Assembly (NCBI RefSeq): GCF_012940005.1
Contig: NZ_SPMX01000017.1
Span: forward strand, 1 to 64,000
Reading direction: 5' to 3'
DNA: 64,000 nt
Source: Candidatus Accumulibacter contiguus
GTDB lineage: Bacteria; Pseudomonadota; Gammaproteobacteria; Burkholderiales; Rhodocyclaceae
The position numbers were made by a program, and so were the translations under genes. Position 1 is the first letter of the stretch. The number at the start of each line of letters is the position of its first letter. Below, piece by piece: positions 1 through 64,000 of this stretch. Below the pieces are notes generated by a model. That model did not search any database. It saw only the letters and a program-made list of their open reading frames with translations, and had not been told where the DNA came from.

Positions 1-157
1 GCCGGTAGGCCGCTTTGGTTTCCGCCCAACCCCCGCAAGCCACCGGGATGCTTCCGGTCGGTTGTGCCGACAGATCATCCACCAGCTTGATCAAGCGCCG
101 CGTCCGCCGCGCATCCCCCAAATCCAGATCCTTGAACTCCTCCGCTGCCCAACCCAT
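1..157 (-). CDS. IS4-family (Tn5-like) transposase, N-terminal fragment cut by window edge
   Basis: Reading the minus strand from an ATG at 155-157 gives 52 residues beginning MGWAAEEFKDLDLGDARR and continuing with a TGSIPVACGGWAETKAAYR-type stretch. This is the typical N-terminal DNA-binding (Tnp_DNA_bind) region of Tn5-like IS4-family transposases, where a conserved D-L-G-D-x-R-R-T-x-R precedes the 'GxAExxAAYR' motif. A strong ribosome binding site (ggaggt) sits just upstream of the ATG. The catalytic DDE part lies outside the window, so completeness cannot be judged. It differs from the second transposase at 450-1706, so two different insertion sequences lie next to each other here. Confidence 0.8.
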   Translation of the reverse strand, partial: MGWAAEEFKDLDLGDARRTRRLIKLVDDLSAQPTGSIPVACGGWAETKAAYR

Positions 158-425
158 GCCATACCTCCGCAAGATTACGAAATATACGTTTTAACAACAG
201 CTTGAAAACTGTTGCCGTTTGCATATATGGGGTGGGTAAGCGGAAATGCAACAGCGTTTGCTATCGCGTTGGAGTCAAGCCACGCCGCGCGCTCCTATGT
301 CAAGTGAGTTGTGGGTAATCGGGTGCTTCTTCAGCCACTCGTCGTCCATTTGGAAAAGGTCATGCTTGCTCAGGCGCATCCTGGCAGGTCTGTCGTAACC
401 GTTTAGCCCCCCTGCCCCGCAAGCG
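158..425. other. Intergenic segment between two insertion sequences
   Basis: This stretch carries the promoter side of the Tn5-like transposase and ends at the left inverted repeat of the IS4-family element. A short hairpin (caacag...ctgttg) lies near 193-214. I see no convincing gene: a 64-codon minus-strand frame spanning 275-469 begins inside the neighbouring IS and resembles no family I know. The sequence does not continue the NACHT-FGE gene found on the other side of the IS, so insertion was accompanied by deletion or rearrangement. Confidence 0.5.
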
Positions 426-445
426 CAATCCTCGCAACTTAGCAC
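426..445 (+). repeat. Left terminal inverted repeat of the IS4-family element
   Basis: Twenty bases that pair with 1793-1812 on the opposite strand with two mismatches (positions 9 and 18 of the repeat). The transposase stop codon lies just inside, at about 450. Confidence 0.75.
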
Positions 446-449
446 ATAG

Positions 450-1706
450 TCATGCGGGTTTGTACGCATGAGAGAGATGAGGTTTGGGTTGAGGGTGATG
501 GGGATTCGTTCGCTCGGGGACGAGCTTCTGCAGGTCCCTGGCGATCTCTTTCATCAGGGATTTGAGTTGGCGGGTAGTAGCCGCGCCGGCCAGCAGCCAG
601 CGGCCGACTTTTTCCTTGATCTTTTGGATCGCCTGGGTACGGTTGATTCTGTAGGGGGAGTCGGGGTCGAGGTGGGCATCCGTCGCGACATAGGCGGCCA
701 GGGCATTGAGGTTGTCGAAGCTCAGCTTGGCCCCAAAGTCCTGATTGGCGGCGTGCCAGGACAGGCCGGAAGTGTGCTCGAGGCCGAGGCGATGCTTGAT
801 CCGTTTGAAAGCCTCCTCAATTCTCCAGCGAGAATGATCGAGCCCCGCGAAAGCGGCAGTGGGAAAAGCGATCGCATCCAATAGAGAGGTCATCACCACA
901 TGGATCCGCCCATTTGGGGTCACTACCCGCACCAGGCGAACCGTCGTGGACGTCCACGGGCAGTCGTAGTCTTCGGCATCCCGCCGGTTCGGTGCGCGCA
1001 GCGTGACCACCCGTTCGCTTTCGCCGGAGCGCAGGAATTCACGCACCACCTTGAATCCACGGGAAAGATCGCAACGGATACAGAAATGAATGGGGCGCGC
1101 GAGGAGGACTGCGGGCAGTCACCGGCAGGGAAAGCCCCGGTCAAGGAGCAGCAGATCCTGCGGGCACAGCTCATCAATCGATTCGAAGAGCATCTGTCGT
1201 TCGTTACCACTGCCCATCTGCAACTTGAAGCTGAGAAACCGTTCGATTCCCGGCAAGTAAAGGCCGAACGCCACGCCACTGACGATCGAACGTATCCCCT
1301 TCTTCCGCATCGTCAGCTGAACCGTCGTGCCATCGCCGGCAACCACCCGCAGCCCCTGCCATCGAGGAATCGATATCTCCTTCTCCACGTGGGCGATCAA
1401 CTCCCGGTTCACCTCGTCGAAGACCCGCGAACTGATCTTGTAGCGCGCGGCGGAAAACGCTTGTGCGCTCACTTTCCGGATCGACTCCGCCCGATTCCGG
1501 AGGTCGGCAAAGAACGTATTCAACTCCGACTGGACGGCGCCCTGTACACCCGAGAGCAGAAAGCTCAGGATCACGGGGAAGGTGAGCTTGCGGTCGCGGG
1601 TGAAATGCCGGGGATCGAGACGGGATTTCTCCATCAGGTCCTGGGAGGACAGATAGCGGGCGAGTGCATTAATTACATTTGAATACTTCAGGGTCAGTGA
1701 TGGCAT
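450..1706 (-). pseudogene. IS4-family DDE transposase, nonsense mutation
   Basis: One reading frame from the ATG at 1704-1706 (MPSLTLKYSN) to about 450 encodes ~418 residues but is split by a TGA at about 1119-1121, right after the motif LLLDRGFPCR. Relatives normally have tryptophan here (RGFPxRW), so a single TGG-to-TGA change is the likely lesion (inference). The DDE triad is otherwise visible: VVAGDGTTVQL (first Asp), LLLDRGFP (second Asp), and RWRIEEAFKRIKHRLGLEH in the downstream half (Glu of the Y/R-E-K region). The element is therefore probably not autonomous unless the stop is read through. The frame is unbroken on both sides of the stop, so decay looks recent. Confidence 0.85.
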
Positions 1707-1792
1707 CAGTTCTCTCTTCTGATCAGCTTGTTGGAGAGACGCTATGGTATATGAACTACGCGGACAAAGAGTCTTCGATGAATTATGCTTTC

Positions 1793-1812
1793 GTCCTAAG
1801 TTGGGAGGATTG
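1793..1812 (-). repeat. Right terminal inverted repeat of the IS4-family element
   Basis: Partner of the repeat at 426-445. It lies about 87 bases upstream of the transposase start codon and immediately next to the RDPSHPNPP-coding end of the interrupted NACHT-FGE pseudogene. Confidence 0.75.
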
Positions 1813-2600
1813 GGATGGGAGGGGTCGCGGCAAGCACAACGCGCGTTGATACGGTCGTAGTCCCACGCGCCGCCGCGCACCACGCGCGGGCCATCACCAT
1901 CCTCCGGATTCTCGGCCGTCTTCGGCGTGATAGGGATAGGGCCGGTAGAGGCTGCCGGTCCACTCCCACACATTGCCGCTCATGTCCGCGATACCTTGCG
2001 GGGTGTCTCCAACGGGAAACACACCCACCGGCGTCGTGCCGCGCACGTGGCTTTCGAAACTGTTGAAATGAGCAGGGTCGAAGTCGCCTTCCCAGGCGTA
2101 GCACCGCCCGGCCCGGCCACGCGCGGCCGCCTCCCACTCGACCTCGCTTGCCGGGCGGGAAGTCGTCGCGCAGGAAGCGGTGCCATTGCTCGATCCGCTC
2201 GCGAAAGTCGTCCACGTCGCGGTGCGGCATTTCGTTGAGCGCATCGAGCAGCAACAGGACGCGGCGCTCGCCCAGCAGCACTTCCAGGTCGGGCAGACAC
2301 GGCGTCTGCCGATGCCACTGCGCCTGCAGCCAGTCGAGCGGGCGCGGCGCATTCCTGGCCGGATCCCTGTCGAGCGGATACTCGCCGAGCGATACGAAGA
2401 GCGAAACCCTGTCGCTTCCCTCAGCAAAACATTGGCGGGTATCATCAAGCTGCAAGCGCCGCAGCAGGGTGGACTTGCCGCAACCCGGCGAGTCGGCGAC
2501 GCCCGGTTCTTCGCCGGGGTGAGGGTTCGCCGACGAGGACGCACCGGCTGTGCAGCAGCGTGCGCTGCCTGCCCCGATGCTGACCAGCAAACGGCGGCAT
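1813..2600 (-). pseudogene. NACHT NTPase - FGE-sulfatase (SUMF1) fusion, degraded and interrupted by IS
   Basis: Minus-strand fragments of one ancestral gene are readable in successive frames. First comes a NACHT-like P-loop (SPGCGKSTLLRRL), then a Walker B region (RRVLLLLDALNEMP), typical of NACHT modules. The frame then jumps directly to the late part of a formylglycine-generating-enzyme domain (PASEVEWEAAARG, then ADMSGNVWEWTGSLY), shifts again, and ends in RVVRGGAWDYDR just before the IS. The rest of NACHT and the front of the FGE domain are missing, so there is an internal deletion as well as at least one frameshift, and no start codon can be assigned. NACHT-FGE proteins are known from bacterial conflict or signalling loci; here the gene is dead. 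Confidence 0.75.
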
Positions 2601-2664
2601 GACCGGACTGGGTGGCTACATGGCGCCCTGATCCGGAGTGGTGCAGCCGCTGACCTCGGCCACT

Positions 2665-3624
2665 TCAACCATCCGCATTGATTCGGGCAATCAGTTCCTG
2701 CTGAACCTCGTCGGCCTTTTCCACGGGAATCTGGCATGTCCCGGCAGCGCTGTGCCCGCCTCCGCCGTACTGCAACATCAGTGCGCCAATGTCGGTTCTG
2801 GAGCTACGGTCAAAAATGGATTTTCCGGTGGCAAAAACCACATTCTGCTTTTTAAGGCCCCAGAGCACATGGATGCTGATGTTGGTCTGCGGGTACATGG
2901 CATAAATGACGAAGCGGTTGCCTGCGTAAATCGTCTCTTCGTTTCGCAAATCCAGGATCGCCAGGTTCTGGTGTACCGTCGTACAGCGACTGATCTGATC
3001 CTTGAAGAGTCCCTCCTGCTCGCGAAAAAGCGTCACGCGCTCCTGCACATCGGCTTGCTCGAGGATTTCATCAATGGGATGCGTCTTGCAATAATCGATC
3101 AACAGCATCATCAACTGATAATTGCTGATGCGAAAATCCCGGAAGCGTCCGAGTCCCGTGCGCGCATCCATCAGAAAGGATAGCAGTTCCCAGCCGTCCG
3201 GATGGAGTACATCGTCCTGGGTAAACTGGGCTGAATCCGCCTTGTCTACCGCAAGCATCATCCCGTGGTCGATTTCCGGAAAGGTCCCGGAACCGCCCAG
3301 CCAGTCATAGACCACGCGCGCAGCCGATGGAGCATGGCCATCGATGATGTAATTCCTGGCATCCATGGCTTCCTGGTTGCGAATCAACTCGCTTTCATGA
3401 TGATCGAAAGCAAGCGCACAAGTCTTCACATACGGCAGGTTGGTGGTGATATCCCGCTCATTGACCTCGATCAGTCCATCCTGCATGTCTTTGGGATGAA
3501 CGAACTTGATCTCATCGATCAACTCGAGGTCGGTCAGGAGCATTCCGCATACGAGACCATCAAAGTCACTGCGGGTGATCAGACGGTATTTCTTGCCGGC
3601 AAGCTTCTGGACATTCGGATGCAT
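2665..3624 (-). CDS. DHH-family phosphoesterase (exopolyphosphatase-like)
   Basis: The 319-residue product has the hallmarks of the DHH/DHHA1 phosphoesterase superfamily: an N-terminal SDFDG metal-binding motif (about residues 18-22), the namesake DHHE motif near residue 75, and a C-terminal DHHA1 substrate motif GGGGHSAAGTC near residue 289. Members hydrolyse phosphodiester or phosphoanhydride bonds (oligoribonucleotides, pAp, cyclic dinucleotides, polyphosphate) using Mn2+ in the cytoplasm. Proteins of this short type are often named exopolyphosphatase in polyphosphate-accumulating bacteria, but the substrate cannot be read from the sequence. It is transcribed alone; its start codon region faces the upstream leader of the divergent helicase gene. 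No defects are seen. Confidence 0.85.
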   Translation of the reverse strand: MHPNVQKLAGKKYRLITRSDFDGLVCGMLLTDLELIDEIKFVHPKDMQDGLIEVNERDITTNLPYVKTCALAFDHHESELIRNQEAMDARNYIIDGHAPSAARVVYDWLGGSGTFPEIDHGMMLAVDKADSAQFTQDDVLHPDGWELLSFLMDARTGLGRFRDFRISNYQLMMLLIDYCKTHPIDEILEQADVQERVTLFREQEGLFKDQISRCTTVHQNLAILDLRNEETIYAGNRFVIYAMYPQTNISIHVLWGLKKQNVVFATGKSIFDRSSRTDIGALMLQYGGGGHSAAGTCQIPVEKADEVQQELIARINADG

Positions 3625-3880
3625 GAAAGCGCCTCATTTCGTTCTTGGGAATTTGCTATCAAGGATGGAATATGCAACTGCAGCATCAAGAGTATATGTT
3701 TCCTCATCGACCGCGGTCAATCGTATCCACCATCTTGCGGCAGGCAGTTCGGCCGCACTCGCCATGCAGGAACGGTTAAAATCGCTGCTGCGGGATACTC
3801 TGCAGGGCCCGTCAGGCGTTTACCCGGCCTCCAGCCTTCCCACCAAGCAAGACCGATCCAGATCATCCGGGCAAATCACA

Positions 3881-6800
3881 GTGAAAATTCTCGAATACAC
3901 CGGCCTCGACACGTCTCGCGTCAAGGCCAGCTATCGCAAGGTGGTGGAGGCCATCACACGCAACGACTTTCGTGCCGCACAGGTCAAGAAGCTGGCCAAT
4001 CTCAGCCATGGCAAGTTTTACCGGGCCAGGCTCGATGACGCCGACCGGCTGTTGTTCACCCTGATTCGCCACGCTGACGAAACCTGCGCACTGATGCTGG
4101 AAGTGATCAGTAATCATGATTACGACAAGTCGCGCTTTCTGCGCGGCGCGGCGATCGACGACGAAAAGATTCCGGAGATTGGCGTTGATGAAGCGATCAG
4201 GGAAGCACAGCCGGTACGTTACCTGCACCCGGAGCGTACGACGATTCACCTGCTCGACAAGCCGATCTCCTTCGATGACACGCAGGAGGCCATCTACCGC
4301 CGGCCAGCGCCGCTGATCGTCGTCGGCTGCGCCGGTAGCGGCAAGACCGCGCTGACCCTGGAAAAGCTCAAGCACGCAGAAGGCGAGGTGCTCTACGTCA
4401 CCCACTCCGCCTACCTCGCGCAGAGCGCCCGCGATCTCTATTACGCAAACGGCTTCGAGCACGCCGGTCAGGAAGCGGTGTTCCTCTCGTACCGCGAGTT
4501 TGTCGAATCGATCCGGGTTCCGCCGGGCCGGGAAGCCGGCTGGCGCGACTTTGCCGGCTGGTTCGGGCGGCTGCGGCAGGCCTTCAAGGAATTCGACGGC
4601 CATCAGGTCTTTGAAGAAATTCGCGGCGTGCTGGCAGCCGGTGCCAGCGGCGTTCTCGCACGCGACGACTACCTGGCGCTCGGCATACGTCAGTCGATCT
4701 TCCCCGTCGAGTTGCGCGACAAACTCTACGATCTGTTCGAGAAATATCGCGACTGGCTCGCCGAGGCGAAACTCTACGACCTGAATCTTGTCGCCCAGGA
4801 CTGGCAACGGCTGGCCGCGCCACGCTACGACTTCGTGGTCATCGACGAGGTGCAGGACATCACCACCGTGCAACTGGCGCTGGTCCTCAAGACCTTGCGG
4901 AAGCCTGGCAATTTTCTGCTCTGCGGCGATTCCAACCAGATCGTCCATCCCAACTTCTTTTCCTGGAGTCAGGTCAAGAGCCTGTTCTGGAAAGACCCCA
5001 AGCTGGCCGAGCGGCAGGAGCTGCACGTGCTCACGGCCAATTTCCGCAACGGTCTGGAGGCCACGCGGGTCGCCAACCAGTTGCTGAAAATCAAGCAAAG
5101 GCGCTTTGGCTCGATTGACCGCGAGAGCAACTTCCTGGTTCAGGCGGTGGGCGGCGACACCGGACAGGTTGCGCTGATGCCCGACAAGGACGTCACAAAG
5201 CGCGAACTCGACCAGAAAATTCGCCAGTCTACCCAGTTCGCCGTGCTGGTGATGCGCGACGAAGACAAGGTGGAAGCGAGAAGGCACTTCGCGACGCCGC
5301 TGCTGTTCTCGATTCATGAAGCCAAGGGCCTCGAATACGAGAACATCATCCTCTACCGTTTCATTTCCGATCATCGCGCCGAGTTCAGCGAGATCGTCGA
5401 GGGCGTTGCCCGGGCCGATCTGGCCGTTGAGACCCTGGACTACCGGCGGGCAAAGGACAAGAGCGACAAGTCGCTGGAAGTCTACAAATTCTTTGTCAAT
5501 GCTCTCTATGTGGCGCTGACGCGCGCCATCCGGAACATCTACGTCATCGAGTCGGACACCGCACATCCGCTCTTCGCACTGCTCGACCTGAGCCCCGGCC
5601 AGGTCAAGGTCGAGGCCAGACAATCGACCCTCGAAGACTGGCAGAAGGAAGCGCGCAAGCTGGAACTGCAAGGCAAGCAGGAACAGGCCGAAGCGATCCG
5701 TCGCACGATTCTGAAGCAGACGCCGGTACCCTGGCCGGTATTCAACGAAACCAAGGTCATCGAACTGTTGGTCAAGGTGTTTCGCGAACAGACGCCTGGC
5801 TCGAAGATGAAGCAGCAACTCTACGAATACGCGACTTGTCATGATGAGCCGCAACTGGCCGAATGGCTGGTCAGCGAGGCCAGATTCGAGCCGGCGAAAA
5901 ATTTTGCGCAGCAACGCGCGACCTTCGGCCGCAAGACCTACGTCCCTTACTTCGCCAACCATTTCAAGGACATTCTCAGGCAATGCGAGCAGTACGGCAT
6001 CGACCATCGCCTGCCGATGAACCAGACGCCATTGATGGCTGCGGCCGTCGCCGGCAACGTCGCCTTGGCGGAAGCCCTGCTCGAACGCGGCGCCAACCGC
6101 GAGACCGTCGATCACTATGGCTACAATGCCCTGCATTGGGCCTTGCGCGAAGCTTTCCGCGATGCCAAGTTTGCCAGCGGTCCGCTGGCCGCACTCTACG
6201 AACTGCTGGCGCCGGCGAGCATCGACGTCAATACCGGTGATCGACTGGTGCGCATCGACCGGCATCTGTCCGAATACTTCATTTTTCAGACGCTGTGGGT
6301 GCTGTTCAAGTCACGCTTTACCCACTGGCAGCGTCGCGCCAACGGTGCTTTCGATACGCAGGCGATTCTCGGCGCCTGGCAGCACCTGCCGGCCAACATC
6401 GTGCGTCCCGAACGGAACAAACGCCAGCATCTTTCCGGAGTGCTTGCCCGCAACGAAATCCAGCGCGATTACGCCTACAACCGGGCCTTGTTCATGCGCG
6501 TCGCGCAGGGCTGGTATCAGTTCAATCCCAAACTCGCGGTACGGCAGAGGCAGGGGGACGAAGAGCGGTGGACGCCGATCTATACGGCGCTCAATTTGCC
6601 GCTGATCAGCGAGTTTTCCCGGACGGAGAGCCGGAAGTTTTCTGGATGGGAGCAGCTCCCGGAGGCCATCGACCACTATCTCACTCTGGGCGGCCTGCAA
6701 AAACGCAGCGTACCCATCGCCACCGAGCGCGCCGTGGCTTTGGAGCAGGCTCGCCAGGCTGAATTAAAGGCGTTCAGGGAACGCCTGCAGGCAGCTCGGG

Positions 6801-6901
6801 CCGGCGCTGCGCAACCGAATTTGAGTTGGGGAACGAAAGAGAGCAGGCGTCTTGAAGTCGAACGTCTGCTGCGGGAGATGGAGGAACGCAAGAAACGTTG
6901 A
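3881..6901 (+). CDS. UvrD/Rep-like superfamily 1 helicase with C-terminal ankyrin region
   Basis: The 1,006-residue protein is read from a GTG at 3881 (VKILEYTGLDTSRVK). The open frame extends upstream to 3506 but overlaps the divergent phosphoesterase gene, and its residues there look non-coding, so I prefer the GTG. Residues 1-85 resemble a RelE/ParE-like fold (KLANLSHGKFYRARLDDADR). The helicase core shows Walker A GCAGSGKTAL (~150), DEVQD (~322), LCGDSNQIVHP, HEAKGLEYEN (~478) and VALTRA (~545). An ankyrin-like segment follows near residues 713-760 (TPLMAAAVAGNVALAEALL, then YGYNALHWAL), and the C-terminus is charged and helical. It likely unwinds DNA in repair or conflict; the ankyrin tail suggests a protein partner. 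It is a single-gene unit. Confidence 0.8.
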   Translation: MKILEYTGLDTSRVKASYRKVVEAITRNDFRAAQVKKLANLSHGKFYRARLDDADRLLFTLIRHADETCALMLEVISNHDYDKSRFLRGAAIDDEKIPEIGVDEAIREAQPVRYLHPERTTIHLLDKPISFDDTQEAIYRRPAPLIVVGCAGSGKTALTLEKLKHAEGEVLYVTHSAYLAQSARDLYYANGFEHAGQEAVFLSYREFVESIRVPPGREAGWRDFAGWFGRLRQAFKEFDGHQVFEEIRGVLAAGASGVLARDDYLALGIRQSIFPVELRDKLYDLFEKYRDWLAEAKLYDLNLVAQDWQRLAAPRYDFVVIDEVQDITTVQLALVLKTLRKPGNFLLCGDSNQIVHPNFFSWSQVKSLFWKDPKLAERQELHVLTANFRNGLEATRVANQLLKIKQRRFGSIDRESNFLVQAVGGDTGQVALMPDKDVTKRELDQKIRQSTQFAVLVMRDEDKVEARRHFATPLLFSIHEAKGLEYENIILYRFISDHRAEFSEIVEGVARADLAVETLDYRRAKDKSDKSLEVYKFFVNALYVALTRAIRNIYVIESDTAHPLFALLDLSPGQVKVEARQSTLEDWQKEARKLELQGKQEQAEAIRRTILKQTPVPWPVFNETKVIELLVKVFREQTPGSKMKQQLYEYATCHDEPQLAEWLVSEARFEPAKNFAQQRATFGRKTYVPYFANHFKDILRQCEQYGIDHRLPMNQTPLMAAAVAGNVALAEALLERGANRETVDHYGYNALHWALREAFRDAKFASGPLAALYELLAPASIDVNTGDRLVRIDRHLSEYFIFQTLWVLFKSRFTHWQRRANGAFDTQAILGAWQHLPANIVRPERNKRQHLSGVLARNEIQRDYAYNRALFMRVAQGWYQFNPKLAVRQRQGDEERWTPIYTALNLPLISEFSRTESRKFSGWEQLPEAIDHYLTLGGLQKRSVPIATERAVALEQARQAELKAFRERLQAARAGAAQPNLSWGTKESRRLEVERLLREMEERKKR

Positions 6902-6922
6902 TTTCGCCGGCGAACGGGCGCT

Positions 6923-7612
6923 TCACTGGCCACTCCGCGCAGCTTTCCGAGGCGCCGACTGACTCAAGGTTCTGTCGAAGGTGACCATCTTCTTCAGGCG
7001 GTAAATCTGCGCGGGTCGCTGGTTGCCGACCTGAAAGCTGCCGGTGACCTGATCGAGAAGATCGAGTTCCTTGATCTTTCTCCGGAAGGAACTCTTGTCC
7101 AGTGGCGATCCCAGAACCTGTTCGTAGATCTTCTGCAGTTCAGCAAGGGTGAAGGTTTGCGGCAGCAGGTACGCAGGCAGAACGGAATACGCCGACTTGT
7201 TCCGCAACCTTTCGACCGCTGCCTGGATGATCGCCGCATGATCGAAAGCGAGCTTCGTCAACTCGCTCACCGGCTGCCAGGTGGCCTCGGTCGTCGGCGA
7301 TACCAGGGCGAAATAGGCGATGCTTGCAGACCAGCCGCGCGGGTCTCTCCGATCTCCGGCAAACGTCGCGAGCTGTTCCAGGTAGGGCGGCTTGATGCCC
7401 ATCTTCTCGCGCAGAATGCGGTAGGCTGCATCCTCGGCATCCCCATCCTCCTGTGCATGGACGTATCCACCGGGCAAGGCCAGTTCTCCAGCAAAGGGGT
7501 CGTTTGGGCGCCGGAGCAGCGCCACGCACAGTGCATCGAGACAAAGGGTCATCAGAACCACGTCGACGGTGACGATGATCGGTGGGTACATGGCGATGGT
7601 TTCCCCAGCCAT
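6923..7612 (-). CDS. nrtR: NrtR-type transcriptional regulator (Nudix + winged helix)
   Basis: The protein has 229 residues. The N-terminal ~140 residues form a Nudix-like domain (LRRPNDPFAGELALPGGYVH, followed by a degenerate Nudix box AYRILREKMG), followed by a winged-helix region (FTLAELQKIYEQVLGSPLDKS, then RRKIKEL). This is the NrtR architecture: a regulator that senses ADP-ribose or related NAD metabolites through a usually non-catalytic Nudix domain and represses NAD-biosynthesis genes. The Nudix box here lacks the full GX5EX7REUXEEXGU consensus, consistent with a sensor rather than a hydrolase. It is divergent from a nicotinamidase-like gene at 7712, its probable target, with a palindrome between them. 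Confidence 0.82.
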   Translation of the reverse strand: MAGETIAMYPPIIVTVDVVLMTLCLDALCVALLRRPNDPFAGELALPGGYVHAQEDGDAEDAAYRILREKMGIKPPYLEQLATFAGDRRDPRGWSASIAYFALVSPTTEATWQPVSELTKLAFDHAAIIQAAVERLRNKSAYSVLPAYLLPQTFTLAELQKIYEQVLGSPLDKSSFRRKIKELDLLDQVTGSFQVGNQRPAQIYRLKKMVTFDRTLSQSAPRKAARSGQ

Positions 7613-7678
7613 TCAAGAGGAAAGAAATTTTACCCTGGTTAGTTGCGTCTGGCAAATATGCCTGATACACTGCGCTTA

Positions 7679-7693
7679 GTGGCAAAATACCAC
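7679..7693. promoter_or_regulatory. Candidate NrtR operator (palindrome)
   Basis: The sequence gtggcaaaataccac in the 99-bp gap between nrtR and the hydrolase gene has 4-bp perfect arms (gtgg/ccac) around an AT-rich centre. It ends 18 bases before the ATG of the hydrolase. Position and symmetry suit autoregulatory and divergent control by NrtR, but the family motif varies between taxa and this match is by eye only. Confidence 0.4.
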
Positions 7694-7711
7694 GAACATC
7701 AGGAGAAGGTT

Positions 7712-8506
7712 ATGAAGAAGACTCACTTGCTCATCATTGACCCGCAAAATGACTTCTGCGACATCGCAGGTGCTGCGCTGCCGGTTGCGGGAGCCAATGC
7801 CGATATGCAACGCCTGGCGGCCTTTGTCGATGCCCATGCCGCCCGGCTGGACGATATTCACGTCACACTGGATTCGCACAACCCGGTGGATATCGCCCAC
7901 GCTTCCTGGTGGGTGGATTCGCTGGGCAACCCGCCTGTGCCCTTTACCGTCATCAGCCAGGACGACGTGATTGCGGGGAAATGGCGCGCTCGTCATCCTG
8001 ACGCGCAGGCACGCAGTGCGGCTTATGTCAGGCAACTGAGTCAGGCGGGGCGTTATGCGCTACTGATCTGGCCCGAACACTGTCTGATCGGTAGCTGGGG
8101 TCACAACATCCAGGTCGATCTGATGGGCGCGCTCAACCGCTGGGCGCGTAGCCGGATGGAAATCGTGGACTATGTCACCAAGGGATCGAATCCCTTTACG
8201 GAGCATTACAGTGCCGTAAAGGCGGAAGTGCCGGACGCTGCGGATCCGTCCACCCTGGTCAATACGCGCTTCATCGACACGCTGGCTCGCGCCGATCAGA
8301 TTCTGATCGCCGGAGAGGCGCTGTCGCACTGCGTGGCCAACACGGTGCGCGACATTGCCGCAAATTTCGGTGACGACAACGTCCGCAAGCTCGTGCTGCT
8401 CGGGGACTGTTCGAGTTCGGTGGCGGGCTTCGAGTCTCTCGGCGCCGACTTCGTCACCGAGATGACGGCTCGCGGCATGCGGGTCATGAAATCAACCGAT
8501 TACTGA
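7712..8506 (+). CDS. Isochorismatase-fold cysteine hydrolase, nicotinamidase-like
   Basis: The 264-residue product starts at the ATG 7712, with aggagaagg 3-11 bases upstream; the frame continues upstream in phase, but this ribosome binding site decides the start. The cysteine-hydrolase catalytic set is visible: Asp in LLIIDPQNDFCD (~residue 10), Lys in YVTKGSNP (~residue 160), and Cys in EALSHCVANTV (~residue 206). The fold hydrolyses nicotinamide, isochorismate or carbamoyl groups. Divergence from an NrtR-type regulator favours a role in pyridine nucleotide (NAD) salvage, converting nicotinamide to nicotinate. It is longer than classical PncA (~210 residues), as in a subgroup of these hydrolases, so substrate identity is inferred. 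Confidence 0.8.
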   Translation: MKKTHLLIIDPQNDFCDIAGAALPVAGANADMQRLAAFVDAHAARLDDIHVTLDSHNPVDIAHASWWVDSLGNPPVPFTVISQDDVIAGKWRARHPDAQARSAAYVRQLSQAGRYALLIWPEHCLIGSWGHNIQVDLMGALNRWARSRMEIVDYVTKGSNPFTEHYSAVKAEVPDAADPSTLVNTRFIDTLARADQILIAGEALSHCVANTVRDIAANFGDDNVRKLVLLGDCSSSVAGFESLGADFVTEMTARGMRVMKSTDY

Positions 8507-8607
8507 TGACTGCAATCCAGAGTGCCGACTCAGAAGATTCTCTAACCGTGATTTTCGACACGTGCTCGATGCTGGAAGCGTGTGAAGATCAAACCCGTGG
8601 TCAGTCT

Positions 8608-8657
8608 AACGGTCATGACTTTTCCAGGTACCTCCGATCATGAAAGTCATGACCGTT
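8608..8657. repeat. Perfect 15-bp inverted repeat (long hairpin)
   Basis: Arms aacggtcatgacttt (8608-8622) and aaagtcatgaccgtt (8643-8657) are perfectly complementary around a 20-base loop. The hairpin lies about 100 bases after the hydrolase stop codon. A short pyrimidine run follows (tttccctctcc), so it may terminate transcription, but the large loop and perfect symmetry also suit a protein-binding site or a dispersed palindromic repeat. Confidence 0.6.
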
Positions 8658-8658
8658 T

Positions 8659-8681
8659 CCCTCTCCCCCTCCCCCTCCCCC
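8659..8681 (-). other. Potential G-quadruplex (four G-tracts on the minus strand)
   Basis: The plus strand carries ccc, ccccc, ccccc and ccccc separated by tct, t and t, so the minus strand has four G-tracts with loops of 1, 1 and 3 bases, the arrangement that favours a stable parallel quadruplex. It directly follows the long hairpin and is followed by a G-rich stretch (aggggaggggag) that could pair back. It is in the leader region of the small secreted protein gene at 8750. Confidence 0.5.
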
Positions 8682-8749
8682 GCGAGGGGAGGGGAGATTC
8701 GTGAGTCGCATGCGCGACTTTCACATCAAGACAGGCGTGGGAGTCATCG

Positions 8750-9166
8750 ATGAAGTTGCGGAGCATCGTCGTGGTTTTTCTGGGTTTGCAAATGCTGCAA
8801 ATCTGCCAGCCGGCGATTGCCGGTTCGTTGTTCAGATGCGAGGTTGATGGCCGGGTTGAGTTCACGGATCGGCGTTGTCAGCCGGTGAAACAGAAACCGA
8901 GCTGTCCGGAGAGGGACGGCAAGGCGCCTGCTCAGGAGCCGCAGCACGGGCAGTGCGCCACACCGGCGTCGGATACGAGCAAAGCGCCGGTCTTTTCCCC
9001 TGCCGCTCAGGCCCGTACAGGCAATGGTGCGGACTGGCCCGGCCGTCTGGCGCTCAATGAGATTTCCAGCAGCACGGAGAGCAAGCCGCGGGTGGCTGAT
9101 ACCCGGTCTGGCGGCGCCAATCCCCAGAACGTCGGCGGCAGGTCAGTCCGCGACGGAACGAGGTAG
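8750..9166 (+). CDS. Secreted DUF4124-type small protein
   Basis: The 138-residue product has a clear signal peptide: MKLR, a hydrophobic core, and a likely cleavage after QPAIAG near residue 25. The segment SLFRCEVDGRVEFTDRRCQ that follows matches the start of DUF4124 domains (Y/F-R-C-x-D-x-x-G-x-x-x-F-x-D-x-P-C), periplasmic or envelope modules common in betaproteobacteria and of unknown function. The remaining two thirds is low-complexity, rich in Pro, Ser, Ala and Gln, without recognisable domains. It is monocistronic and converges on the phosphofructokinase gene across a shared hairpin terminator. Confidence 0.7.
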   Translation: MKLRSIVVVFLGLQMLQICQPAIAGSLFRCEVDGRVEFTDRRCQPVKQKPSCPERDGKAPAQEPQHGQCATPASDTSKAPVFSPAAQARTGNGADWPGRLALNEISSSTESKPRVADTRSGGANPQNVGGRSVRDGTR

Positions 9167-9179
9167 AATCGGGTCGTCC

Positions 9180-9211
9180 AGCAAGGGCCATCGTTGCCGA
9201 TGGCCCTTGCT
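9180..9211. terminator. Bidirectional terminator hairpin between convergent genes
   Basis: A perfect 14-bp stem (agcaagggccatcg / cgatggcccttgct) with a 4-base loop ttgc sits between the stop codons of the convergent genes ending at 9166 and 9232. There is no long T-run on either side, so it may act as an mRNA 3' stabiliser as much as an intrinsic terminator. Confidence 0.7.
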
Positions 9212-9231
9212 GATCGGACAAAGCTGCGCGT

Positions 9232-10938
9232 TCAGCCGATCTTGAACATCAGCGCGTCGGCCCCCGAGTTCAGCGCAACGCTGATCGGCAGTTGATCCGT
9301 CGTCGGACCCCAGAACTGGCGCGGACCCGGCGAGGCGAAGAGGTCGCTGGCGGCCCAGGCGTCGCGCCGCGAGACGAAGTACTGCATCGCCGGTGAATCC
9401 ATTTTGACCAGTGCCTTCTCGATCACGAACTCGTCCTTGCCATGGCGGCGCTCGATGTTGAGCAGACCGGCGAGCGGAATCGCCTGTGGCGTGCCGCCGC
9501 TGGTGAGTCCGGTGATCGTCGCCATGTAACCGGTGCGGCCGTCGAGAATCAGCGAGCCGGCGGTCAGGCCGAGATTGAAGGTGTAGGCCGCATCGAACAG
9601 TGTCGGTGCGCCACAACGGCCCTCGTAGCCGAGGAAGTGGCTGTGCGCGGCGAACGGAACCTTCGCATCGAGTTCCCTGACGCGCTGTCTGGCCATGTCG
9701 ACCAGCAACTGCTCGGTGGGGATCAGCGAGACCTGCAGGTTGCCGTGCGAGTCACGTTCGGCGAGCAGCATGTTCACGATGTAGTGCGGCAGCGAGGCCA
9801 GCAGGCTGGCATTTGCGGGGCTGAGCCGGCTCTCGATGAAAGCCTGTTTGGCGTCGTCAGCCAGCGCGGCGAATTCGGTGAGGTGATGCGCGAGGACATC
9901 GTTGAGTTCGGCGATCATGGCGTTCATCTCCGGGATGAACTCGATCAGGCCTTCCGGTGCCAGCAGGACGCCGTAGTTCATTCCCTGGTGCGAACGTTCG
10001 ACGATGACCTGTGCGATGCGGTCGATGATGCTCGCCAGCGACTCCTGCTTGGTGGCGATTTCCTCGGAGATCAGGGTGATCGCCGGCTTGGTCTGCAGTG
10101 CGACTTCGAGTGCGACATGCGAAGCCGAGCGGCCCATCAATTTCACGAAATGCCAGTATTTGAGCGAGGAACTGGTGTCCTGCAGGATGTTCCCGACCAT
10201 CTCGCTATAGATGCGCGTCGCGGTATCGAAGCCGAACGAGATCGAGAGCAGGTCGCCGATCTGCAGATCGCCGTCGATCGTTTTCGGTACTCCGATCACC
10301 TGCACGCCGGAGCCGTCAGCCTTGACGCCGGTGAACAGCGATTCGGCGAGGACTGCGGCATTGGTGTTGGAATCGTCACCGCCGACGACGACGATGGCGT
10401 CGAGCTGGTGTTTGATGCAGGTTTCGCGGACCTGTGCGAATTGCTCGTCGCTCTTGATCTTGGTGCGGTCCGAGCCGAGGAAGTCGAAGCCTCCGGTGTT
10501 GAGGATGAAGTCGACATTGGCGTCAGTGATTTCGAACAGTGAGCCCTTGAGCAGGCCCTTGGGCCCCGCCTTGACGCCGAAGAGCGTGTTGCCGGCGCCG
10601 AGAACCCGCTTGAGGCCACAGACCACGTTGTGGCCACCGGCGGCAGGGCCGCCCGAGAACAGCACGGCGACGCGTTTGCCCTGCACTACGGCAGTACTGG
10701 CGCCGGCGGAAGTGAGGACGATATTGTTGGAGGCGGCGACGCTTTGCGGGAACTGCGCGCGTACGGCGTCATTGTCCTTGGTGCTGAGGACGCGCTCTGT
10801 GTTCTTGAAGCTGACCGGATGTGGGTTGCTCGACGAGCCGAAAGCACCACAGACCGGAAGGGGAAGCTGACGCACGGCCGATTCGAAAATCGATTGGTGC
10901 GCTTCTGTCTGGATGAGCTGCTCTACCAGGGTACTCAT
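9232..10938 (-). CDS. pfp: Pyrophosphate-dependent 6-phosphofructokinase (long form)
   Basis: The 568-residue product is of the long PPi-PFK clade (plant-beta/spirochaete type). Visible motifs: the phosphate-binding FSGGPAAGGHN (residues 94-104); GGDDSNTNA from residue 186, where the second Asp of GGDDS marks pyrophosphate rather than ATP use; PKTIDGDL (~218), with the catalytic TIDGD; and MGRSASHVALE (~265) for the sugar phosphate. It interconverts fructose 6-phosphate and fructose 1,6-bisphosphate with PPi, reversibly, so it serves glycolysis and gluconeogenesis. The class II aldolase lies ~100 bases upstream on the same strand and acts on the product. The C-terminal ~150 residues are the usual long-form extension. 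Confidence 0.93.
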   Translation of the reverse strand: MSTLVEQLIQTEAHQSIFESAVRQLPLPVCGAFGSSSNPHPVSFKNTERVLSTKDNDAVRAQFPQSVAASNNIVLTSAGASTAVVQGKRVAVLFSGGPAAGGHNVVCGLKRVLGAGNTLFGVKAGPKGLLKGSLFEITDANVDFILNTGGFDFLGSDRTKIKSDEQFAQVRETCIKHQLDAIVVVGGDDSNTNAAVLAESLFTGVKADGSGVQVIGVPKTIDGDLQIGDLLSISFGFDTATRIYSEMVGNILQDTSSSLKYWHFVKLMGRSASHVALEVALQTKPAITLISEEIATKQESLASIIDRIAQVIVERSHQGMNYGVLLAPEGLIEFIPEMNAMIAELNDVLAHHLTEFAALADDAKQAFIESRLSPANASLLASLPHYIVNMLLAERDSHGNLQVSLIPTEQLLVDMARQRVRELDAKVPFAAHSHFLGYEGRCGAPTLFDAAYTFNLGLTAGSLILDGRTGYMATITGLTSGGTPQAIPLAGLLNIERRHGKDEFVIEKALVKMDSPAMQYFVSRRDAWAASDLFASPGPRQFWGPTTDQLPISVALNSGADALMFKIG

Positions 10939-11038
10939 GGTTTGATCCTCGGTGTACTAATGAAAGGTGATGTCAGGCAGGCACAAAAAAGGGCCAGCCC
11001 AGACCTGGACCAGCCCGTTTTCATGTGCCGGGAGTCAA

Positions 11039-12112
11039 TTATCCCAGGGTGCCGATGTTGTTCAGGTCGGCAAAAGCCTGCTTCAGTCTGGCCCGGAAAG
11101 CGTCTTCACCCTTGCGCAGCCAGGCACGTGGGTCGTAGAACTTCTTGTTCGGTTTTTCATCGCCTTCGGGATTGCCGATCTGACCTTGCAGATAGCCTTC
11201 GTTTTTCTTGTAGAAGCCCATCACGCCATCCCAGAAAGCCCACTGCAGGTCGGTGTCAATGTTCATCTTGATGACCCCGTAGGAGATCGCCTCGCGGATT
11301 TCCTCGAGGGTCGATCCCGATCCGCCATGGAAGACGAAGTTGACCGGGTGCTCCTTGGTGCCGAACTTCTTCTGCACGTAATCCTGCGAGTTTTTCAGGA
11401 TGATCGGCTGCAGCTTGACGTTGCCCGGCTTGTAGACGCCATGCACATTGCCGAAGGCCGCGGCGATGGTGAACCGATCGCTGACCTGCGAAAGCGCTTC
11501 GTAGGCCAATGCCACGTCTTCCGGCTGAGTGTAGAGCTTGGAGCTGTCTACGCCACTATTGTCGACGCCGTCTTCTTCACCGCCGGTGACGCCGAGTTCG
11601 ATTTCGAGCGTCATTCCCATCTTGCTCATCCGTTCGAGGTAGCGCTTGCAGATCTCGATGTTTTCCTCGATCGGCTCTTCCGACAGGTCGAGCATGTGCG
11701 AGCTGTAGAGCGGTTTGCCGTGCGTCTGGAAGTATTTCTCGCCGGCGTCGAGCAGGCCGTCGATCCACGGCAGCAGCTTCTTGGCCGCGTGGTCGGTATG
11801 CAGGATGACCGTCGCTCCGTAGAGTTCGGCCAGCAGATGAATGTGCTGGGCGCCGGAGATGCCACCGGCGATGCAGGCGCGCTGGCTGGCATTGTCGAGG
11901 CCCTTGCCGGCAAAGAACTGCGCGCCACCGTTGGAGAACTGGATGATCGCCGGAGAATTGAGCTCCTTGGCGGTTTCCATGACTGCGTTCACCGTGCTGG
12001 TGTTGATGACGTTCACCGCCGGCAGGGCGAACTGCTTGGCCTTGGCCAGTTCGAAAATTGCTTGCAACTCGTCGCCAGTGGCGACGCCGGGTTTGATTTG
12101 TGTTGCACTCAT
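11039..12112 (-). CDS. fba: Class II fructose-bisphosphate aldolase
   Basis: The 357-residue zinc-dependent aldolase is of the class IIA type. The start is taken at the ATG 12110-12112 (MSATQIKPGVATGDELQ), which matches family N-termini; the frame extends ten codons further upstream. Key features are the zinc and catalytic region ILHTDHAAKKLLPW (His and Asp), LEIELGVTGGEEDGVD, AAAFGNVHGVYKPGN with a zinc His, NFVFHGGSGS with the phosphate-binding loop, and KMNIDTDLQWAFWDG. It splits fructose 1,6-bisphosphate into DHAP and glyceraldehyde 3-phosphate in the cytoplasm. It probably forms a functional unit with the PPi-PFK immediately downstream. Confidence 0.95.
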   Translation of the reverse strand: MSATQIKPGVATGDELQAIFELAKAKQFALPAVNVINTSTVNAVMETAKELNSPAIIQFSNGGAQFFAGKGLDNASQRACIAGGISGAQHIHLLAELYGATVILHTDHAAKKLLPWIDGLLDAGEKYFQTHGKPLYSSHMLDLSEEPIEENIEICKRYLERMSKMGMTLEIELGVTGGEEDGVDNSGVDSSKLYTQPEDVALAYEALSQVSDRFTIAAAFGNVHGVYKPGNVKLQPIILKNSQDYVQKKFGTKEHPVNFVFHGGSGSTLEEIREAISYGVIKMNIDTDLQWAFWDGVMGFYKKNEGYLQGQIGNPEGDEKPNKKFYDPRAWLRKGEDAFRARLKQAFADLNNIGTLG

Positions 12113-12321
12113 GATTTGCTTTTTCCAGATTCGGTTGATCAAAAGGGTCGAGGATCTCGAGAAACGAGGGCAGAACGGACGCGCAAAACGCCCGATTCAG
12201 TGGAAGTATCTCCGGCGTGCAGCGGCTCGTCAAGCACCGTCTGTTTTACCCTTGCAGAGACCATGCGAAGCGCTCGAAATGCACAAAAAACAGGCGCTGA
12301 ACGGCTTGCTCGTCAGTCCAT

Positions 12322-14043
12322 TCAGAGCGAATGGTTTTCGATATGTTCGATCATCAATTGCGGCGTCTGGACGCCGTTGTAGTCGTTGATTGCCAGCCGG
12401 TAAGCGGCACGAATGGTGTTGCCGGGTGCCTGTTCGAAGTTGAACTGGATCGCGTCGAGGCTTTGTGTTCCCTTGCGCAGGCGCAGCTTGAGGTGTTTGT
12501 CCTTGAGGATGCGCAGGCTCTCGACGACGAACTCGTCCTGGAACAGCGGTGCCGGAAAACCCTGGCCCCAGACTTCGGCTTCGAGCAGCCGCGCCGTGGT
12601 GATCGTGCAATAGGCGGCTTCGAGGCCGCCGTCGGTTTCCAGCGTGTGCGTGCGATCGGCGGGCGCCAGCAACTCGTCGGCAATCGCTGCGAACAGTTCG
12701 CGAAAGCGGGCAAAGTCGCTTTCGCGCATCGTCACTCCGGCGGCCATGGCGTGCCCGCCAAAGCGCAACAGCAGGCCCGGCGCGCGCTTGGAAAGCAGAT
12801 CGAGGGCATCGCGCAGGTGCAGGCCGGCGATCGAACGGCCCGATCCCTTGATCTCGCCGCCGCCGCCGCGCGCGAAGGCAAATACCGGACGGTGCAGCCT
12901 TTCCTTGATGCGTGCGGCGACGATGCCGACGACTCCCTGGTGCCAGTCGGCATCGAACAGCGAGACTGCTGACGCTGCTGCTGCGTCATCCAGGTCGGGG
13001 GCGGCCCTGGCGATCTGGAGCAGGGCCTGTTCCTGCATGCCGGATTCGATCTCGCGGCGTTCGCGGTTGAGTGCGTCGAGTTGTTGCGCGATATTCAGCG
13101 CGCGTCCCTCATCGTCGGTGATCAGGCACTCGATTCCCAGCGACATGTCGGCGAGGCGGCCGGCGGCATTCACACGCGGGCCGATCAGGAAACCGAGGTC
13201 GTTGCCCGAGGCCTTCTCCGGATTGCGTCCGGCGGCACGGAAGAGGGCGCGCAGGCCGGGGTTGAGCTGGCCCTGACGGATGCGTTTGAGGCCCTGGCTG
13301 ACGAGCACGCGGTTGTTATGGTCGAGCCTGACGACGTCGGCGACCGTTCCGAGGGCGACCAGGTCGAGCAGCGCGGCGAGTTTGGGTTCGCTGCGCCCAT
13401 TGCTCAGGGAAAACCAGTTGCGCTCGCGCAACTCGGCGCGCAGCGCCAGCAGCACGTAGAAGATCACGCCGACGCCGGCCAGATGCTTGCTCGGGAAAGT
13501 GCAGCCGGGAAGATTGGGGTTGACGATGCAGTCGGCGGCCGGTAGTTCGTCGCCTGGCAAGTGGTGGTCGGTGATCAGCGTGGCGATGCCGAGCTGCCTG
13601 GCGCGGGCAACGCCGTCGACACTGGCGATGCCGTTGTCAACGGTGACGATGAGATTCGGCTTCTTCGTCGCCGCGAGCTCGACGATGTCGGGGGAGAGTC
13701 CGTAGCCGTAGGTGAAGCGGTTCGGTACCAGATAATCGACCTCTGCGCCGAAAGCCCGTAGTGCCCGGATGCCAAGCGCGCAGGCGGTGGCACCGTCGCA
13801 GTCGTAGTCGGCAATGATGAGGATTCTCTGCTGCCCGGCGATGGCGTCAGCGAGCAGAACGGCGGCGGCGGCGGCGTGCGTCAGCCGGGCGGGTGGCAGC
13901 AGCGACGAGAATTCGTAATCGAGTTCGCTGCGCAGGACGATGCCACGCCCAGCGTAGATGCGCGCCAGCAGCGGGTGCACACCCTGCTGTTCGAGCTGCC
14001 ACTGGATGCGTGGCGAGACGCCGCGGCGGCAGAGACGGGTCAT
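12322..14043 (-). CDS. recJ: Single-stranded-DNA 5'-3' exonuclease RecJ
   Basis: The 573-residue protein shows the DHH motifs of RecJ: IADYDCDGATA (motif I, ~residue 78), VDNGIAS, and TDHHLPGDELPAADCIVNP (motif III region, ~residue 137). The DHHA1 motif follows in the C-terminal half (LLRFGGHAMAAGV), preceded by the FAFARGGGGEIKGSGRS region. Length and order are typical. RecJ degrades 5' single-stranded DNA in RecF-pathway recombination, mismatch repair and base excision repair. Its ATG overlaps the stop of the upstream phosphoglycerate-mutase-like gene by 4 bases (ATGA), indicating translational coupling. The frame is complete. Confidence 0.95.
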   Translation of the reverse strand: MTRLCRRGVSPRIQWQLEQQGVHPLLARIYAGRGIVLRSELDYEFSSLLPPARLTHAAAAAVLLADAIAGQQRILIIADYDCDGATACALGIRALRAFGAEVDYLVPNRFTYGYGLSPDIVELAATKKPNLIVTVDNGIASVDGVARARQLGIATLITDHHLPGDELPAADCIVNPNLPGCTFPSKHLAGVGVIFYVLLALRAELRERNWFSLSNGRSEPKLAALLDLVALGTVADVVRLDHNNRVLVSQGLKRIRQGQLNPGLRALFRAAGRNPEKASGNDLGFLIGPRVNAAGRLADMSLGIECLITDDEGRALNIAQQLDALNRERREIESGMQEQALLQIARAAPDLDDAAAASAVSLFDADWHQGVVGIVAARIKERLHRPVFAFARGGGGEIKGSGRSIAGLHLRDALDLLSKRAPGLLLRFGGHAMAAGVTMRESDFARFRELFAAIADELLAPADRTHTLETDGGLEAAYCTITTARLLEAEVWGQGFPAPLFQDEFVVESLRILKDKHLKLRLRKGTQSLDAIQFNFEQAPGNTIRAAYRLAINDYNGVQTPQLMIEHIENHSL

Positions 14044-15107
14044 TGTGCGTCCATCTCATGATCCTTGGCCAGTGCCTGCGCGGTCGCCACCAGCGGCTGC
14101 GGGCGGCGCCACAGCCGCCACTGCTCGCTGCGGCTGCTCTCCCAGACCAGCATGGCGTAAGCCGTCGATGCTGCGAGGCGCAGGCGCCGGATTTTTCCCC
14201 CGGCGAGCGCTCTTTGCAGCGGCGCGAACCAGCGGGCTTCGAGTGCGAGCAGTTGCGCGCGGTAGGCGTCGCCGTCTTCGTACTGTACTGGCGCTTGCAG
14301 CGAATCGAGAACGAGCAGTTGCTGACTGTCGGGACTGGCCTGTGCCAGCAGGGCAGCGGCATCGTCGGGGACGGCCTGCACCGGTACGTCGAAAGCGCGA
14401 CCCAGTCCGCGCGCCAGCGGGTGGTCGCTCCAGACGCCGGTGAAGACCTGGGCGCTGCCTGCCGGCAGGACACCGGCGCCCCACAGCCACAGGCTGTTGA
14501 TCGTCGAGCGGCCTGCGTTCTCGCGTATATCGTTGGCCGGGTGCTGATGCAGCACCATCTGCACTTCGTTGAGCAGTTGGCGCAGCCAGCGCAACTCGGT
14601 GCTTTCCGGCAATTGCCGGCCGATGCTGCGGCCGGCGACGGCGGACAGCGGCAGCACGTCGAAGCGGCCGAGTTCGATATTGCCGGCAAGCTGCAGATAC
14701 CAGCGATCGGGGGTGCCGACGTGGAAAGTGCCGAGATCCGGAAACTGGCGATTGAGTTCGTCAACGATGGCCATCGCTTCGGCGGCGGTGATGTCGAGAC
14801 GGCCAGCGTCGGCGAGAATCAGACGTTCCTGGTGCAGGCGCAGATGCACCGGGTCGGCGCACAGCCAGCAGGCGCCGGCCACGGCCGGTCCTGCGACTTC
14901 ACCGAGAACCCGGAAAGCGGCGTAAGCAGCATTCTCGGCAAGGCCGAAAGCATCGCAGAGCGTCGCTTCGAGCGACTGCGGCGGCCGACGCGTGCGCCGG
15001 CTGCGCGCGATCAGCGTGTTCAGGCTGTCGCAGGGAAGCGCATCGAAACTTTCGCGGTCGTCGGGTTCAGGCCAGATGAGTTCGGGAACGACCAGGGTGA
15101 GCTGCAT
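14040..15107 (-). CDS. Phosphoglycerate mutase-like protein coupled to recJ
   Basis: The 355-residue protein resembles the family of betaproteobacterial genes that sit immediately upstream of recJ and are annotated as cofactor-independent phosphoglycerate mutase-like or regulatory proteins. Recognisable conserved segments are ACWLCADPVHLRLHQERL and RSTINSLWLWGAGVLP. I cannot see the alkaline-phosphatase-type metal ligands expected of an active cofactor-independent mutase, so enzymatic activity is doubtful. The 4-base overlap with recJ argues for co-expression. The gene faces the lolC promoter region on the other side (152-bp gap). Confidence 0.7.
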   Translation of the reverse strand: MQLTLVVPELIWPEPDDRESFDALPCDSLNTLIARSRRTRRPPQSLEATLCDAFGLAENAAYAAFRVLGEVAGPAVAGACWLCADPVHLRLHQERLILADAGRLDITAAEAMAIVDELNRQFPDLGTFHVGTPDRWYLQLAGNIELGRFDVLPLSAVAGRSIGRQLPESTELRWLRQLLNEVQMVLHQHPANDIRENAGRSTINSLWLWGAGVLPAGSAQVFTGVWSDHPLARGLGRAFDVPVQAVPDDAAALLAQASPDSQQLLVLDSLQAPVQYEDGDAYRAQLLALEARWFAPLQRALAGGKIRRLRLAASTAYAMLVWESSRSEQWRLWRRPQPLVATAQALAKDHEMDAQ

Positions 15108-15259
15108 GGGTGCGGGACGGATTGGGTGCTGACGGCAAGGGTGGGTGAGGTGTGCGGAGAGTGCTGCTGGGGAGGGCAGCCACTGTCGGAAAAGTGTAGC
15201 ATAGCGCCTTTGCCGTTTCGGCGCTTCGAATGGTTCCTTGAGATGAGTTTCCGCCGCTG

Positions 15260-16508
15260 ATGGCCCTTCCCTACGAGTTGCTGATCGGTCTGCGCTATAC
15301 GCGCGCCAAGAAGCACAACCACTTCATTTCCTTCATCTCGCTGATCTCGATGTTCGGCATCGCGCTGGGCGTCGCGGCGCTGATCGTCGTGCTGTCGGTG
15401 ATGAACGGTTTTCAGACCGAGTTGCGGTCGCGCATTCTCGCCGTCGTCTCGCATGTCGAGATTACCGGCGCCGGCGGCGAAATGGCCGGTTGGGAACAGG
15501 TCGCGAAGCAGGCCGCCGGACAGCCGCAGGTGCTTGCCGCCGCGCCCTTCGTGCAGGCGCAGGGCATGCTGGCCTACGGGCAATCGGTACGCGGCGCGCT
15601 GGTGCGCGGCATCCTGCCGGACCTCGAGGACCGGGTCGCAGACTTTCGCCCGCACATGAAAAGTGGCCAGTTCGACGCCTTGCAGCCGGATCGCTTCAAC
15701 ATCATCCTCGGTTCGGAGCTGGCGCGCGCGCTGGGCGTTTTCGTCGGCGACCGGGTAACGCTGATCGCACCGCAGGGCGTGGTGACCCCGGCCGGCGTGG
15801 TGCCGCGTCTGAAGACCTTCCATGTCGTCGGTCTGTTCGAGGTCGGCATGTACGAGTACGACAGCGGCCTGGCGCTGATCCACCTCGCCGACGCGCAGCG
15901 TCTGTACCGCATGGATGACCGGGTTTCCGGCGTGCGCCTGAAACTCGACGACCTCTTTGTGGCGCCGCGGGTGGCGCGTTCGCTGGCCGGCAAGCTCGAT
16001 ACCCATGCCTTCATCAGCGACTGGACGCGCAGCCACGCCAATTTTTTTTCGCGCCGTGCAGATCGAGAAGAACATGATGTTCATCATCCTGTCGCTGATC
16101 GTCGCCGTAGCCGCTTTCAACATCGTCTCGACGCTGGTCATGGCGGTGACCGACAAACAGTCGGACATTGCCATCCTGCGCACGCTCGGCGCCAGCCCGG
16201 CGAGCATCATGGCGGTGTTCATCGTGCAGGGGTCGCTGATCGGTTGCGTCGGCCTCGGCCTCGGCGTCGCCGGCGGCGTCGCCCTGGCGCTCAATGTCGA
16301 TGTCGTGGTGCCGTTCATCGAGCGCCTGCTCGGTACGCAGTTTCTCGCCAAGGAGGTGTATTACATTTCGAATCTGCCTTCGGAACTGCAATGGAGCGAC
16401 GTGACGACGATTACCGGCGTCGCTTTTCTGCTGGCGCTCGTGGCCACCATTTATCCAAGCTGGCGTGCGGCACGCGTCAATCCGGCGGAAGCGCTGCGTT
16501 ATGAGTGA
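15260..16508 (+). CDS. lolC: Lipoprotein-releasing system permease LolC/E, frameshifted in a T8 run
   Basis: With one base removed from the eight-T run at 16042-16049, the gene encodes 415 residues of a classical LolC/LolE permease. The N-terminus is typical ([21 protein letters not shown], first membrane segment ~25-50), a periplasmic domain follows, and the last ~160 residues contain three membrane segments ending [15 protein letters not shown]. As printed, the frame shifts after SHANFF and reads nonsense to ~16504, while the correct C-terminal frame ([19 protein letters not shown] onward) stays open to 16508. LolCDE extracts lipoproteins from the inner membrane for transfer to LolA and is normally essential, so the extra T is probably an assembly error or is corrected by slippage. 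It overlaps lolD by 8 bases. Confidence 0.9.
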
Positions 16509-17229
16509 GCTGGTTCTGGCCTGTCAGGGCTTACGCAAGATCTATCAGCAGGGTGACAGCGAAGTCGCGGTGCTGCTTGGTGTCGATCTCGAAATCCGGG
16601 TCGGCGAGCGGGTGGCGATCGTCGGTGCTTCGGGTTCGGGCAAGAGCACGCTGCTGCATCTGCTCGGTGGTCTCGACGCCGCCAACGCTGGTGAGGTACA
16701 GCTGATGGGGAATGATCTGAACCGCATCGATGAAGCACAGCGCGGCAACCTGCGCAATCGCCACCTGGGTTTCGTCTATCAGTTTCATCACCTGCTCGCC
16801 GAGTTCACCGCGCTGGAGAACGTCGCCATGCCGTTGTACATCCGGCGCATGCCGAAAGCCGAGGCAGAAGCGCGCGCTGCGGCCGTGCTCGGCGAGGTCG
16901 GACTCGGGCACCGTTTGCGGCACACCCCGTCGGAGTTGTCGGGCGGCGAGCGGCAGCGGGCGGCGATCGCGCGCGCACTGGTCACCGAACCGGCCTGCGT
17001 GCTTGCCGACGAGCCGACCGGCAATCTCGATCGGCAGACCGCTGCCGGCGTTTTCGAGCTGATGCTGGCGCTCAATCGTTCGCGGCAGACGAGTTTCGTG
17101 ATCGTCACCCACGACCCGGCGCTCGCCGAGCGTGCCGAGCGCATTCTGACGCTGCGCGACGGCAGCCTGCATTCCTCCCGACGCGTGTCTCAGGTTTCGG
17201 CACCGATCGCCGATGATTGGAACTTGTAA
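16501..17229 (+). CDS. lolD: Lipoprotein-releasing system ATP-binding protein LolD
   Basis: The 242-residue ABC ATPase starts at ATG 16501 inside the lolC stop region (ATGAGTGA), a sign of translational coupling. Motifs in order: Walker [10 protein letters not shown] (~42), Q-loop VYQFHHLL (~94), where LolD proteins have the typical F-Q/Y-x-H-x-L-L, ABC signature LSGGERQR (~150), Walker [13 protein letters not shown] (~170) and H-switch VTHD. It powers lipoprotein release with LolC/E at the inner membrane. The downstream chemoreceptor starts 14 bases after its stop but is functionally unrelated. Confidence 0.95.
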
Positions 17230-17243
17230 GCTGGAGTCTGCTC

Positions 17244-19265
17244 ATGAAAACCTTGTTTGCCCCGGCCATCGCGCTGCTCAACCGCGTCGGCTATACGAAA
17301 AAGTTTGCGATCATGGGGGTGCTGGCGCTGCTGGCGATCGCCATGCTGGTGCTGAACCTCTACCAGAGTCTGCACCGGGTGATCGACAGCTCGCAGCGGG
17401 AACTGGCCGGGATCGAAGTGATCAAGCCGATTGCCCGCATGGTTCAGCATCTGCAGATCCATCGCGGTTTCTCTGCGGGCATGCTCAGTGGCAACGAGGC
17501 GATGAAGGACAAGCGCGCCGCTCGGGAAAAGGAAGTGAGTGCAGCCTTCAAGGCCGTTGAAGCCAGCCTGGTGTCAGAACTGGCGACGAGTGCTGCCTGG
17601 AAGAAAGTGGTCGAAGCCTGGGCTGCCATCGAAAAGGATGGGCTCCACCTCGTTCAGCGCGAGAATTTCGAGGCGCACAATCGCCTGATTGAAGAGGTTC
17701 TGGCTTTGCAGGCGGTGGTCGCCGATGAATATGCGCTGACCAATGATCCGGATATCGACTCAACCTACCTGATCGATACGGCCTTCGAAAAGTCGCCGCA
17801 GGCGATCGAGCGCATGGGCCAGTTGCGGGCGCTGGGAACTGGCGTTCTGACGAAAAAACAGCCGCTGGAGTTGTCGCAACAGGTCGAGCTTACGGTTCTG
17901 CTGGCCGGAATGAATTCTTCGGTCGTTTCCCTGCGCCGCAATCTCGAAAAGACAGCGCGCTACAATCCCGACCTGCATGCCTCGCTGCAGGCTTCGATCA
18001 CGGACATGAGTGTGGCGGCCCAGAAAGTCAGCGCGCTGGTGAACCAGGACATCCTCTCGGGGACCTACGCAACGCTTCCCGACGACTATTTCGCACTGAC
18101 CACCGCGTCGCTCGAAAAGGGCTACCAGGAGATGTTCGAGACGCTGTTTCCGACGCTCGAAAAGCTGCTGCAGCGCCGCATCGAGCGAGCGCAGCGTGAG
18201 CTGTCCATGAGCATCGCGGTGTCGGTGCTGATCCTGCTGCTCTACGCGTATGTGTCGGTCGGCCTGTATTACGCGACCATCGGCAGCATCGATCGCCTCG
18301 CCGAAGATGCGCGCACGATCGCCACCGGCGATCTCAATGTGCGTGTCGACCTCGCTACCCGCGATGAACTGAAACTCGTCGGGGACAGCCTCAACGAGAT
18401 GGTGAGTGCATTCCGCGGCCTGATCGAGAATGTCCACCACGGTGCCAGCGAGGTGCTCGGTGCGACCAAAAAGCTTGCCGGGTCGGCTGCGCAGATCAAT
18501 GGCAGCAGCGAGCAACAGAGCACGGCGGCGTCAAACATGGCAAGCGCGATCGAACAGATGCGCTCGGGGATCGAACAGTTGTCGACCAACGCGCAGGATG
18601 CCAATCGCATTGCCAGCCGTGCCGGCGAGTTGTCGGCTGACGGCAGTCGCGTGGTCGGCAATGTCGTCCGCGAGATCGAGCGGATTGCCGAGGTGGTGAA
18701 CCAGTCGGCGGCGATTGTCGCCGAGCTGGGCGGTCGCTCGGAACGAATCTCGGCGATCGTCAATGTGATCAAGGAAATTGCCGACCAGACCAACCTGCTG
18801 GCGCTCAACGCGGCCATCGAGGCGGCGCGTGCCGGCGAATCGGGGCGCGGTTTCGCGGTGGTGGCCGACGAAGTGCGCAAGCTGGCCGAACGGACTGCTC
18901 GTTCAACGCAGGAAATCTCGACGATGATTGCGTCGATTCAGAGCGGCACGCGCGACGCGGTGGAGAGCATGAGCCAGGGGGTCAGCCGGGTAGCCGAAGG
19001 TGTCGCGCTGGCCACCCAGGCGGGCGAGTCGATCAGCGAGATCGGCGGTAATGCGCGGCAGGTGGTGGAAAAGGTTGCCGACATCTCGCATGCGCTGCGC
19101 GAGCAGAGCGTCGCCAGCACCGAGATCGCGCGCAACGTCGAGCAGGTCGCGCGCATGGCCGAGGAGAACTGCGCAGCCGTTGCCGGCAACGCCGCCACGG
19201 CGGCGCAGCTCGAACGTCTCTCGGAAAGTCTCGAAGCCGAGGTGCGGCGCTTCCGGCTGAGCTGA
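17244..19265 (+). CDS. Methyl-accepting chemotaxis protein with NIT-like sensor
   Basis: The 673-residue receptor starts at ATG 17244 ([11 protein letters not shown]). A first membrane segment lies at about residues 24-44 ([20 protein letters not shown]). It is followed by a ~280-residue helical periplasmic region with a [11 protein letters not shown] motif resembling nitrate/nitrite-sensing (NIT) domains. A second membrane segment ([19 protein letters not shown], ~330-350), a HAMP domain ([17 protein letters not shown]) and a cytoplasmic signalling domain follow. The hairpin tip is the canonical [20 protein letters not shown], then [18 protein letters not shown]. It signals to CheA/CheW; no che genes are nearby. 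The ligand is inferred only weakly from the NIT resemblance. Confidence 0.88.
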
Positions 19266-19392
19266 GATCCGTCCAGGTCACGCGCGCCGAGACCTTGCCG
19301 GCAGCGCCGCGGAAATCCCGATCGTGGTCGGTCGCCGGGGGTGAAACGTGCGGATGGCCGCCTGACGAGAGCAGAATCTGCTTTAATTCGTC

Positions 19393-21711
19393 ATGCGCGG
19401 CAACATTCTTGCTTTTGCTCTCGGTGTCGGCTGCCTGCAGCTTCAGGAGACTCTGCCGGCGTTGTCGCTCGCCGCTGGCCTGCTGGTCGGCGGTGCATTG
19501 CTGCTGCTCTGCTGCGGCCGCTGGCAGCATGCACTGGGACGAACCGTCACGGCGATCGCCTGTGCCATGCTGGGCCTGGCCTGGGCGGCACTGCTCGCCG
19601 GGCAGCGATTGCTGGATCAGCTCCCGGCCGAGTGGGAGGGGCGTGATGTGCAGGTCGTCGGCGTCATTGCGGCGCTGCCGCATGCCTTCGAGCGCGGTGA
19701 ACGCTGCGAATTCGACGTCGAGGCGGTAGAAACTCCCGGCGCGCGTCTGCCGCGGCGGATCATGCTTTCCTGGTATCACGGCTGGCGCGAAGACGAGTGG
19801 CGAGATGCTCCGCGGATTCGCCCGGCCGAGCGCTGGCGCTTCACCGTTCGTCTCAAACGCCCGCACGGCAACGCCAACCCGCATGGCTTCGATTACGAGG
19901 CCTGGCTCTTCGAGCGTGGCCTGCGGGCCACCGGCTATGTGCGTCCGCGCGCCGAGGCACAGCGTCTCGACGACTTTGTGCTGCGGCCTGCCTATGTCAT
20001 CGAGCGTTGGCGTGACCGGATACGCAGTTCCTTTTTTGAAGTTCTGCCCGATGCAGCGTATGTGGGCATTCTCGCTGCGCTGGCGATCGGCGACGAGCAG
20101 GCGATTCCGGCAGCACAGTGGCGCCTGTTCCGGCTGACCGGGGTGACGCACCTGATGTCGATCTCCGGCCTGCACGTGACGATGGTGGCGGCGCTGTTTG
20201 CCGGTCTGGTCGGTTGGCTGTGGCGGCGCAGCGAGCGGCTGATGCTCTTCCTGCCGGCGCCGAAAGCAGCGATCGCCGCTGGCTGGTGCACGGCTTTCGG
20301 CTACTCCCTGCTCGCCGGTTTTGCCGTACCGGCGCAGCGGACCGTCTACATGCTGAGCGTCGTTGCCCTGGCGCTGTGGTCGGGCCGCAATCTCGGCGCC
20401 AGTCGCAGCATGCTGCTGGCATTGCTGGCGGTGCTGCTGCTCGACCCCTGGGCGGTGCTGGCGCCGGGATTCTGGCTTTCCTTCGCGGCTGTCGGGTTGC
20501 TCTTCTTTGTCGGTACGGCCCGGCTGGGTGCTTCCCGTGGCTGGCGAGCGCTGCTTGCCAACTGGGGTGCGACGCAGTGGGCAGTGACCCTCGGGACGCT
20601 GCCGCTGCTGCTGCTGATGTTTCAGCAGTTCTCGCTGGTGTCGCCGCTGGCCAACGCCCTTGCGATCCCGCTGGTCAGCTTCATGATCACGCCGCTGGCG
20701 CTGCTCTTCGCCGTCTTTCCCTGGCCGCCGCTGCTCTACTTCGATCACTGGCTGCTGTCCGGTTTGATGGGTTTTCTCGAATGGCTGGCGGTCTGGCCGG
20801 TATGGGAACAGCCGGCACCGCCGCTGGCGGCGACGCTGGTAGCGATGCTCGGGGTGATCTGGCTACTGCTGCCGCGCGGTTTCCCGGCACGCTGGCTCGG
20901 GCTGTGCCTGTTGCTGCCGGCGCTGCTCTGGCCGGCAGCACGACCGTCGGTGGGCGATACCTGGGTGGACGTCCTCGATGTCGGGCAGGGACTGGCGGTT
21001 GTCGTGCGCACTGCCGAGCACAATCTCCTCTACGATGCCGGCCCACTGTACAGCGCCGAGTCGGACGCCGGGCAACGCATCATCGTTCCCTATCTGCGTG
21101 CGCACGGCGTCCGGCAGATTGATGCGCTGGTCGTGACCCATCGCGACACGGATCACTCGGGAGGCGTGCTTGCGGTGCAGGAGGCCCTGCCGATTGCGCG
21201 CACGCTGTCGTCGGTTGCCGAACTTCCCGGCGAACCCTGCTTTGCCGGGCAGGCCTGGGAATGGGACGGCGTTCGCTTCACGATCCTGCACCCGTCAGCC
21301 ACTGATTACGAGCATAGGGCGGCGAAAACCAACCACATGAGCTGCGTGCTGCGGATCGAAAATGCCTTCGGCAGCGTCCTGCTCACCTCCGACATCGAGG
21401 CGCGCGACGAGCAGGCCCTGCTCGACCGGGCCGCGGCCCGCTTGCGCAGCGACGTGCTGCTGGTGCCGCACCACGGCAGCGGCACTTCGTCGACGCCCGA
21501 CTTCATCTCCGCCGTTGGCGCGCGTGCGGCGATCATCCCCGTGGGTTATCGAAACCGCTATCAGCATCCCCGTCCCGACGTCGTCGAACGTTATTCCGGC
21601 AGCCGGGTGTGGCGCACCGATCGGGATGGTGCGGTGCGCATCGATCTGACGAGCGAACTCGCTCTCTCCTCGTATCGAGCGGCGTATCGACGTTACTGGC
21701 ACGGACAGTGA
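19393..21711 (+). CDS. comEC: DNA internalisation competence protein ComEC/Rec2
   Basis: The 772-residue protein has three parts. The N-terminal DUF4131 region has short hydrophobic segments and an OB-like part (residues 1-190). A multi-membrane Competence domain (~215-490) starts with the signature LTGVTHLMSISGLHVTMVAA. A C-terminal metallo-beta-lactamase-like domain (~515-770) carries VLDVGQGLAVVV, VTHRDTDHSGG and VPHHGSGTSS. It forms the inner-membrane channel for single-stranded DNA uptake in natural transformation; the MBL domain is thought to degrade the non-transported strand. All metal-ligand motifs are present, so the gene looks functional. It is monocistronic, after a 127-base gap from the chemoreceptor. 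Confidence 0.95.
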   Translation: MRGNILAFALGVGCLQLQETLPALSLAAGLLVGGALLLLCCGRWQHALGRTVTAIACAMLGLAWAALLAGQRLLDQLPAEWEGRDVQVVGVIAALPHAFERGERCEFDVEAVETPGARLPRRIMLSWYHGWREDEWRDAPRIRPAERWRFTVRLKRPHGNANPHGFDYEAWLFERGLRATGYVRPRAEAQRLDDFVLRPAYVIERWRDRIRSSFFEVLPDAAYVGILAALAIGDEQAIPAAQWRLFRLTGVTHLMSISGLHVTMVAALFAGLVGWLWRRSERLMLFLPAPKAAIAAGWCTAFGYSLLAGFAVPAQRTVYMLSVVALALWSGRNLGASRSMLLALLAVLLLDPWAVLAPGFWLSFAAVGLLFFVGTARLGASRGWRALLANWGATQWAVTLGTLPLLLLMFQQFSLVSPLANALAIPLVSFMITPLALLFAVFPWPPLLYFDHWLLSGLMGFLEWLAVWPVWEQPAPPLAATLVAMLGVIWLLLPRGFPARWLGLCLLLPALLWPAARPSVGDTWVDVLDVGQGLAVVVRTAEHNLLYDAGPLYSAESDAGQRIIVPYLRAHGVRQIDALVVTHRDTDHSGGVLAVQEALPIARTLSSVAELPGEPCFAGQAWEWDGVRFTILHPSATDYEHRAAKTNHMSCVLRIENAFGSVLLTSDIEARDEQALLDRAAARLRSDVLLVPHHGSGTSSTPDFISAVGARAAIIPVGYRNRYQHPRPDVVERYSGSRVWRTDRDGAVRIDLTSELALSSYRAAYRRYWHGQ

Positions 21712-21830
21712 GCGGGCTTGCCAGGCAAAACCCATAATCTTGCATGTAACCCATTTGGCATGGTAAAGAATGCAAACAACTTCTCTCGCCGAGGCCGCCG
21801 CGGCAATGGCGGCGTCTCCGGAACTGGGAC

Positions 21831-21836
21831 TATAAT
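21831..21836 (+). promoter_or_regulatory. Possible -10 element (TATAAT) for the DUF2252 gene
   Basis: A perfect TATAAT lies 42 bases upstream of the DUF2252 ATG in otherwise GC-rich sequence. No good -35 hexamer is evident at the right spacing, so the promoter may depend on an activator or the match may be chance. Confidence 0.35.
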
Positions 21837-21877
21837 GAATCCATATGACGCGTGTTGACCAAGACGGAGGATTGCAG

Positions 21878-23302
21878 ATGGTAAGGAGCAAGTTTGATGA
21901 CAAGCAGGAAAGCGCCGCCGGAAATGGCCAAGCGGTAGTCTTGTCCCCGCAGGAGCGCCGCGCACAAGGGAGCGCACTGCGCGATCTGGTGTCGCGCGAG
22001 GCACAGGGCGGATGGAAACCGCCGAAGAAACGGCGTGATCCGATCGAGGTGCTGACCGCCTCCAACGAGGGCCGGATGCCCGAACTCGTGCCGATCCGCT
22101 TCGGGCGAATGCTGCAGTCGCCGTTCACCTTTTACCGCGGCTCGGCCGCGATCATGGCCGCCGACCTCGCGTCTACGCCAAACACCGGACTCCGGGTACA
22201 GGCCTGCGGCGACGCGCATCTGCTGAACTTCGGTGGCTTTGCGACGCCGGAGCGGCAAGTGGTTTTCGATGTCAATGACCTCGATGAGACGCTGCCGGCG
22301 CCCTGGGAGTGGGATCTCAAGCGTCTTGCCGCGAGCATCGTCATTGCCGCGCAATACTTGCGCCTGCATGAAAACGAGGCCACACGGGCGGCGACGGCAA
22401 CGGTGCGCGCCTACCGCGAGCGGATGGCCGACTATTCGTCGATGCGGGCGCTCGATGTCTGGTACGACACCATCCCTCTTGACCGCGTTCAGGCCGAGAT
22501 GAGCGGAACCAGCGACAAACGCAGGCAGCTCGTCGCCCGGCGGATCCAGAAAGCGCGCCAGCAAAGCGCCGTCGAAAACGTTTTCCTGAAGCTCGCCGAA
22601 CATCACGGGGCGCTGCCGAAGATCAAGGACAATCCGCCACTCGTCTTCCACCCCAGTGAAGAACAGGCTCCGGGAATGCAGACGCAGTACCGGGAAGCCC
22701 TGGACACTTACCGCGCGTCCCTTCCCGAGCACGTGCGCGTGCTCTTCGACCGCTTTCACCTGTGTGACGTGGCGGTCAAGGTCGTCGGCGTGGGCAGCGT
22801 CGGGACCCAATGCCTCGTGGCGCTGTTCATGGCTGCGGACAATGACCCGCTCTTCTTGCAGATCAAGGAAGCGCGGGCATCGGTTCTGGAACCCTATGCG
22901 GGGGCGAGCCTGCATGCCAATCACGGCCAGCGAGTGGTTGCGGGGCAGCGCCTGATGCAGGGAGCGAGCGACATGTTCCTCGGCTGGACGGCAGGCGTCA
23001 ACGGCCGGCACTACTATTTCCGGCAATTGCGCGATGTCAAGATCAGCGCCATCGTCGAGGGATGGGATGTCGACCTGCTGACCATCTACGGCCGGCTGTG
23101 TGCCAGGGCACTGGCGCGAGCGCATGCGCGCTCCGGGGATGCGGCGCTGATCGCCGGCTACATGGGTTCAAGCTCCATCTTCGACGACGCCATCGGCGAG
23201 TTCGCGGTCGAGTACAGCGACCAGAATCAGCGGGACTACCGGGCTTTCGTCAAGGCGGTCCGGGAAGGACGACTCGAAGCGCAGGTGGAAGACAATCCGT
23301 GA
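21878..23302 (+). CDS. DUF2252 family protein
   Basis: The 474-residue product is read from ATG 21878, preceded by ggagg at 21866-21870; an ATG 33 bases further upstream lacks such a site. DUF2252 hallmarks are clear: RFGRMLQSPFTFYRGSAAIM, CGDAHLLNFGGFATPERQ, VVFDVNDLDETLPAPWEWDL, and the later GVGSVGT and ARSGDA segments. The fold is distantly related to aminoglycoside-phosphotransferase/protein-kinase-like enzymes, with GDAHLxNFG and DxNDxD resembling catalytic and metal-binding loops, but the biological role is unknown. Its stop overlaps the GTG start of the SulP transporter (GTGA), so the two are co-translated. Confidence 0.9.
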   Translation: MVRSKFDDKQESAAGNGQAVVLSPQERRAQGSALRDLVSREAQGGWKPPKKRRDPIEVLTASNEGRMPELVPIRFGRMLQSPFTFYRGSAAIMAADLASTPNTGLRVQACGDAHLLNFGGFATPERQVVFDVNDLDETLPAPWEWDLKRLAASIVIAAQYLRLHENEATRAATATVRAYRERMADYSSMRALDVWYDTIPLDRVQAEMSGTSDKRRQLVARRIQKARQQSAVENVFLKLAEHHGALPKIKDNPPLVFHPSEEQAPGMQTQYREALDTYRASLPEHVRVLFDRFHLCDVAVKVVGVGSVGTQCLVALFMAADNDPLFLQIKEARASVLEPYAGASLHANHGQRVVAGQRLMQGASDMFLGWTAGVNGRHYYFRQLRDVKISAIVEGWDVDLLTIYGRLCARALARAHARSGDAALIAGYMGSSSIFDDAIGEFAVEYSDQNQRDYRAFVKAVREGRLEAQVEDNP

Positions 23303-25062
23303 GTCCAGCCGCAGATACTGAAGGAGCGCGACCCGCGAGCGCGTTGGCGCGCGACCCACCGGTCCGCGGCTGGCGCGCCGTCTTTCCCCCGGCGCAGTGG
23401 CTCGCCGCGTATCGGCCCCAGTGGCTGGCGAACGACGCGATCGCCGGTGTCACTCTTGCCGCCTACGGCATCCCGGTGTCGCTCGCCTATGCCTCGCTGG
23501 CCGGCCTGCCGCCGCAGTACGGCATCTACTGCTATCTGGTCGGCGGCCTGTTCTATGCCCTGTTCGGATCATCTCGCCAACTGGCGGTCGGTCCCACCTC
23601 GGCAATCTCGATGCTGGTCGGCGTCACGATCGCCGGCATGGCGCAGGGCGATCCGGGTCGCTGGGCCGACATCGCGGCGCTGACTGCACTGGTCATCGCC
23701 GCCATGTGCGTGCTGGCGTGGCTGTTTCGACTGAGTTCGCTGGTCAACTTCATCAGCGAAACCATACTGCTCGGTTTCAAGGCTGGCGCGGCGCTGACGA
23801 TTGCCATGACCCAGTTGCCCAAGCTGTTCGGGGTCAAGGGCGGCGGTGAGGGTTTCTTCGAGCGCATCGTCATCCTCGCTGGCCAGCTTCCCGGGACCAA
23901 CCTCGCCGTGTTCGCTTTCGGTTTGGCCGCTCTCGCGGTGCTGCTACTGGGGGAAAGATTCCTGCCGGGCCGTCCGATCGCATTGTTGGTGGTGGTGATT
24001 TCCATCCTCATGCTGTCGGTGACCGCACTGGGGGATCTCGGTTTCAAGATCGTCGGTGCCTTGCCACAAGGCCTGCCTGATTTCCACATGGCGGAGTTGC
24101 GGCTGCGCGACGTGGATGGGGTGATCCCGCTGGCGTTCGCGTGCCTGTTGCTGGCGTACGTGGAAAGTGTTTCCGCAGCACGTACCCTGGCACAGGCGCA
24201 CGGCTACGAAATCGACGCGCGCCAGGAACTGCTCGGCCTGGGCGCCGCGAATCTGGCCGCGGCGTTCTTTCAGGCGTACCCAGTGGCCGGCGGCCTGTCG
24301 CAGTCCTCGGTAAACGACAAGGCCGGCGCCAAAACGCCGCTTGCCCTGGTTTTCGCTTCGCTGACGATCGGTCTTTGCCTGATGTACCTGACCGGGCTGC
24401 TGTACAACCTGCCCAACGTGGTTCTCGCGGCGATCGTGCTGGTTGCCGTCAAGGGCTTGATTAATATCGGCGAACTGCGTCACGTGTGGCGGGTAAGCCG
24501 CTTCGAATTCAGCGTGTCGATGGTCGCTTTCGCCGGCGTGCTGCTGTTCGGAATTCTCAAGGGCGTGATTGTGGCGGTGCTCGTCTCGATGTTGTTGCTC
24601 ATCCGGCGCGCCGCGCACCCGCATGTGGCCTTCCTCGGCCGCATCCCCGGCACCCTCCGGAGTTACTCCGACATGGAGCGCAGCCCGGACAACGAGGCAG
24701 TTCCGGGTGCGCTGGTGTTCCGCGTCGAGGCCTCCCTGCTCTACTTCAACGTCGAGTATGTGCGCGATGCGGTCTGGCAGAGAATTCGGTCGACCGCCGC
24801 TCCGCTCAGCTTGGTGGTATGCGATCTGTCCACTTCACCCGCTGTCGATCTGGCCGGTGCGCGAATGCTGGCGAAACTGCATGACGAACTCAAGGCGGCG
24901 GGCATCGGCCTGCGCTTGGTGGCGGCGCACGCGGCGGTGCGTGACATGCTGCGCGCCGAAGGCCTGGAGGAAAGGGTCGGCTACTTCGGGCGCCGAGTCA
25001 GGGTGGCTGATGTCATTGACGAGTTCCAGGGCCGCACGGGAACTGCAAGGATCAATTTATGA
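23299..25062 (+). CDS. SulP family anion transporter with STAS domain
   Basis: The start is taken at the GTG 23299, which overlaps the DUF2252 stop; the frame is open upstream but would overlap it fully. The 587-residue protein begins with a short cytoplasmic region, then ~10-12 membrane segments. SulP signature segments are visible: the first transmembrane region AGVTLAAYGIPVSLAYASLAG with LPPQYGIY, then the FGSSRQLAVGPTSAISMLV loop and the AYPVAGGLSQSSVNDKAGAKT region. A C-terminal STAS domain (~residues 465-575) contains LVVCDLSTSPAVDLAGARML. SulP proteins carry sulfate, bicarbonate or dicarboxylates; the substrate is not determinable. No carbonic anhydrase gene is adjacent. Confidence 0.9.
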   Translation: MSPAADTEGARPASALARDPPVRGWRAVFPPAQWLAAYRPQWLANDAIAGVTLAAYGIPVSLAYASLAGLPPQYGIYCYLVGGLFYALFGSSRQLAVGPTSAISMLVGVTIAGMAQGDPGRWADIAALTALVIAAMCVLAWLFRLSSLVNFISETILLGFKAGAALTIAMTQLPKLFGVKGGGEGFFERIVILAGQLPGTNLAVFAFGLAALAVLLLGERFLPGRPIALLVVVISILMLSVTALGDLGFKIVGALPQGLPDFHMAELRLRDVDGVIPLAFACLLLAYVESVSAARTLAQAHGYEIDARQELLGLGAANLAAAFFQAYPVAGGLSQSSVNDKAGAKTPLALVFASLTIGLCLMYLTGLLYNLPNVVLAAIVLVAVKGLINIGELRHVWRVSRFEFSVSMVAFAGVLLFGILKGVIVAVLVSMLLLIRRAAHPHVAFLGRIPGTLRSYSDMERSPDNEAVPGALVFRVEASLLYFNVEYVRDAVWQRIRSTAAPLSLVVCDLSTSPAVDLAGARMLAKLHDELKAAGIGLRLVAAHAAVRDMLRAEGLEERVGYFGRRVRVADVIDEFQGRTGTARINL

Positions 25063-25184
25063 GTTGAGATCGTTCGAGGAAAAACAGAGCACGCAGGGTG
25101 CTGCGCCCGACCGTGAGGATCGATGACGATGAATCTGATGAACTGCCGCACCAGCCGCCCGATGCTCGCTGCCAATCCCTGACG

Positions 25185-25616
25185 ATGCACTCGAATCTCG
25201 TCATCGCGTGTGTTCTGGTGGGGGTCACGGTCATCGTGCATGCCAGTGGGCTCGCCGTGCTGCTCAGAGTCTTTATGCGATCGCCCACCCCGATGCCGAA
25301 GCGCTTCTGGCCCATTGTCTGGCTACTTATCCGCTTGACGCTGGCTCTGATCTTGATCCACCTGAGCGAGATTGCCGTCTGGGCATTCTTTTATCTGTGG
25401 ACGGAGTGCCTGCCCGATGCCGAGTCGGCGTTCTATTTCTCTGGAGTGACCTATACGACGATTGGCTACGGCGATCTGGTACTGCCCAGACCGTGGCGGT
25501 TGCTCGGGCCCGTCGAGGGCCTGACAGGTATCCTGATGTGCGGGTTGTCCACGGGATTATTCGTCGCTCTGCTCGGCAGAGTCATCGGAGGCAAGGTCGG
25601 AGATGACCCCGACTGA
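25185..25616 (+). CDS. Two-transmembrane potassium-channel-like protein (Ion_trans_2)
   Basis: From the ATG at 25185 the product has 143 residues; the frame is open from a GTG at 25098 (172 residues), but the extra N-terminus looks unstructured and no good ribosome binding site distinguishes the two. There are hydrophobic segments at the N-terminus (NLVIACVLVGVTVIVHASGL), a second pair around LLIRLTLALILIHLSEIAVWA, a pore helix with the selectivity filter TYTTIGYGDLVLP, and a final membrane helix. The TxGYGD filter is diagnostic of K+ selectivity. No cytoplasmic RCK/TrkA_N domain is present, so any gating ligand is unknown. It follows the SulP gene by 122 bases and may share its transcript. 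Confidence 0.8.
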   Translation: MHSNLVIACVLVGVTVIVHASGLAVLLRVFMRSPTPMPKRFWPIVWLLIRLTLALILIHLSEIAVWAFFYLWTECLPDAESAFYFSGVTYTTIGYGDLVLPRPWRLLGPVEGLTGILMCGLSTGLFVALLGRVIGGKVGDDPD

Positions 25617-25903
25617 ACATCGATGAAGTCTCCCGCCTTCATCACAGCACCTCTTTCACCTTCTTTGCGACCTCGTCGATCCCTGCATCCCGGCGGAAAG
25701 CCGTGCAACTGCCATTGCCAGACGCATTTCGCCATCCTCCGGCCATGTCTATGGTATCGACGACAAGGCCGGGAAAACCTATCAGAGAGGCCAGGAAGTT
25801 GCTATCCTTGGCATTTCTTACCGATCATAGGGGAACGCTGATGGCAATGAACGACGATAATCAGGCCCTGCTGGAAAAGTGGTTTGGTACAGATTAGCAG
25901 AGA
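25617..25903 (+). other. Gene-free stretch upstream of the MscS-like gene
   Basis: I see no supported gene here. A short frame near 25841-25897 (MAMNDDNQALLEKWFGTD) ends just before the MscS-like start; it resembles no known peptide and could be a leader or chance. A promoter for the downstream gene probably lies here, but no clear -35/-10 pair stands out. Confidence 0.4.
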
Positions 25904-27751
25904 ATGGGAGTGACCCCTTTCTGCGATGAGGTTCATAGCGTGCCAGTGAAGAATACCTTTCAATTGGCTCCCGCCGGGTGCCCGATCGCAGCTATCCTGG
26001 CGTTGGTCATGCTCCTGTTTTGCGCCGTGCCTGTCGGTGCGGGACAGGACAGCCCCCTGAAACCGATCGATACCTCCAGCCCGAGAGCCACGATCCAGGG
26101 CTTCCTCGAATTCATGAACAAGAGCTATGCAACGGGTGTCGGTGTCGTACAGGTGTATCTCGCTTCCCCAGAGCTTTACTTGACACCGACGCAACTGCGC
26201 ACCATTGGCCAGTCAATACACTACCAGGAAGCGGCCCAGCGGGCACTGGACTTGAACGAAGTGCCGCCGGCCATGCTTCAGGAGTCCGCACGTCGGCTGT
26301 CGATACAATTGAAGGAAGTTCTCGACCGCATTGATGTCCCGCCCTTCGAGTCGATTCCGGATGCCGAGGCGATGGCCAAGGCCGAATTCAAGCGCTGGAC
26401 CCTGCCAAATTCCGAGATTCGGATTCAACGGGTTGAAAAGGGACCGCGCGCCGGGGAATATCTGTTTACGCCCGAAACACTCAGCCGCCTGCCGGAGTTC
26501 TACGGCAGGGTCAAGAACCTGCCGTATAAACCCGATGCCACCGTCGGCTGGGACGATTTCTCCACCTATAGTCCGGTTGGGGTGGCTGTTCTATTGCGGG
26601 GACTGGTACCGCCCCGATGGTTGATCGATACGCCCGAGTATCGCGTTCGGACGACGTTCCTCGACCAGCCGGTGTGGCGCTGGTGCGCGATCGCGTTCGT
26701 CTTGGGTGCCGGCATCGCCGTTGTTCTCCTGTGCTTTCGCCTGAGTCGATATTGGGCCAGTCGATCGCCATCGGCCGAGAAGTGGGCGAGCTTGTTGCGG
26801 CCGCTCAGCCTGATCATCGTGGCGCCTTTGACCGCATCGATTCTTGCCGACACGCTACGGATTTCGGGCAACGTCTACCAGGTGATGACGCTGTCGATCT
26901 GGACCCTGTTCTATCTCACGCTCACCTGGACGGTCTGGGCCGCTGGCGGCGCCGTCGCTGCGAGTCTGATCGCCGGGGAAAAATTGCTGGTCAGCAGCAT
27001 CGACAGCCAGCTTATCCGCCTAGTGACGCGGCTGATGACCGTCGTCGCGGCGGTTTTCATCCTCGTGACTGGCGCTGACCGGATCGGTTTGCCCGCCTAT
27101 TCGGTGCTGGCCGGTCTCGGCGTCGGCGGCCTTGCAGTCGCCCTGGCAGCGCAGCAGACTCTTGCCAACCTCCTCGGTTCGCTGATCATCATGTTCGAGA
27201 GGCCCTTCGCCATTGGCCATTTGATCAAGGTCCAGGGCATCGAGGGAACCGTCGAGAACGTCGGTTTTCGCAGCACCCGAATTCGCACGACCCAGAACTC
27301 CCTGGTCATCATTCCGAGCAGTCAACTGGTGAACAGCACTGTCGACAACATGGAGTTGCGCGAGTATCGGCAGGTCAAGACTGTTCTGAACCTCACCAGC
27401 GACACATCCGTTCAGATGATCAAGGAGTTTGTCGAAGGGGTGAGAATGATCCTGAAAACTGATCCAGACACCCGCAAGGACAACCCCCAGGTGTTCTTCT
27501 ATGAGTTCGGGCCTCACAGCCTGGATATCCTGGTGAACTTTTTTCTCAAGGTGCCCAACAGGGCGGCAGAACTCCTCGCGCGGCAGCGGATTCTGCTGGA
27601 TATCGTTAGTTTGGCCGGGAGCAAGGGGGTGCAATTCGCCTTTCCGACGCAAACCTTGCACATTGGCAGTTTGCCGGGAGAATACCCGACCAGCGAAAGC
27701 CAGGGACTCGGACCAACCGGGAAGTCTGCCGGGCCTAACGGTTCACATTGA
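25904..27751 (+). CDS. Small-conductance mechanosensitive channel (MscS) family protein
   Basis: The 615-residue product (start ATG 25904; an in-frame GTG at 25940 is an alternative) has a hydrophobic signal-like segment (IAAILALVMLLFCAVPVGAG), a ~200-residue periplasmic region and several membrane helices. It then has the MscS core: the pore-lining helix in VLAGLGVGGLAVALAAQQTLANLLGSL, and the beta domain with FERPFAIGHLIKVQGIEGTVENVGFRSTRIRT and NSLVIIPSSQLVNSTVDNM. The C-terminal alpha/beta domain contains FEFGPHSLDILVNFF-like sequence. It probably relieves hypo-osmotic pressure in the inner membrane. The periplasmic extension places it with larger MscS relatives. The coiled-coil gene begins 11 bases downstream, suggesting an operon. 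Confidence 0.88.
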   Translation: MGVTPFCDEVHSVPVKNTFQLAPAGCPIAAILALVMLLFCAVPVGAGQDSPLKPIDTSSPRATIQGFLEFMNKSYATGVGVVQVYLASPELYLTPTQLRTIGQSIHYQEAAQRALDLNEVPPAMLQESARRLSIQLKEVLDRIDVPPFESIPDAEAMAKAEFKRWTLPNSEIRIQRVEKGPRAGEYLFTPETLSRLPEFYGRVKNLPYKPDATVGWDDFSTYSPVGVAVLLRGLVPPRWLIDTPEYRVRTTFLDQPVWRWCAIAFVLGAGIAVVLLCFRLSRYWASRSPSAEKWASLLRPLSLIIVAPLTASILADTLRISGNVYQVMTLSIWTLFYLTLTWTVWAAGGAVAASLIAGEKLLVSSIDSQLIRLVTRLMTVVAAVFILVTGADRIGLPAYSVLAGLGVGGLAVALAAQQTLANLLGSLIIMFERPFAIGHLIKVQGIEGTVENVGFRSTRIRTTQNSLVIIPSSQLVNSTVDNMELREYRQVKTVLNLTSDTSVQMIKEFVEGVRMILKTDPDTRKDNPQVFFYEFGPHSLDILVNFFLKVPNRAAELLARQRILLDIVSLAGSKGVQFAFPTQTLHIGSLPGEYPTSESQGLGPTGKSAGPNGSH

Positions 27752-27762
27752 AGGAGAGTTCA

Positions 27763-28411
27763 ATGCGTGTCGGCAGATTGCTGCTGGCCTTACTATGGAT
27801 CAGTTGCGCGGCCTGGGCTGAGGTTTCGCTGCCGCTGCCGCAAACGCTCGAAGAGGCCAGCGCGCAGCGGGAGAGAGCCGCGTCGATGCGTGCGGAAGCA
27901 GAGCGTCGCCACGAGGCCGAGCAAAAAAAATTGCCATACCAGGTTTCTGGTCAACGATTGTCTCGCGGCCGCCAAGAAGCGCTATACGGCGACGATCATC
28001 GAGGCTAGAAAGCTCGATCAACCGGCTCGCGATTTCCAACGCGAGGCAAAGAGACAGGAAATCGAGGCCAAGGAAGCGCAGCGGCTTGCCGATCAGCCTC
28101 GGCGCGAAGCCGGGCAGCAGGAGAGCGCCGAGCGTTTCCACGCCGAGGAGGCTGCGAAGACCGCTGCACGCGAGCAGAAGCTGGCTGCAAAAGCGGCCAA
28201 GGCTGAAGAAGGGCGCCGCAGAGAGGCAGCCAGGCAGGCCAAGAGACAAGCCAAACAGGAGAAACGGGCGCAGCAGGATGCCGAGCGCGAGCCAGGAAGG
28301 CTACCAGGGAAGCAGGCCGATCAGCCGACGGAACTGCCAACTGATCCGCCGGAATTGCGCGCTCGAGTTCTGCCTCAGGCGATCCCCTGGCTGGCGAGGT
28401 ACTCTTCGTAG
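27763..28411 (+). CDS. Secreted coiled-coil protein, frameshifted in an A8 run
   Basis: The gene starts at ATG 27763 with aaggag just upstream and has a signal peptide ([19 protein letters not shown]). Removing one A from the run at 27923-27930 joins the signal-peptide frame to a second frame. This gives 215 residues: a conserved-looking [19 protein letters not shown] segment (a Cys pair around F-x-V-N-D-C-L, common in betaproteobacterial periplasmic proteins), then a long Ala/Glu/Lys/Arg-rich coiled coil. As printed, the signal-peptide frame stops at 28008. It is probably periplasmic and co-transcribed with the MscS-like gene; function is unknown. Its 3' end overlaps the convergent ABC-F gene by 37 bases. 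Confidence 0.7.
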
Positions 28412-29997
28412 TTGCCGAGGTAGTTGATCACCTTGCCGTCGATGCGCACTTCGAGAATGCGGGTGGCGAGCGATGAAACGAATTCGCGGTCGTGCGAGAC
28501 GAAGATCAATGTTCCCTTGAACTTCTCGAGCGCACTATTGAGCGACTCGATCGATTCCATGTCGAGGTGGTTGGTGGGTTCATCAAGGACCAGAATGTTC
28601 GGTCGCATGAGCATCAATTTGCCGAAAATCATCCGGCCTTGTTCACCGCCAGAGATCACCTTGACCGCTTTCTGCACTTCATTGCCCGAGAACAAGAGGC
28701 GTCCGAGCGTGCCGCGGACCAGCGTAGACAGGTCATCCCCATCGCCGACGCTGCTGCGTGCATAGCCGGCGATCCAGGCGGTGAGGCTGAGGTCGCTGTT
28801 GAATTCGCTGGCGTGGTCCTGGGCATAGTAACCGGGGCGAGCTTTCTCCGCCCACTTGATACTGCCGCGCTGGGGTTGCAACTCGCCCATCAGCAACTTC
28901 AGCAGGGTGGTCTTGCCGACACCATTTTCTCCGATGATTGCCAGACGATCGCCGCCGTTGAGCGTCAGGTCGAGCTTGTTGAAGATCTTTCGCTCGCTGT
29001 CGTGGTAGCCGAAGCTCAGGTTCTGGATTTCGACGGCCTGCCGGTGCAGCTTCTCCTTTTCGTCAAACTCGAAACGGATCCACGGATACTGGCGCGACGA
29101 AGGCTTGATATCTTCCGGTTTCAGCTTGTCGATCAGCTTCAGGCGAGAGGTTGCCTGTTTGGCCTTGGAAGCGTTGGCCGAGAAGCGGCGAACGAAATTC
29201 TGCAGCTCGGCGATACGTTCCTTGGCCTTGGCGTTGGCGCTCTGCTGGCGCTCGCGGGCCTGTGTCGAGGCTTCCATGAAGTCGTCGTAGTTACCCGGAT
29301 AGACGGAGATCTTGCCGTAATCCAGGTCGGCCATATGTGTACAGACCTGGTTGAGGAAGTGTCGATCATGGGAAATGATGACCATCGTGCTGTTGCGCTC
29401 GTTGATCGCGTTTTCCAGCCAGCGGATGGTGGCAATGTCGAGGTTGTTGGTTGGTTCGTCGAGCAACAGGATGTCCGGGTCGGCAAACAGCGCCTGGATC
29501 AAAAGAACGCGCAGCTTCCAGCCGGGAGCGACATCGCTCATCGGGCCAAAGTGCTGTTCGGCCGGGATGCCCACACCGAGCAGCAGTTCGCCGGCGCGTG
29601 CTTCGGCAGTGTAGCCGCCGTATTCGGCGAATCTGGCTTCCAGGTCGGCGGCGTGCATATAGTCTTCCTCGCTCGCCTCCGGATTGGCGTAGATGGTGTC
29701 CTTTTCAAGCATGCAGGCCCACATCTGCTCGTGACCCATCATCACCACATCGATCACGCGCTGTTGTTCAAAGGCGAACTGATCCTGGCGCAGATAGGCC
29801 ATGCGTTCGTGCGGATCCTTGGAGATGTTGCCGGCGCTGGGTTCGAGTTCACCGGCCAGGATCTTCATGAAGGTCGACTTGCCGGCGCCATTGGCACCGA
29901 TCAGTCCGTAGCGATAGCCCTCGCCAAACTTGACCGAGACGTTTTCAAAAAGGGGCTTGGCCCCGAACTGCATGGTGATGTTATTGGCGACGAGCAC
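28375..29997 (-). CDS. ybiT: ABC-F family ATPase, YbiT type
   Basis: The 540-residue soluble protein has two ABC ATPase modules and no membrane segments. Module 1: Walker [10 protein letters not shown] (~36), a signature region reading [14 protein letters not shown], characteristic of the YbiT group in place of LSGGxxxR, and Walker [14 protein letters not shown]. An ABC-F linker (~240-310) is rich in Arg, Lys and Ala. Module 2: [24 protein letters not shown], and [16 protein letters not shown] proteins bind the ribosomal E site and modulate translation; YbiT's exact role is unsettled. The gene marks the left flank of the defence island. Confidence 0.92.
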
Positions 29998-30083
29998 GAA
30001 GAAACCTCGGTAAAATCATCAGGTTGCAAAAGGGCGATATTGTACCCCAGCGGCCGTCGATGCGCCTGTTCCGCATCGTTGCT

Positions 30084-30236
30084 CAGCAATTCTCATGTTG
30101 GTCAAGGTGGCCTTCTGTTCTCCCACCGAGCATCTGCGAATGAGCCAGATTCAGGGACTGGACCCCACTCATGGCTGGCAGAAAGGCACTTTCCGGCGAA
30201 CTCGCTCCATTGTTTGAGTCACAATGAGAATTGCTG
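30084..30236. repeat. 13-bp inverted repeat pair bounding ~150 bp at the island edge
   Basis: Arms cagcaattctcat (30084-30096) and atgagaattgctg (30224-30236) are perfect inverted copies separated by 127 bases, lying directly between the ABC-F start and the stop of the defence operon. The layout looks like a small non-autonomous element (MITE-like) or a recombination scar; no gene is inside. Function is inferred only from symmetry and position. Confidence 0.5.
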
Positions 30237-30241
30237 CTCCA

Positions 30242-33200
30242 TTACTGACTCTTTTCCAGAACAGCAACCCTCGTCGCCCCACCATGCTGGGTTACCCGTG
30301 GTCGACAACGCACCTTCATGGCACCTTTGGAAAACGACTCGTCTGTTGCCTTGCTGGACCAGACATAGGCCTCACCCGCCTTCAGCGCCGCCATCCGCTC
30401 CGGTGTGAGGTTGGCCAGCGCCGCATTGGCCTTCTGAATATGCTTCAACCATGCCGGCGAGTTGAACTTGTGCATGATGATCTGGCTGGAGAGTTCGATC
30501 AGGCTGACGGGCACCGAAGGCGGATCCTGGCTGGCAACCATGATGCTCACCCCTTTGTGCCGCATTTCACGGACGACCGCGATCAATCCGGCAACCAGAT
30601 CCGGGCTCTCGATGTACTTGTGCGCCTCGTCAAAAACCACCAGCTTGTTGAAGCTACGCCCATCCACCCGTGCGTCGGCAAACAACTGGAGCAACACGAC
30701 GAAGAGGCCAAGCGCCTCATCCTTTTCGATGAACTCATCGCGCAGGTCCACGATCACCAGGCGACCCGGAAGCACCACATCGGTCAGTGACGCGGCATCA
30801 TCAATGTACTCGCTGGCCAAATCCAGTCGCATACGTGCCAGGTCCTTCAGGTGGTCTGGAACCGACAAGGTATCAATCCCGCTGCGCAATCCATCGAGCG
30901 TGATGTGGTCACGCATCGACTTCATGATGCGCATCAACTGCCGTATGTAGGTCGCCTGATTGCCTACCGCACCCATCAGGAACTTCCAGTGGGAAGCCTT
31001 CAGCTCCGCTGCTGAAAATTGCAGTGGCAACACCTCGATGTCCGGATACTCTGCCTGTCGCTCGTCCAATTTGTCAGCCGGCACAAGGAGAACGACGTCT
31101 TCAAGTGCCCGAGGTTCGGCACCGTAAGTGTCTCGCAACTGCTGTACCTGTTCCTTGACGGAATTCGCTCCGACCATCGACGTAAACTCTGGCTTGTAGT
31201 CCATCGTCGGGCTGTAATGGAAGATCACGGTTGCCAAGGGCTCTGGCAAAATATTGATCCCCGGAATCATCAACGAGGCCATCTCGGCCACCAGACCGAG
31301 CGTGTAACTCTTGCCACCGCCCTGCACCCCGAACAGGCTGATCGTATGCGTCTGGTTCAGATCCAACGCCACCTTGCGACCGGAAACTTCCCCGAGAAGG
31401 CCATACTGAGGGGTGGCAATTGTAGTCCCCAGCATGATGTCGTATTCGGCGGTGCTGGCAGGCGGCAGGCTCTTCGATACAGCGTGATCGAATGCCGACT
31501 GGCTAGCCGAAATCACGGGCTCTGCACTCGAATCTGGCGACGCGACAGCCACCGGCGCCTGCACCTCGGCGCGGTCACGCGATACCTTGCCCAACGGTAA
31601 CTGAGGCACATCGTGCACTGCCTTTGCCGATTCCACGGATGTTGACCTCGTATCAACTACCAGGCTGCGGTCCACCCCTTTAGGGTAGAACTGCCGATCG
31701 CCCCCGTCCCATGACACTGTGCGATCACGCCCGAGACTTACGAACGCCGCCTTGCCGAAGGTCGGTACGCCAGGGGCCAGGCTGCGTCGACGTACCAACT
31801 CCTGTGTGATCTCCTTCGTCACATCCGGCCCCGTAGCCGGCGCAAAAGTGACCAAAGACTCGGTTTCCACCACCGCCGCATCCACCAGCTGTTCGATCAG
31901 GTCCCGACCAATCCGGTAGTACTCGATTCCGTGATCCACCTCTGGTGTCTCGGTACCGACCTTCCTGAAATCGAAGACGATTGCGCTGCGAGTGAACTGC
32001 AAGCGATAGGGCAGATCATCGAGGTGACGCAAGAAATACCGCGCCTCCTCGGCGGCGTCCGGCATCACAAGGCCGTAGCGCTCAGAACGTTCCAGGTAAA
32101 ACCCGAGCAACGACGCCAGATCGTAGTTCTTGATCGGGCGATCGGGCCGATCAATCGCTTTGCGATGCGGATCAAAGTGGTACGACAAGACCTGCTCGGT
32201 CTGCGAAATCTGCTCGGCAATAGACGTTTTGAGTTGCTCATAGGCTGCCACGTCGCCAAGCTGCGAGTAGCATTTCACTTCCACCAATCGGCAGGTGATC
32301 ATTCGGCCATTTGGATCAAGGTCGAACAGCGCCAGGTCGGTGCGACGGAAGCTGACCTCATCGCCAAGTTCCATCGCGTTCTGGCGCAGAGCACTGTACA
32401 ACTCCAGATGCGCATCCAGCGGGACAACAATCTGGTTCAGGAAAACGCCCTGATGTTCAAGGAACAAGCGCGACAGCGCCAGGCCCATCGCCTCTGCGCG
32501 TTGCGTCGGCGACGAAAGCAGCTTCAGTGCGAGGCGCCCGGAAAGCGAGCGTAGCTGATCAAGCATCACCAAGGCATGTTTGCCGCTGCTCGGCAACCCA
32601 TAGTCGGCCAATAGCGGTACCAGCAGGGCTTCCAGTTCTGCCACCGAGCGCGACGTGATCACCAGACGATGCCCCATCGCATTGGCCATATCAGGCGAAT
32701 GATCGATCAGATAATCCGGACGAGTGGGATGGCGCCGATGGTCGAAGAACTCGATGCCGAGGTTCCGATCCATCGTCAGAACCCAATCGCTTACCTCGTG
32801 CACCTGATGCAGCATGGCCCGTTGCTCGGCCGAGAGAGACAGCGCGATCACCGGACGAGCGTTGGGCAAGGCCTGAGAACGCGATACGCTGGCCAACGCT
32901 ACCGACAGCAGGCGCGACATGGTGGCCACGAGATCGGTGAGTTCCTCGGCATCTTCCAGTGCCTGCGCACCCCCCATGCAGCGGCTGCCTCAGCCAGGTA
33001 ATCGACTGCTCGTCCTCGCGGTATTTCACGGCATAAGGCTGTACCAATCCGTGGACAAAGGCGCACTCCTCTGACGCGCCGGCATCAATCGCCCGAATTT
33101 CCTCCGCCGGGAAGAGATCGAACAAGAAACTCAGATGTGCCGCATGCTCATCTGGCGCCTTGCGAAACTCCTCGATCGAACGGATGGCCAGCCGCAGCTT

Positions 33201-35807
33201 CGGCTGCAGATGGCTTTCGGTAGGGGTGGCAAAAGCATCCACCTCGCGCCCGGTAACTGCCGAGTCGGGAGCAAGAAGCTCGTTCAGCGCGTCACCAGTC
33301 CCAGGCGCGTCGGGATCGGGAACCAACAGGCGGACGTCGTAACGAAGATCGGAAAACTGAGAATTTCTCTGCATGCCCACCAGCACGTCGGCGAGCACGG
33401 CAGCGCGCCCTGCATTGAAGGCATTGATGGTCAGCGTTCTGACATAAGGGTGCTGGATCATATAGCGCTGTACGCGAGCCACCAGATAATCGGCATCGAT
33501 CATCGAACCGCCGACCGATGGTTCCGCCAGGCTGAGCGCAGTACACACCTCGCCGATCAATCCCCGTGGGTCATTCTCGTCGGCAGACGCATAGAGTGTC
33601 CAGAACGGTGTGATGTTATCCACAGCCAATACGGTGCGGCCCAGCTCATCGCTTTGCAACAGCACTGGCGGGAAGCCTACCGGCGCAAGCTGCTTCAAGA
33701 CGGCGTCGCGTGTTGACACCACAAACTCACGATCAGCCTGCCGGGCTTGTTGCAGCCATTGCTGCGCCAGATGTGCCCAGGTCGTGTGCCAGGTGATGCG
33801 TAGCGGATGGGTTGGCCCGAGCAATACCGCCTCGCGCCTTCGACCGCGATAGTCATCAATGACCAGCACCACGGAATCGACTGTCAGCGCACCGCGCAAC
33901 TCCTCGAAAGCATCTCTCGATGTCACCGCATCGGCTGACGCAGCTCTTACCATTGCCGCCTCAAGCCAATCAACATAGGCGCTGGCATAATTCTCCGCCG
34001 GCTCTCGCAGTCCAATTAGATCGCTTCCTTGCAGGATCAATTGTTCATCCCCGCGCAGGATGGCCTGGAACAAATGCTGCCGAGCCTCGACGAAACGACC
34101 ACATTCCACGGTTTGTGGCCAGCTGTAGGACAGCGTTGCCAGGCTGGCTCCTCTGGCAGGTGTAATTTCCAGGCGCAAACGATTGACTGCCACCGGATCG
34201 GCAAGGAATCGACGTTCGATATCGGCAAGCAGGCTGGATATCAGCACGTTCGCCTTACCTTCCTTGCCGAGCCTGATCTCCAGCGTATCCGAACCGACCG
34301 TCCTGCTTCTTGCCTGCCGTTCGACCCAGGCGCAAGCCGATACCGTGATGGCTTCCGGATCACGCTCCTGCACCACTGCTCTGAAGCGCGCCTGAAACAG
34401 CGCATGCGACAAGCTGTGCTCGCGAGGAACGGCCCGCTGTGGTGGCTCGACTTCCACGTCGTCGTCGGTTACAACGTAGAACAAATCGCTTTCATTGGGC
34501 CGGTTGGCCTCTTCTCCGTCTACCACCCGGGAAAGCGACTCTCCGGCTTCATTCAAGAGCGCGACGCGATCTCCATCCTTCGTCTCGGCGTAGACACGAA
34601 CGAAGTGCCACCCTTCTTCCCAGTCGATCTTGCCGATCGAGGAAAACGCGACCGTGGCGGCGTCCGTCGCCCTGGTCCATGCCGCTTTTCGGCGACGCAG
34701 GCCGGTCGGACCATTATCCCGAGACACCACCTCGGCGACGAATCGGCTCAGGCCTTCGACTTTCGAAGGCTGTGGCTCAACGCGAAAAGACACGCTGAAC
34801 TTCTTCTGACCCGTCCTGGAGATGGGCAAGACACGATGGCCAATCAGATCAGTCAGGCGCGGATCGGTCTCATCCGCCTTGACCAAGGGCAGATCGGGAA
34901 GCTCCACATCGCCGATGTAGATCGCATCCGGACTGATTCCGCCATCCGCGAAAACCCAGCGGTTGAATGCCAAAGGCCAGTTGGCTCGATCCTTGACGAT
35001 CTGGTGCGTCCATTCTCGCGGATCAGCCAGACCCACACGCGAGAAGAAGTCCCCCATCTGCCGGCAATAGGCAGGATCCATCAAACCGAGCTCCAGTGCC
35101 CGCGCCCGTTCGGAGCGTGCTGACCAGGTCACACGCTCAACACACTCCCGATTGCGCGCCACACGCGCCGGCGCACGATCCGGAACTGACAGCAGTTCAA
35201 AATCGGGCACCAGGCCCAATTCGAACAAGGCCGCACCAATGGCCTGGGCATCGAAGTCATTGAGTTGTGCGGTCAGCAGAAAACGTGCGACCGACGCCTC
35301 ATCAGCAAAGCGCCAGGCTCTGCCCTCGCTCTGCAGATCCTCCAGCAACACCTCGACCGCACCCTTGATTGGCGCCGGCACCGACGCGAGCAAGCACGAG
35401 ACCAGGTCGCCATAGGCGTCATCGATCGAGATCTCCTCGAACGTGGCTACGCCGAAAGAGTCCTCGGCGGAAGCGCGCAGGTCGTTCGGTACAAAGACCA
35501 GCAGCGGGGCGCGCAACTCATCGTTGGGCAAGGGGTTCCGAAGTTCCACCAGCTTGGTGCTTGATACCGCGATGTTCGGGGCCGACTGCCGCAGGGCTTC
35601 GTCGGCGAGAACCACGACTGTCGCGCCCGGAACCAGGCTGCGCAGGCCCCCACACAGACGCACCATCAAGTCACGGTCGAGGTCCGTCACCCGCATGCAA
35701 TGCCCCGCCTCCCGTTTGCCGAGCACTGCCGCGAAACGCGGCAGCAGGACAGATTCCAGGGCGACGTTCAGCTCCTGGCTAGTCAGTTCGCGCAGTCCCT
35801 GAGTCAT
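30242..35807 (-). CDS. MADS MAD8-like giant protein with C-terminal HerA-type ATPase, frameshifted in a G6 run
   Basis: Two minus-strand frames join if one C is removed from the run at 32969-32974. ITWLRQPLHGG then continues as AQALEDAEELTDLV, giving 1,854 residues. The first ~1,000 residues match no domain I can name beyond a VLLGPTHPLRITWH motif seen in large restriction NTPases. The C-terminus is a HerA/FtsK-like ATPase: Walker A FGVQGGGKSYTLG (~1490) and Walker B LVVFDEAHKYIE (~1720), followed by a sensor-like VASQDPPSVP. Size and layout resemble DptH, the ATPase of phosphorothioation-dependent restriction, and the terminal ATP-binding protein of MADS. It probably executes DNA restriction. 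Its ATG overlaps the preceding stop by 4 bases (ATGA). Confidence 0.75.
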
Positions 35808-36866
35808 GCCTTCGCTCGCTTTTCTGCAATCGTGTAGCGTGGCACAACCGTCTGAGTCACGTAGGCATCGGACAGGTCACGGTAAAAGCCGATCTCTCGC
35901 AAGCGGGCAGTGAAGGCTTGCAAGTTGGTCCGCAACGCCTTTCGATCATCAATCGATGGCGCCGGGAATCCTTCATCAAGGGGCAACTGATCAATGTACA
36001 GCCCGTAGCGCTCTCTCAGAAAGGTCAGCAGATCGTCAATCCGCATCTCGGCAGTGTGGTAGCCGGTCTCGCCAACACGCAACACGGCGATCTGCAGCAG
36101 CACTTCCAGCAAACGGCTGTCGAGCACAAATCGCCGCGGCGCATTCTTGGCCCGTGACTGAGCGAGAAGGGCACCGGAGCGGTTCTTCAACATCGTTGAA
36201 TCGAGAGATTCAATGATGTAACGGCGGTGAAATGCCCCGCGCTGGGCCAAGAGAATTTCGATGTACGTTTCGAAATCCGAAAGCCCCATTTTCGACAAGG
36301 CGGTCGTTTCCTCATCCCAACCGCCGGCATCATCCCTCAGCGAATCCAGGAGATTCGCGAGACGGCCACTGAAGAATTTCTCACGCTCTTCCCGGTAAGG
36401 CTCGGCCTGCAGAGCAAACAGTTCACCCACCGAGAAGTGCCTGTTCAGACCCCGAATCAGTTTGTTGCGTGCCACGAGATAGTCGGCGAACTCATCCAGA
36501 TTTTTCGCGGCAAAGTACGCCCGGACAAAGGACGGAATCCTTCGGTAGCAAGCATCGGCAGAGCGCTCGGCAATCGCCACCGTCGCCGATTCGGCGCTGC
36601 CTGTCAGGTCCACGAACAAACCGGGCCGGTGAGGACAGTCGCCCTGGGGTTCTCGCAACTGCCGAGGCTTCATCGGACAGGCCGACTCCGAACACAGCGG
36701 ATTCGCGTTCTGCAAGCGTTGCCAGGCAGGCAGCAATTTAAGCAGACGCAGGTGATAGAGAGCGAGGTGAAAAGACAGCAGCAGCTTCAGGTAATCCACC
36801 ATGACCGCGCGCGGCATGAACGGCCGGTAGAACAGCAGACGCTGGATGTCTTCGGCCAACAGGTTT
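35804..36866 (-). CDS. MADS MAD7-like helical protein (or C-terminus of the preceding NTPase)
   Basis: This frame of ~350 residues is open from 36866 to the stop at 35804. It is rich in helix (MVDYLKLLLSFHLALYHLRLL), contains a Cys-rich stretch (CSESACPMKP then CPHRPG) that could bind zinc, and ends in basic KRAKA. A TTG at 36857-36859 is the only start near its beginning, but the sequence reads smoothly from the upstream frame if one A is removed at 36864-36866 (ELII then NLLAEDIQRLL). It could therefore be either a separate MAD7/DptG-like gene or the tail of the kinase-NTPase. Its stop overlaps the next gene's ATG. No catalytic motif is visible. Confidence 0.6.
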
Positions 36867-39800
36867 GATGATCAACTCGCTGGCAATGGCATCGGTCCCC
36901 TGACCGACAAAACGCAGCGCCAGCCCGGTCGGCAGATGTTCGACAAATCGCTCTTCGGAGGTCCCCATCCCCTGCGCTTGCACTTCCAGGTCGAAGCGCT
37001 CGGCCGGGAAAAGTCGGTAGGTACGTACCGTGCCATGCTCGACCTGTCGCAACTGCAGGGCGAGATGACCGCCCAGTCGAGCGGGACGCTGCAGGCCCTC
37101 GCCCCGATTGATGGCATGCAACAGTTCGGCAATCAAGGGCGCAGCGGGCTCGGTGCCGCGGACGATGTCCGCCATCCGCTTCGCGGAGCGATAAGGCAGC
37201 ATTCTTTCCCAGCCGAGGTCTCGTCGCTCGAAAAAATATCGGCGCCGCGCCATCGCTACGTACTCGCGATGGGGCTGGGCCCGCTGGCGTACCGACGCCC
37301 CGGACACGCCACGCGGCAATTCTTCGAACAAGCGCTTCAATACCTCCTGGTCGAAATTGCCCCGTTGCTCGAAACGGAACAGCGCGCGGTCATCGGGTCG
37401 CACAAAATCGAGGCTGCGATCGAAGCGCGGATCCTCCTGCCGGCCGACATCGACCTCGGCCAGCAGCGACACCAGTCGATCCCCATTCGGCTGGCCGCCA
37501 CCCAGCCAACTGTTGAAGTAATAACTGCGGGCGATGTCGCCATGCTGACCGCTGGCATACAGCGCATGCATCTCGGCGCAGTCCCGGTTGCCGATCAGCA
37601 TGAACGACAGCGCTGAACGCAGGTCGCGCATGGTGATGTGCAAGCGCCCGCGCAGGTGCGTCATGGTGTAAAGCATTTTGAGCCGTTCGATCAGCCGCGG
37701 GCCAGCCGTCTCATCCTGGAAGCTGCGCGCGTTGTGCAGCGCGTAGCACGTCGCCTGCAGATCGCACTGCTCGCAGGCCGACCAGTGCTGAGTTTCCGTC
37801 ATCCGCTGCAGCGTCCGCTCGAGAATTGAACCGCAGGCCGTATCGGCCACCACACTGCGTAAGTTGAGATTGACCACCACCACGCCGGATTCCGCCTGTC
37901 CGGTCGCAAAACCCCGCCGAACCAGCGCACTCAGTGCGCTGAAATCAGGTTCGTGGGCAGCCAGAAAATCCACTAGCCGCCCCTCGTTGATGGCGATCAG
38001 TCGCGTTTCGTCGGTCCGCCAGTGGGTGGGATCCCGACCGGCAAAGGGCGCGAGAAAATCGACCAGCACCTGGTTGTTGTCCTTCTCGCCTCATCCTGAC
38101 TGCCGTCATAGTTGATCAGGTAGCGGCGACCGGCAAGCTCGATGCGGCTGCCGTTGGGCAGACCACGATCCACCGCACCGCCGCGTGCTTCAACATCCTT
38201 CTCCAGTCGTTGCAGAAACGCCGTCTTGCCATCGCCTGCATTGCCGGTGATCAGCACCAGACGGAACTCGCCGGCCAGCACCGCCGGCAACAGTGCCCGG
38301 TCGAGGGCGGTATCGACATAGGCCGCGTGTCCCAGGGCATCCATGCCGCGCGTACCCGCATTGCTGCGTCGGCTCTGGCTATAGAGCGTGATCAGGTGTG
38401 AGACGAAGGGGTTGCTGTTCGAGGTCTCTCCCGGTCCACCCGAGGTCGTGGCCACATTCACCGGCGCCATGCCCGGAACCCGGCGCCGAGCGTGACGCAC
38501 CTGGCGCAGCGCGTCGCCGAACTCGATCGCCGAGCCAAAGCGCTCGGCACGACGCGGCGCAATCGACTTGAGCAGTACGGTCACCAGATCCGGCGCCAGG
38601 TCGGAAAAGCCGGAAAACTCGCGCGGATCGGGTGCCGGTCGGTTCGCTGGCGGCTCGCTCGTTTCCCAGGGATAACGAGCGGTCAGCGCCTCGTAGAGCG
38701 TCAGGCCGAGCGCGTAGAGATCGCGATCGGCGCGCTCGCCGTTATGCGGGATGACCTCCGGGTCAAAATCCGGGGGCAAGTAGCGGCGCGAGCCGCCGCC
38801 GCGTGCGTCACGGTTGTCGGCGCGCACCGAGACGTTGAAGTCGATGATCTTCGCCCCCTTCTGCGTCCACAACAGATTGCGCGGCTTGATGTCGCAGTGG
38901 TGAAAGCCATGAGCGTGCAGGTGGGCCAGCCCATCGATCACCTGTTTGCCGAGTTCGAGCGCATCGTCCGGCGCCAGCAGATGCTGCTGGATCATGTCGG
39001 CCACGTCGGCGCCTTCGACGTACTCGAAGACGAGAAAGGGAACATCGCTGCCGGGCAGCACCTCACCGTAGAGCACCCGCCCCACATGCGGATGCTCGGG
39101 AATCTGCACCAGATTGCGGTATTCCTTTTTCAGGCGCTCGTACGTGGAATGGCGATCGTGGAGAATCAGCTTGACCGTTCGCGGCACGTCGCCCAGCGTG
39201 TCGATTACCTTGTAGACCACGCCGAAGCTGCCCTGACCAAGCTTCCTTTCGACAACATAGGTCCGGGTCAGCGCATAACCCGGCGGTAGGTTGCGGAAAT
39301 CCACATCGCTTTCGGGCTCCGGCGGAACCATCGTCGATACTGACGCCGGTTCGGCTACGGGGGCCAAGGCGGGAGAGAGGAGGGCATTCAGCGCCGCCAG
39401 GGCCGCCAAGGCCATCGGCCGTTGCGCCTCGTCGAACTGGCAGAGCGCCTGCAACCAGGCATCGAAGGCTCCATTCAATTCCGGCCGCAACTGCGAAGGC
39501 GGCACCGGGAAAACGCCGTCGGTGTCGAAGACACGCGTTGGATCACCATCAAACGGACGCTCGCCAGTGAACAACTCGTAGAGAATCACCCCGGCGGAAA
39601 ACACATCGGAAGCACGGTTCGCCACTTCCGGCGCCCGATACGCCTCGGGCGCCACATAGGCCTTTTCCACCAGATCAATGATCGAATCCGCGATCGTCAG
39701 GCTGCGATCCACGCCCAGCTTCGCGAAGTCGAAATCGGTGATGCGGGTGGTGCCATCCTGGCCAATCAGAATCGCCCCCGGCGTGAGATTGCGATGCACG

Positions 39801-40753
39801 ACGCCGTGCTGGTGGGCATGGGCCAGCGCCGCCAGCAGGTCTTTCGCCACCCGCCACTTCTGGTCGAGCGTCAGCGCCAGTTGCGGTCGCGCCAGATGTA
39901 CGGTCAGTGCCTGCCCTGACGCATCGTCGAGGATCAGGATGAATGCGCGGTCGTCGTCGGTCGCGAAGAAATCGCGCGCGGCAACGATGTTGGGGTGCAG
40001 CGGTAGCCGTGAGAGCGCTCGATAGGCGTTGGTGATACGGTTGACCTGCGCCTTGCGCGCCTCTTCGGGCTGATACGGATCGGCTTGATACACGCGCAAG
40101 CGCGCCGTGCCACCGGCAAAGGCATTCTCGGCGCGGTATTCGGTATAGGCATCGGCGGCGCCGAGCTTTTCCGTCACCTGCCAGTGACCGAAGCGCAGCA
40201 CAGCCGAGGCCGGCTTGAGCACTCGCAGCGCATGCAGGATCAACGACTGCTGCGCCAGGATGTTTCTGGAGAAGCGCGCCGGGATGCTCGTCGCATCCTT
40301 GAAGTAGCGCTCGGCATCCTTGAGTTTGACCACCGCGGGCGCGTCCATCCCAGCCCGGTCGTTCACATGCGCATCAGGCGCCGTGAGCAGAATCGCGGCA
40401 TCGACGTAGATGTTCTCCAGTTCCGCTCGCCCGGGGTGACTCTGGGTGATCAGCCCCTTGAAGGCGCGCGAATGGCTGCGCAACTTGGCGAGCGGCGAAG
40501 GATAAGGCGCGCGGCCTTCCGGATACCACCGGGGACCGTAGACATCGATGCTGCCACGCGTACCCTTGACGTCGATCAGGTACAGGGCATGCGGGGCCAG
40601 CAGGCCGATGTCGATCTCGAAGCGCTCGCCCTGGCGTTCGAGTTCGAAGTTGTGCCACAGGACGAAACTGTCCGGCAAGTGATCCCGCAGGTGGGCAATG
40701 GCGATGCGCTCGGCATCGTTCATTGGCTGGCCGATGGGGATCACTTTGGCCAT
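36864..40753 (-). CDS. MADS MAD6-like NERD nuclease - pseudokinase - kinase - P-loop NTPase, frameshifted
   Basis: It starts at ATG 40753, overlapping the S-subunit stop by one base. Residues ~10-130 form a NERD nuclease-like domain with EIDIG and LIDVKG (PD-D/ExK layout). Residues ~190-430 are kinase-like but read VVHRNLTPG and TDFDFAK, so the catalytic HRD Asp is Asn and DFG is altered: a likely pseudokinase. Residues ~495-740 are a second kinase with LGQGSFGVVYK, VKLI, HCDIKPRNLL (~619) and IIDFNVS, probably active. A P-loop NTPase follows (LVLITGNAGDGKTAF, ~838). A single base is missing near 38089-38090; restoring it yields YDGSQDEGEKDNNQVLVDFL and continues through IAINEGRLVDFL, resembling DptF. 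It probably senses and transmits infection signals by phosphorylation (inference). Confidence 0.78.
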
Positions 40754-42157
40754 CAGTCTTCCTCTGATTTGATTTTAGCTTCAACAATCTTCCTTGCCAG
40801 ATTCTCCAAATCAATTGCCTGACTTCGTAGCGCCGAGACGTTCAAGCCGCGATGGCCTAACCGTTTCCAGAGTGGATGGCTGCGGGCCAGAACCGTGCAA
40901 TCACCAATCTGGCGAACGTCAAGGTGAGGTATGGACGTACCAAATGCTCTCGCCTTGAGCTGTCGAATGCCGCATTCACAAGACAAGAAGACGAAAAGGA
41001 ACCCTGCGTCTTCTTCGGAGTGACAATGAATCCGAATGGCATCCTCAGAAACCGCGCCGCCAATAATTCGACCATAAGGGAGCACGGTACGGCCGATGAC
41101 TCCAGAAAGCTGCCCCGAACGAGGAACAAGCAGCGTTTTTCGGGAAACTATGCAATGCGCCGCAAGCCTTGAGGGCAATCGATAGGAAGGTTCTGGATCA
41201 TTCCAGAAGATTGCTGAAGTACCAAACAGCGGAATCCCTGCCGTGTCACCGTCCAGCACGATACGTTTGAAACGGTTCGGCTCTTCGATGCCAGTTACCA
41301 CACTCCGCAGAGGAGAGAGATCTGCCCCGCTGGATTCCAGTGCTGCTATTGCTTGCCGATGGTAACTGCTGTGAAAAAATGCATCCAGTCGGTATTGCAC
41401 GTCTACCGCAGGCGCAATCGAGACGGAAAAGGGCGTGGATGATGGCACCGCACGTAGATTTGCAAGCCTAAGCGTGCTGATCAGCTCGGAAATGGCCTCA
41501 CGGAGAATGTAATTCGCTTTATCTCGTTTGTTCGCTGCTTGAGCCACCAGCAAGTCGACTTTCCTCTCGAAATCATGGCCAAAACGCGGTACAGGAAGGT
41601 TGGCGATGTGCTCCGGCTCAATGTGCTGAATGATCGCGCCATAAGTGCCAGCCACAACCAACGGCACGCCATACTTGCTGGAGAGAAAGGCATAGAGGTA
41701 ACCCGGCAAAATCTTGGATTCATCCGGCACTACTCTTAAGACGTCCTCAGAACATGCCATGCCGGCCATATCTGGCCGAACGTAAGCCATTCGGCCAATA
41801 GTCCCAGAGCGCGTAATAAGAGACCAGGACTCTTTCAACAGCAGCCGTGGATTCCGCTCCACTTGCTTCTTGGAAATCAGTGGCAGAGTTGATAGGTCAG
41901 CCAAGCCGATCGCTGAGCTGCCCATGAACGGAACACCGTATCTACGATCATCGACCCAGCTCCGACTCTCCCTTCCGGAGTCGAAAATGCCAGTGGTGAC
42001 ATCCGCAAGCTTGTCCTTCCTTTCGCTAAGAAGTCTTAGAGCATCCCGCGCTTCAAGCGCCCCCCGACATATAGGGATTGCAATCCAGCCGCCTGCCACC
42101 TTCTTCGAGCCAATCCGACCGCACCACACGTGCATTCCTGAAGCTTGCGAATTTCAT
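40753..42157 (-). CDS. MADS MAD5-like type I specificity subunit (HsdS-like), frameshifted in a G6 run
   Basis: It starts at ATG 42155-42157, overlapping the upstream stop (ATGA). Removing one C from the run at 42060-42065 fuses MKFASFRNARVV to LEARDALRLL and gives 467 residues; without that change only an internal ATG at 42135, with a wrong N-terminus, is open. Two target-recognition-like halves are visible (around DDRRYGVPFMGSSAI and IPLFGTSAIFWND), each followed by SxxGxxG-type segments (LITRSGTIGRM; LVPRSGQLSGVIG) and helical spacers. These are the classic type I S-subunit pattern that gives the methyltransferase its bipartite target. No HsdR restriction subunit gene is present in the window. 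Confidence 0.8.
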
Positions 42158-42813
42158 GTAGGCACCTCAGCCGGAAACCATTCCTGCAACGCAGCATTCA
42201 GCTCCATGAAAGCGACATCGGTACAGCCTTTGATCGAGATCCGCCGGGCGATCTCTTCATAGATCGCTGAAGAGCGCGGTCGGCGCGTTTGCCGCAGCAC
42301 CCATTCCGCGGCCTCCTTTGGCCGCCGGGGCTTGGCCTCGTCTGCGAGCCAGAATCCTTGCTGCGCAAGCACGGTGCGCAGACCGGACTCGCCACGGTAG
42401 CGCAGGGCGTCGGCAACCAGCGGATTGTCCTGCCAGAGCCAGTTCTCGAGTTCCGGCTCGATGGCAATCACCTTGATAGCACTGGCTTGCCAACCGCTGC
42501 TGACCAGTCGGCCGCTGACGTCATCGACGATGGCCTGCTTGCCGGGTGACCCATCCCATTCGCAATCGAGCGCAACCAGCACACGTTCGTGGGTATTCAG
42601 GTAGGGTCGCAGCAGTTCATGGGCGCGCAGGTAGACGCCGGGATCGTTCCCCCCTTCGTCCACCAGCAGATCGCCACCCACATCGGGATTGAAGTCGAAA
42701 GGGGCACAGCCCAGACTGCGGTGCCACTGGTCTCGGGTGAGGTAGCCGCGGAAGGCTGCAGCCATGTTGCTGTCGGCGACCAGAATGACGCAGGGCCGTT
42801 TGTGGTCGCTCAT
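42154..42813 (-). CDS. MADS MAD4-like small acidic protein, TOPRIM-like partner of the AAA ATPase
   Basis: The 219-residue product starts at ATG 42811-42813, overlapping the ATPase stop by 4 bases (ATGA). It shows ILVADSNMAAAF at the N-terminus, a central RVLVALDCEWDGSPG and IAIEPELENWLWQD. This layout of acidic clusters resembles DUF4276/TOPRIM-like proteins that are encoded beside AAA15 ATPases in several defence pairs. The C-terminal part is rich in Arg and Glu and includes RRPKEAAEW. If the TOPRIM-like reading is right, the Asp and Glu residues would bind metal for nuclease activity, but this is inferred from short motifs and context. Confidence 0.65.
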   Translation of the reverse strand: MSDHKRPCVILVADSNMAAAFRGYLTRDQWHRSLGCAPFDFNPDVGGDLLVDEGGNDPGVYLRAHELLRPYLNTHERVLVALDCEWDGSPGKQAIVDDVSGRLVSSGWQASAIKVIAIEPELENWLWQDNPLVADALRYRGESGLRTVLAQQGFWLADEAKPRRPKEAAEWVLRQTRRPRSSAIYEEIARRISIKGCTDVAFMELNAALQEWFPAEVPT

Positions 42814-44156
42814 CCGAGCACCCCGGCCGCGAACAGGCTGCCGAGGTCGATACCGCCACGCCATTCCCTGAGACGCGGGTGATCGCTGCCGGCGACCATC
42901 TCCACTCCACCCGCGCTGGCCAGCCGCGCGCACAGCAACTGGTCGATCTTGGTGCTGGCCAGCACCACCGGAGAGTGTGAAGATATCCACACCTGACTGT
43001 CGTACATCGACGAGAGCGACTGCAACACCGCATCGATCGCATAGGGGTGGAGGCCGTTCTCGGGTTCCTCCGTCACCAGGATGACAGGTTGCCTGGCGAG
43101 GTAGGGCAGCAGCGTTAACGCCAGGATACGCAGGGTTCCGTCGGACAGTCCGGAGGACGACACGCTGTAGCCGCCACGGTAGGTCAGCACGAAATAAGCG
43201 TGGTGATCGTCTTCGCGCTCACGTACGTCGATGTCGACAACCTGCGGCAAGGCGGTTCGCACGTGATCAATCCAGTCCGCGTAGCTCTCGCTGCGATAGT
43301 CGGCTGCCGCAGATCCGCCGGCGCCCTGGCGCTTGAGGTCGAACGCCAGCCACGGGATATTGCGGCCGCTGGGAATGACGGTTCGCGGCTGACCAGGCGG
43401 GCTAGCCTGCCGCATTTCAGCCCAATTGGGGTCGAGAAAAACCGCGCCTCCGGTCAGCAGCTCGTAGAGCCAGCGCGCTGCCGGGTATTCGCTGCTCGAC
43501 TCATACAGAACACGCGGCAAGGCCAATACCGTGGATGGGAGATCAATCTTGCCCGAACCTCCTTGCCGTCGTTTTGGCGATTCCGGACTGATTTCGGTGC
43601 CCGATATGCTGTCGCGCTTCAGTACCGTCAACCAGTTCCTGTTATGTTCGGCCTGTGCACCATGCAGTTCGACAGCCGCGCGCTCAGGGGCGAAAGCCTT
43701 CGGAAACAGGAATAGATACTCGTTGCGAACGTGCAGCGGCCCACCATCAGCCAGCTCGAAGCTGATTTCGTAGCGCAGGTGAGTGGGCCAGCGTTGTTCA
43801 TTTGAACTGAACGCTTCGCGCGCTCTCTGGTTTTTCAGGCGGGCTATGGCGCCATTGCGAACATCGTTGGCGACGCCTTCCGGAAGAGCAGCCTCGAGAG
43901 CCAGAGAGAAGCGGGTACCGCGCCGGGCAAAAAGAATCTCGCGCAGATCCCCCGTGCGAGGCAGAAAGTCCGGCCGCTTGTCACTGAAGGCGGAGCCGAC
44001 CGTCGTCGCGCGCAACAAATCACCGAACAACACCGGCAGATCGAGCAGCGTGGTCTTGCCCGCTCCGTTGGCACCAACGATGACCTGAAAATTACTCAGA
44101 TCAATCGCCAGCCGCTCGAAGCAGCGGTAGCGGATCGCTTCCAGCCGCGTGATCAC
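42810..44156 (-). CDS. MADS MAD3-like AAA15 (SMC/OLD-type) ATPase
   Basis: The 448-residue protein has an SMC-like N-terminus (MITRLEAIRYRCFERLAIDL), Walker A VGANGAGKTTL (~28-37), a long insert of ~270 residues, an ABC-type signature VSSSGLSDGTLRILAL (~340), Walker B ILVTEEPENGLHP (~365) and an H-loop WISSHSPVVL. This is the AAA15/AAA_21 family found in OLD nucleases, RloA, PARIS AriA and related defence ATPases, but no C-terminal TOPRIM domain is fused; the next gene (42154-42813) probably supplies the partner. It overlaps the methyltransferase stop by 4 bases. It likely acts as an ATP-driven sensor or switch. Confidence 0.8.
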   Translation of the reverse strand: MITRLEAIRYRCFERLAIDLSNFQVIVGANGAGKTTLLDLPVLFGDLLRATTVGSAFSDKRPDFLPRTGDLREILFARRGTRFSLALEAALPEGVANDVRNGAIARLKNQRAREAFSSNEQRWPTHLRYEISFELADGGPLHVRNEYLFLFPKAFAPERAAVELHGAQAEHNRNWLTVLKRDSISGTEISPESPKRRQGGSGKIDLPSTVLALPRVLYESSSEYPAARWLYELLTGGAVFLDPNWAEMRQASPPGQPRTVIPSGRNIPWLAFDLKRQGAGGSAAADYRSESYADWIDHVRTALPQVVDIDVREREDDHHAYFVLTYRGGYSVSSSGLSDGTLRILALTLLPYLARQPVILVTEEPENGLHPYAIDAVLQSLSSMYDSQVWISSHSPVVLASTKIDQLLCARLASAGGVEMVAGSDHPRLREWRGGIDLGSLFAAGVLG

Positions 44157-46208
44157 TGCCCGGGCTCCGGATGCCTGGCGCGGAATTCCGCGTAGGCGGC
44201 GGCAATGTCCGGCAGGTCATCGTCGAGGATGCGCTCCTTGCGGTGCAGGGTGCGCACTTCCAGCCTGCCGCCGATGCGCACCTTCTCTTCATAGGTCTTG
44301 TCGACGAGGATCTCTTCGCCGTCTGGTCGGCGCTTGTAGAGCACATTGCCTCGGCGGTCGAAACCGACTTTCTCGGCAACGGCCATGAATACGGGGTAAT
44401 CCTGCTTCTTGCCCAGATCGCTGGCCTGAATCTCCTGCGTGGGCTTCTTCTTGAGGAACAGCAGGCTGGTGAGGATATTGACGTTGGCTTCGACGATGAA
44501 GGACTCGACCGGCAGGTCGATGCTGGCGAGCACCCAGCAATGACGCAGAATCCAGTAGCGGATGTACTCGTCACCGGGGTTGCCGAGAATGCCGTCCGGC
44601 AAAACGATGCCCATGCGGCCGCCCGGCCGCAGCCACTGCACGCAACGCTCGATGAACAGCACCTCGGGTGAAACGGCGGGCTTGATCGCCTGGGTCATGA
44701 CGAAGCCATCGCCCTGGCGTACCCAGCGGCGGGCGAGTTCATACTGCTCGAGAATGGTTCGCTCGGTCACCGGGATGTCCGAACCGAAGGGTGGATTGGT
44801 GGCGATGACGTCCACGCTTCCGAGGCGAAGCGTGTCATTCGCCGCTTTGACGCCCGGCAGGTGACCGACGGGAAATTCGAGCGAGTTCATGTGGTACAGG
44901 TGGCCAAGCGAATTGCCGGCCATCATCACGTTCATCTGCGCGGCACGAACGAGGAAGGGATCGAAGTCCGAACCGAAGAGCTTGTTGGCGGCGAAATCGG
45001 CCAGACGGTCGCGCAGCGAAATGAATTCCTGGGTATCCTCGTCGCCGGGCCTGACGTTTTTTTTCGTCGTGAAAAACCTTGTTGAGATAGTTGAGTGTCT
45101 CGACCAGAAAACCACCCGTGCCGCAAGCCGGGTCCAGTAACCGTTCGCTTTCCTTCGGGGCAAGCATCTGGATGACCAGCCGAATCGCGCCGCGCGGCGT
45201 GAAGTACTGACCACGATCGCCGCGCAGATTGGTACCGACGATCTCCTGGTAGGCCGCACCTTTGGCATCGACATCGGTGCGCGCAAAGTCGTAGCGTGAG
45301 AGTTCGGAAACGATGAACGCCAGTGCCCGGTCAGACAGGGTGATTTCTTCGTTACCTTTGAAGAGGTCCGGGTAGGCACGCTTCACCGCTTCAAAAAGGG
45401 GCACGATACGGAGGCGGATTTCCTTCTGCCCTTCGGGACTGAACGGTTCGTAGGGGCCGGCCCAGAAGACACGCTGCTCGCCGAGACGACGCTCGTCGTA
45501 CATCTTGCAGAAGATGAGGTAGAGGAACTGCCAGAAGGCGGCGTCCTTGGGCATGCCCTCGTTGCCATGGATGTAGTTGTGGCAACGACGGAAAGCCGTG
45601 CGCAGCATGACCGGATCGGCCCGCCGCATCCTGGCGAGCGACGCGCCTTCACGGGTACCAATGGTCTCGTCGCCCATCGGCCAGTCGGCGATGGGTTTGA
45701 AGCGGGTATCGAAGCGAGTGACTTCCTTGCGGAAAAAGAAGAACTCCAGCCCGTTGGTCCACAGTCCGTACTCGCAAGTCTCGACCTCGGCCATGACCGC
45801 TTCAAGCAGTTGGAATTCCTTGCGCGCCTCGTCCGGGTCACGCATGCGATAGGCACCCTTGGTGCCCACCTTGGGCTCCTTGTCCACGGCAACAGCACGA
45901 TAGAGATTCTGGTCCTCGTGCGGGGTGCCGGGACGGAAGATGGCGATGTCGATTCTCTTGTTTCGCCCCGCGACTTTCACGCCGTAGTCCGGCTCCATGT
46001 CCTCGGCAGCAATGCCATATTCATGGATGATGGCGCGCGCAATGCGCTGCCGCACACGCTCTCTTTCGCTGTCCTTGACAGGATTGCCGGTGATGTAGTC
46101 GAAGACCTTGCCTTCTTCCAGCGCGCTGTCTTCCGTCTCTTGCTCCGCCTGAGCAAGATCGCTCATCTCCTCGCCCTGTTCGGAGCTTGCTGCCTTGACC
46201 CTAGCCAC
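44153..46208 (-). CDS. MADS MAD2-like type I DNA methyltransferase (HsdM-like), frameshifted in an A8 run
   Basis: A GTG start at 46206-46208 has ggagg six bases upstream and overlaps the preceding stop; an ATG at 46166 is weaker. Removing one T from the run at 45057-45064 joins the two frames (VFHDEKK then NVRPGDEDTQEF), giving 684 residues. An N-terminal ~200-residue domain (RVRQRIARAIIHEYG and KRIDIAIFRPG) resembles HSDR_N-type nuclease-fold regions. N6-adenine methyltransferase motifs follow: SAM motif I LLDPACGTGGFLVETL (~357) and catalytic NPPFGSDIP (~470). With the S subunit it should methylate a bipartite site and mark self DNA. As printed, the frame stops shortly after motif I, so activity depends on whether the extra base is real. 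Confidence 0.85.
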
Positions 46209-46356
46209 TGGAACCCTCCCTGTTTTCAAAATCGTCGCTACTGGCCGCTGCGCCACCCGCGCGCACCCAGGCATCGACATCCTGTTTCTTGAACGGCATG
46301 TAGTGCAGCATACTGCGCGAGCAGTCGGCAAGGGAGGATCCGGTAATCGATGACAC
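46201..46356 (-). pseudogene. Truncated HTH/excisionase-like gene (MAD1 remnant)
   Basis: A minus-strand frame of 51 codons from a GTG at 46354-46356 ends at a TAG (46201-46203) that overlaps the methyltransferase GTG. It contains LHYMPFKKQDVDAWVRAGG, close to the C-terminal 'F-K-x-x-D-V-D-A-W' end of excisionase/MerR-like helix-turn-helix domains, then a short acidic tail. An in-frame stop lies just upstream (46360-46362), leaving too little for a complete HTH. The first gene of MADS loci encodes an HTH protein, so this is probably its 3' end, cut where the LysE gene begins. It may equally be an intact small peptide; confidence in the HTH reading is moderate. Confidence 0.5.
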
Positions 46357-46393
46357 GCCCTAGCTCTTGGGGCTTGTTGTGGCGTAGCCTGTG

Positions 46394-47014
46394 TCAGCGA
46401 TTGTCGAGTGCCAGTTTGACACTGAAACCGAGCAGGGCCGAGCCCGCCAGACGGGTCGCCAGCGTGCGCAGCAGCGGCAGCGTCCTCAGTCTGCGCGCGA
46501 CCGCGTTGCCAAGCAGCACCAGGCCGGCCTGGTAGAGAAAGCTGAGGAGGGTCACGTGCGCGATCATCACGCCAAGCGTCAGGGCGGAGGCGTCGGCGCG
46601 CAGAAAGAGGGGGAAGAAGGCCACGAAGAAGAGCATCACCTTCGGGTTGGTGAGACTGACCGCAAAGGCTTGCCGGAAATACACCCAGGCGCTTTTTCTG
46701 GCCTCCTGGTCGCCATTGCCACTGGCAAGCGGTCTTCGCAACAGTTGCAGCCCCATCCAGCCCAGATAAGCGGCACCGAACCACTGCAGGCCCTGCAAAA
46801 GGGCAGGGTTTGCCTTCATCACGGCGGCCAGGCCGACAATTGCCGCGACCATATACCCCATGTCGCCGAGCAGTGTGCCGAGGACGGCGCCGATGCCGGC
46901 GGCGATGCCGTTGCGTGCAGTGGCGTTGAGAATGGCCAGCGTGCCGGGACCGGGAATCAACTGGAAGACGAGAATCGCGGCGACGAAGCTCGCGTAGTTC
47001 TGGATTTCAAACAC
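46394..47014 (-). CDS. LysE/RhtB family amino-acid exporter
   Basis: The 206-residue protein is of typical length, with five to six membrane helices. The family signature is at the N-terminus: FVAAILVFQLIPGPGTLAILNATARNG, where P-G-P is conserved in LysE/RhtB exporters, followed by GIAAGIGAVLGTLLGD and later NPKVMLFFVAFFPLF. It exports amino acids or derivatives across the inner membrane; the substrate is unknown. Its stop codon lies just 38 bases from the start of the MAD1 remnant, so the gene marks the right flank of the defence island and is possibly transcribed into it. The HD hydrolase gene ends upstream (47036), 21 bases before its start. Confidence 0.9.
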   Translation of the reverse strand: MFEIQNYASFVAAILVFQLIPGPGTLAILNATARNGIAAGIGAVLGTLLGDMGYMVAAIVGLAAVMKANPALLQGLQWFGAAYLGWMGLQLLRRPLASGNGDQEARKSAWVYFRQAFAVSLTNPKVMLFFVAFFPLFLRADASALTLGVMIAHVTLLSFLYQAGLVLLGNAVARRLRTLPLLRTLATRLAGSALLGFSVKLALDNR

Positions 47015-47035
47015 CGCTTGCTCTCCCGGCGATCA

Positions 47036-47530
47036 TCAGGGCGATACCTGCAGCAAGGCGTCGAGTTCCATCCACAGTGACTCACAGAGGCCGTCACGGT
47101 AGGCGGCTTGCCGGAAGCATGGGTGCTCGCTGCGGTAGACCTCCCACAGGCGGCGCCTCTGATCGGCGACACAGCACCTGACGTTGGCCAGGCGGTCGGC
47201 AGCCTTGACTACCAGGGCCAGTTCGGTGGCTCCGCTGACCTTTGCCAGTCTGGCGTAGGTGACCGCCTTGCGCTCGGCACGGCTGGCACCGGGAGAATCG
47301 GTCAGCAGGCTGACACAGTCGGCAATCAGTGGTCCAAAGCGCTCGCGTATATCGCTTTCGCTGACCCCGGTATCCTCGACGACGTCGTGTAGATAGCCGA
47401 CGATCTGTGCTTCGGCGCCATAGGGCGACAACAGGCCGACGACCGCTTCGAGATGGAAGGCGTATGGCCGGTCGCCGTACATCTGGCTGCCGTGCGCTGT
47501 CAGCGCAAAAGAGCGAGCTTCATCGAGCAT
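47036..47530 (-). CDS. HD-domain phosphohydrolase, SpoT/MESH1-like
   Basis: The 164-residue single-domain protein has a RelA/SpoT-type HD fold. Motifs: YGDRPYAFHLEAV (metal His), GYLHDVVEDTGVS (the HD pair followed by VEDT, as in SpoT), and VKAADRLANVR (Asp and Arg of the C-terminal metal/substrate region). MESH1-like small alarmone hydrolases remove pyrophosphate from (p)ppGpp; the residue set fits this activity, but no synthetase domain is present. It lies 12 bases downstream of the sterol-desaturase gene and 21 bases upstream of lysE on the same strand. Confidence 0.82.
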   Translation of the reverse strand: MLDEARSFALTAHGSQMYGDRPYAFHLEAVVGLLSPYGAEAQIVGYLHDVVEDTGVSESDIRERFGPLIADCVSLLTDSPGASRAERKAVTYARLAKVSGATELALVVKAADRLANVRCCVADQRRRLWEVYRSEHPCFRQAAYRDGLCESLWMELDALLQVSP

Positions 47531-47542
47531 GGAAGGTCTTCA

Positions 47543-48538
47543 TCATTGGCTTTGGCGTTGGCGTTCTTCGCCATGATTGTTTTCCGGGAGAAACGTCGCC
47601 GCGAGGGCGCAAAGTCCTTCCCACTGCTGTTGCCAGAAGCCACTCCGCGCGGCCGATTCCGGCAGTGGCCCCTGCCTGAGGCCGCAGGGCGGCATCGTCT
47701 GGCCACGATACTGGGTACCGAAGAGTTGATCCCAGATCGGCAGGAGGATCGCGAAATTGCAGCCAAAGCGGTACTGCCGGCCGGCAGGAAGGTCGATGGC
47801 ATGGTGCCAGCGATGGTAGCGCGGGCTGACCAGCAGGAGTTCGCCAATGCGGCCGAAGGACAGCCGGGCATTGACGTGCGAGAGGTTTTCGATGGTCTTG
47901 ACGACGATCAGCAGGCCAATGAAGTGGCCTGGCGGGACGCCGACCAGGAGCGCGACGATGGCGAACCAGCAACCGCCAACCAGGTCGTCGAGGAGATGGT
48001 TGCGGCTGTCCGTCCATAGCGTCATCTGGCGCTGGCTGTGGTGGATCGCGTGCAGCGCCCACCACCAGCGGAAGGTGTGTGAGAGGCGATGGCGCCAGTA
48101 CTCGGTAAAGTCCAGGATGCACAGATAGACCAGGAAACTGAGCAATGGCCGGGCTTCCAGCATCGGGAACCAATCCTCGAGTTGCGGCGGAATGATGTCG
48201 TTGAAGCGCAGCCAGCGTTCGAGGTCGGCGAACAGGGGTGCCAGCAGGGCGAAAATGAGCAGCGGAATGATTCCCAGCCGGTCGAGGAAGGAATACAGCA
48301 CGTCTACCCGCACCGCCTTGCGATCCGGCCAGACCTCGATCGGTCGCAACGCCTCCAGGGGTCGCAGCAGCAGGAAAGCGACGGTGATCTGCAATACCCC
48401 GCAGAGGAAGAACTCGATGCCGTCGAAAGCCATTTCCAGATAGCTGCCCATTCCCGTGGCCAGCAGCACGGGTTGCAGCAGATGCGCCAATAGCCAGCCC
48501 TGCAGATCGACGAACGCTTCAATGCAGGCGTTGATCAT
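47543..48538 (-). CDS. Sterol desaturase/fatty acid hydroxylase family membrane protein
   Basis: The 331-residue integral membrane protein contains the di-iron histidine boxes of the family: HRLSH (~153), HAIHHS (~165), and YHRWHH (~244). Four or so hydrophobic segments surround these, and the boxes face the cytoplasm in this family. Members hydroxylate or desaturate sterols, fatty acids, or lipid-like precursors with O2. The ATG overlaps the stop of the deacetylase gene (ATGA) at 48535-48538, placing it as the third gene of a tightly coupled trio. The C-terminal ~15 residues are charged (NNHGEERQRQSQ). Confidence 0.88.
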   Translation of the reverse strand: MINACIEAFVDLQGWLLAHLLQPVLLATGMGSYLEMAFDGIEFFLCGVLQITVAFLLLRPLEALRPIEVWPDRKAVRVDVLYSFLDRLGIIPLLIFALLAPLFADLERWLRFNDIIPPQLEDWFPMLEARPLLSFLVYLCILDFTEYWRHRLSHTFRWWWALHAIHHSQRQMTLWTDSRNHLLDDLVGGCWFAIVALLVGVPPGHFIGLLIVVKTIENLSHVNARLSFGRIGELLLVSPRYHRWHHAIDLPAGRQYRFGCNFAILLPIWDQLFGTQYRGQTMPPCGLRQGPLPESAARSGFWQQQWEGLCALAATFLPENNHGEERQRQSQ

Positions 48539-49284
48539 GGTGCCCGTCGCGTGGCAAAACAGAAGCCCTTGTTCTTGAGGCCGGAGATCAAAGGGTCCAG
48601 CATTGGCGCAAAGGGATCCTTGCGAGACCAGATACCGAGGTGGGCCATGACGATGTCGCCATCCTTGAGACGGTCGAGGGCGCGCTGCAGCAACACCGGG
48701 TTGGGGTAGGTGTCGGAAGGCAGTTCGTCACCGAGAAAACCCGCCGGCGCCCAGCCGACATGCTGGTAGCCACAGGCCTGCGCCGCAGCCAGGGTGTTCG
48801 GTGTGGTGCGGCCTCCCGGAGCGCGCCAGAGGGGATCGAGCCGACGACCGGTGAGTTCCTGGAAACGCACGTCGGAACGCTGCAACTCCTCGCAAACGGC
48901 GCGCGCGTCCAGGATCTCGGTGTGGCCATCCGGCAGCCGGTAGCGTACCTGCTGGCCGCTGTCGCTGCGAAAACTACCGTGCCGCCAGGTATGGCTGCCG
49001 AAGGCATGGCCTTCGGCGACGCGCGCCCGCCAGTAGGAAGCCCAACTGGCATCGAGGGCGTGATCGCCACGGCTGGTTTCTTCCTGCGCCAGAAAGAAGG
49101 TCGCCTTGACCCCGTGCCTGGCCAGGGTATCGGCAATCGATTCGGCATGGCGCATGTTGCCGGTGTCGAAGGTCAGGTAGAGCGTTCCTTTGCAGGCGGC
49201 AGCGGCGTGCGCGTCAGGAATGGCCAGCGCCGGCAGGGTCGACGTCAGCAGGGCCAGGAGCAGGTGTTGAAGCTCAGGTTTCAT
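48535..49284 (-). CDS. Secreted polysaccharide deacetylase (NodB-type)
   Basis: The 249-residue product starts at ATG 49282-49284 and has a signal peptide (LLLALLTSTLPALAIPDAHA). The NodB homology pattern is evident: LYLTFDTGNMRHAESIADTL (motif 1 has T-F-D-T-G, with the second Asp of TFDD replaced), FGSHTWRHGSF (motif 2, metal His), RAPGGRTTPNT (motif 3) and VMAHLGIW (motif 5 region). The altered motif 1 (TFDTGN instead of TFDDG) means one metal-binding Asp is substituted, as in a known subgroup. It probably acts on cell-wall or exopolysaccharide N-acetyl groups in the periplasm. It overlaps both neighbours by 4 bases. Confidence 0.82.
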   Translation of the reverse strand: MKPELQHLLLALLTSTLPALAIPDAHAAAACKGTLYLTFDTGNMRHAESIADTLARHGVKATFFLAQEETSRGDHALDASWASYWRARVAEGHAFGSHTWRHGSFRSDSGQQVRYRLPDGHTEILDARAVCEELQRSDVRFQELTGRRLDPLWRAPGGRTTPNTLAAAQACGYQHVGWAPAGFLGDELPSDTYPNPVLLQRALDRLKDGDIVMAHLGIWSRKDPFAPMLDPLISGLKNKGFCFATRRAP

Positions 49285-50267
49285 CTGAGGCCGGCATGGT
49301 TGACGAAAAATACGCCGTGCGGCGAACTGCCGACGCTGATCGAATGTTTGATTTTCTTGGTGACCAGGTCGAGGACCTGCACCTTGCGGGCAAAGCGTGC
49401 CGTCGTCCAGAGTTCCTTGCCGTCGGCGCGCACGATCATGTCGTCCGGTCCACCAGGGACCTCGTATTTTTCCACCACCGTCATCGTCTGCGTATCGAGC
49501 AGCGCAATGCTGCCATCGAGCGTACGGTTGGAAACGTAGAAATGGCGTCCATCGCCCTTGGGCTGCAGATTGTGGGCCGCGGTGCCGGTAGGAATCTTCA
49601 TGACGCTCTTGCGAGTGCGCCATTCGATGACCTCGACGACGCCTGCACCCATGCAGGCTACCAGGAGATTGCGATTGTCGGGTGACATCACGATCCCGGC
49701 CGGTGTTGCGGAAACCGGGATCACCCAGGCGACGGTCTGCGTGCCCAGACTGATGGCCATGATCTCATTGGAGTCCTGGAGGGTCACGAAGACGAACTGG
49801 CTGTTATCGTCAAAAGCCATGTGCGATGGTGTTTTCGGCGCGGGCAGGCGGGCGATCAGCCGGAAGTCGCTGGGGTCATAGAGATCGACGCGGTCGAGGC
49901 GCAAGGAAGTGGCGACGAACCATTTGCGGTTCGGCGAAAAGCCCAGTTGATAGGGGTCCGAAATGTTGCGGATGCGTTTCTGCTCCTGACCAGTGTTCGG
50001 ATCGAAGAATACCAGTTGGTTGGAAGCCGCACAGGCAACGATCAACGACTTGTCGTCGGGCGTCGGCATCAGGTGGTGCGGCTCCTTGCAGACGGGCACC
50101 TTGCCAGTGACCTGATAGGTTTCGCTATCGATCAGGCTGAGCGTGCCTTCCGCCGAATTGAGGGCGATCGCCAGCCCGGCGTGTGCGGCGACCACCGGGC
50201 ACAGCAGTGGAACGATGAGTAGCCATCCGGCAAGGTGGCGGAGGTAGCTTGCGAAGCAGGGGATCAT
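49281..50267 (-). CDS. Secreted YVTN-family beta-propeller protein
   Basis: The 328-residue product is taken from ATG 50265-50267 with a signal peptide (LAGWLLIVPLLCPVVAAHA); the frame extends upstream without a clear start. The mature part consists of repeated ~40-residue blades of the YVTN/NHL-like type (e.g. GTLSLIDSETYQVTGKVPV, LSVIDPxTxxV patterns) with SPDNRNLLVACMG and RADGKELWTTARF, forming a seven-bladed propeller. Such proteins are periplasmic binding or scaffold modules, some with redox cofactors, but no cofactor motif is seen here. It is the first gene of the YVTN-deacetylase-desaturase trio. Confidence 0.8.
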   Translation of the reverse strand: MIPCFASYLRHLAGWLLIVPLLCPVVAAHAGLAIALNSAEGTLSLIDSETYQVTGKVPVCKEPHHLMPTPDDKSLIVACAASNQLVFFDPNTGQEQKRIRNISDPYQLGFSPNRKWFVATSLRLDRVDLYDPSDFRLIARLPAPKTPSHMAFDDNSQFVFVTLQDSNEIMAISLGTQTVAWVIPVSATPAGIVMSPDNRNLLVACMGAGVVEVIEWRTRKSVMKIPTGTAAHNLQPKGDGRHFYVSNRTLDGSIALLDTQTMTVVEKYEVPGGPDDMIVRADGKELWTTARFARKVQVLDLVTKKIKHSISVGSSPHGVFFVNHAGLR

Positions 50268-50461
50268 CACGTGCGCAAAGAGAAAAAAGGATTTCGCCAA
50301 GTATAAGGCCCTTCGCCCTCGTCCAGACAATGTGCACGAGGCATTGTGGCGGATGTCCGGGCGACCCGGCCGGCATCGGCGCACGCACAACACGCATTCG
50401 ATCATCGTGGCGCCTGGCCGGCGGCCAGGCGGGAGCAGCCGAAGTGACTCGCCATTTTCCC

Positions 50462-50490
50462 TTGAAAACATGTCAAGTATGCTATTTAAT
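50462..50490 (+). promoter_or_regulatory. Sigma-70-like promoter for the amylase gene
   Basis: TTGAAA (50462-50467) and TTTAAT (50485-50490) with 17-base spacing give a near-consensus -35/-10 pair (5 of 6 in each) in an AT-rich pocket, ~180 bases upstream of the amylase start. The long leader between would contain the tandem repeat. Confidence 0.5.
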
Positions 50491-50622
50491 GAGAAATGTA
50501 AGTGGCTTCGGCATCATCGCCATACCGGCTCAGCCCATATGGTGCGTCATCCCGGCCTGGTTGGCGAGGCGACACGGAACTGGCCACACTGATCGGGGGG
50601 GCAAGCCGGTGCCTCTTCGTTG

Positions 50623-50657
50623 TTCGTCCATTTCGTCCATTTCGTCCATTCGTCCAT
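50623..50657 (+). repeat. 9-bp tandem repeat in the amylase leader
   Basis: Three full copies of ttcgtccat and a fourth lacking the first t run directly into the ribosome binding site (ggagg at 50658-50662). Variation in copy number would change leader length and possibly translation, as in other short tandem repeats near start codons. Confidence 0.7.
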
Positions 50658-50670
50658 GGAGGTCTACATC

Positions 50671-52632
50671 ATGCAATTCGCCAAGCAGGCTCTCAAGAGT
50701 CCGCGGCCAGCCAGTATCCGCCGCAATGTCAAGCTGCCGCGTCGGCAGCACTATTTTCCATCACCGACAGACTGGCGAGACCAGGTGCTGTATTTTCTGT
50801 TGGTAGACCGTTTCAGCGACGCTGCCGAAGGGACGCGCCCCTTGCTCGACCGAAACAATCTCGCCGCTGCCCGGACTGCCCTGCCCAATGGTCAGGCGTG
50901 GCGCTGGGATCGCTGGGCGGCGTCGGGTGCCGATCGCTGGCAGGGCGGAACCCTGTCGGGCGTGCGCTCCAAGCTGGCATACCTGAAACGGCTTGGCGTG
51001 ACGGCGCTGTGGCTGAGTCCGGTGTTCAAGCAGCGCGGGCATCTCGACAGCTATCATGGCTACGGTGTCCAGGACTTCCTCGATGTCGATCCGCGCTTCG
51101 GCAGTCGCGCCGATCTGCTTGCCTTGGTGGGGGAAGCGCACCAGGCCGGACTCCGGGTCATCTTCGACATCATTTTCAATCACTCGGGTTCCAACTGGGT
51201 TTATCCTGAGGGTACACCGGGTGGCACCTCGACGCCTTACTATACCCAGGGGCGTTACGCCTTCGGTGCATGGCTCGGCGACCAGGGACAGACGGTCGGC
51301 GCCATCGCCGGTCCCGAAGACGGTATCTGGCCGAGCGAACTACAGGACCCGGAGTACTACACGCGCGCCGGCAGCGGCAGCCTTGGTGCCGGCGACATCA
51401 ACGACCCGATTGCCGAGCACAAACGCAGCGATTTCATCACGCTGCGGGATTTCAACCAGACCACGGCGCTGGGCGACCTGGCGCAGTGTTACAAGTACTG
51501 GATCGCGCTGAGCGACTGCGATGGCTTTCGGATCGACACGCTGAAGCACGTTTCGCTTGAAGACGCGCGCAACTTCTGCGGCGCGATCAAGGAATTCGCC
51601 AGCAACCTCGGCAAGGACGATTTCTTCCTCGTCGGTGAGGTGGCGGGTGGCGACTACGCCGAAGATCGCTATCTGGACGTTCTTGACCGCAACCTGAATG
51701 CCGCGCTCGACATTGGCGAGATGCGCCCGACGTTGAATGGCGTTGCCAAGGGCCTGGTGCACCCGCATGCCTACTTCGACGGTTTCAACCCGGGTTCTGC
51801 GGGCATGGGTTCGCACCGCAATCTCGGCAGCCGGCATGTTTCGATCCTCGACGACCATGACCATGTGTTTGGTCAGAAACTGCGTTTTTCGAGCGAGGCA
51901 GCATCGCAGCAGCAGATCGCTGCCGGCGTGGCCATGCAGGCCTTCACGCTGGGTATCCCGTGTGTCTATTACGGGACCGAGCAGAGCCTGGCAGGGCCGG
52001 AGCCGGCAGAGCGTTTCTGGCTGCCGGAGTGGAAGGGTTCGGATCGTTATCTCCGCGAAGCCATGTTCGGTCCGGTGCATCCGCTCCGGAGCGGGCGAGC
52101 CGGCCTGGAGTCTACTCAGGATCCGGATCTGCCTGGTTTTGGCCCGTTCGGAACCGCCGGCCATCACTGCTTCGACGAACAGAGCCCGGCCTTCATCCGC
52201 ATTGCCGCGATCCATACGGTACGCGCGCAGTACCCGTGCCTGCGGCACGGTCGCCAGTACCTGCGCCCGATCTCCCTGTTCGGACGAGCCTTCGACGTCT
52301 ACGGGCCGGGCGAGCTGATCGCCTGGTCGCGCATCCTTGATGACGAAGAGCTGCTGTGCGTGGTCAATGGCCATGGTACCGACGCACGTGGCGCCGACGT
52401 CCTGGTGGACAGCTCGCTCAGCCCGCCCGGGTCGGTGCTGACGGTGGTGCTGAACACCGCTCAGGCGGGCAGCGCGGCTGCGTATGCCGGACCGCATGCA
52501 GTGGGTTCGAGTCTGGTGGTGAAGCGGACCGGCGGCGGCATTGCCTTTGTCGAGATACGCAATTTGCCGCCTTCCGAAGTCCTGGTACTGGCGAATCATC
52601 CGCAGCCAGAGGAAGGCGAGATATTGCCGTAA
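50671..52632 (+). CDS. GH13 alpha-amylase-family glycoside hydrolase
   Basis: The 653-residue protein starts at ATG 50671, 8 bases after ggagg. GH13 motifs in order: DQVLYFLLVDRFSD with the N-terminal barrel strand, RLGVTALWLSPVFKQ, FDIIFNHSGSNW (region I), CDGFRIDTLKHVSLED (region II, nucleophile Asp), FFLVGEVAGGDY (region III, acid/base Glu) and VSILDDHDHVFG (region IV Asp). A C-terminal beta-sandwich closes the protein. There is no signal peptide, so it probably acts in the cytoplasm on alpha-glucans such as glycogen or maltodextrin, and the glg genes ~9 kb away fit this. Its exact specificity (amylase, glucanotransferase, trehalose synthase-like) cannot be read out. Confidence 0.9.
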   Translation: MQFAKQALKSPRPASIRRNVKLPRRQHYFPSPTDWRDQVLYFLLVDRFSDAAEGTRPLLDRNNLAAARTALPNGQAWRWDRWAASGADRWQGGTLSGVRSKLAYLKRLGVTALWLSPVFKQRGHLDSYHGYGVQDFLDVDPRFGSRADLLALVGEAHQAGLRVIFDIIFNHSGSNWVYPEGTPGGTSTPYYTQGRYAFGAWLGDQGQTVGAIAGPEDGIWPSELQDPEYYTRAGSGSLGAGDINDPIAEHKRSDFITLRDFNQTTALGDLAQCYKYWIALSDCDGFRIDTLKHVSLEDARNFCGAIKEFASNLGKDDFFLVGEVAGGDYAEDRYLDVLDRNLNAALDIGEMRPTLNGVAKGLVHPHAYFDGFNPGSAGMGSHRNLGSRHVSILDDHDHVFGQKLRFSSEAASQQQIAAGVAMQAFTLGIPCVYYGTEQSLAGPEPAERFWLPEWKGSDRYLREAMFGPVHPLRSGRAGLESTQDPDLPGFGPFGTAGHHCFDEQSPAFIRIAAIHTVRAQYPCLRHGRQYLRPISLFGRAFDVYGPGELIAWSRILDDEELLCVVNGHGTDARGADVLVDSSLSPPGSVLTVVLNTAQAGSAAAYAGPHAVGSSLVVKRTGGGIAFVEIRNLPPSEVLVLANHPQPEEGEILP

Positions 52633-52785
52633 GCACTGGTCGGTCGGGTCAGGCCGGAGGCCGTGACCCGACCTGCCGGCTGGAAGCGGTCTGCTTACGC
52701 AATGCCGACCCAGTGGCTGACGCCTCTCGCTCCTCGACTTTCACGGCAATCCGTGGCCTCCCTGCGTCCGGCTGGGACAAGGGCT

Positions 52786-53172
52786 TCACACCTTCTTCTG
52801 GATCAGTTCGATCTTGTAGCCATCGGGATCCTCGACGAAAGCGATCACCGTCGTGCCATGTTTCATCGGGCCGGCTTCACGCACCACCTTGCCAGCACGC
52901 GCCTTGATCTGTTCACAGGCGGCGTAGGCGTCGGGAACTTCGATTGCCACATGCCCGAAGCCGTTGCCGATTTCGTACGACGAGGTGTCCCAGTTGTGCG
53001 TCAGTTCCAGGACCGCGCCCTCCGATTCCGGCCCGTAACCGACAAATGCCAGCGTGAAACGACCACTCGGGTAATCCTGGCGCCGCAACTCGCGCATCCC
53101 GAGGACTTCCGTGTAAAAGGCCAGCGAGCGATCGAGATCGCCGACCCGGAACATCGTATGCAGAATTCTCAT
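52786..53172 (-). CDS. gloA: Lactoylglutathione lyase (glyoxalase I)
   Basis: The 128-residue product is a typical bacterial Glx[27 protein letters not shown] with the first metal His (His5), LELTHNWD with a metal Glu, [11 protein letters not shown] with the second His (~74), and [14 protein letters not shown] with the second Glu (~122). It isomerises the methylglyoxal-glutathione hemithioacetal to S-lactoylglutathione using Ni2+ or Co2+, detoxifying a by-product of glycolysis. It follows the M48-like gene by 9 bases on the minus strand and ends the glyQ-to-gloA run. Confidence 0.97.
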
Positions 53173-53181
53173 GTCTTCTCC

Positions 53182-53712
53182 TCACCAGTATGGGCAATGC
53201 GTCGCGCAGCGCCTGAGTTCTGCGCGTGCGCTCCGGTAGTCGGGGTACAGCTCTGCGACGATCGACCAGAAACGTGCGCCGTGATTCATTTCGCGCAGAT
53301 GTGCGAGTTCGTGGATCACCACGTAGTCGATCAACGGCGGCGCAAAGTGGATCAGCCGCCAGTTCAGGCGAATGCCGGTACGCCGGCTGCAACTGCCCCA
53401 GCGCGTGCGCGCCGCCGATAGCGAGAGCGCGGGCAGGTCGACACCAAGCTGTGGTGCGTAATGAGCGAGCCGTTCGACGAACAACGCCCGCGCTCGTTCA
53501 CGCAGTGCTTTCTCGAGCAGCCGCGGCGCCTCGCTCGGCGAACGCAGGCACAGAGTCAGTGCCTGCCCGGCAGTCTGCAGGTTCCAGACGATGCGATTGG
53601 CGCCGAGCGCCAGGCGGATGCTGATCAAGCTCCCGAGCATTGGCAGTTGCATGCCATCGACGATGCCGTGCGACGTTTCGCCGGCCGGCGGCTGCTCAGG
53701 CGGCCACGGCAT
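53182..53712 (-). CDS. YgjP-like zinc metalloprotease (DUF45/M48 type)
   Basis: The 176-residue protein shows the DUF45 pattern: SAARTRWGSCSRRTGIRLNWRL, followed by IDYVVIHELAHLREMNHGARFW, with the HExxH zinc motif (HELAH) and a third His (MNH). Known relatives (E. coli YgjP) are upstream of similar operons; the biological substrate is unsettled. Its start overlaps the plsC 3' end by 17 bases and gloA follows directly, so it is co-transcribed with them. The N-terminal ~20 residues (MPWPPEQPPAGE) are low complexity, and an internal start is possible. Confidence 0.85.
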   Translation of the reverse strand: MPWPPEQPPAGETSHGIVDGMQLPMLGSLISIRLALGANRIVWNLQTAGQALTLCLRSPSEAPRLLEKALRERARALFVERLAHYAPQLGVDLPALSLSAARTRWGSCSRRTGIRLNWRLIHFAPPLIDYVVIHELAHLREMNHGARFWSIVAELYPDYRSARAELRRCATHCPYW

Positions 53713-54442
53713 CGGCAGGCACTCTGTAGCGATGCGGCGACAGACGCCGCATTTCGGCCTCGATCCAGGCAGACGCCAGGGCGTTGATTTTCACTGCCGT
53801 CTTGCCGACAGGATCGATCGCTGGACCGATACTGATGGTGATCAAGCCGGGGGAAATGGCAAAGCTGCTTTTTTTCCAGATTTCGCCGGCGTTGTGTGCC
53901 ACGGGAACGACCTTGGCCGAGCTGCGAACGGCGAGATGCGCACCACCGGGTTTGTAACGTTCCGTTTCTCCGGGGGCAACGCGCGTTCCTTCGGGGAAGA
54001 TCACCACCCAGTAGCCGGCCGCGAGGCGTTCACGTCCCTGATCGAAGATCTGCTTGAGTGCATCCTTGGCTGCTGCCCGATCGATCGAGATCATCTTCAT
54101 CGCCGCCAGTCCCCAGCCAAAGAAGGGTACTCGCAACAGTTCCTTCTTGAGCACGAAGACCAGCGGTGGAAAGACCTCCTGCAGGCCGACCGTTTCCCAG
54201 GCCGACTGATGTTTGGCGAGCACCACCGAAGGTTCGGCCGGGATGTTCTCGCGGCCGAGCACGCAGTAGCGGATACCGAGCACGTAGCGGCAGAGGGCCA
54301 TGAAACCCTTTCGCCAGATCGCGATGATGCGGTAACGCGCCGACATGGGAAAAAATACCGCCAGCGAAACGAGCACCCCAAAGGGAATCGTCAACAGACT
54401 GAGCAGCAGGAGGAACAGCACTGTGCGAAAGGCCGCCATCAC
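53696..54442 (-). CDS. plsC: 1-acyl-sn-glycerol-3-phosphate acyltransferase
   Basis: The 248-residue membrane-associated enzyme has an N-terminal hydrophobic segment (FRTVLFLLLLSLLTIPFGVLVSLAVFF) and acyltransferase motifs: AKHQSAWETVG (motif I, H-x4-E rather than D, the usual form in this betaproteobacterial clade), PFFGWGLAAMKMISIDR (motif II) and VIFPEGTRVAPGE (motif III, F-P-E-G-T-R). It converts lysophosphatidic acid to phosphatidic acid in phospholipid synthesis. It overlaps gmhB by 4 bases at its 5' end. Confidence 0.93.
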   Translation of the reverse strand: MMAAFRTVLFLLLLSLLTIPFGVLVSLAVFFPMSARYRIIAIWRKGFMALCRYVLGIRYCVLGRENIPAEPSVVLAKHQSAWETVGLQEVFPPLVFVLKKELLRVPFFGWGLAAMKMISIDRAAAKDALKQIFDQGRERLAAGYWVVIFPEGTRVAPGETERYKPGGAHLAVRSSAKVVPVAHNAGEIWKKSSFAISPGLITISIGPAIDPVGKTAVKINALASAWIEAEMRRLSPHRYRVPADAVAA

Positions 54443-54975
54443 GAAATCAGGAGGTGGTTGGCTGCTGCGGCGAGATCAGGGAAGATCAGCGTACCTTCCG
54501 GAAGACCGCCTTCCGCGTGTGTCTGTGTTCCTTTGCCGGTCATCACCAGCAACGGTTTCGCCCCCACCGCGACGGCGGCCTGCAGGTCGCGCAGTGAATC
54601 GCCGATCGCCGGTACGCCCTCCAGACCGACGTTGAAGCATTTGGAAATCCGTTCGAACATGCCGGTTCTTGGTTTCCGGCAATTGCAGCCGGCATCGATC
54701 GGGTGCGGACAATAGAAAATCGCGTCGATGCGTCCGCCGGCAGCGTGTACGGCGCGGTGCATCTTGTCGTGGATGGCATTCAGCGTATCCATGTCGAACA
54801 GGCCGCGCCCAATGCCGGACTGGTTGGTCGCCACCACCACGCGGTAGCCGGCCTGATTGAATCTGGCAATGGCCTCGATGCTGCCAGGGATGGGACGCCA
54901 TTCCGCCGGCGACTTGATGAACTGCTTCGAGTCGTAGTTGATGACGCCATCGCGGTCGAGAATCACGAGCTTCAT
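54439..54975 (-). CDS. gmhB: D-glycero-beta-D-manno-heptose 1,7-bisphosphate 7-phosphatase
   Basis: The 178-residue HAD phosphatase begins MKLVILDRDGVINYDS, with the DxDx nucleophile pair, continues with VVVATNQSGIGRG (motif II Thr/Ser), a four-Cys zinc region (FYCPHPIDAGCNCRKPRTG), and ends with PAIGDSLRDLQAAVAVGAKPLLV (motif IV Asp). It dephosphorylates heptose bisphosphate in the ADP-heptose branch of LPS inner core biosynthesis. It overlaps glyS (ATGA, 54972-54975) and plsC, so it is part of one translational chain. Confidence 0.95.
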   Translation of the reverse strand: MKLVILDRDGVINYDSKQFIKSPAEWRPIPGSIEAIARFNQAGYRVVVATNQSGIGRGLFDMDTLNAIHDKMHRAVHAAGGRIDAIFYCPHPIDAGCNCRKPRTGMFERISKCFNVGLEGVPAIGDSLRDLQAAVAVGAKPLLVMTGKGTQTHAEGGLPEGTLIFPDLAAAANHLLIS

Positions 54976-57044
54976 ACGGCCAGCTTGGAGATGTCGGCGA
55001 CGGCATTGAGCTGGTCGAAAAGCGCTCTCAGGAGGCCCAGACGGTTGTTGCGCAGCAGCGGTTCGTGTACGTTCACCATCACTTCGTCGAAAAAGCGGTC
55101 GACTTCGCTGTGCACCGAGGCGAGGACCTTGAGCGCATCCGTATAGTCTTCGTTGGCGACATGCGACCTGAGCAGTGGCGCGATCAACAGCACACGCTCG
55201 AACAGGGCCTTCTCGGCGTCTTCCTCAAGCAAGGCGATGTCCGGCTCGGGCAGGCTTTGCTCGGCTTTCTTCAGGATGTTGCCGATGCGCTTGTTGGCAG
55301 CCGCCAGCGCCAGCGACTCGGGGAGGAGCAGGAACTCGCGCACCGCCGCCAGCTTGGCGGGCACCAGATCAATGCGCGTCGGTCTTTGCGCCAGCACCGC
55401 TTCGATGACGTCGGGCGCATGCCCGGCGTCCTTGAGCATGCCGCGCAGACGGTCATGGAGGAAGGCGAGCAAAGGTTCATCGACGGCGGCGAGCGGGATT
55501 CCCTGTTTGACCAGCTCCGCCTTTGAGTCCTTGATCAGTTCACCGAGGTCGAGCGGCAGCGGCGTCTCCATCAGGATGCGCAGTACCCCGAGGGCGGCGC
55601 GCCGCAGGCCGAAGGGGTCCTTGTCGCCGGTCGGTAGCTGCCCGATACCGAAGAAGCCGACCAGCGAATCGATCTTGTCGGCCAGCGCGGCGGCACAGGC
55701 AATGTTGCCTGCGGGCAGCGCGTCGCCGGCAAAGCGCGGTCGGTAATGCTGTTCGATGGCGTCGGCAACCACCGCCAGACCCCCTTCGTGCAGCAGGTAA
55801 TAGCGGCCCATGATTCCCTGCAGTTCCGGGAATTCGCCAACCATGTCGGTCAACAGATCGATCTTGGCGAACAGCGCAGCCCGTTCGGCGAGATTGGCTT
55901 CGGCGCCGAGTCTTTCGGCAATGCTGCGGGCGATGCGCCCCATTCGCTGCGCACGGTCGCCGAGCGAGCCGAGCTTGTGATGATAGACCACCGAGCCCAG
56001 CGAGGTGACGCGGGCGGCAAAGCCGTTCTTGCGGTCCTGGTCGTAGAAGAAGCGGGCGTCCGAGAGGCGGGGGCGGACGACGCGCTCGTTGCCCCGGATG
56101 ATGTTGGCCGGGTCACTGACCTGCATGTTGGAGACGATCAGGAATTTGTTGAGCAGCCTGCCTTTGCCATCGAGTAGCGGGAAGTATTTCTGGTTTTGCT
56201 GCATCGTCAGGATCAGACATTCCTGTGGCACTTCGAGGTATTCGGCTTCGAACTCGCCGACATAAACCACCGGCCACTCGACCAGCGACGTCACTTCGTC
56301 GAGCAGACCATCGGCCGGATGGATGCGGGCAGCTAGCTTGCCGGCGGCGGCGTCGAGCTGCGCGGCGATGCTTGCACGCCGCTCTGCAAATGACACGACG
56401 ACCTTGCCCGCAGCCAGTCTGGCCACATACTCGTCAGGATGGTCGATGACGATCTCGCCGCTCGACAGGAAGCGGTGACCCCGTGTCGTCCGGCCACTGT
56501 GCAGCCCGAGGACTTCACCGGCAAGGACGCGCTTGCCGTGCAGGAGAATCAGTCCATGCACGGGGCGGACGAACTGGTGTTCGGAATCTCCCCAGCGCAT
56601 CAGCTTCGGGATTGGCAGTTTCCGGAGCGACTGGGCAACGATGTCGGCCAGGTGCAGAGCGAGTTCCTCGCCCTTTTTCTCGCGCCGGGCAACGAAGTAT
56701 TCGCCCTTGCTGTCAGTCGTCGTCGCGAGTTGGTCGAAACTCACGCCGGCCGCACGCATGAAGCCTTCGAGTGCCCGGGTCGGTTTGCCTGCGGCGTCCA
56801 GCGCACCGGCAACGCCGGGGCCTTTCTTTTCCAGTATGCGGTCGGGCTGCCGGGCGGCAATCCCGGTGATGGTCAGTGCCAGGCGGCGTGGGGTGGCGTA
56901 AGCGGTGCATACGCTGTCCGGGGCAGCGAACTCCTGTGCCTTGAGCGCAGAAAAAACCGCCTCGGCGAAGGCCTCGGACAGCGACTTGAGTGATTTCGGT
57001 GGCAGCTCTTCGCTGCGCAGCTCAATCAGGATGGTTTCGTTCAT
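54972..57044 (-). CDS. glyS: Glycyl-tRNA synthetase beta subunit
   Basis: The 690-residue subunit starts at ATG 57042-57044 (MNETILIELRSEELPPKSL), the conserved beginning of GlyS; the frame is open upstream without reason to use it. Further family segments: EGFMRAAGVSFDQL, LPIPKLMRWG, HRFLSSGEIVIDHPD, PVVYVGEFEAEYLEVPQE, and a C-terminal anticodon-binding/DALR-type region ending MVNVHEPLLRNNRLGLL. With GlyQ it forms the alpha2beta2 enzyme that charges tRNA-Gly. It begins 1 base after the glyQ stop. Confidence 0.97.
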   Translation of the reverse strand: MNETILIELRSEELPPKSLKSLSEAFAEAVFSALKAQEFAAPDSVCTAYATPRRLALTITGIAARQPDRILEKKGPGVAGALDAAGKPTRALEGFMRAAGVSFDQLATTTDSKGEYFVARREKKGEELALHLADIVAQSLRKLPIPKLMRWGDSEHQFVRPVHGLILLHGKRVLAGEVLGLHSGRTTRGHRFLSSGEIVIDHPDEYVARLAAGKVVVSFAERRASIAAQLDAAAGKLAARIHPADGLLDEVTSLVEWPVVYVGEFEAEYLEVPQECLILTMQQNQKYFPLLDGKGRLLNKFLIVSNMQVSDPANIIRGNERVVRPRLSDARFFYDQDRKNGFAARVTSLGSVVYHHKLGSLGDRAQRMGRIARSIAERLGAEANLAERAALFAKIDLLTDMVGEFPELQGIMGRYYLLHEGGLAVVADAIEQHYRPRFAGDALPAGNIACAAALADKIDSLVGFFGIGQLPTGDKDPFGLRRAALGVLRILMETPLPLDLGELIKDSKAELVKQGIPLAAVDEPLLAFLHDRLRGMLKDAGHAPDVIEAVLAQRPTRIDLVPAKLAAVREFLLLPESLALAAANKRIGNILKKAEQSLPEPDIALLEEDAEKALFERVLLIAPLLRSHVANEDYTDALKVLASVHSEVDRFFDEVMVNVHEPLLRNNRLGLLRALFDQLNAVADISKLAV

Positions 57045-57045
57045 G

Positions 57046-57951
57046 TCATTGCACCCCAGTGCCAGCGGCCGCCTTGCACATCGGGAAGCCGAGGGCCTGG
57101 CGGGAATCATGGTAAGCCTGGGCAACTTCGCGCGCCAGGGCGCGCACGCGGCCGATGTAGGCTGCCCGTTCAGTCACCGAAATGGCGCCGCGCGCATCCA
57201 GCAGATTGAAGGTGTGCGAGCACTTCATCACCATTTCGTAGCCCGGAAGTGCCAGGCCGGCAGCGATCAGACGCCGGGCTTCGGATTCGTGCTCGCCGAA
57301 ATGACGGAACAACATCTCGACATTGGAATGCTCGAAGTTGTACTTCGACTGTTCGACCTCGTTCTGGTGATAGACGTCACCGTAGCTCACCCGATAGCCC
57401 GGCCCCTCTGCCCAGACCAGGTCGAAAACGTTTTCTACTCCTTGCAGATACATCGCCAGGCGCTCGATGCCGTAAGTGATCTCGCCGAGGACCGGTTTGC
57501 AGGGGAGAGAGCCGACTTCCTGGAAATAAGTGAACTGCGTCACCTCCATGCCGTCGAGCCAGACTTCCCAACCGAGTCCCCAGGCGCCGAGGGTCGGGCT
57601 TTCCCAGTCATCCTCGACGAAACGGATGTCATGTTGGGCGGTATCGATCCCGAGCGCACGCAGAGAGTCGAGATATAGCTCCTGGATGTCGTCGGGCGAG
57701 GGCTTGAGCACCACCTGATACTGGTAGTAATGCTGCAAGCGATTCGGGTTCTCGCCGTAGCGCCCGTCCTTGGGCCGCCGCGATGGCTGTACATAAGCCG
57801 CATTCCACGGCTCGGGGCCAATCGCGCGCAGGAAGGTGGCGGTATGAAAGGTGCCGGCACCGACTTCGATGTCGTAGGGCTGCAGCAGCGCGCAACCCTG
57901 CTGGTTCCAGAAATCCTGGAGACGCAGTATTACTTCCTGAAACGTGGGCAT
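57046..57951 (-). CDS. glyQ: Glycyl-tRNA synthetase alpha subunit
   Basis: The 301-residue class II synthetase core shows the standard N-terminus [20 protein letters not shown], then [41 protein letters not shown] (motif 2-like loop), [37 protein letters not shown], and [16 protein letters not shown]. It activates glycine for transfer to tRNA. Its length is normal and it is contiguous with glyS. A 33-base gap separates it from lnt, so lnt-glyQ-glyS-gmhB-plsC may be one transcript. Confidence 0.98.
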
Positions 57952-57984
57952 GGGAGAACTTCGGATAAAAGCGAAAGCGCGATT

Positions 57985-59613
57985 TTACTTGGTTTCTCGC
58001 TGGACAAGAACCTGCTTCCGCGGCGCCGCCTTGCGACGGCCGAGGAGGCCAATCAGCAAGCAGGCAAAAGCGATCACGGGCCAGTTGCCCCAGCGCACAT
58101 AGGGCGTGGCACCGGTATGGCCGCGCACTTCGCCGACCAGCGCACCGCGGGTGAAGGGGGGCAGCGACGAGAGGACGCGACCGTCCACGTCGACGATCGC
58201 CGTCATGCCGGTGTTGGTGGCGCGCAGCATCATGCGGCCGGTCTCGAGGGCGCGCATGCGGGCGATCTGCAGGTGCTGCGCTGGCGCCAGGGAATCGCCG
58301 AACCAGGCGACGTTGGAGATATTGATCAGCAGCGTTGCGGCTGGCAGCGCAGCGATGATCTCCTCGCCAAAGATGTCCTCGTAGCAGATGTTCACCCCGA
58401 CGCGCTGGCCGGCCAGGCGCAGTGGTGGCTGCCCCGGCGAGCCAGCGGTGAAGTCGGACATCGGGATGTTGGCCATGGCCATGAACCAGGCGAAACCGGG
58501 CGGTACGAACTCGCCGAAAGGCACCAGATGAACCTTGCTGTAACGCTGCTGGCCGGACGCACCAAGGCTCAGCGCCGCATTGAAATACTGCTTGCCGTCG
58601 GCGACGGCGATTCCCAGCAGCAGGTCGCCGTTCTGGCGCAGTGCAAGGTTTTGCAGCGCCTCGAGATACTCGTTGGGAACCTGGTCGAGGAAAGCAGGCA
58701 GGGCGGTTTCGGGCAGCACCGTGAGTTGTGCCGGATGCTCCTGTGCCAGCCGGTAATAGGTGCGCAGCGAATCAACGAACCTCTCGGGACGCCATTTCAT
58801 TTCCTGCGCCACGTTTCCCTGCAGCAAGGCCACCGACAATGGTTCACCCGCCACCTCTGTCCAGCGGAGGTCACGCAGTTGCTCGCCGGCGACGAGAATC
58901 GCTGCGCCGGCGAGCAGCGGCAGCGCCGGGAAGTGGCGCTGCCCGCCGCGCGTACTGCAGGGTTCGGTGGTCAAGCAGCGCCTGCTGACCTCGAAGATCA
59001 GTGCTCCGAGCAGCGCTGAAAAAAACGAGACGCCATGGACGCCGAGCAGCGCGGCATAACCGGCGAGCGGACTCGGTGGCGTTTGCGAATAGCCGGCGGC
59101 CAGCCAGGGAAAGCCGGTAAACGCCCAGGCACGCAAGCACTCGGCAAGCACCCACAGGCTGGCGAAGAGCAGGCCGCGTCGCCACCAGCCGGCAACGGCG
59201 AAGCCAACGAACAGCGCCCCGGCCAGTGCCGGGAAGATCGCCAGAACAAGGCAGAAGAGCACTGTAGCGAGGCCCGCGACGGCTGCCGGCATGCCGCCAA
59301 AAACGCTCAGGCTGACATAGACCCACGAGACGCCGGCCAGAAACAGGCCAAGGCCATGGGCGGCGGCGATGCGTGCGCCCCGCCAGGCAGGCCGGTTGCC
59401 GCCGCCGTCGATCTCGGTGCAGAGCAGCGCAAAGAGACCGCCGAGGCTCAACCAGTTGACCGGAAACCAGCCGAGCGGTGCAAAGCCGACGACCCCCGTG
59501 GCTCCCAGGCAGGCGGCGCCAAAGCTGCGCCAATATCTGGCCTTATTCAGCAGGATCGCCCGCCTCTGGCAAATTCGAAACCACCAGCGTGTAGATGCGG
59601 CGGCTGTCGGCAC
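57985..59613 (-). CDS. lnt: Apolipoprotein N-acyltransferase
   Basis: The 542-residue inner-membrane enzyme (start taken at ATG 59613, the only ATG; family members often begin near residue 22, so the start is uncertain) has six or so N-terminal membrane segments and a nitrilase-like domain. The catalytic triad is visible: Glu in VLPETALPAFL (~280), Lys in RYSKVHLVPFGEFVP (~345), and Cys in GVNICYEDIFGEE (~402). It adds the third acyl chain to lipoproteins, upstream of LolCDE action. It overlaps the corC 3' end by 71 bases, so it is co-transcribed. Confidence 0.93.
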   Translation of the reverse strand: MPTAAASTRWWFRICQRRAILLNKARYWRSFGAACLGATGVVGFAPLGWFPVNWLSLGGLFALLCTEIDGGGNRPAWRGARIAAAHGLGLFLAGVSWVYVSLSVFGGMPAAVAGLATVLFCLVLAIFPALAGALFVGFAVAGWWRRGLLFASLWVLAECLRAWAFTGFPWLAAGYSQTPPSPLAGYAALLGVHGVSFFSALLGALIFEVSRRCLTTEPCSTRGGQRHFPALPLLAGAAILVAGEQLRDLRWTEVAGEPLSVALLQGNVAQEMKWRPERFVDSLRTYYRLAQEHPAQLTVLPETALPAFLDQVPNEYLEALQNLALRQNGDLLLGIAVADGKQYFNAALSLGASGQQRYSKVHLVPFGEFVPPGFAWFMAMANIPMSDFTAGSPGQPPLRLAGQRVGVNICYEDIFGEEIIAALPAATLLINISNVAWFGDSLAPAQHLQIARMRALETGRMMLRATNTGMTAIVDVDGRVLSSLPPFTRGALVGEVRGHTGATPYVRWGNWPVIAFACLLIGLLGRRKAAPRKQVLVQRETK

Positions 59614-60385
59614 GCAAGACCTGGAAGCAGATGCCGTCGATGACGATCGTTTCGTTGAACTGCGGCACCCGGCCCAGGTGGTGCAGAATCAGCCCGCCGA
59701 CAGTCTGGCATTTTTCTTCGCTGAAGCGGGTGCCGAAAGCTGCGTCGAAGTCGGCTATCGCAGTATGTGCCTTGACGCGGTACAGACCATTCGGATCGAG
59801 TTGAATGTTATCGTCGGACTCGTCAAAGTCGTATTCATCTTCGATTTCCCCGACGATCTGTTCGAGTACGTCCTCGATGGTGATCAGGCCGGCAATCCCG
59901 GCGTATTCGTCGATGACGATCGCCATGTGATTGCGTGATACGCGAAATTCCCGCAACAAGACGTCGAGGCGCTTGAATTCGGGGATGAACACTGCCGGAC
60001 GTACCCAGTCGCGCAGCTTGAAATCGTCTTCGCGCTGCACACGCAGCAGATCCTTGGCCAGCAGGATGCCGATCACATTGTCGCGGCTGCCGTTGATGAC
60101 CGGAAAGCGCGAGTGGGCGGTGGTGTTGACCTGGCTGATGACTTCCGCAAGCGAATCACTGACATCGACGACCTCCATCAGCGGGCGTGGCACCATGACT
60201 TCCCGCACGCTCATTTCCGAAGCGGCAATGGCGCCTTCCGTAATGCTCAGGGCATCAGCGTCGAGGAGCTTGCGCTGGTGCGCAGAATGCAGCAGCTGCA
60301 TGAGTTGTTCGCGATCTTCCGGCTCGCGCACGAGAAACGAAGAAAGACGTTCCAGGAATCCGGATCTGGGACTGCTAGGGTCCAT
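59543..60385 (-). CDS. corC: HlyC/CorC family transporter-associated protein, two CBS domains
   Basis: The 280-residue cytosolic protein has a short N-terminal region, two CBS domains (from VREVMVPRPLMEVVDVSD and from VFIPEFKRLDVLLREFRVSRNHMAIVIDEYAGIAGLITIED-type segments), and a CorC_HlyC domain (residues ~185-275, DPNGLYRVKAHTAIADF). It corresponds to YbeX/CorC, linked to Mg2+/Co2+ efflux and to ribosome maturation. The corC-lnt order is widespread in proteobacteria. It starts 95 bases after the upstream DUF1015 stop. Confidence 0.93.
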   Translation of the reverse strand: MDPSSPRSGFLERLSSFLVREPEDREQLMQLLHSAHQRKLLDADALSITEGAIAASEMSVREVMVPRPLMEVVDVSDSLAEVISQVNTTAHSRFPVINGSRDNVIGILLAKDLLRVQREDDFKLRDWVRPAVFIPEFKRLDVLLREFRVSRNHMAIVIDEYAGIAGLITIEDVLEQIVGEIEDEYDFDESDDNIQLDPNGLYRVKAHTAIADFDAAFGTRFSEEKCQTVGGLILHHLGRVPQFNETIVIDGICFQVLRADSRRIYTLVVSNLPEAGDPAE

Positions 60386-60406
60386 ATCTGCCTTTTGAGG
60401 AATGAG

Positions 60407-60457
60407 GCGTCAGCAGCGATGCGCTGCCTGCGGCTGTTGATGCAGCGTCGCTGACGC
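60407..60457. repeat. Inverted repeat between DUF1015 gene and corC
   Basis: Arms gcgtcagc (60407-60414) and gctgacgc (60450-60457) are perfect inverted copies around a GC-rich 35-base centre with further partial pairing. It could terminate the DUF1015 transcript or regulate corC; there is no strong T-run. Confidence 0.4.
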
Positions 60458-60480
60458 TTCACACCTCGTTCCGGTATGGC

Positions 60481-61791
60481 CTAAGCCGGATCGAGTAGGT
60501 GCGACACCAGTCCGTCGGCGAGCTTGGGTTCAAACCAGGTCGACTTGGGCGGCATGACCTGGCCAGCATCGGCAACGGCCATCAGATCGGCCATCGGTGT
60601 CGGATACATGGCAAAGGCCACCGCCATTTCGCCGCTGTTCACTCGCCGTTCGAGCTCGGACAGGCCGCGCATGCCGCCGACAAAGTCGATGCGTGTGTCT
60701 CGGCGCAGATCGGTGATCCCGAGCAGCGGGCCGAGGATTTGTTCGGCAAGCACCGAGACATCGAGCTGGCGCACCGGGTCGGAGAGCGGCATCCGTCCGG
60801 GCCGGATTTCCAGCCGATACCAGCAGTTGCCAAGATACATGCCGCACACGCCGCTGCGCTCCGGCCTGACCGGCGCTGGGGAAAGGCGGACGGTATAGCG
60901 CTCGCCAACCGCCACCAGAAATGCTTCCTGGGTCAGACCGTTGAGATCCTTCACCAGCCGATTGTAATCCATGATCAACATTTGCGAAGCCGGAAAGATG
61001 ACGGAGAGAAAGAACTCGGCACTATCGGATGCATTGCTCTGCTCACGCCGAGCCGCGGCAACCCGCGCGGCAGCCGCCGAGCGATGATGACCGTCGGCAA
61101 TGTAGAGATTGGGCATGCCGCCAAACACCGCGCTGATTCGTGCAATGCTCGCGGCGTCATCGATGACCCACAGCATATGCCGGATGCCATCGTCTGCGGT
61201 CAAATCGGTGACCGGCGGGCTGTCGGTGGCGAGCGCGAGCAGGCGCTCGGCTTCCGCGTTGTCCGGGTGGGCGAGCAGCACCGGGCCGGTCTGCGCATTC
61301 AGCGCCTCGATCTGGCGTACCCGGTCATCTTCCTTGTCGGGCCTGGTAAACTCGTGCTTGCGGATGCGGTTACTATCGTAGGCGGCGACCGACGCGGCGG
61401 CCACCAGTCCGGTCTGAATGTGCTTGCCCATGAGCAGTCGATAGACGTAATAACAGGCGCCCGGATCACGGCAAAGCACCCCGCCATCGATCATGCGCCG
61501 AAAGTTTTCGGCTGACTGGGCATACACTTCTGGCGCATGCGGATCGACCTCTGGCGGCAGGTCGATCTCCGCCCTGGAGACATGCAGAAAGGACAGCGGC
61601 TTGCCGATCACGGTCTGCCGGGCCTCTGCGCTGGAGAGGACATCATAGGGTGGCGCAGCGACTGCAGCAGCGTCTGTGCGACGCGGACGCAGGCCGGCGA
61701 AGGGTCGAATCAGGCAATGATCAAGGGACACGAGATTTTCCTGTGGGAGTTTGTTTCTGGAGGCGACGGGCATGGCCATGGTGCACGGCAC
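60481..61791 (-). CDS. DUF1015 family protein
   Basis: The 436-residue protein (start ATG 61791; ATG 61773 also possible) begins with the DUF1015 pattern: LIRPFAGLRPRRTDAAAVAAPPYDVLSSAEAR, shown here by RPFAGLRP and APPYDV. Later segments YVYRLLMGKH, RKHEFTRPDKEDDRVR, LYIADGHHRSAAAARVA and FLSVIFPASQMLIMDYNR complete it. The GHHRS motif resembles ParB/sulfiredoxin-like nucleotide-binding boxes, and the family has been compared to kinases acting on small substrates, but its role is unknown. It is monocistronic or the first gene of the corC operon. Confidence 0.85.
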   Translation of the reverse strand: MPCTMAMPVASRNKLPQENLVSLDHCLIRPFAGLRPRRTDAAAVAAPPYDVLSSAEARQTVIGKPLSFLHVSRAEIDLPPEVDPHAPEVYAQSAENFRRMIDGGVLCRDPGACYYVYRLLMGKHIQTGLVAAASVAAYDSNRIRKHEFTRPDKEDDRVRQIEALNAQTGPVLLAHPDNAEAERLLALATDSPPVTDLTADDGIRHMLWVIDDAASIARISAVFGGMPNLYIADGHHRSAAAARVAAARREQSNASDSAEFFLSVIFPASQMLIMDYNRLVKDLNGLTQEAFLVAVGERYTVRLSPAPVRPERSGVCGMYLGNCWYRLEIRPGRMPLSDPVRQLDVSVLAEQILGPLLGITDLRRDTRIDFVGGMRGLSELERRVNSGEMAVAFAMYPTPMADLMAVADAGQVMPPKSTWFEPKLADGLVSHLLDPA

Positions 61792-61812
61792 CGTGCCTGG
61801 ACAGCAGATGGT

Positions 61813-63255
61813 TCAGATACTCCGGTATAGTGCCTCATAGCGTGCGGCCGAATCGGCCCAGGAGAAATCCTGCGCCATGCCATGCCGTTGCAAATGGTGC
61901 CACGTCGCCGGATCGTGGTAGAGTGCGCAGGCATCGCGGAGGCGAGCGGCCAAGGCACGACTGCTGGGTTCGTCAAAGACGAAACCGTTGGCTGTGCCGT
62001 CCTTGAGGTTGCCCGGCGTGGCATCCGTGACGGTATCCGCCAGGCCGCCAACCCGCCGCACCAGCGGCAGGGTACCGTAGCGCAGGGCATACAATTGAGT
62101 CAGGCCGCAAGGCTCGAAACGTGAAGGGACCAGGAGAACGTCGGCAGCGGCGATGATGCGGTGCGCCAGTGCTTCATCATAGCCGAGATGTACCGATATG
62201 GTATGAGGATGAGCCGCGGCCGCGGCCCTGAAGCCGGCCTCGATTTCTGCCTCGCCACTGCCGATGACGACCAGTTGTCCGCCCTCTGCTCGCAGTTCAT
62301 GCAAGCACGCGAGTACCAGATCCATGCCTTTTTGCGACGTCAGGCGACTGACCACGGCAAACAGGGGCGCTTTCCCCCGGACAGCAAAACCCATTTCAGC
62401 TTGCAGCTTGAGCTTGCAAACCTTCTTGCCACGCAGCTTGTCGGCGCTGTAGCCCCTGGGCAGAGCCGGGTCGCTGCTCGGATTCCATACCGTATAATCC
62501 ACCCCATTGAGAATGCCGGACAGATGCCCGCCACGATCACGCAACAGCCCATCGAGTCCCCAGCCGTGCTTTGGCGTGCAGATCTCATGGGCATAGGTCG
62601 GGCTGACCGTGTTCACGCGCTTGGCATGCACGAGCGCCGACTTCATGAACGACAAGTGTCCGTAGAATTCGAGTGCGCTTTGATCCGCACCGGTAATCAG
62701 CAGCCCGAGGTCCGTATGGTGGTCGAGAGGAAACAGACCACGGAAAGCGAGATTGTGAATCGTGAACACGGTTGCGGTATTCAGCGACGGGTTCTGCGCG
62801 ATATAGGCCGGCGCCAGTCCCGCGTGCCAGTCGTGCGCATGCACCACCTCCGGTTGCCAGGATTCATCCAGCTCGCCGGCAGCCAGATGCGCTGCAATCC
62901 AGCCCAGGAGGGCATAGCGCCGATGATTGTCGTTCCAGTCGCGACCGTCCGGGCCAAGATACGGATCGCCGTCACGCCGGTACAGGAAGGGCGCATCGAT
63001 GACATAGGCCAGCAAGCCGCTGTCCGGGAGACGACCCAGTCGCAGCGTGATGACCGCCGCGCCGAAGGCCGGCCCGAGGCGGATCAGTGGCTTCAGGTCG
63101 GTGACGCCGTTGAGAATGGCCGGCATTCCGGGCAGCAGCACGCGGACATCGAGGCCACGTGCTGCAAGCGCGACGGGCAAGGCGGCGACGACGTCAGCAA
63201 GGCCGCCGGTCTTGACCAGCGGATAGATTTCGGCGGCAACGTGCAGGATGCGCAA
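61813..63255 (-). CDS. glgA: Glycogen synthase (ADP-glucose)
   Basis: The 480-residue GT5 enzyme begins MRILHVAAEIYPLVKTGGLADVV, with the ADP-glucose-binding KTGGL (residues 15-19). It includes HAHDWHAGLAPAY, FTIHNLAFRG, and the C-terminal Rossmann half with FAVVSRLTSQKGMDLVL (R-x-x-x-Q-K-G) and VPSRFEPCGLTQLYALRYGTLP (E-x7-E region). It elongates alpha-1,4-glucan for glycogen storage. Twenty bases separate it from glgC upstream, so glgC-glgA is an operon. Confidence 0.97.
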   Translation of the reverse strand: MRILHVAAEIYPLVKTGGLADVVAALPVALAARGLDVRVLLPGMPAILNGVTDLKPLIRLGPAFGAAVITLRLGRLPDSGLLAYVIDAPFLYRRDGDPYLGPDGRDWNDNHRRYALLGWIAAHLAAGELDESWQPEVVHAHDWHAGLAPAYIAQNPSLNTATVFTIHNLAFRGLFPLDHHTDLGLLITGADQSALEFYGHLSFMKSALVHAKRVNTVSPTYAHEICTPKHGWGLDGLLRDRGGHLSGILNGVDYTVWNPSSDPALPRGYSADKLRGKKVCKLKLQAEMGFAVRGKAPLFAVVSRLTSQKGMDLVLACLHELRAEGGQLVVIGSGEAEIEAGFRAAAAAHPHTISVHLGYDEALAHRIIAAADVLLVPSRFEPCGLTQLYALRYGTLPLVRRVGGLADTVTDATPGNLKDGTANGFVFDEPSSRALAARLRDACALYHDPATWHHLQRHGMAQDFSWADSAARYEALYRSI

Positions 63256-63275
63256 GAGATGCTTCTATTTCCGTA

Positions 63276-64000
63276 TCAGGTGAGCTGTGCGAGCATTTTC
63301 CGGGTGATCAGCGTGATCCCGTTCTCGGTACGGCGGAAGCGGCGCGCATCTTCTTCCGGGTTTTCACCGACCACCATGTTCGGTGGGATATCGCAGTCGC
63401 TGTCCACGACGCAGTGGCTGAGGCGGGCTCTGCTGCCGATCGTCGAATCGGGGAGGATAACCGATAGATTGACCCGTGAATAGGAATGGACACGGCAACC
63501 GGAGAACAGCAGCGAGCGGTTGACTTCTCCGGAAACGATACAGCCGCTGGAAACCGAGGATTCGATGGCATTACCGCGCCGGTCGAGATGGTTGTGCACG
63601 AACTTGGCGGGCGGGAGTTGTTGTTGATACGTCCACACCGGCCAGTTGCGGTCATACAGGTTCAGCGCTGGTACCGTCGCGGTCAGATCGATGTTGGCAT
63701 CCCAGTAGGAATCAATCGTTCCGGCGTCACGCCAATAATGCTCTCTGAACTGCTCGTCCGGGGCCACGATGCAACTGCGCGAGAAGGAGTGTGCTGCGGC
63801 CACGCGATTTCGCACGGCATGTGGAATGATGTTCTTGCCGAAATCATGGTCGGATGCCGGGTCGTCGATGTCGCGCGCCAGTTCGGCATACAGGTATTTG
63901 GCGTTGAACACGTAAACCCCCATGCTGCACAAGGACATATTGGGTTTGCCCGGCATCGCCGGTGGGTCGGCAGGCTTCTCGATAAAGTCGGTGATCAGAC
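63276..64000 (-). CDS. glgC: Glucose-1-phosphate adenylyltransferase, C-terminal part (cut by window edge)
   Basis: The frame runs into the window end and encodes the C-terminal ~240 residues of GlgC. Conserved segments: FIEKPADPP (sugar-phosphate loop), SLCSMGVYVFNAKYLY, DFGKNIIPHAV, YWRDAGTIDSYWDANIDLT, then the left-handed beta-helix (SVSSGCIVSGEVNRSLLFSGCRV) and IGSRARLSHCVVDSDCDIPPN. It makes ADP-glucose for GlgA and is the controlled step of glycogen synthesis; the N-terminal nucleotidyl-transfer and activator sites lie outside the window. Confidence 0.97.
   Translation of the reverse strand, partial: LITDFIEKPADPPAMPGKPNMSLCSMGVYVFNAKYLYAELARDIDDPASDHDFGKNIIPHAVRNRVAAAHSFSRSCIVAPDEQFREHYWRDAGTIDSYWDANIDLTATVPALNLYDRNWPVWTYQQQLPPAKFVHNHLDRRGNAIESSVSSGCIVSGEVNRSLLFSGCRVHSYSRVNLSVILPDSTIGSRARLSHCVVDSDCDIPPNMVVGENPEEDARRFRRTENGITLITRKMLAQLT

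Follow-up and report, generated by a model that had tools for sequence, protein, structure and literature searches.

The minus-strand genes between positions 30242 and 46299 of the window (the whole 64,000-nucleotide stretch of Candidatus Accumulibacter contiguus contig NZ_SPMX01000017.1) were identified, by profile matches and gene order, as MADS (methylation-associated defence system), a known anti-phage operon. The operon is a recognisable but damaged copy, with an ordinary layout and no new architecture. Its features are collected in Table 1. Comparison of the ORFs with NCBIfam (hmmscan) gave matches above the curated cut-offs for the MAD3, MAD4, MAD5, MAD6 and MAD8 equivalogs and matches below the curated cut-off for MAD2 (both halves) and MAD7 (3' part). 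These matches stood in the MADS order on the minus strand, so that the window genes show the same gene order in one operon, and the PADLOC models mad2 to mad8 also matched them. NCBIfam MADS equivalogs were the best matches of eight of the ten ORFs; the exceptions were ORF 36738-38069, which had no NCBIfam match, and ORF 30242-32977, with weak HerA-type matches only. The profile matches and the MADS order, which is also that of a Piscinibacter plasmid described below, indicate that the name MADS given in the initial annotation is right, and the agreement in gene order that it had stated was borne out along the operon. MAD2 to MAD8 families could thus be assigned in order, and the 35-aa mad1 remnant peptide matched neither NF047737 nor PADLOC mad1.

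Table 1. Features of the damaged MADS operon and its surroundings (positions in the window)
Feature	Position	Strand	Description
ABC-F gene	28375..29997		flanking gene
Island	30071..46365		~16.3 kb; absent from the empty site of G010, G021 and G005 (DNA alignment)
MITE-like repeat	30084..30236		153 bp, with perfect 13-bp inverted repeats at its ends; separates mad8 from ABC-F, at the right edge of the island
mad8	30242..35807	-	large ATP-binding protein, PD-(D/E)xK-like motif and HerA ATPase; ORFs 32691-35807 and 30242-32977
mad7, 3' part only	35804..36871	-	first ~200 codons absent; junction within 36864-36871
mad6	36864..40753	-	NERD, two kinase stretches and P-loop NTPase (DndF-like); ORFs 37997-40753 and 36738-38069
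mad5	40753..42135	-	specificity (S) subunit; open; NF047740 458 bits, cut-off 400
mad4	42154..42990	-	open; NF047734 263.2 bits, cut-off 160; match from residue 65 (about 42798)
mad3	42810..44156	-	AAA-type ATPase; open throughout; NF047739 547.7 bits, cut-off 420
mad2	44153..46166	-	N6-adenine DNA methyltransferase; two frames, ORFs 44835-46784 and 44153-45379
mad1 remnant	46201..46299	-	last 32 codons and stop of a small HTH gene; HTH part lost
LysE-type exporter gene	46394..47014		flanking gene

In relatives, MAD1 is a ~71-aa HTH protein encoded upstream of mad2, found in six of seven fetched regions (absent in L143); two of these peptides passed the NF047737 cut-off and one matched PADLOC mad1. 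For mad2, whose start at 46166 is our reading, the two ORFs matched NF047738 at profile positions 1-365 and 357-654 with 523.9 and 463.6 bits (cut-off 720); hence both halves are present, in two frames, and a full-length mad2 was not found. The frame changes inside 45048-45082, where an 8-nt A/T run (A8) is located, and the Pfam domain HSDR_N_2 was detected inside MAD2. The genes mad3, mad4 and mad5 all passed the cut-offs of their equivalogs; mad4, for which "TOPRIM-like" was the label of the initial annotation, had no Pfam match. The match of mad6 to NF047741 (745.2 bits, cut-off 460) was also above the cut-off, and its NERD and Pkinase domains were also found in Pfam. Its frame is broken inside 38033-38087, outside any long run, and its last ~75-80 codons are absent. 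The mad7 gene matched NF047733 at profile positions 204-529 of 529 with 395.3 bits, just under the cut-off of 410, and is therefore not full-length. In mad8, the break is at 32970-32975, a run of six (G6); NF047742 matched the first mad8 ORF, with a score that passes the cut-off, and PADLOC mad8 matched the second.

The layout of MADS in relatives was analysed in one genome collection, which was scanned with the MAD8 C-terminal protein; 118 stretches were obtained and 80 were kept, corresponding to 79 distinct loci. The kinase and NTPase parts of MAD6 were in a single ORF in all 72 of the 79 loci where both were found. Both halves of MAD8 shared a single ORF in 71 of the 73 loci with both (the exceptions being L011 and L070), and MAD7 had at least 500 aa in 72 of the 73 loci where it was found (exception, L070). 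The order mad5-6-7-8 on one strand was observed in every locus with all four genes (67 of 67, out of 79). The mad2 halves were in one ORF in the seven fetched regions, and the mad2 frame was open for 687-996 aa in the 12 relatives searched. A whole mad1-mad8 operon, with eight adjacent genes all above the NCBIfam cut-offs, was present on the Piscinibacter gummiphilus plasmid NZ_CP136338.1 (L284, 42984-68759), ~2 kb from TnsA, transposase and TniB genes, a neighbourhood that fits mobility. The C-part of its MAD6 is 77% identical to that of the relative L063.

This standard layout of the relatives rules out a new operon type. The description of the operon as complete-length and of unusual architecture had to be given up: mad1 is truncated, mad2, mad6 and mad8 lie in two frames each, ~0.85 kb is absent at mad6/mad7, and it is in these frame breaks, the gap and the truncated first gene that the window deviates. 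The truncation of the first gene had been correctly noted, with the mad1 remnant standing at the operon head, whereas the single frame shared by kinase and NTPase, which had been taken for a deviation, is the common rule. A warning follows from this case: oddly split, overlapping ORFs may be genes that have been broken.

The island is probably an acquired MADS copy, now damaged, flanked by the genes of a LysE-type exporter and of an ABC-F protein. Its edges are approximate, with up to ~30 bp of difference between comparisons. The flanking genes are ordinary, as the initial annotation had stated, and an empty locus was seen in congeners. In nine of the 24 congeners searched, a single contig carried the ABC-F gene together with a close LysE match of full length, and in eight of these nine the two genes were 113-644 bp apart; in two more, G015 and G022, no more than a fragment of LysE was located close to the ABC-F gene. 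No close match to the MAD8 C-terminal protein was found in any of the 24 congeners, three of which gave weak partial matches. In 31 genomes, the DNA of the left edge (46280-46380) had no match other than itself.

The ninth of these congeners, G007 (L281 1889-6485), has a 5.6-kb insert at the LysE/ABC-F junction, encoding Tubulin_2 and NMT1-like proteins. Neither this insert nor the four ORFs at the left end of the window had a PADLOC match. The junction may be an insertion hot spot. In the three congeners with weak partial matches (L121, L122 and L123), open frames of 1,335-1,616 aa weakly matched the MAD8 C-terminal protein over its residues 27-309, at 31-32% identity; these are perhaps DndH-type proteins.

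The 153-bp MITE-like repeat occurs at seven places in its own genome, this one included, the other six being 75-92% identical, and at three places in G010 (88-90% identical). Two other repeated stretches were observed in the window. At ~8601-8730 lies a dispersed repeat of ~125 bp, for which G010 has at least 20 matches, and ~18735-18941, inside a chemotaxis-receptor gene, has many short matches in the same genome, which probably reflect shared signalling domains.

The gap inside the operon is located at the mad6/mad7 junction. When aligned to L063 or L010, the window leaves MAD6 near codon 1300 and resumes in MAD7 near codon 200; the loss, reckoned from the alignment coordinates, is about 842-847 bp. 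A search of the genome, which is 98.7% complete, found no second location for the lost MAD7 part (this search had no positive control). Neither the gap nor the loss of mad1 is a homopolymer error; a mis-join in the assembly or variation between strains could account for the gap. As assembled, the copy is probably inactive, since the encoded MAD7 is without ~200 N-terminal residues and MAD6 without ~75-80 C-terminal ones.

The remaining coding sequence does not look like the product of long neutral drift. No stops were present in nine pieces totalling 4,765 aligned codons (mad5 was left out of the count), an absence favoured by the choice of the pieces as open frames, and dN was well below dS wherever dS was finite. 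With mad3 included, the window had 183 private amino-acid changes, the most of the five sequences compared (130, 123, 67 and 71 in the others). Mad3 contributed 63 of them, and without it the counts were 120 in the window versus 126, 108, 61 and 66, so that there is no excess outside mad3. Long neutral drift was ruled out on these three grounds, and the decay is either recent or partly an artefact. The mad3 gene itself is far more diverged from its relatives than the neighbouring genes, with dN values of 0.23-0.27 to four relatives versus 0.10-0.16 in five relative-relative pairs. It is a diverged allele, as if exchanged from another MADS lineage.

One question is whether the single-base breaks are real. 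The window contains exactly three 8-nt A/T runs, at 16042-16049, 27923-27930 and 45057-45064, and none of 9 nt, and all three are at single-base frame breaks, in a LolC/E-like gene (T8), a small gene and mad2, respectively. Hence, an error of the consensus may account for the break in mad2. The LolC/E-like gene, a name that is our reading of a MacB_PCD match, is one 421-residue open frame in the congener G010, and the small gene near 27927 is in one frame in the ten other congener loci matched (of 19 other loci searched). The comparison with G010 flagged frame changes in flanking genes or ORFs near 10963, 16046 and 27927. The first was discarded, since there the two genomes differ in length by 20 bases in DNA that lies outside the PFK ORF, and the other two remain single-base changes.

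The A/T 8-mers were then considered genome-wide; there are 116 in the genome of the window (G000) versus 64 in the one-contig genome G010. A codon-usage frame finder was applied with four settings to 55 of the 116 sites (the three of the window included) and to 55 of the 64 in G010. In G000, one extra base was indicated at 15-19 of 19-22 callable sites (33-36 of the 55 were uncallable). Among the control positions, located 350 bp away, 44-65 were callable, and 2-7 of these showed a break of one kind or the other. The 16 sites called in G000 under the strict setting are 16 different sequences. In G010, breaks were observed at 14 of 23 to 21 of 30 sites depending on the setting, mostly in the opposite direction (controls, 0-2 of 46-55), and its 17 strict sites comprise 5 distinct sequences and are therefore largely repeats. 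With the first version of the finder, 9 of 55 sites had been called in G000 (frame broken at 8 and unchanged at 1; 3 breaks in 33 controls), and in G010 the number called was 4 of 55 (1 break). We read this pattern as a sign of homopolymer errors in the consensus and not of decay of MADS, with slippage as a less probable cause. The three single-base breaks were consequently dropped as proof of a pseudogene, given that A/T 8-mers break frames elsewhere in the genome, and we infer that the single-base breaks of the mad genes are at least partly consensus errors.

Taken to its limit, this would mean that living cells carry an undamaged operon and that the gap, like the frame breaks, arose from errors of the draft assembly. 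The coincidence of every window 8-mer with a break, one of them in a gene that is open in G010, the excess of extra bases over controls, the diversity of the strict-setting sites and the constraint on the mad fragments all agree with such errors. We nevertheless consider an intact operon unlikely, because the loss at mad6/mad7 and the truncated mad1 at the island edge are of another kind than homopolymer errors, the missing part of MAD7 was not found elsewhere in the nearly complete genome (with the reservation on controls given above), and the mad6 break falls outside a long run.

Still less probable is that the breaks are functional, in which case phase variation or slippage (programmed or transcriptional) at A8 and G6 would give full-length MAD2 and MAD8 in some transcripts or cells. 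The mad2 and mad8 breaks do lie at such runs, as does the break of the LolC/E-like gene (T8), and LolC is essential in E. coli, which was counted for this explanation. However, mad2 and mad8 are single ORFs in the relatives (in the seven fetched regions and in 71 of 73 loci, as stated above), indicating that there is no conserved slippery site, and slippage could not restore ~0.85 kb. A damaged copy, with some breaks probably added by the consensus, is thus the preferred reading. That the operon belongs to another system instead (type I RM, BREX type 2 or Dnd/Ssp) is almost certainly wrong: the PADLOC PglW profile matched MAD6 (1.6e-68), SspF, SspG and DndH profiles matched the 3' genes, and a generic PADLOC type II methyltransferase model outscored PADLOC mad2 on both mad2 halves, but the MADS equivalogs were best, and in the right order, for all but two of the ten ORFs, and neither PglZ nor HsdR, the mark of type I RM, was among the families listed for these ORFs, which in some of the PADLOC lists were the first 25, the only trace of the latter being the HSDR_N_2 domain inside MAD2.

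The matches to Dnd and Ssp profiles were pursued with the 3' half of the operon. In a profile-profile comparison (hhalign), the C-terminal part of MAD6 (MAD6C) aligned with DptF at 99.8% probability, with an E-value of 2.4e-27 over 493 columns. The part of MAD6 beyond the kinases, taken from L063, also matched an annotated DptF in tblastn (E 9e-9), and PADLOC SspF matched the intact MAD6 of L063 at 3.1e-27. In the MAD6C of 28 relatives, the GNAGDGKT motif, the I, A and N of LIAIN (134, 135 and 137) and C208, C211 and C217 are invariant. These coincide with the features given for DndF by Rakesh, Aravind and Krishnan 2024 (PMC10853773), which include a Walker B Asn and, in some versions, a Cys insert. 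The placing of LIAIN as Walker B is our own. The predicted model of MAD6C (pLDDT 84.6) shows, as we read it, a helical lid and an alpha+beta part; thus, the P-loop, the Asn in Walker B and the large helical lid of the DndF core were all found, in the MAD6 of relatives, on which this comparison was made. Foldseek, run with the MAD6C model against the PDB, returned nothing at or below E 0.001. By these comparisons, the C-terminal part of MAD6 is a distant homologue of DndF/DptF.

MAD8 aligned in its REase part with a DUF87 protein adjoining dptF and dptG on a Priestia plasmid (hhalign 94.9%, E 4.5e-8), with D...ExK aligned. Among 38 MAD8 sequences, D214 and E233 are invariant and K235 is conserved in at least 90%; K556, D783, E784 and Q817 are invariant as well. 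The protein therefore presents a conserved D...ExK motif followed by a HerA ATPase with invariant Walker residues, and the model of its C-half (pLDDT 72.9, pTM 0.47) matched HerA structures. An REase followed by HerA/FtsK is the arrangement of DndH, and on this evidence MAD8 is a distant homologue of the DndH-like DUF87 protein of the dptFG operon. For MAD7, the match to DptG was weak (hhalign 10.9%, E 0.0028) and PADLOC SspG matched the intact MAD7 of L063 at 3.4e-8; the relation to DndG is only suggestive. The cross-controls were low, with 0.2% for MAD7 versus DptF and 7% for MAD6C versus the DUF87 protein, the latter confined to the P-loop. The initial statement that dnd genes are absent from the operon is right as far as close ones are concerned and fails for distant ones, in view of MAD6C and MAD8. 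DndF proteins that carry an N-terminal fusion of NERD and of tandem kinases, inactive and active, are described in PMC10853773, and this is repeated in a 2026 paper (PMC12839542); the word MADS does not occur in PMC10853773. In the literature searched, from which the original MADS paper (Maestri 2024) stood apart, we found no statement of a link between MADS and DndFGH.

MADS, with mad1-mad8, was described by Maestri et al. 2024 (Cell Host Microbe) and, according to the papers that cite it, modifies DNA by methylation and restricts phage. In an intact system, MAD2 with the specificity subunit MAD5 would most likely methylate adenine at a set motif and so mark self, and MAD6, MAD7 and MAD8 would most likely act as a DndF-DndG-DndH-type machine against unmarked invading DNA. 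This proposal is drawn from the homology of MAD6C with DptF and from that of MAD8 with the DUF87 protein. MAD8 would combine a PD-(D/E)xK-like nuclease motif with a HerA-type translocase, MAD6 would serve as a sensor that binds nucleotides, with NERD and kinase domains as side effectors, MAD3 and MAD4 would be an ATPase accessory pair, and MAD1 a small DNA-binding regulator. This division of labour among the MAD proteins, including the roles in methylation and restriction, is inferred. We lean towards the view that MADS joins a type I-like adenine methylation module (MAD2 and MAD5, with MAD3/4) to a DndFGH-type restriction module (MAD6-8) in which MAD8 is the nuclease-translocase. If so, MADS would restrict DNA as DndFGH does, but guided by methylation where DndFGH relies on phosphorothioation. 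A 2026 review (PMC12904381) lists the restriction mechanism of MADS as unknown, and the homology of MAD6 and MAD8 to DndF and DndH names the likely nuclease and translocase of intact MADS, which is a concrete lead. The window itself adds one more, damaged, copy of a described system; the DndFGH link is the part worth following.

In comparison with known systems, the window has homologues of MAD2 to MAD8 in the order of MADS (methyltransferase, ATPase, S subunit, NERD/kinase protein, large ATPase) and differs from it in that mad1 is reduced to its end, mad2, mad6 and mad8 are frame-broken and ~0.85 kb is absent across mad6/mad7. The layout is also like that of the Piscinibacter operon, which is, unlike the window copy, whole and plasmid-borne. 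BREX type 2 has a PglW that is like MAD6 in carrying NERD and then kinase domains in its N-terminal half (PADLOC PglW), whereas the families listed for the window include neither PglZ nor BrxL and the C-terminal part of MAD6 is DndF-like. Finally, DndFGH/DptFGH and MADS have in common the likeness of MAD6C to DptF (Walker A, Asn at the Walker B site and Cys cluster) and, in MAD8 as in DndH, an REase-like motif followed by HerA, but the likeness of MAD7 to DndG is weak, and the MADS arm is tied to a methyltransferase/S-subunit module and not to dndABCDE.
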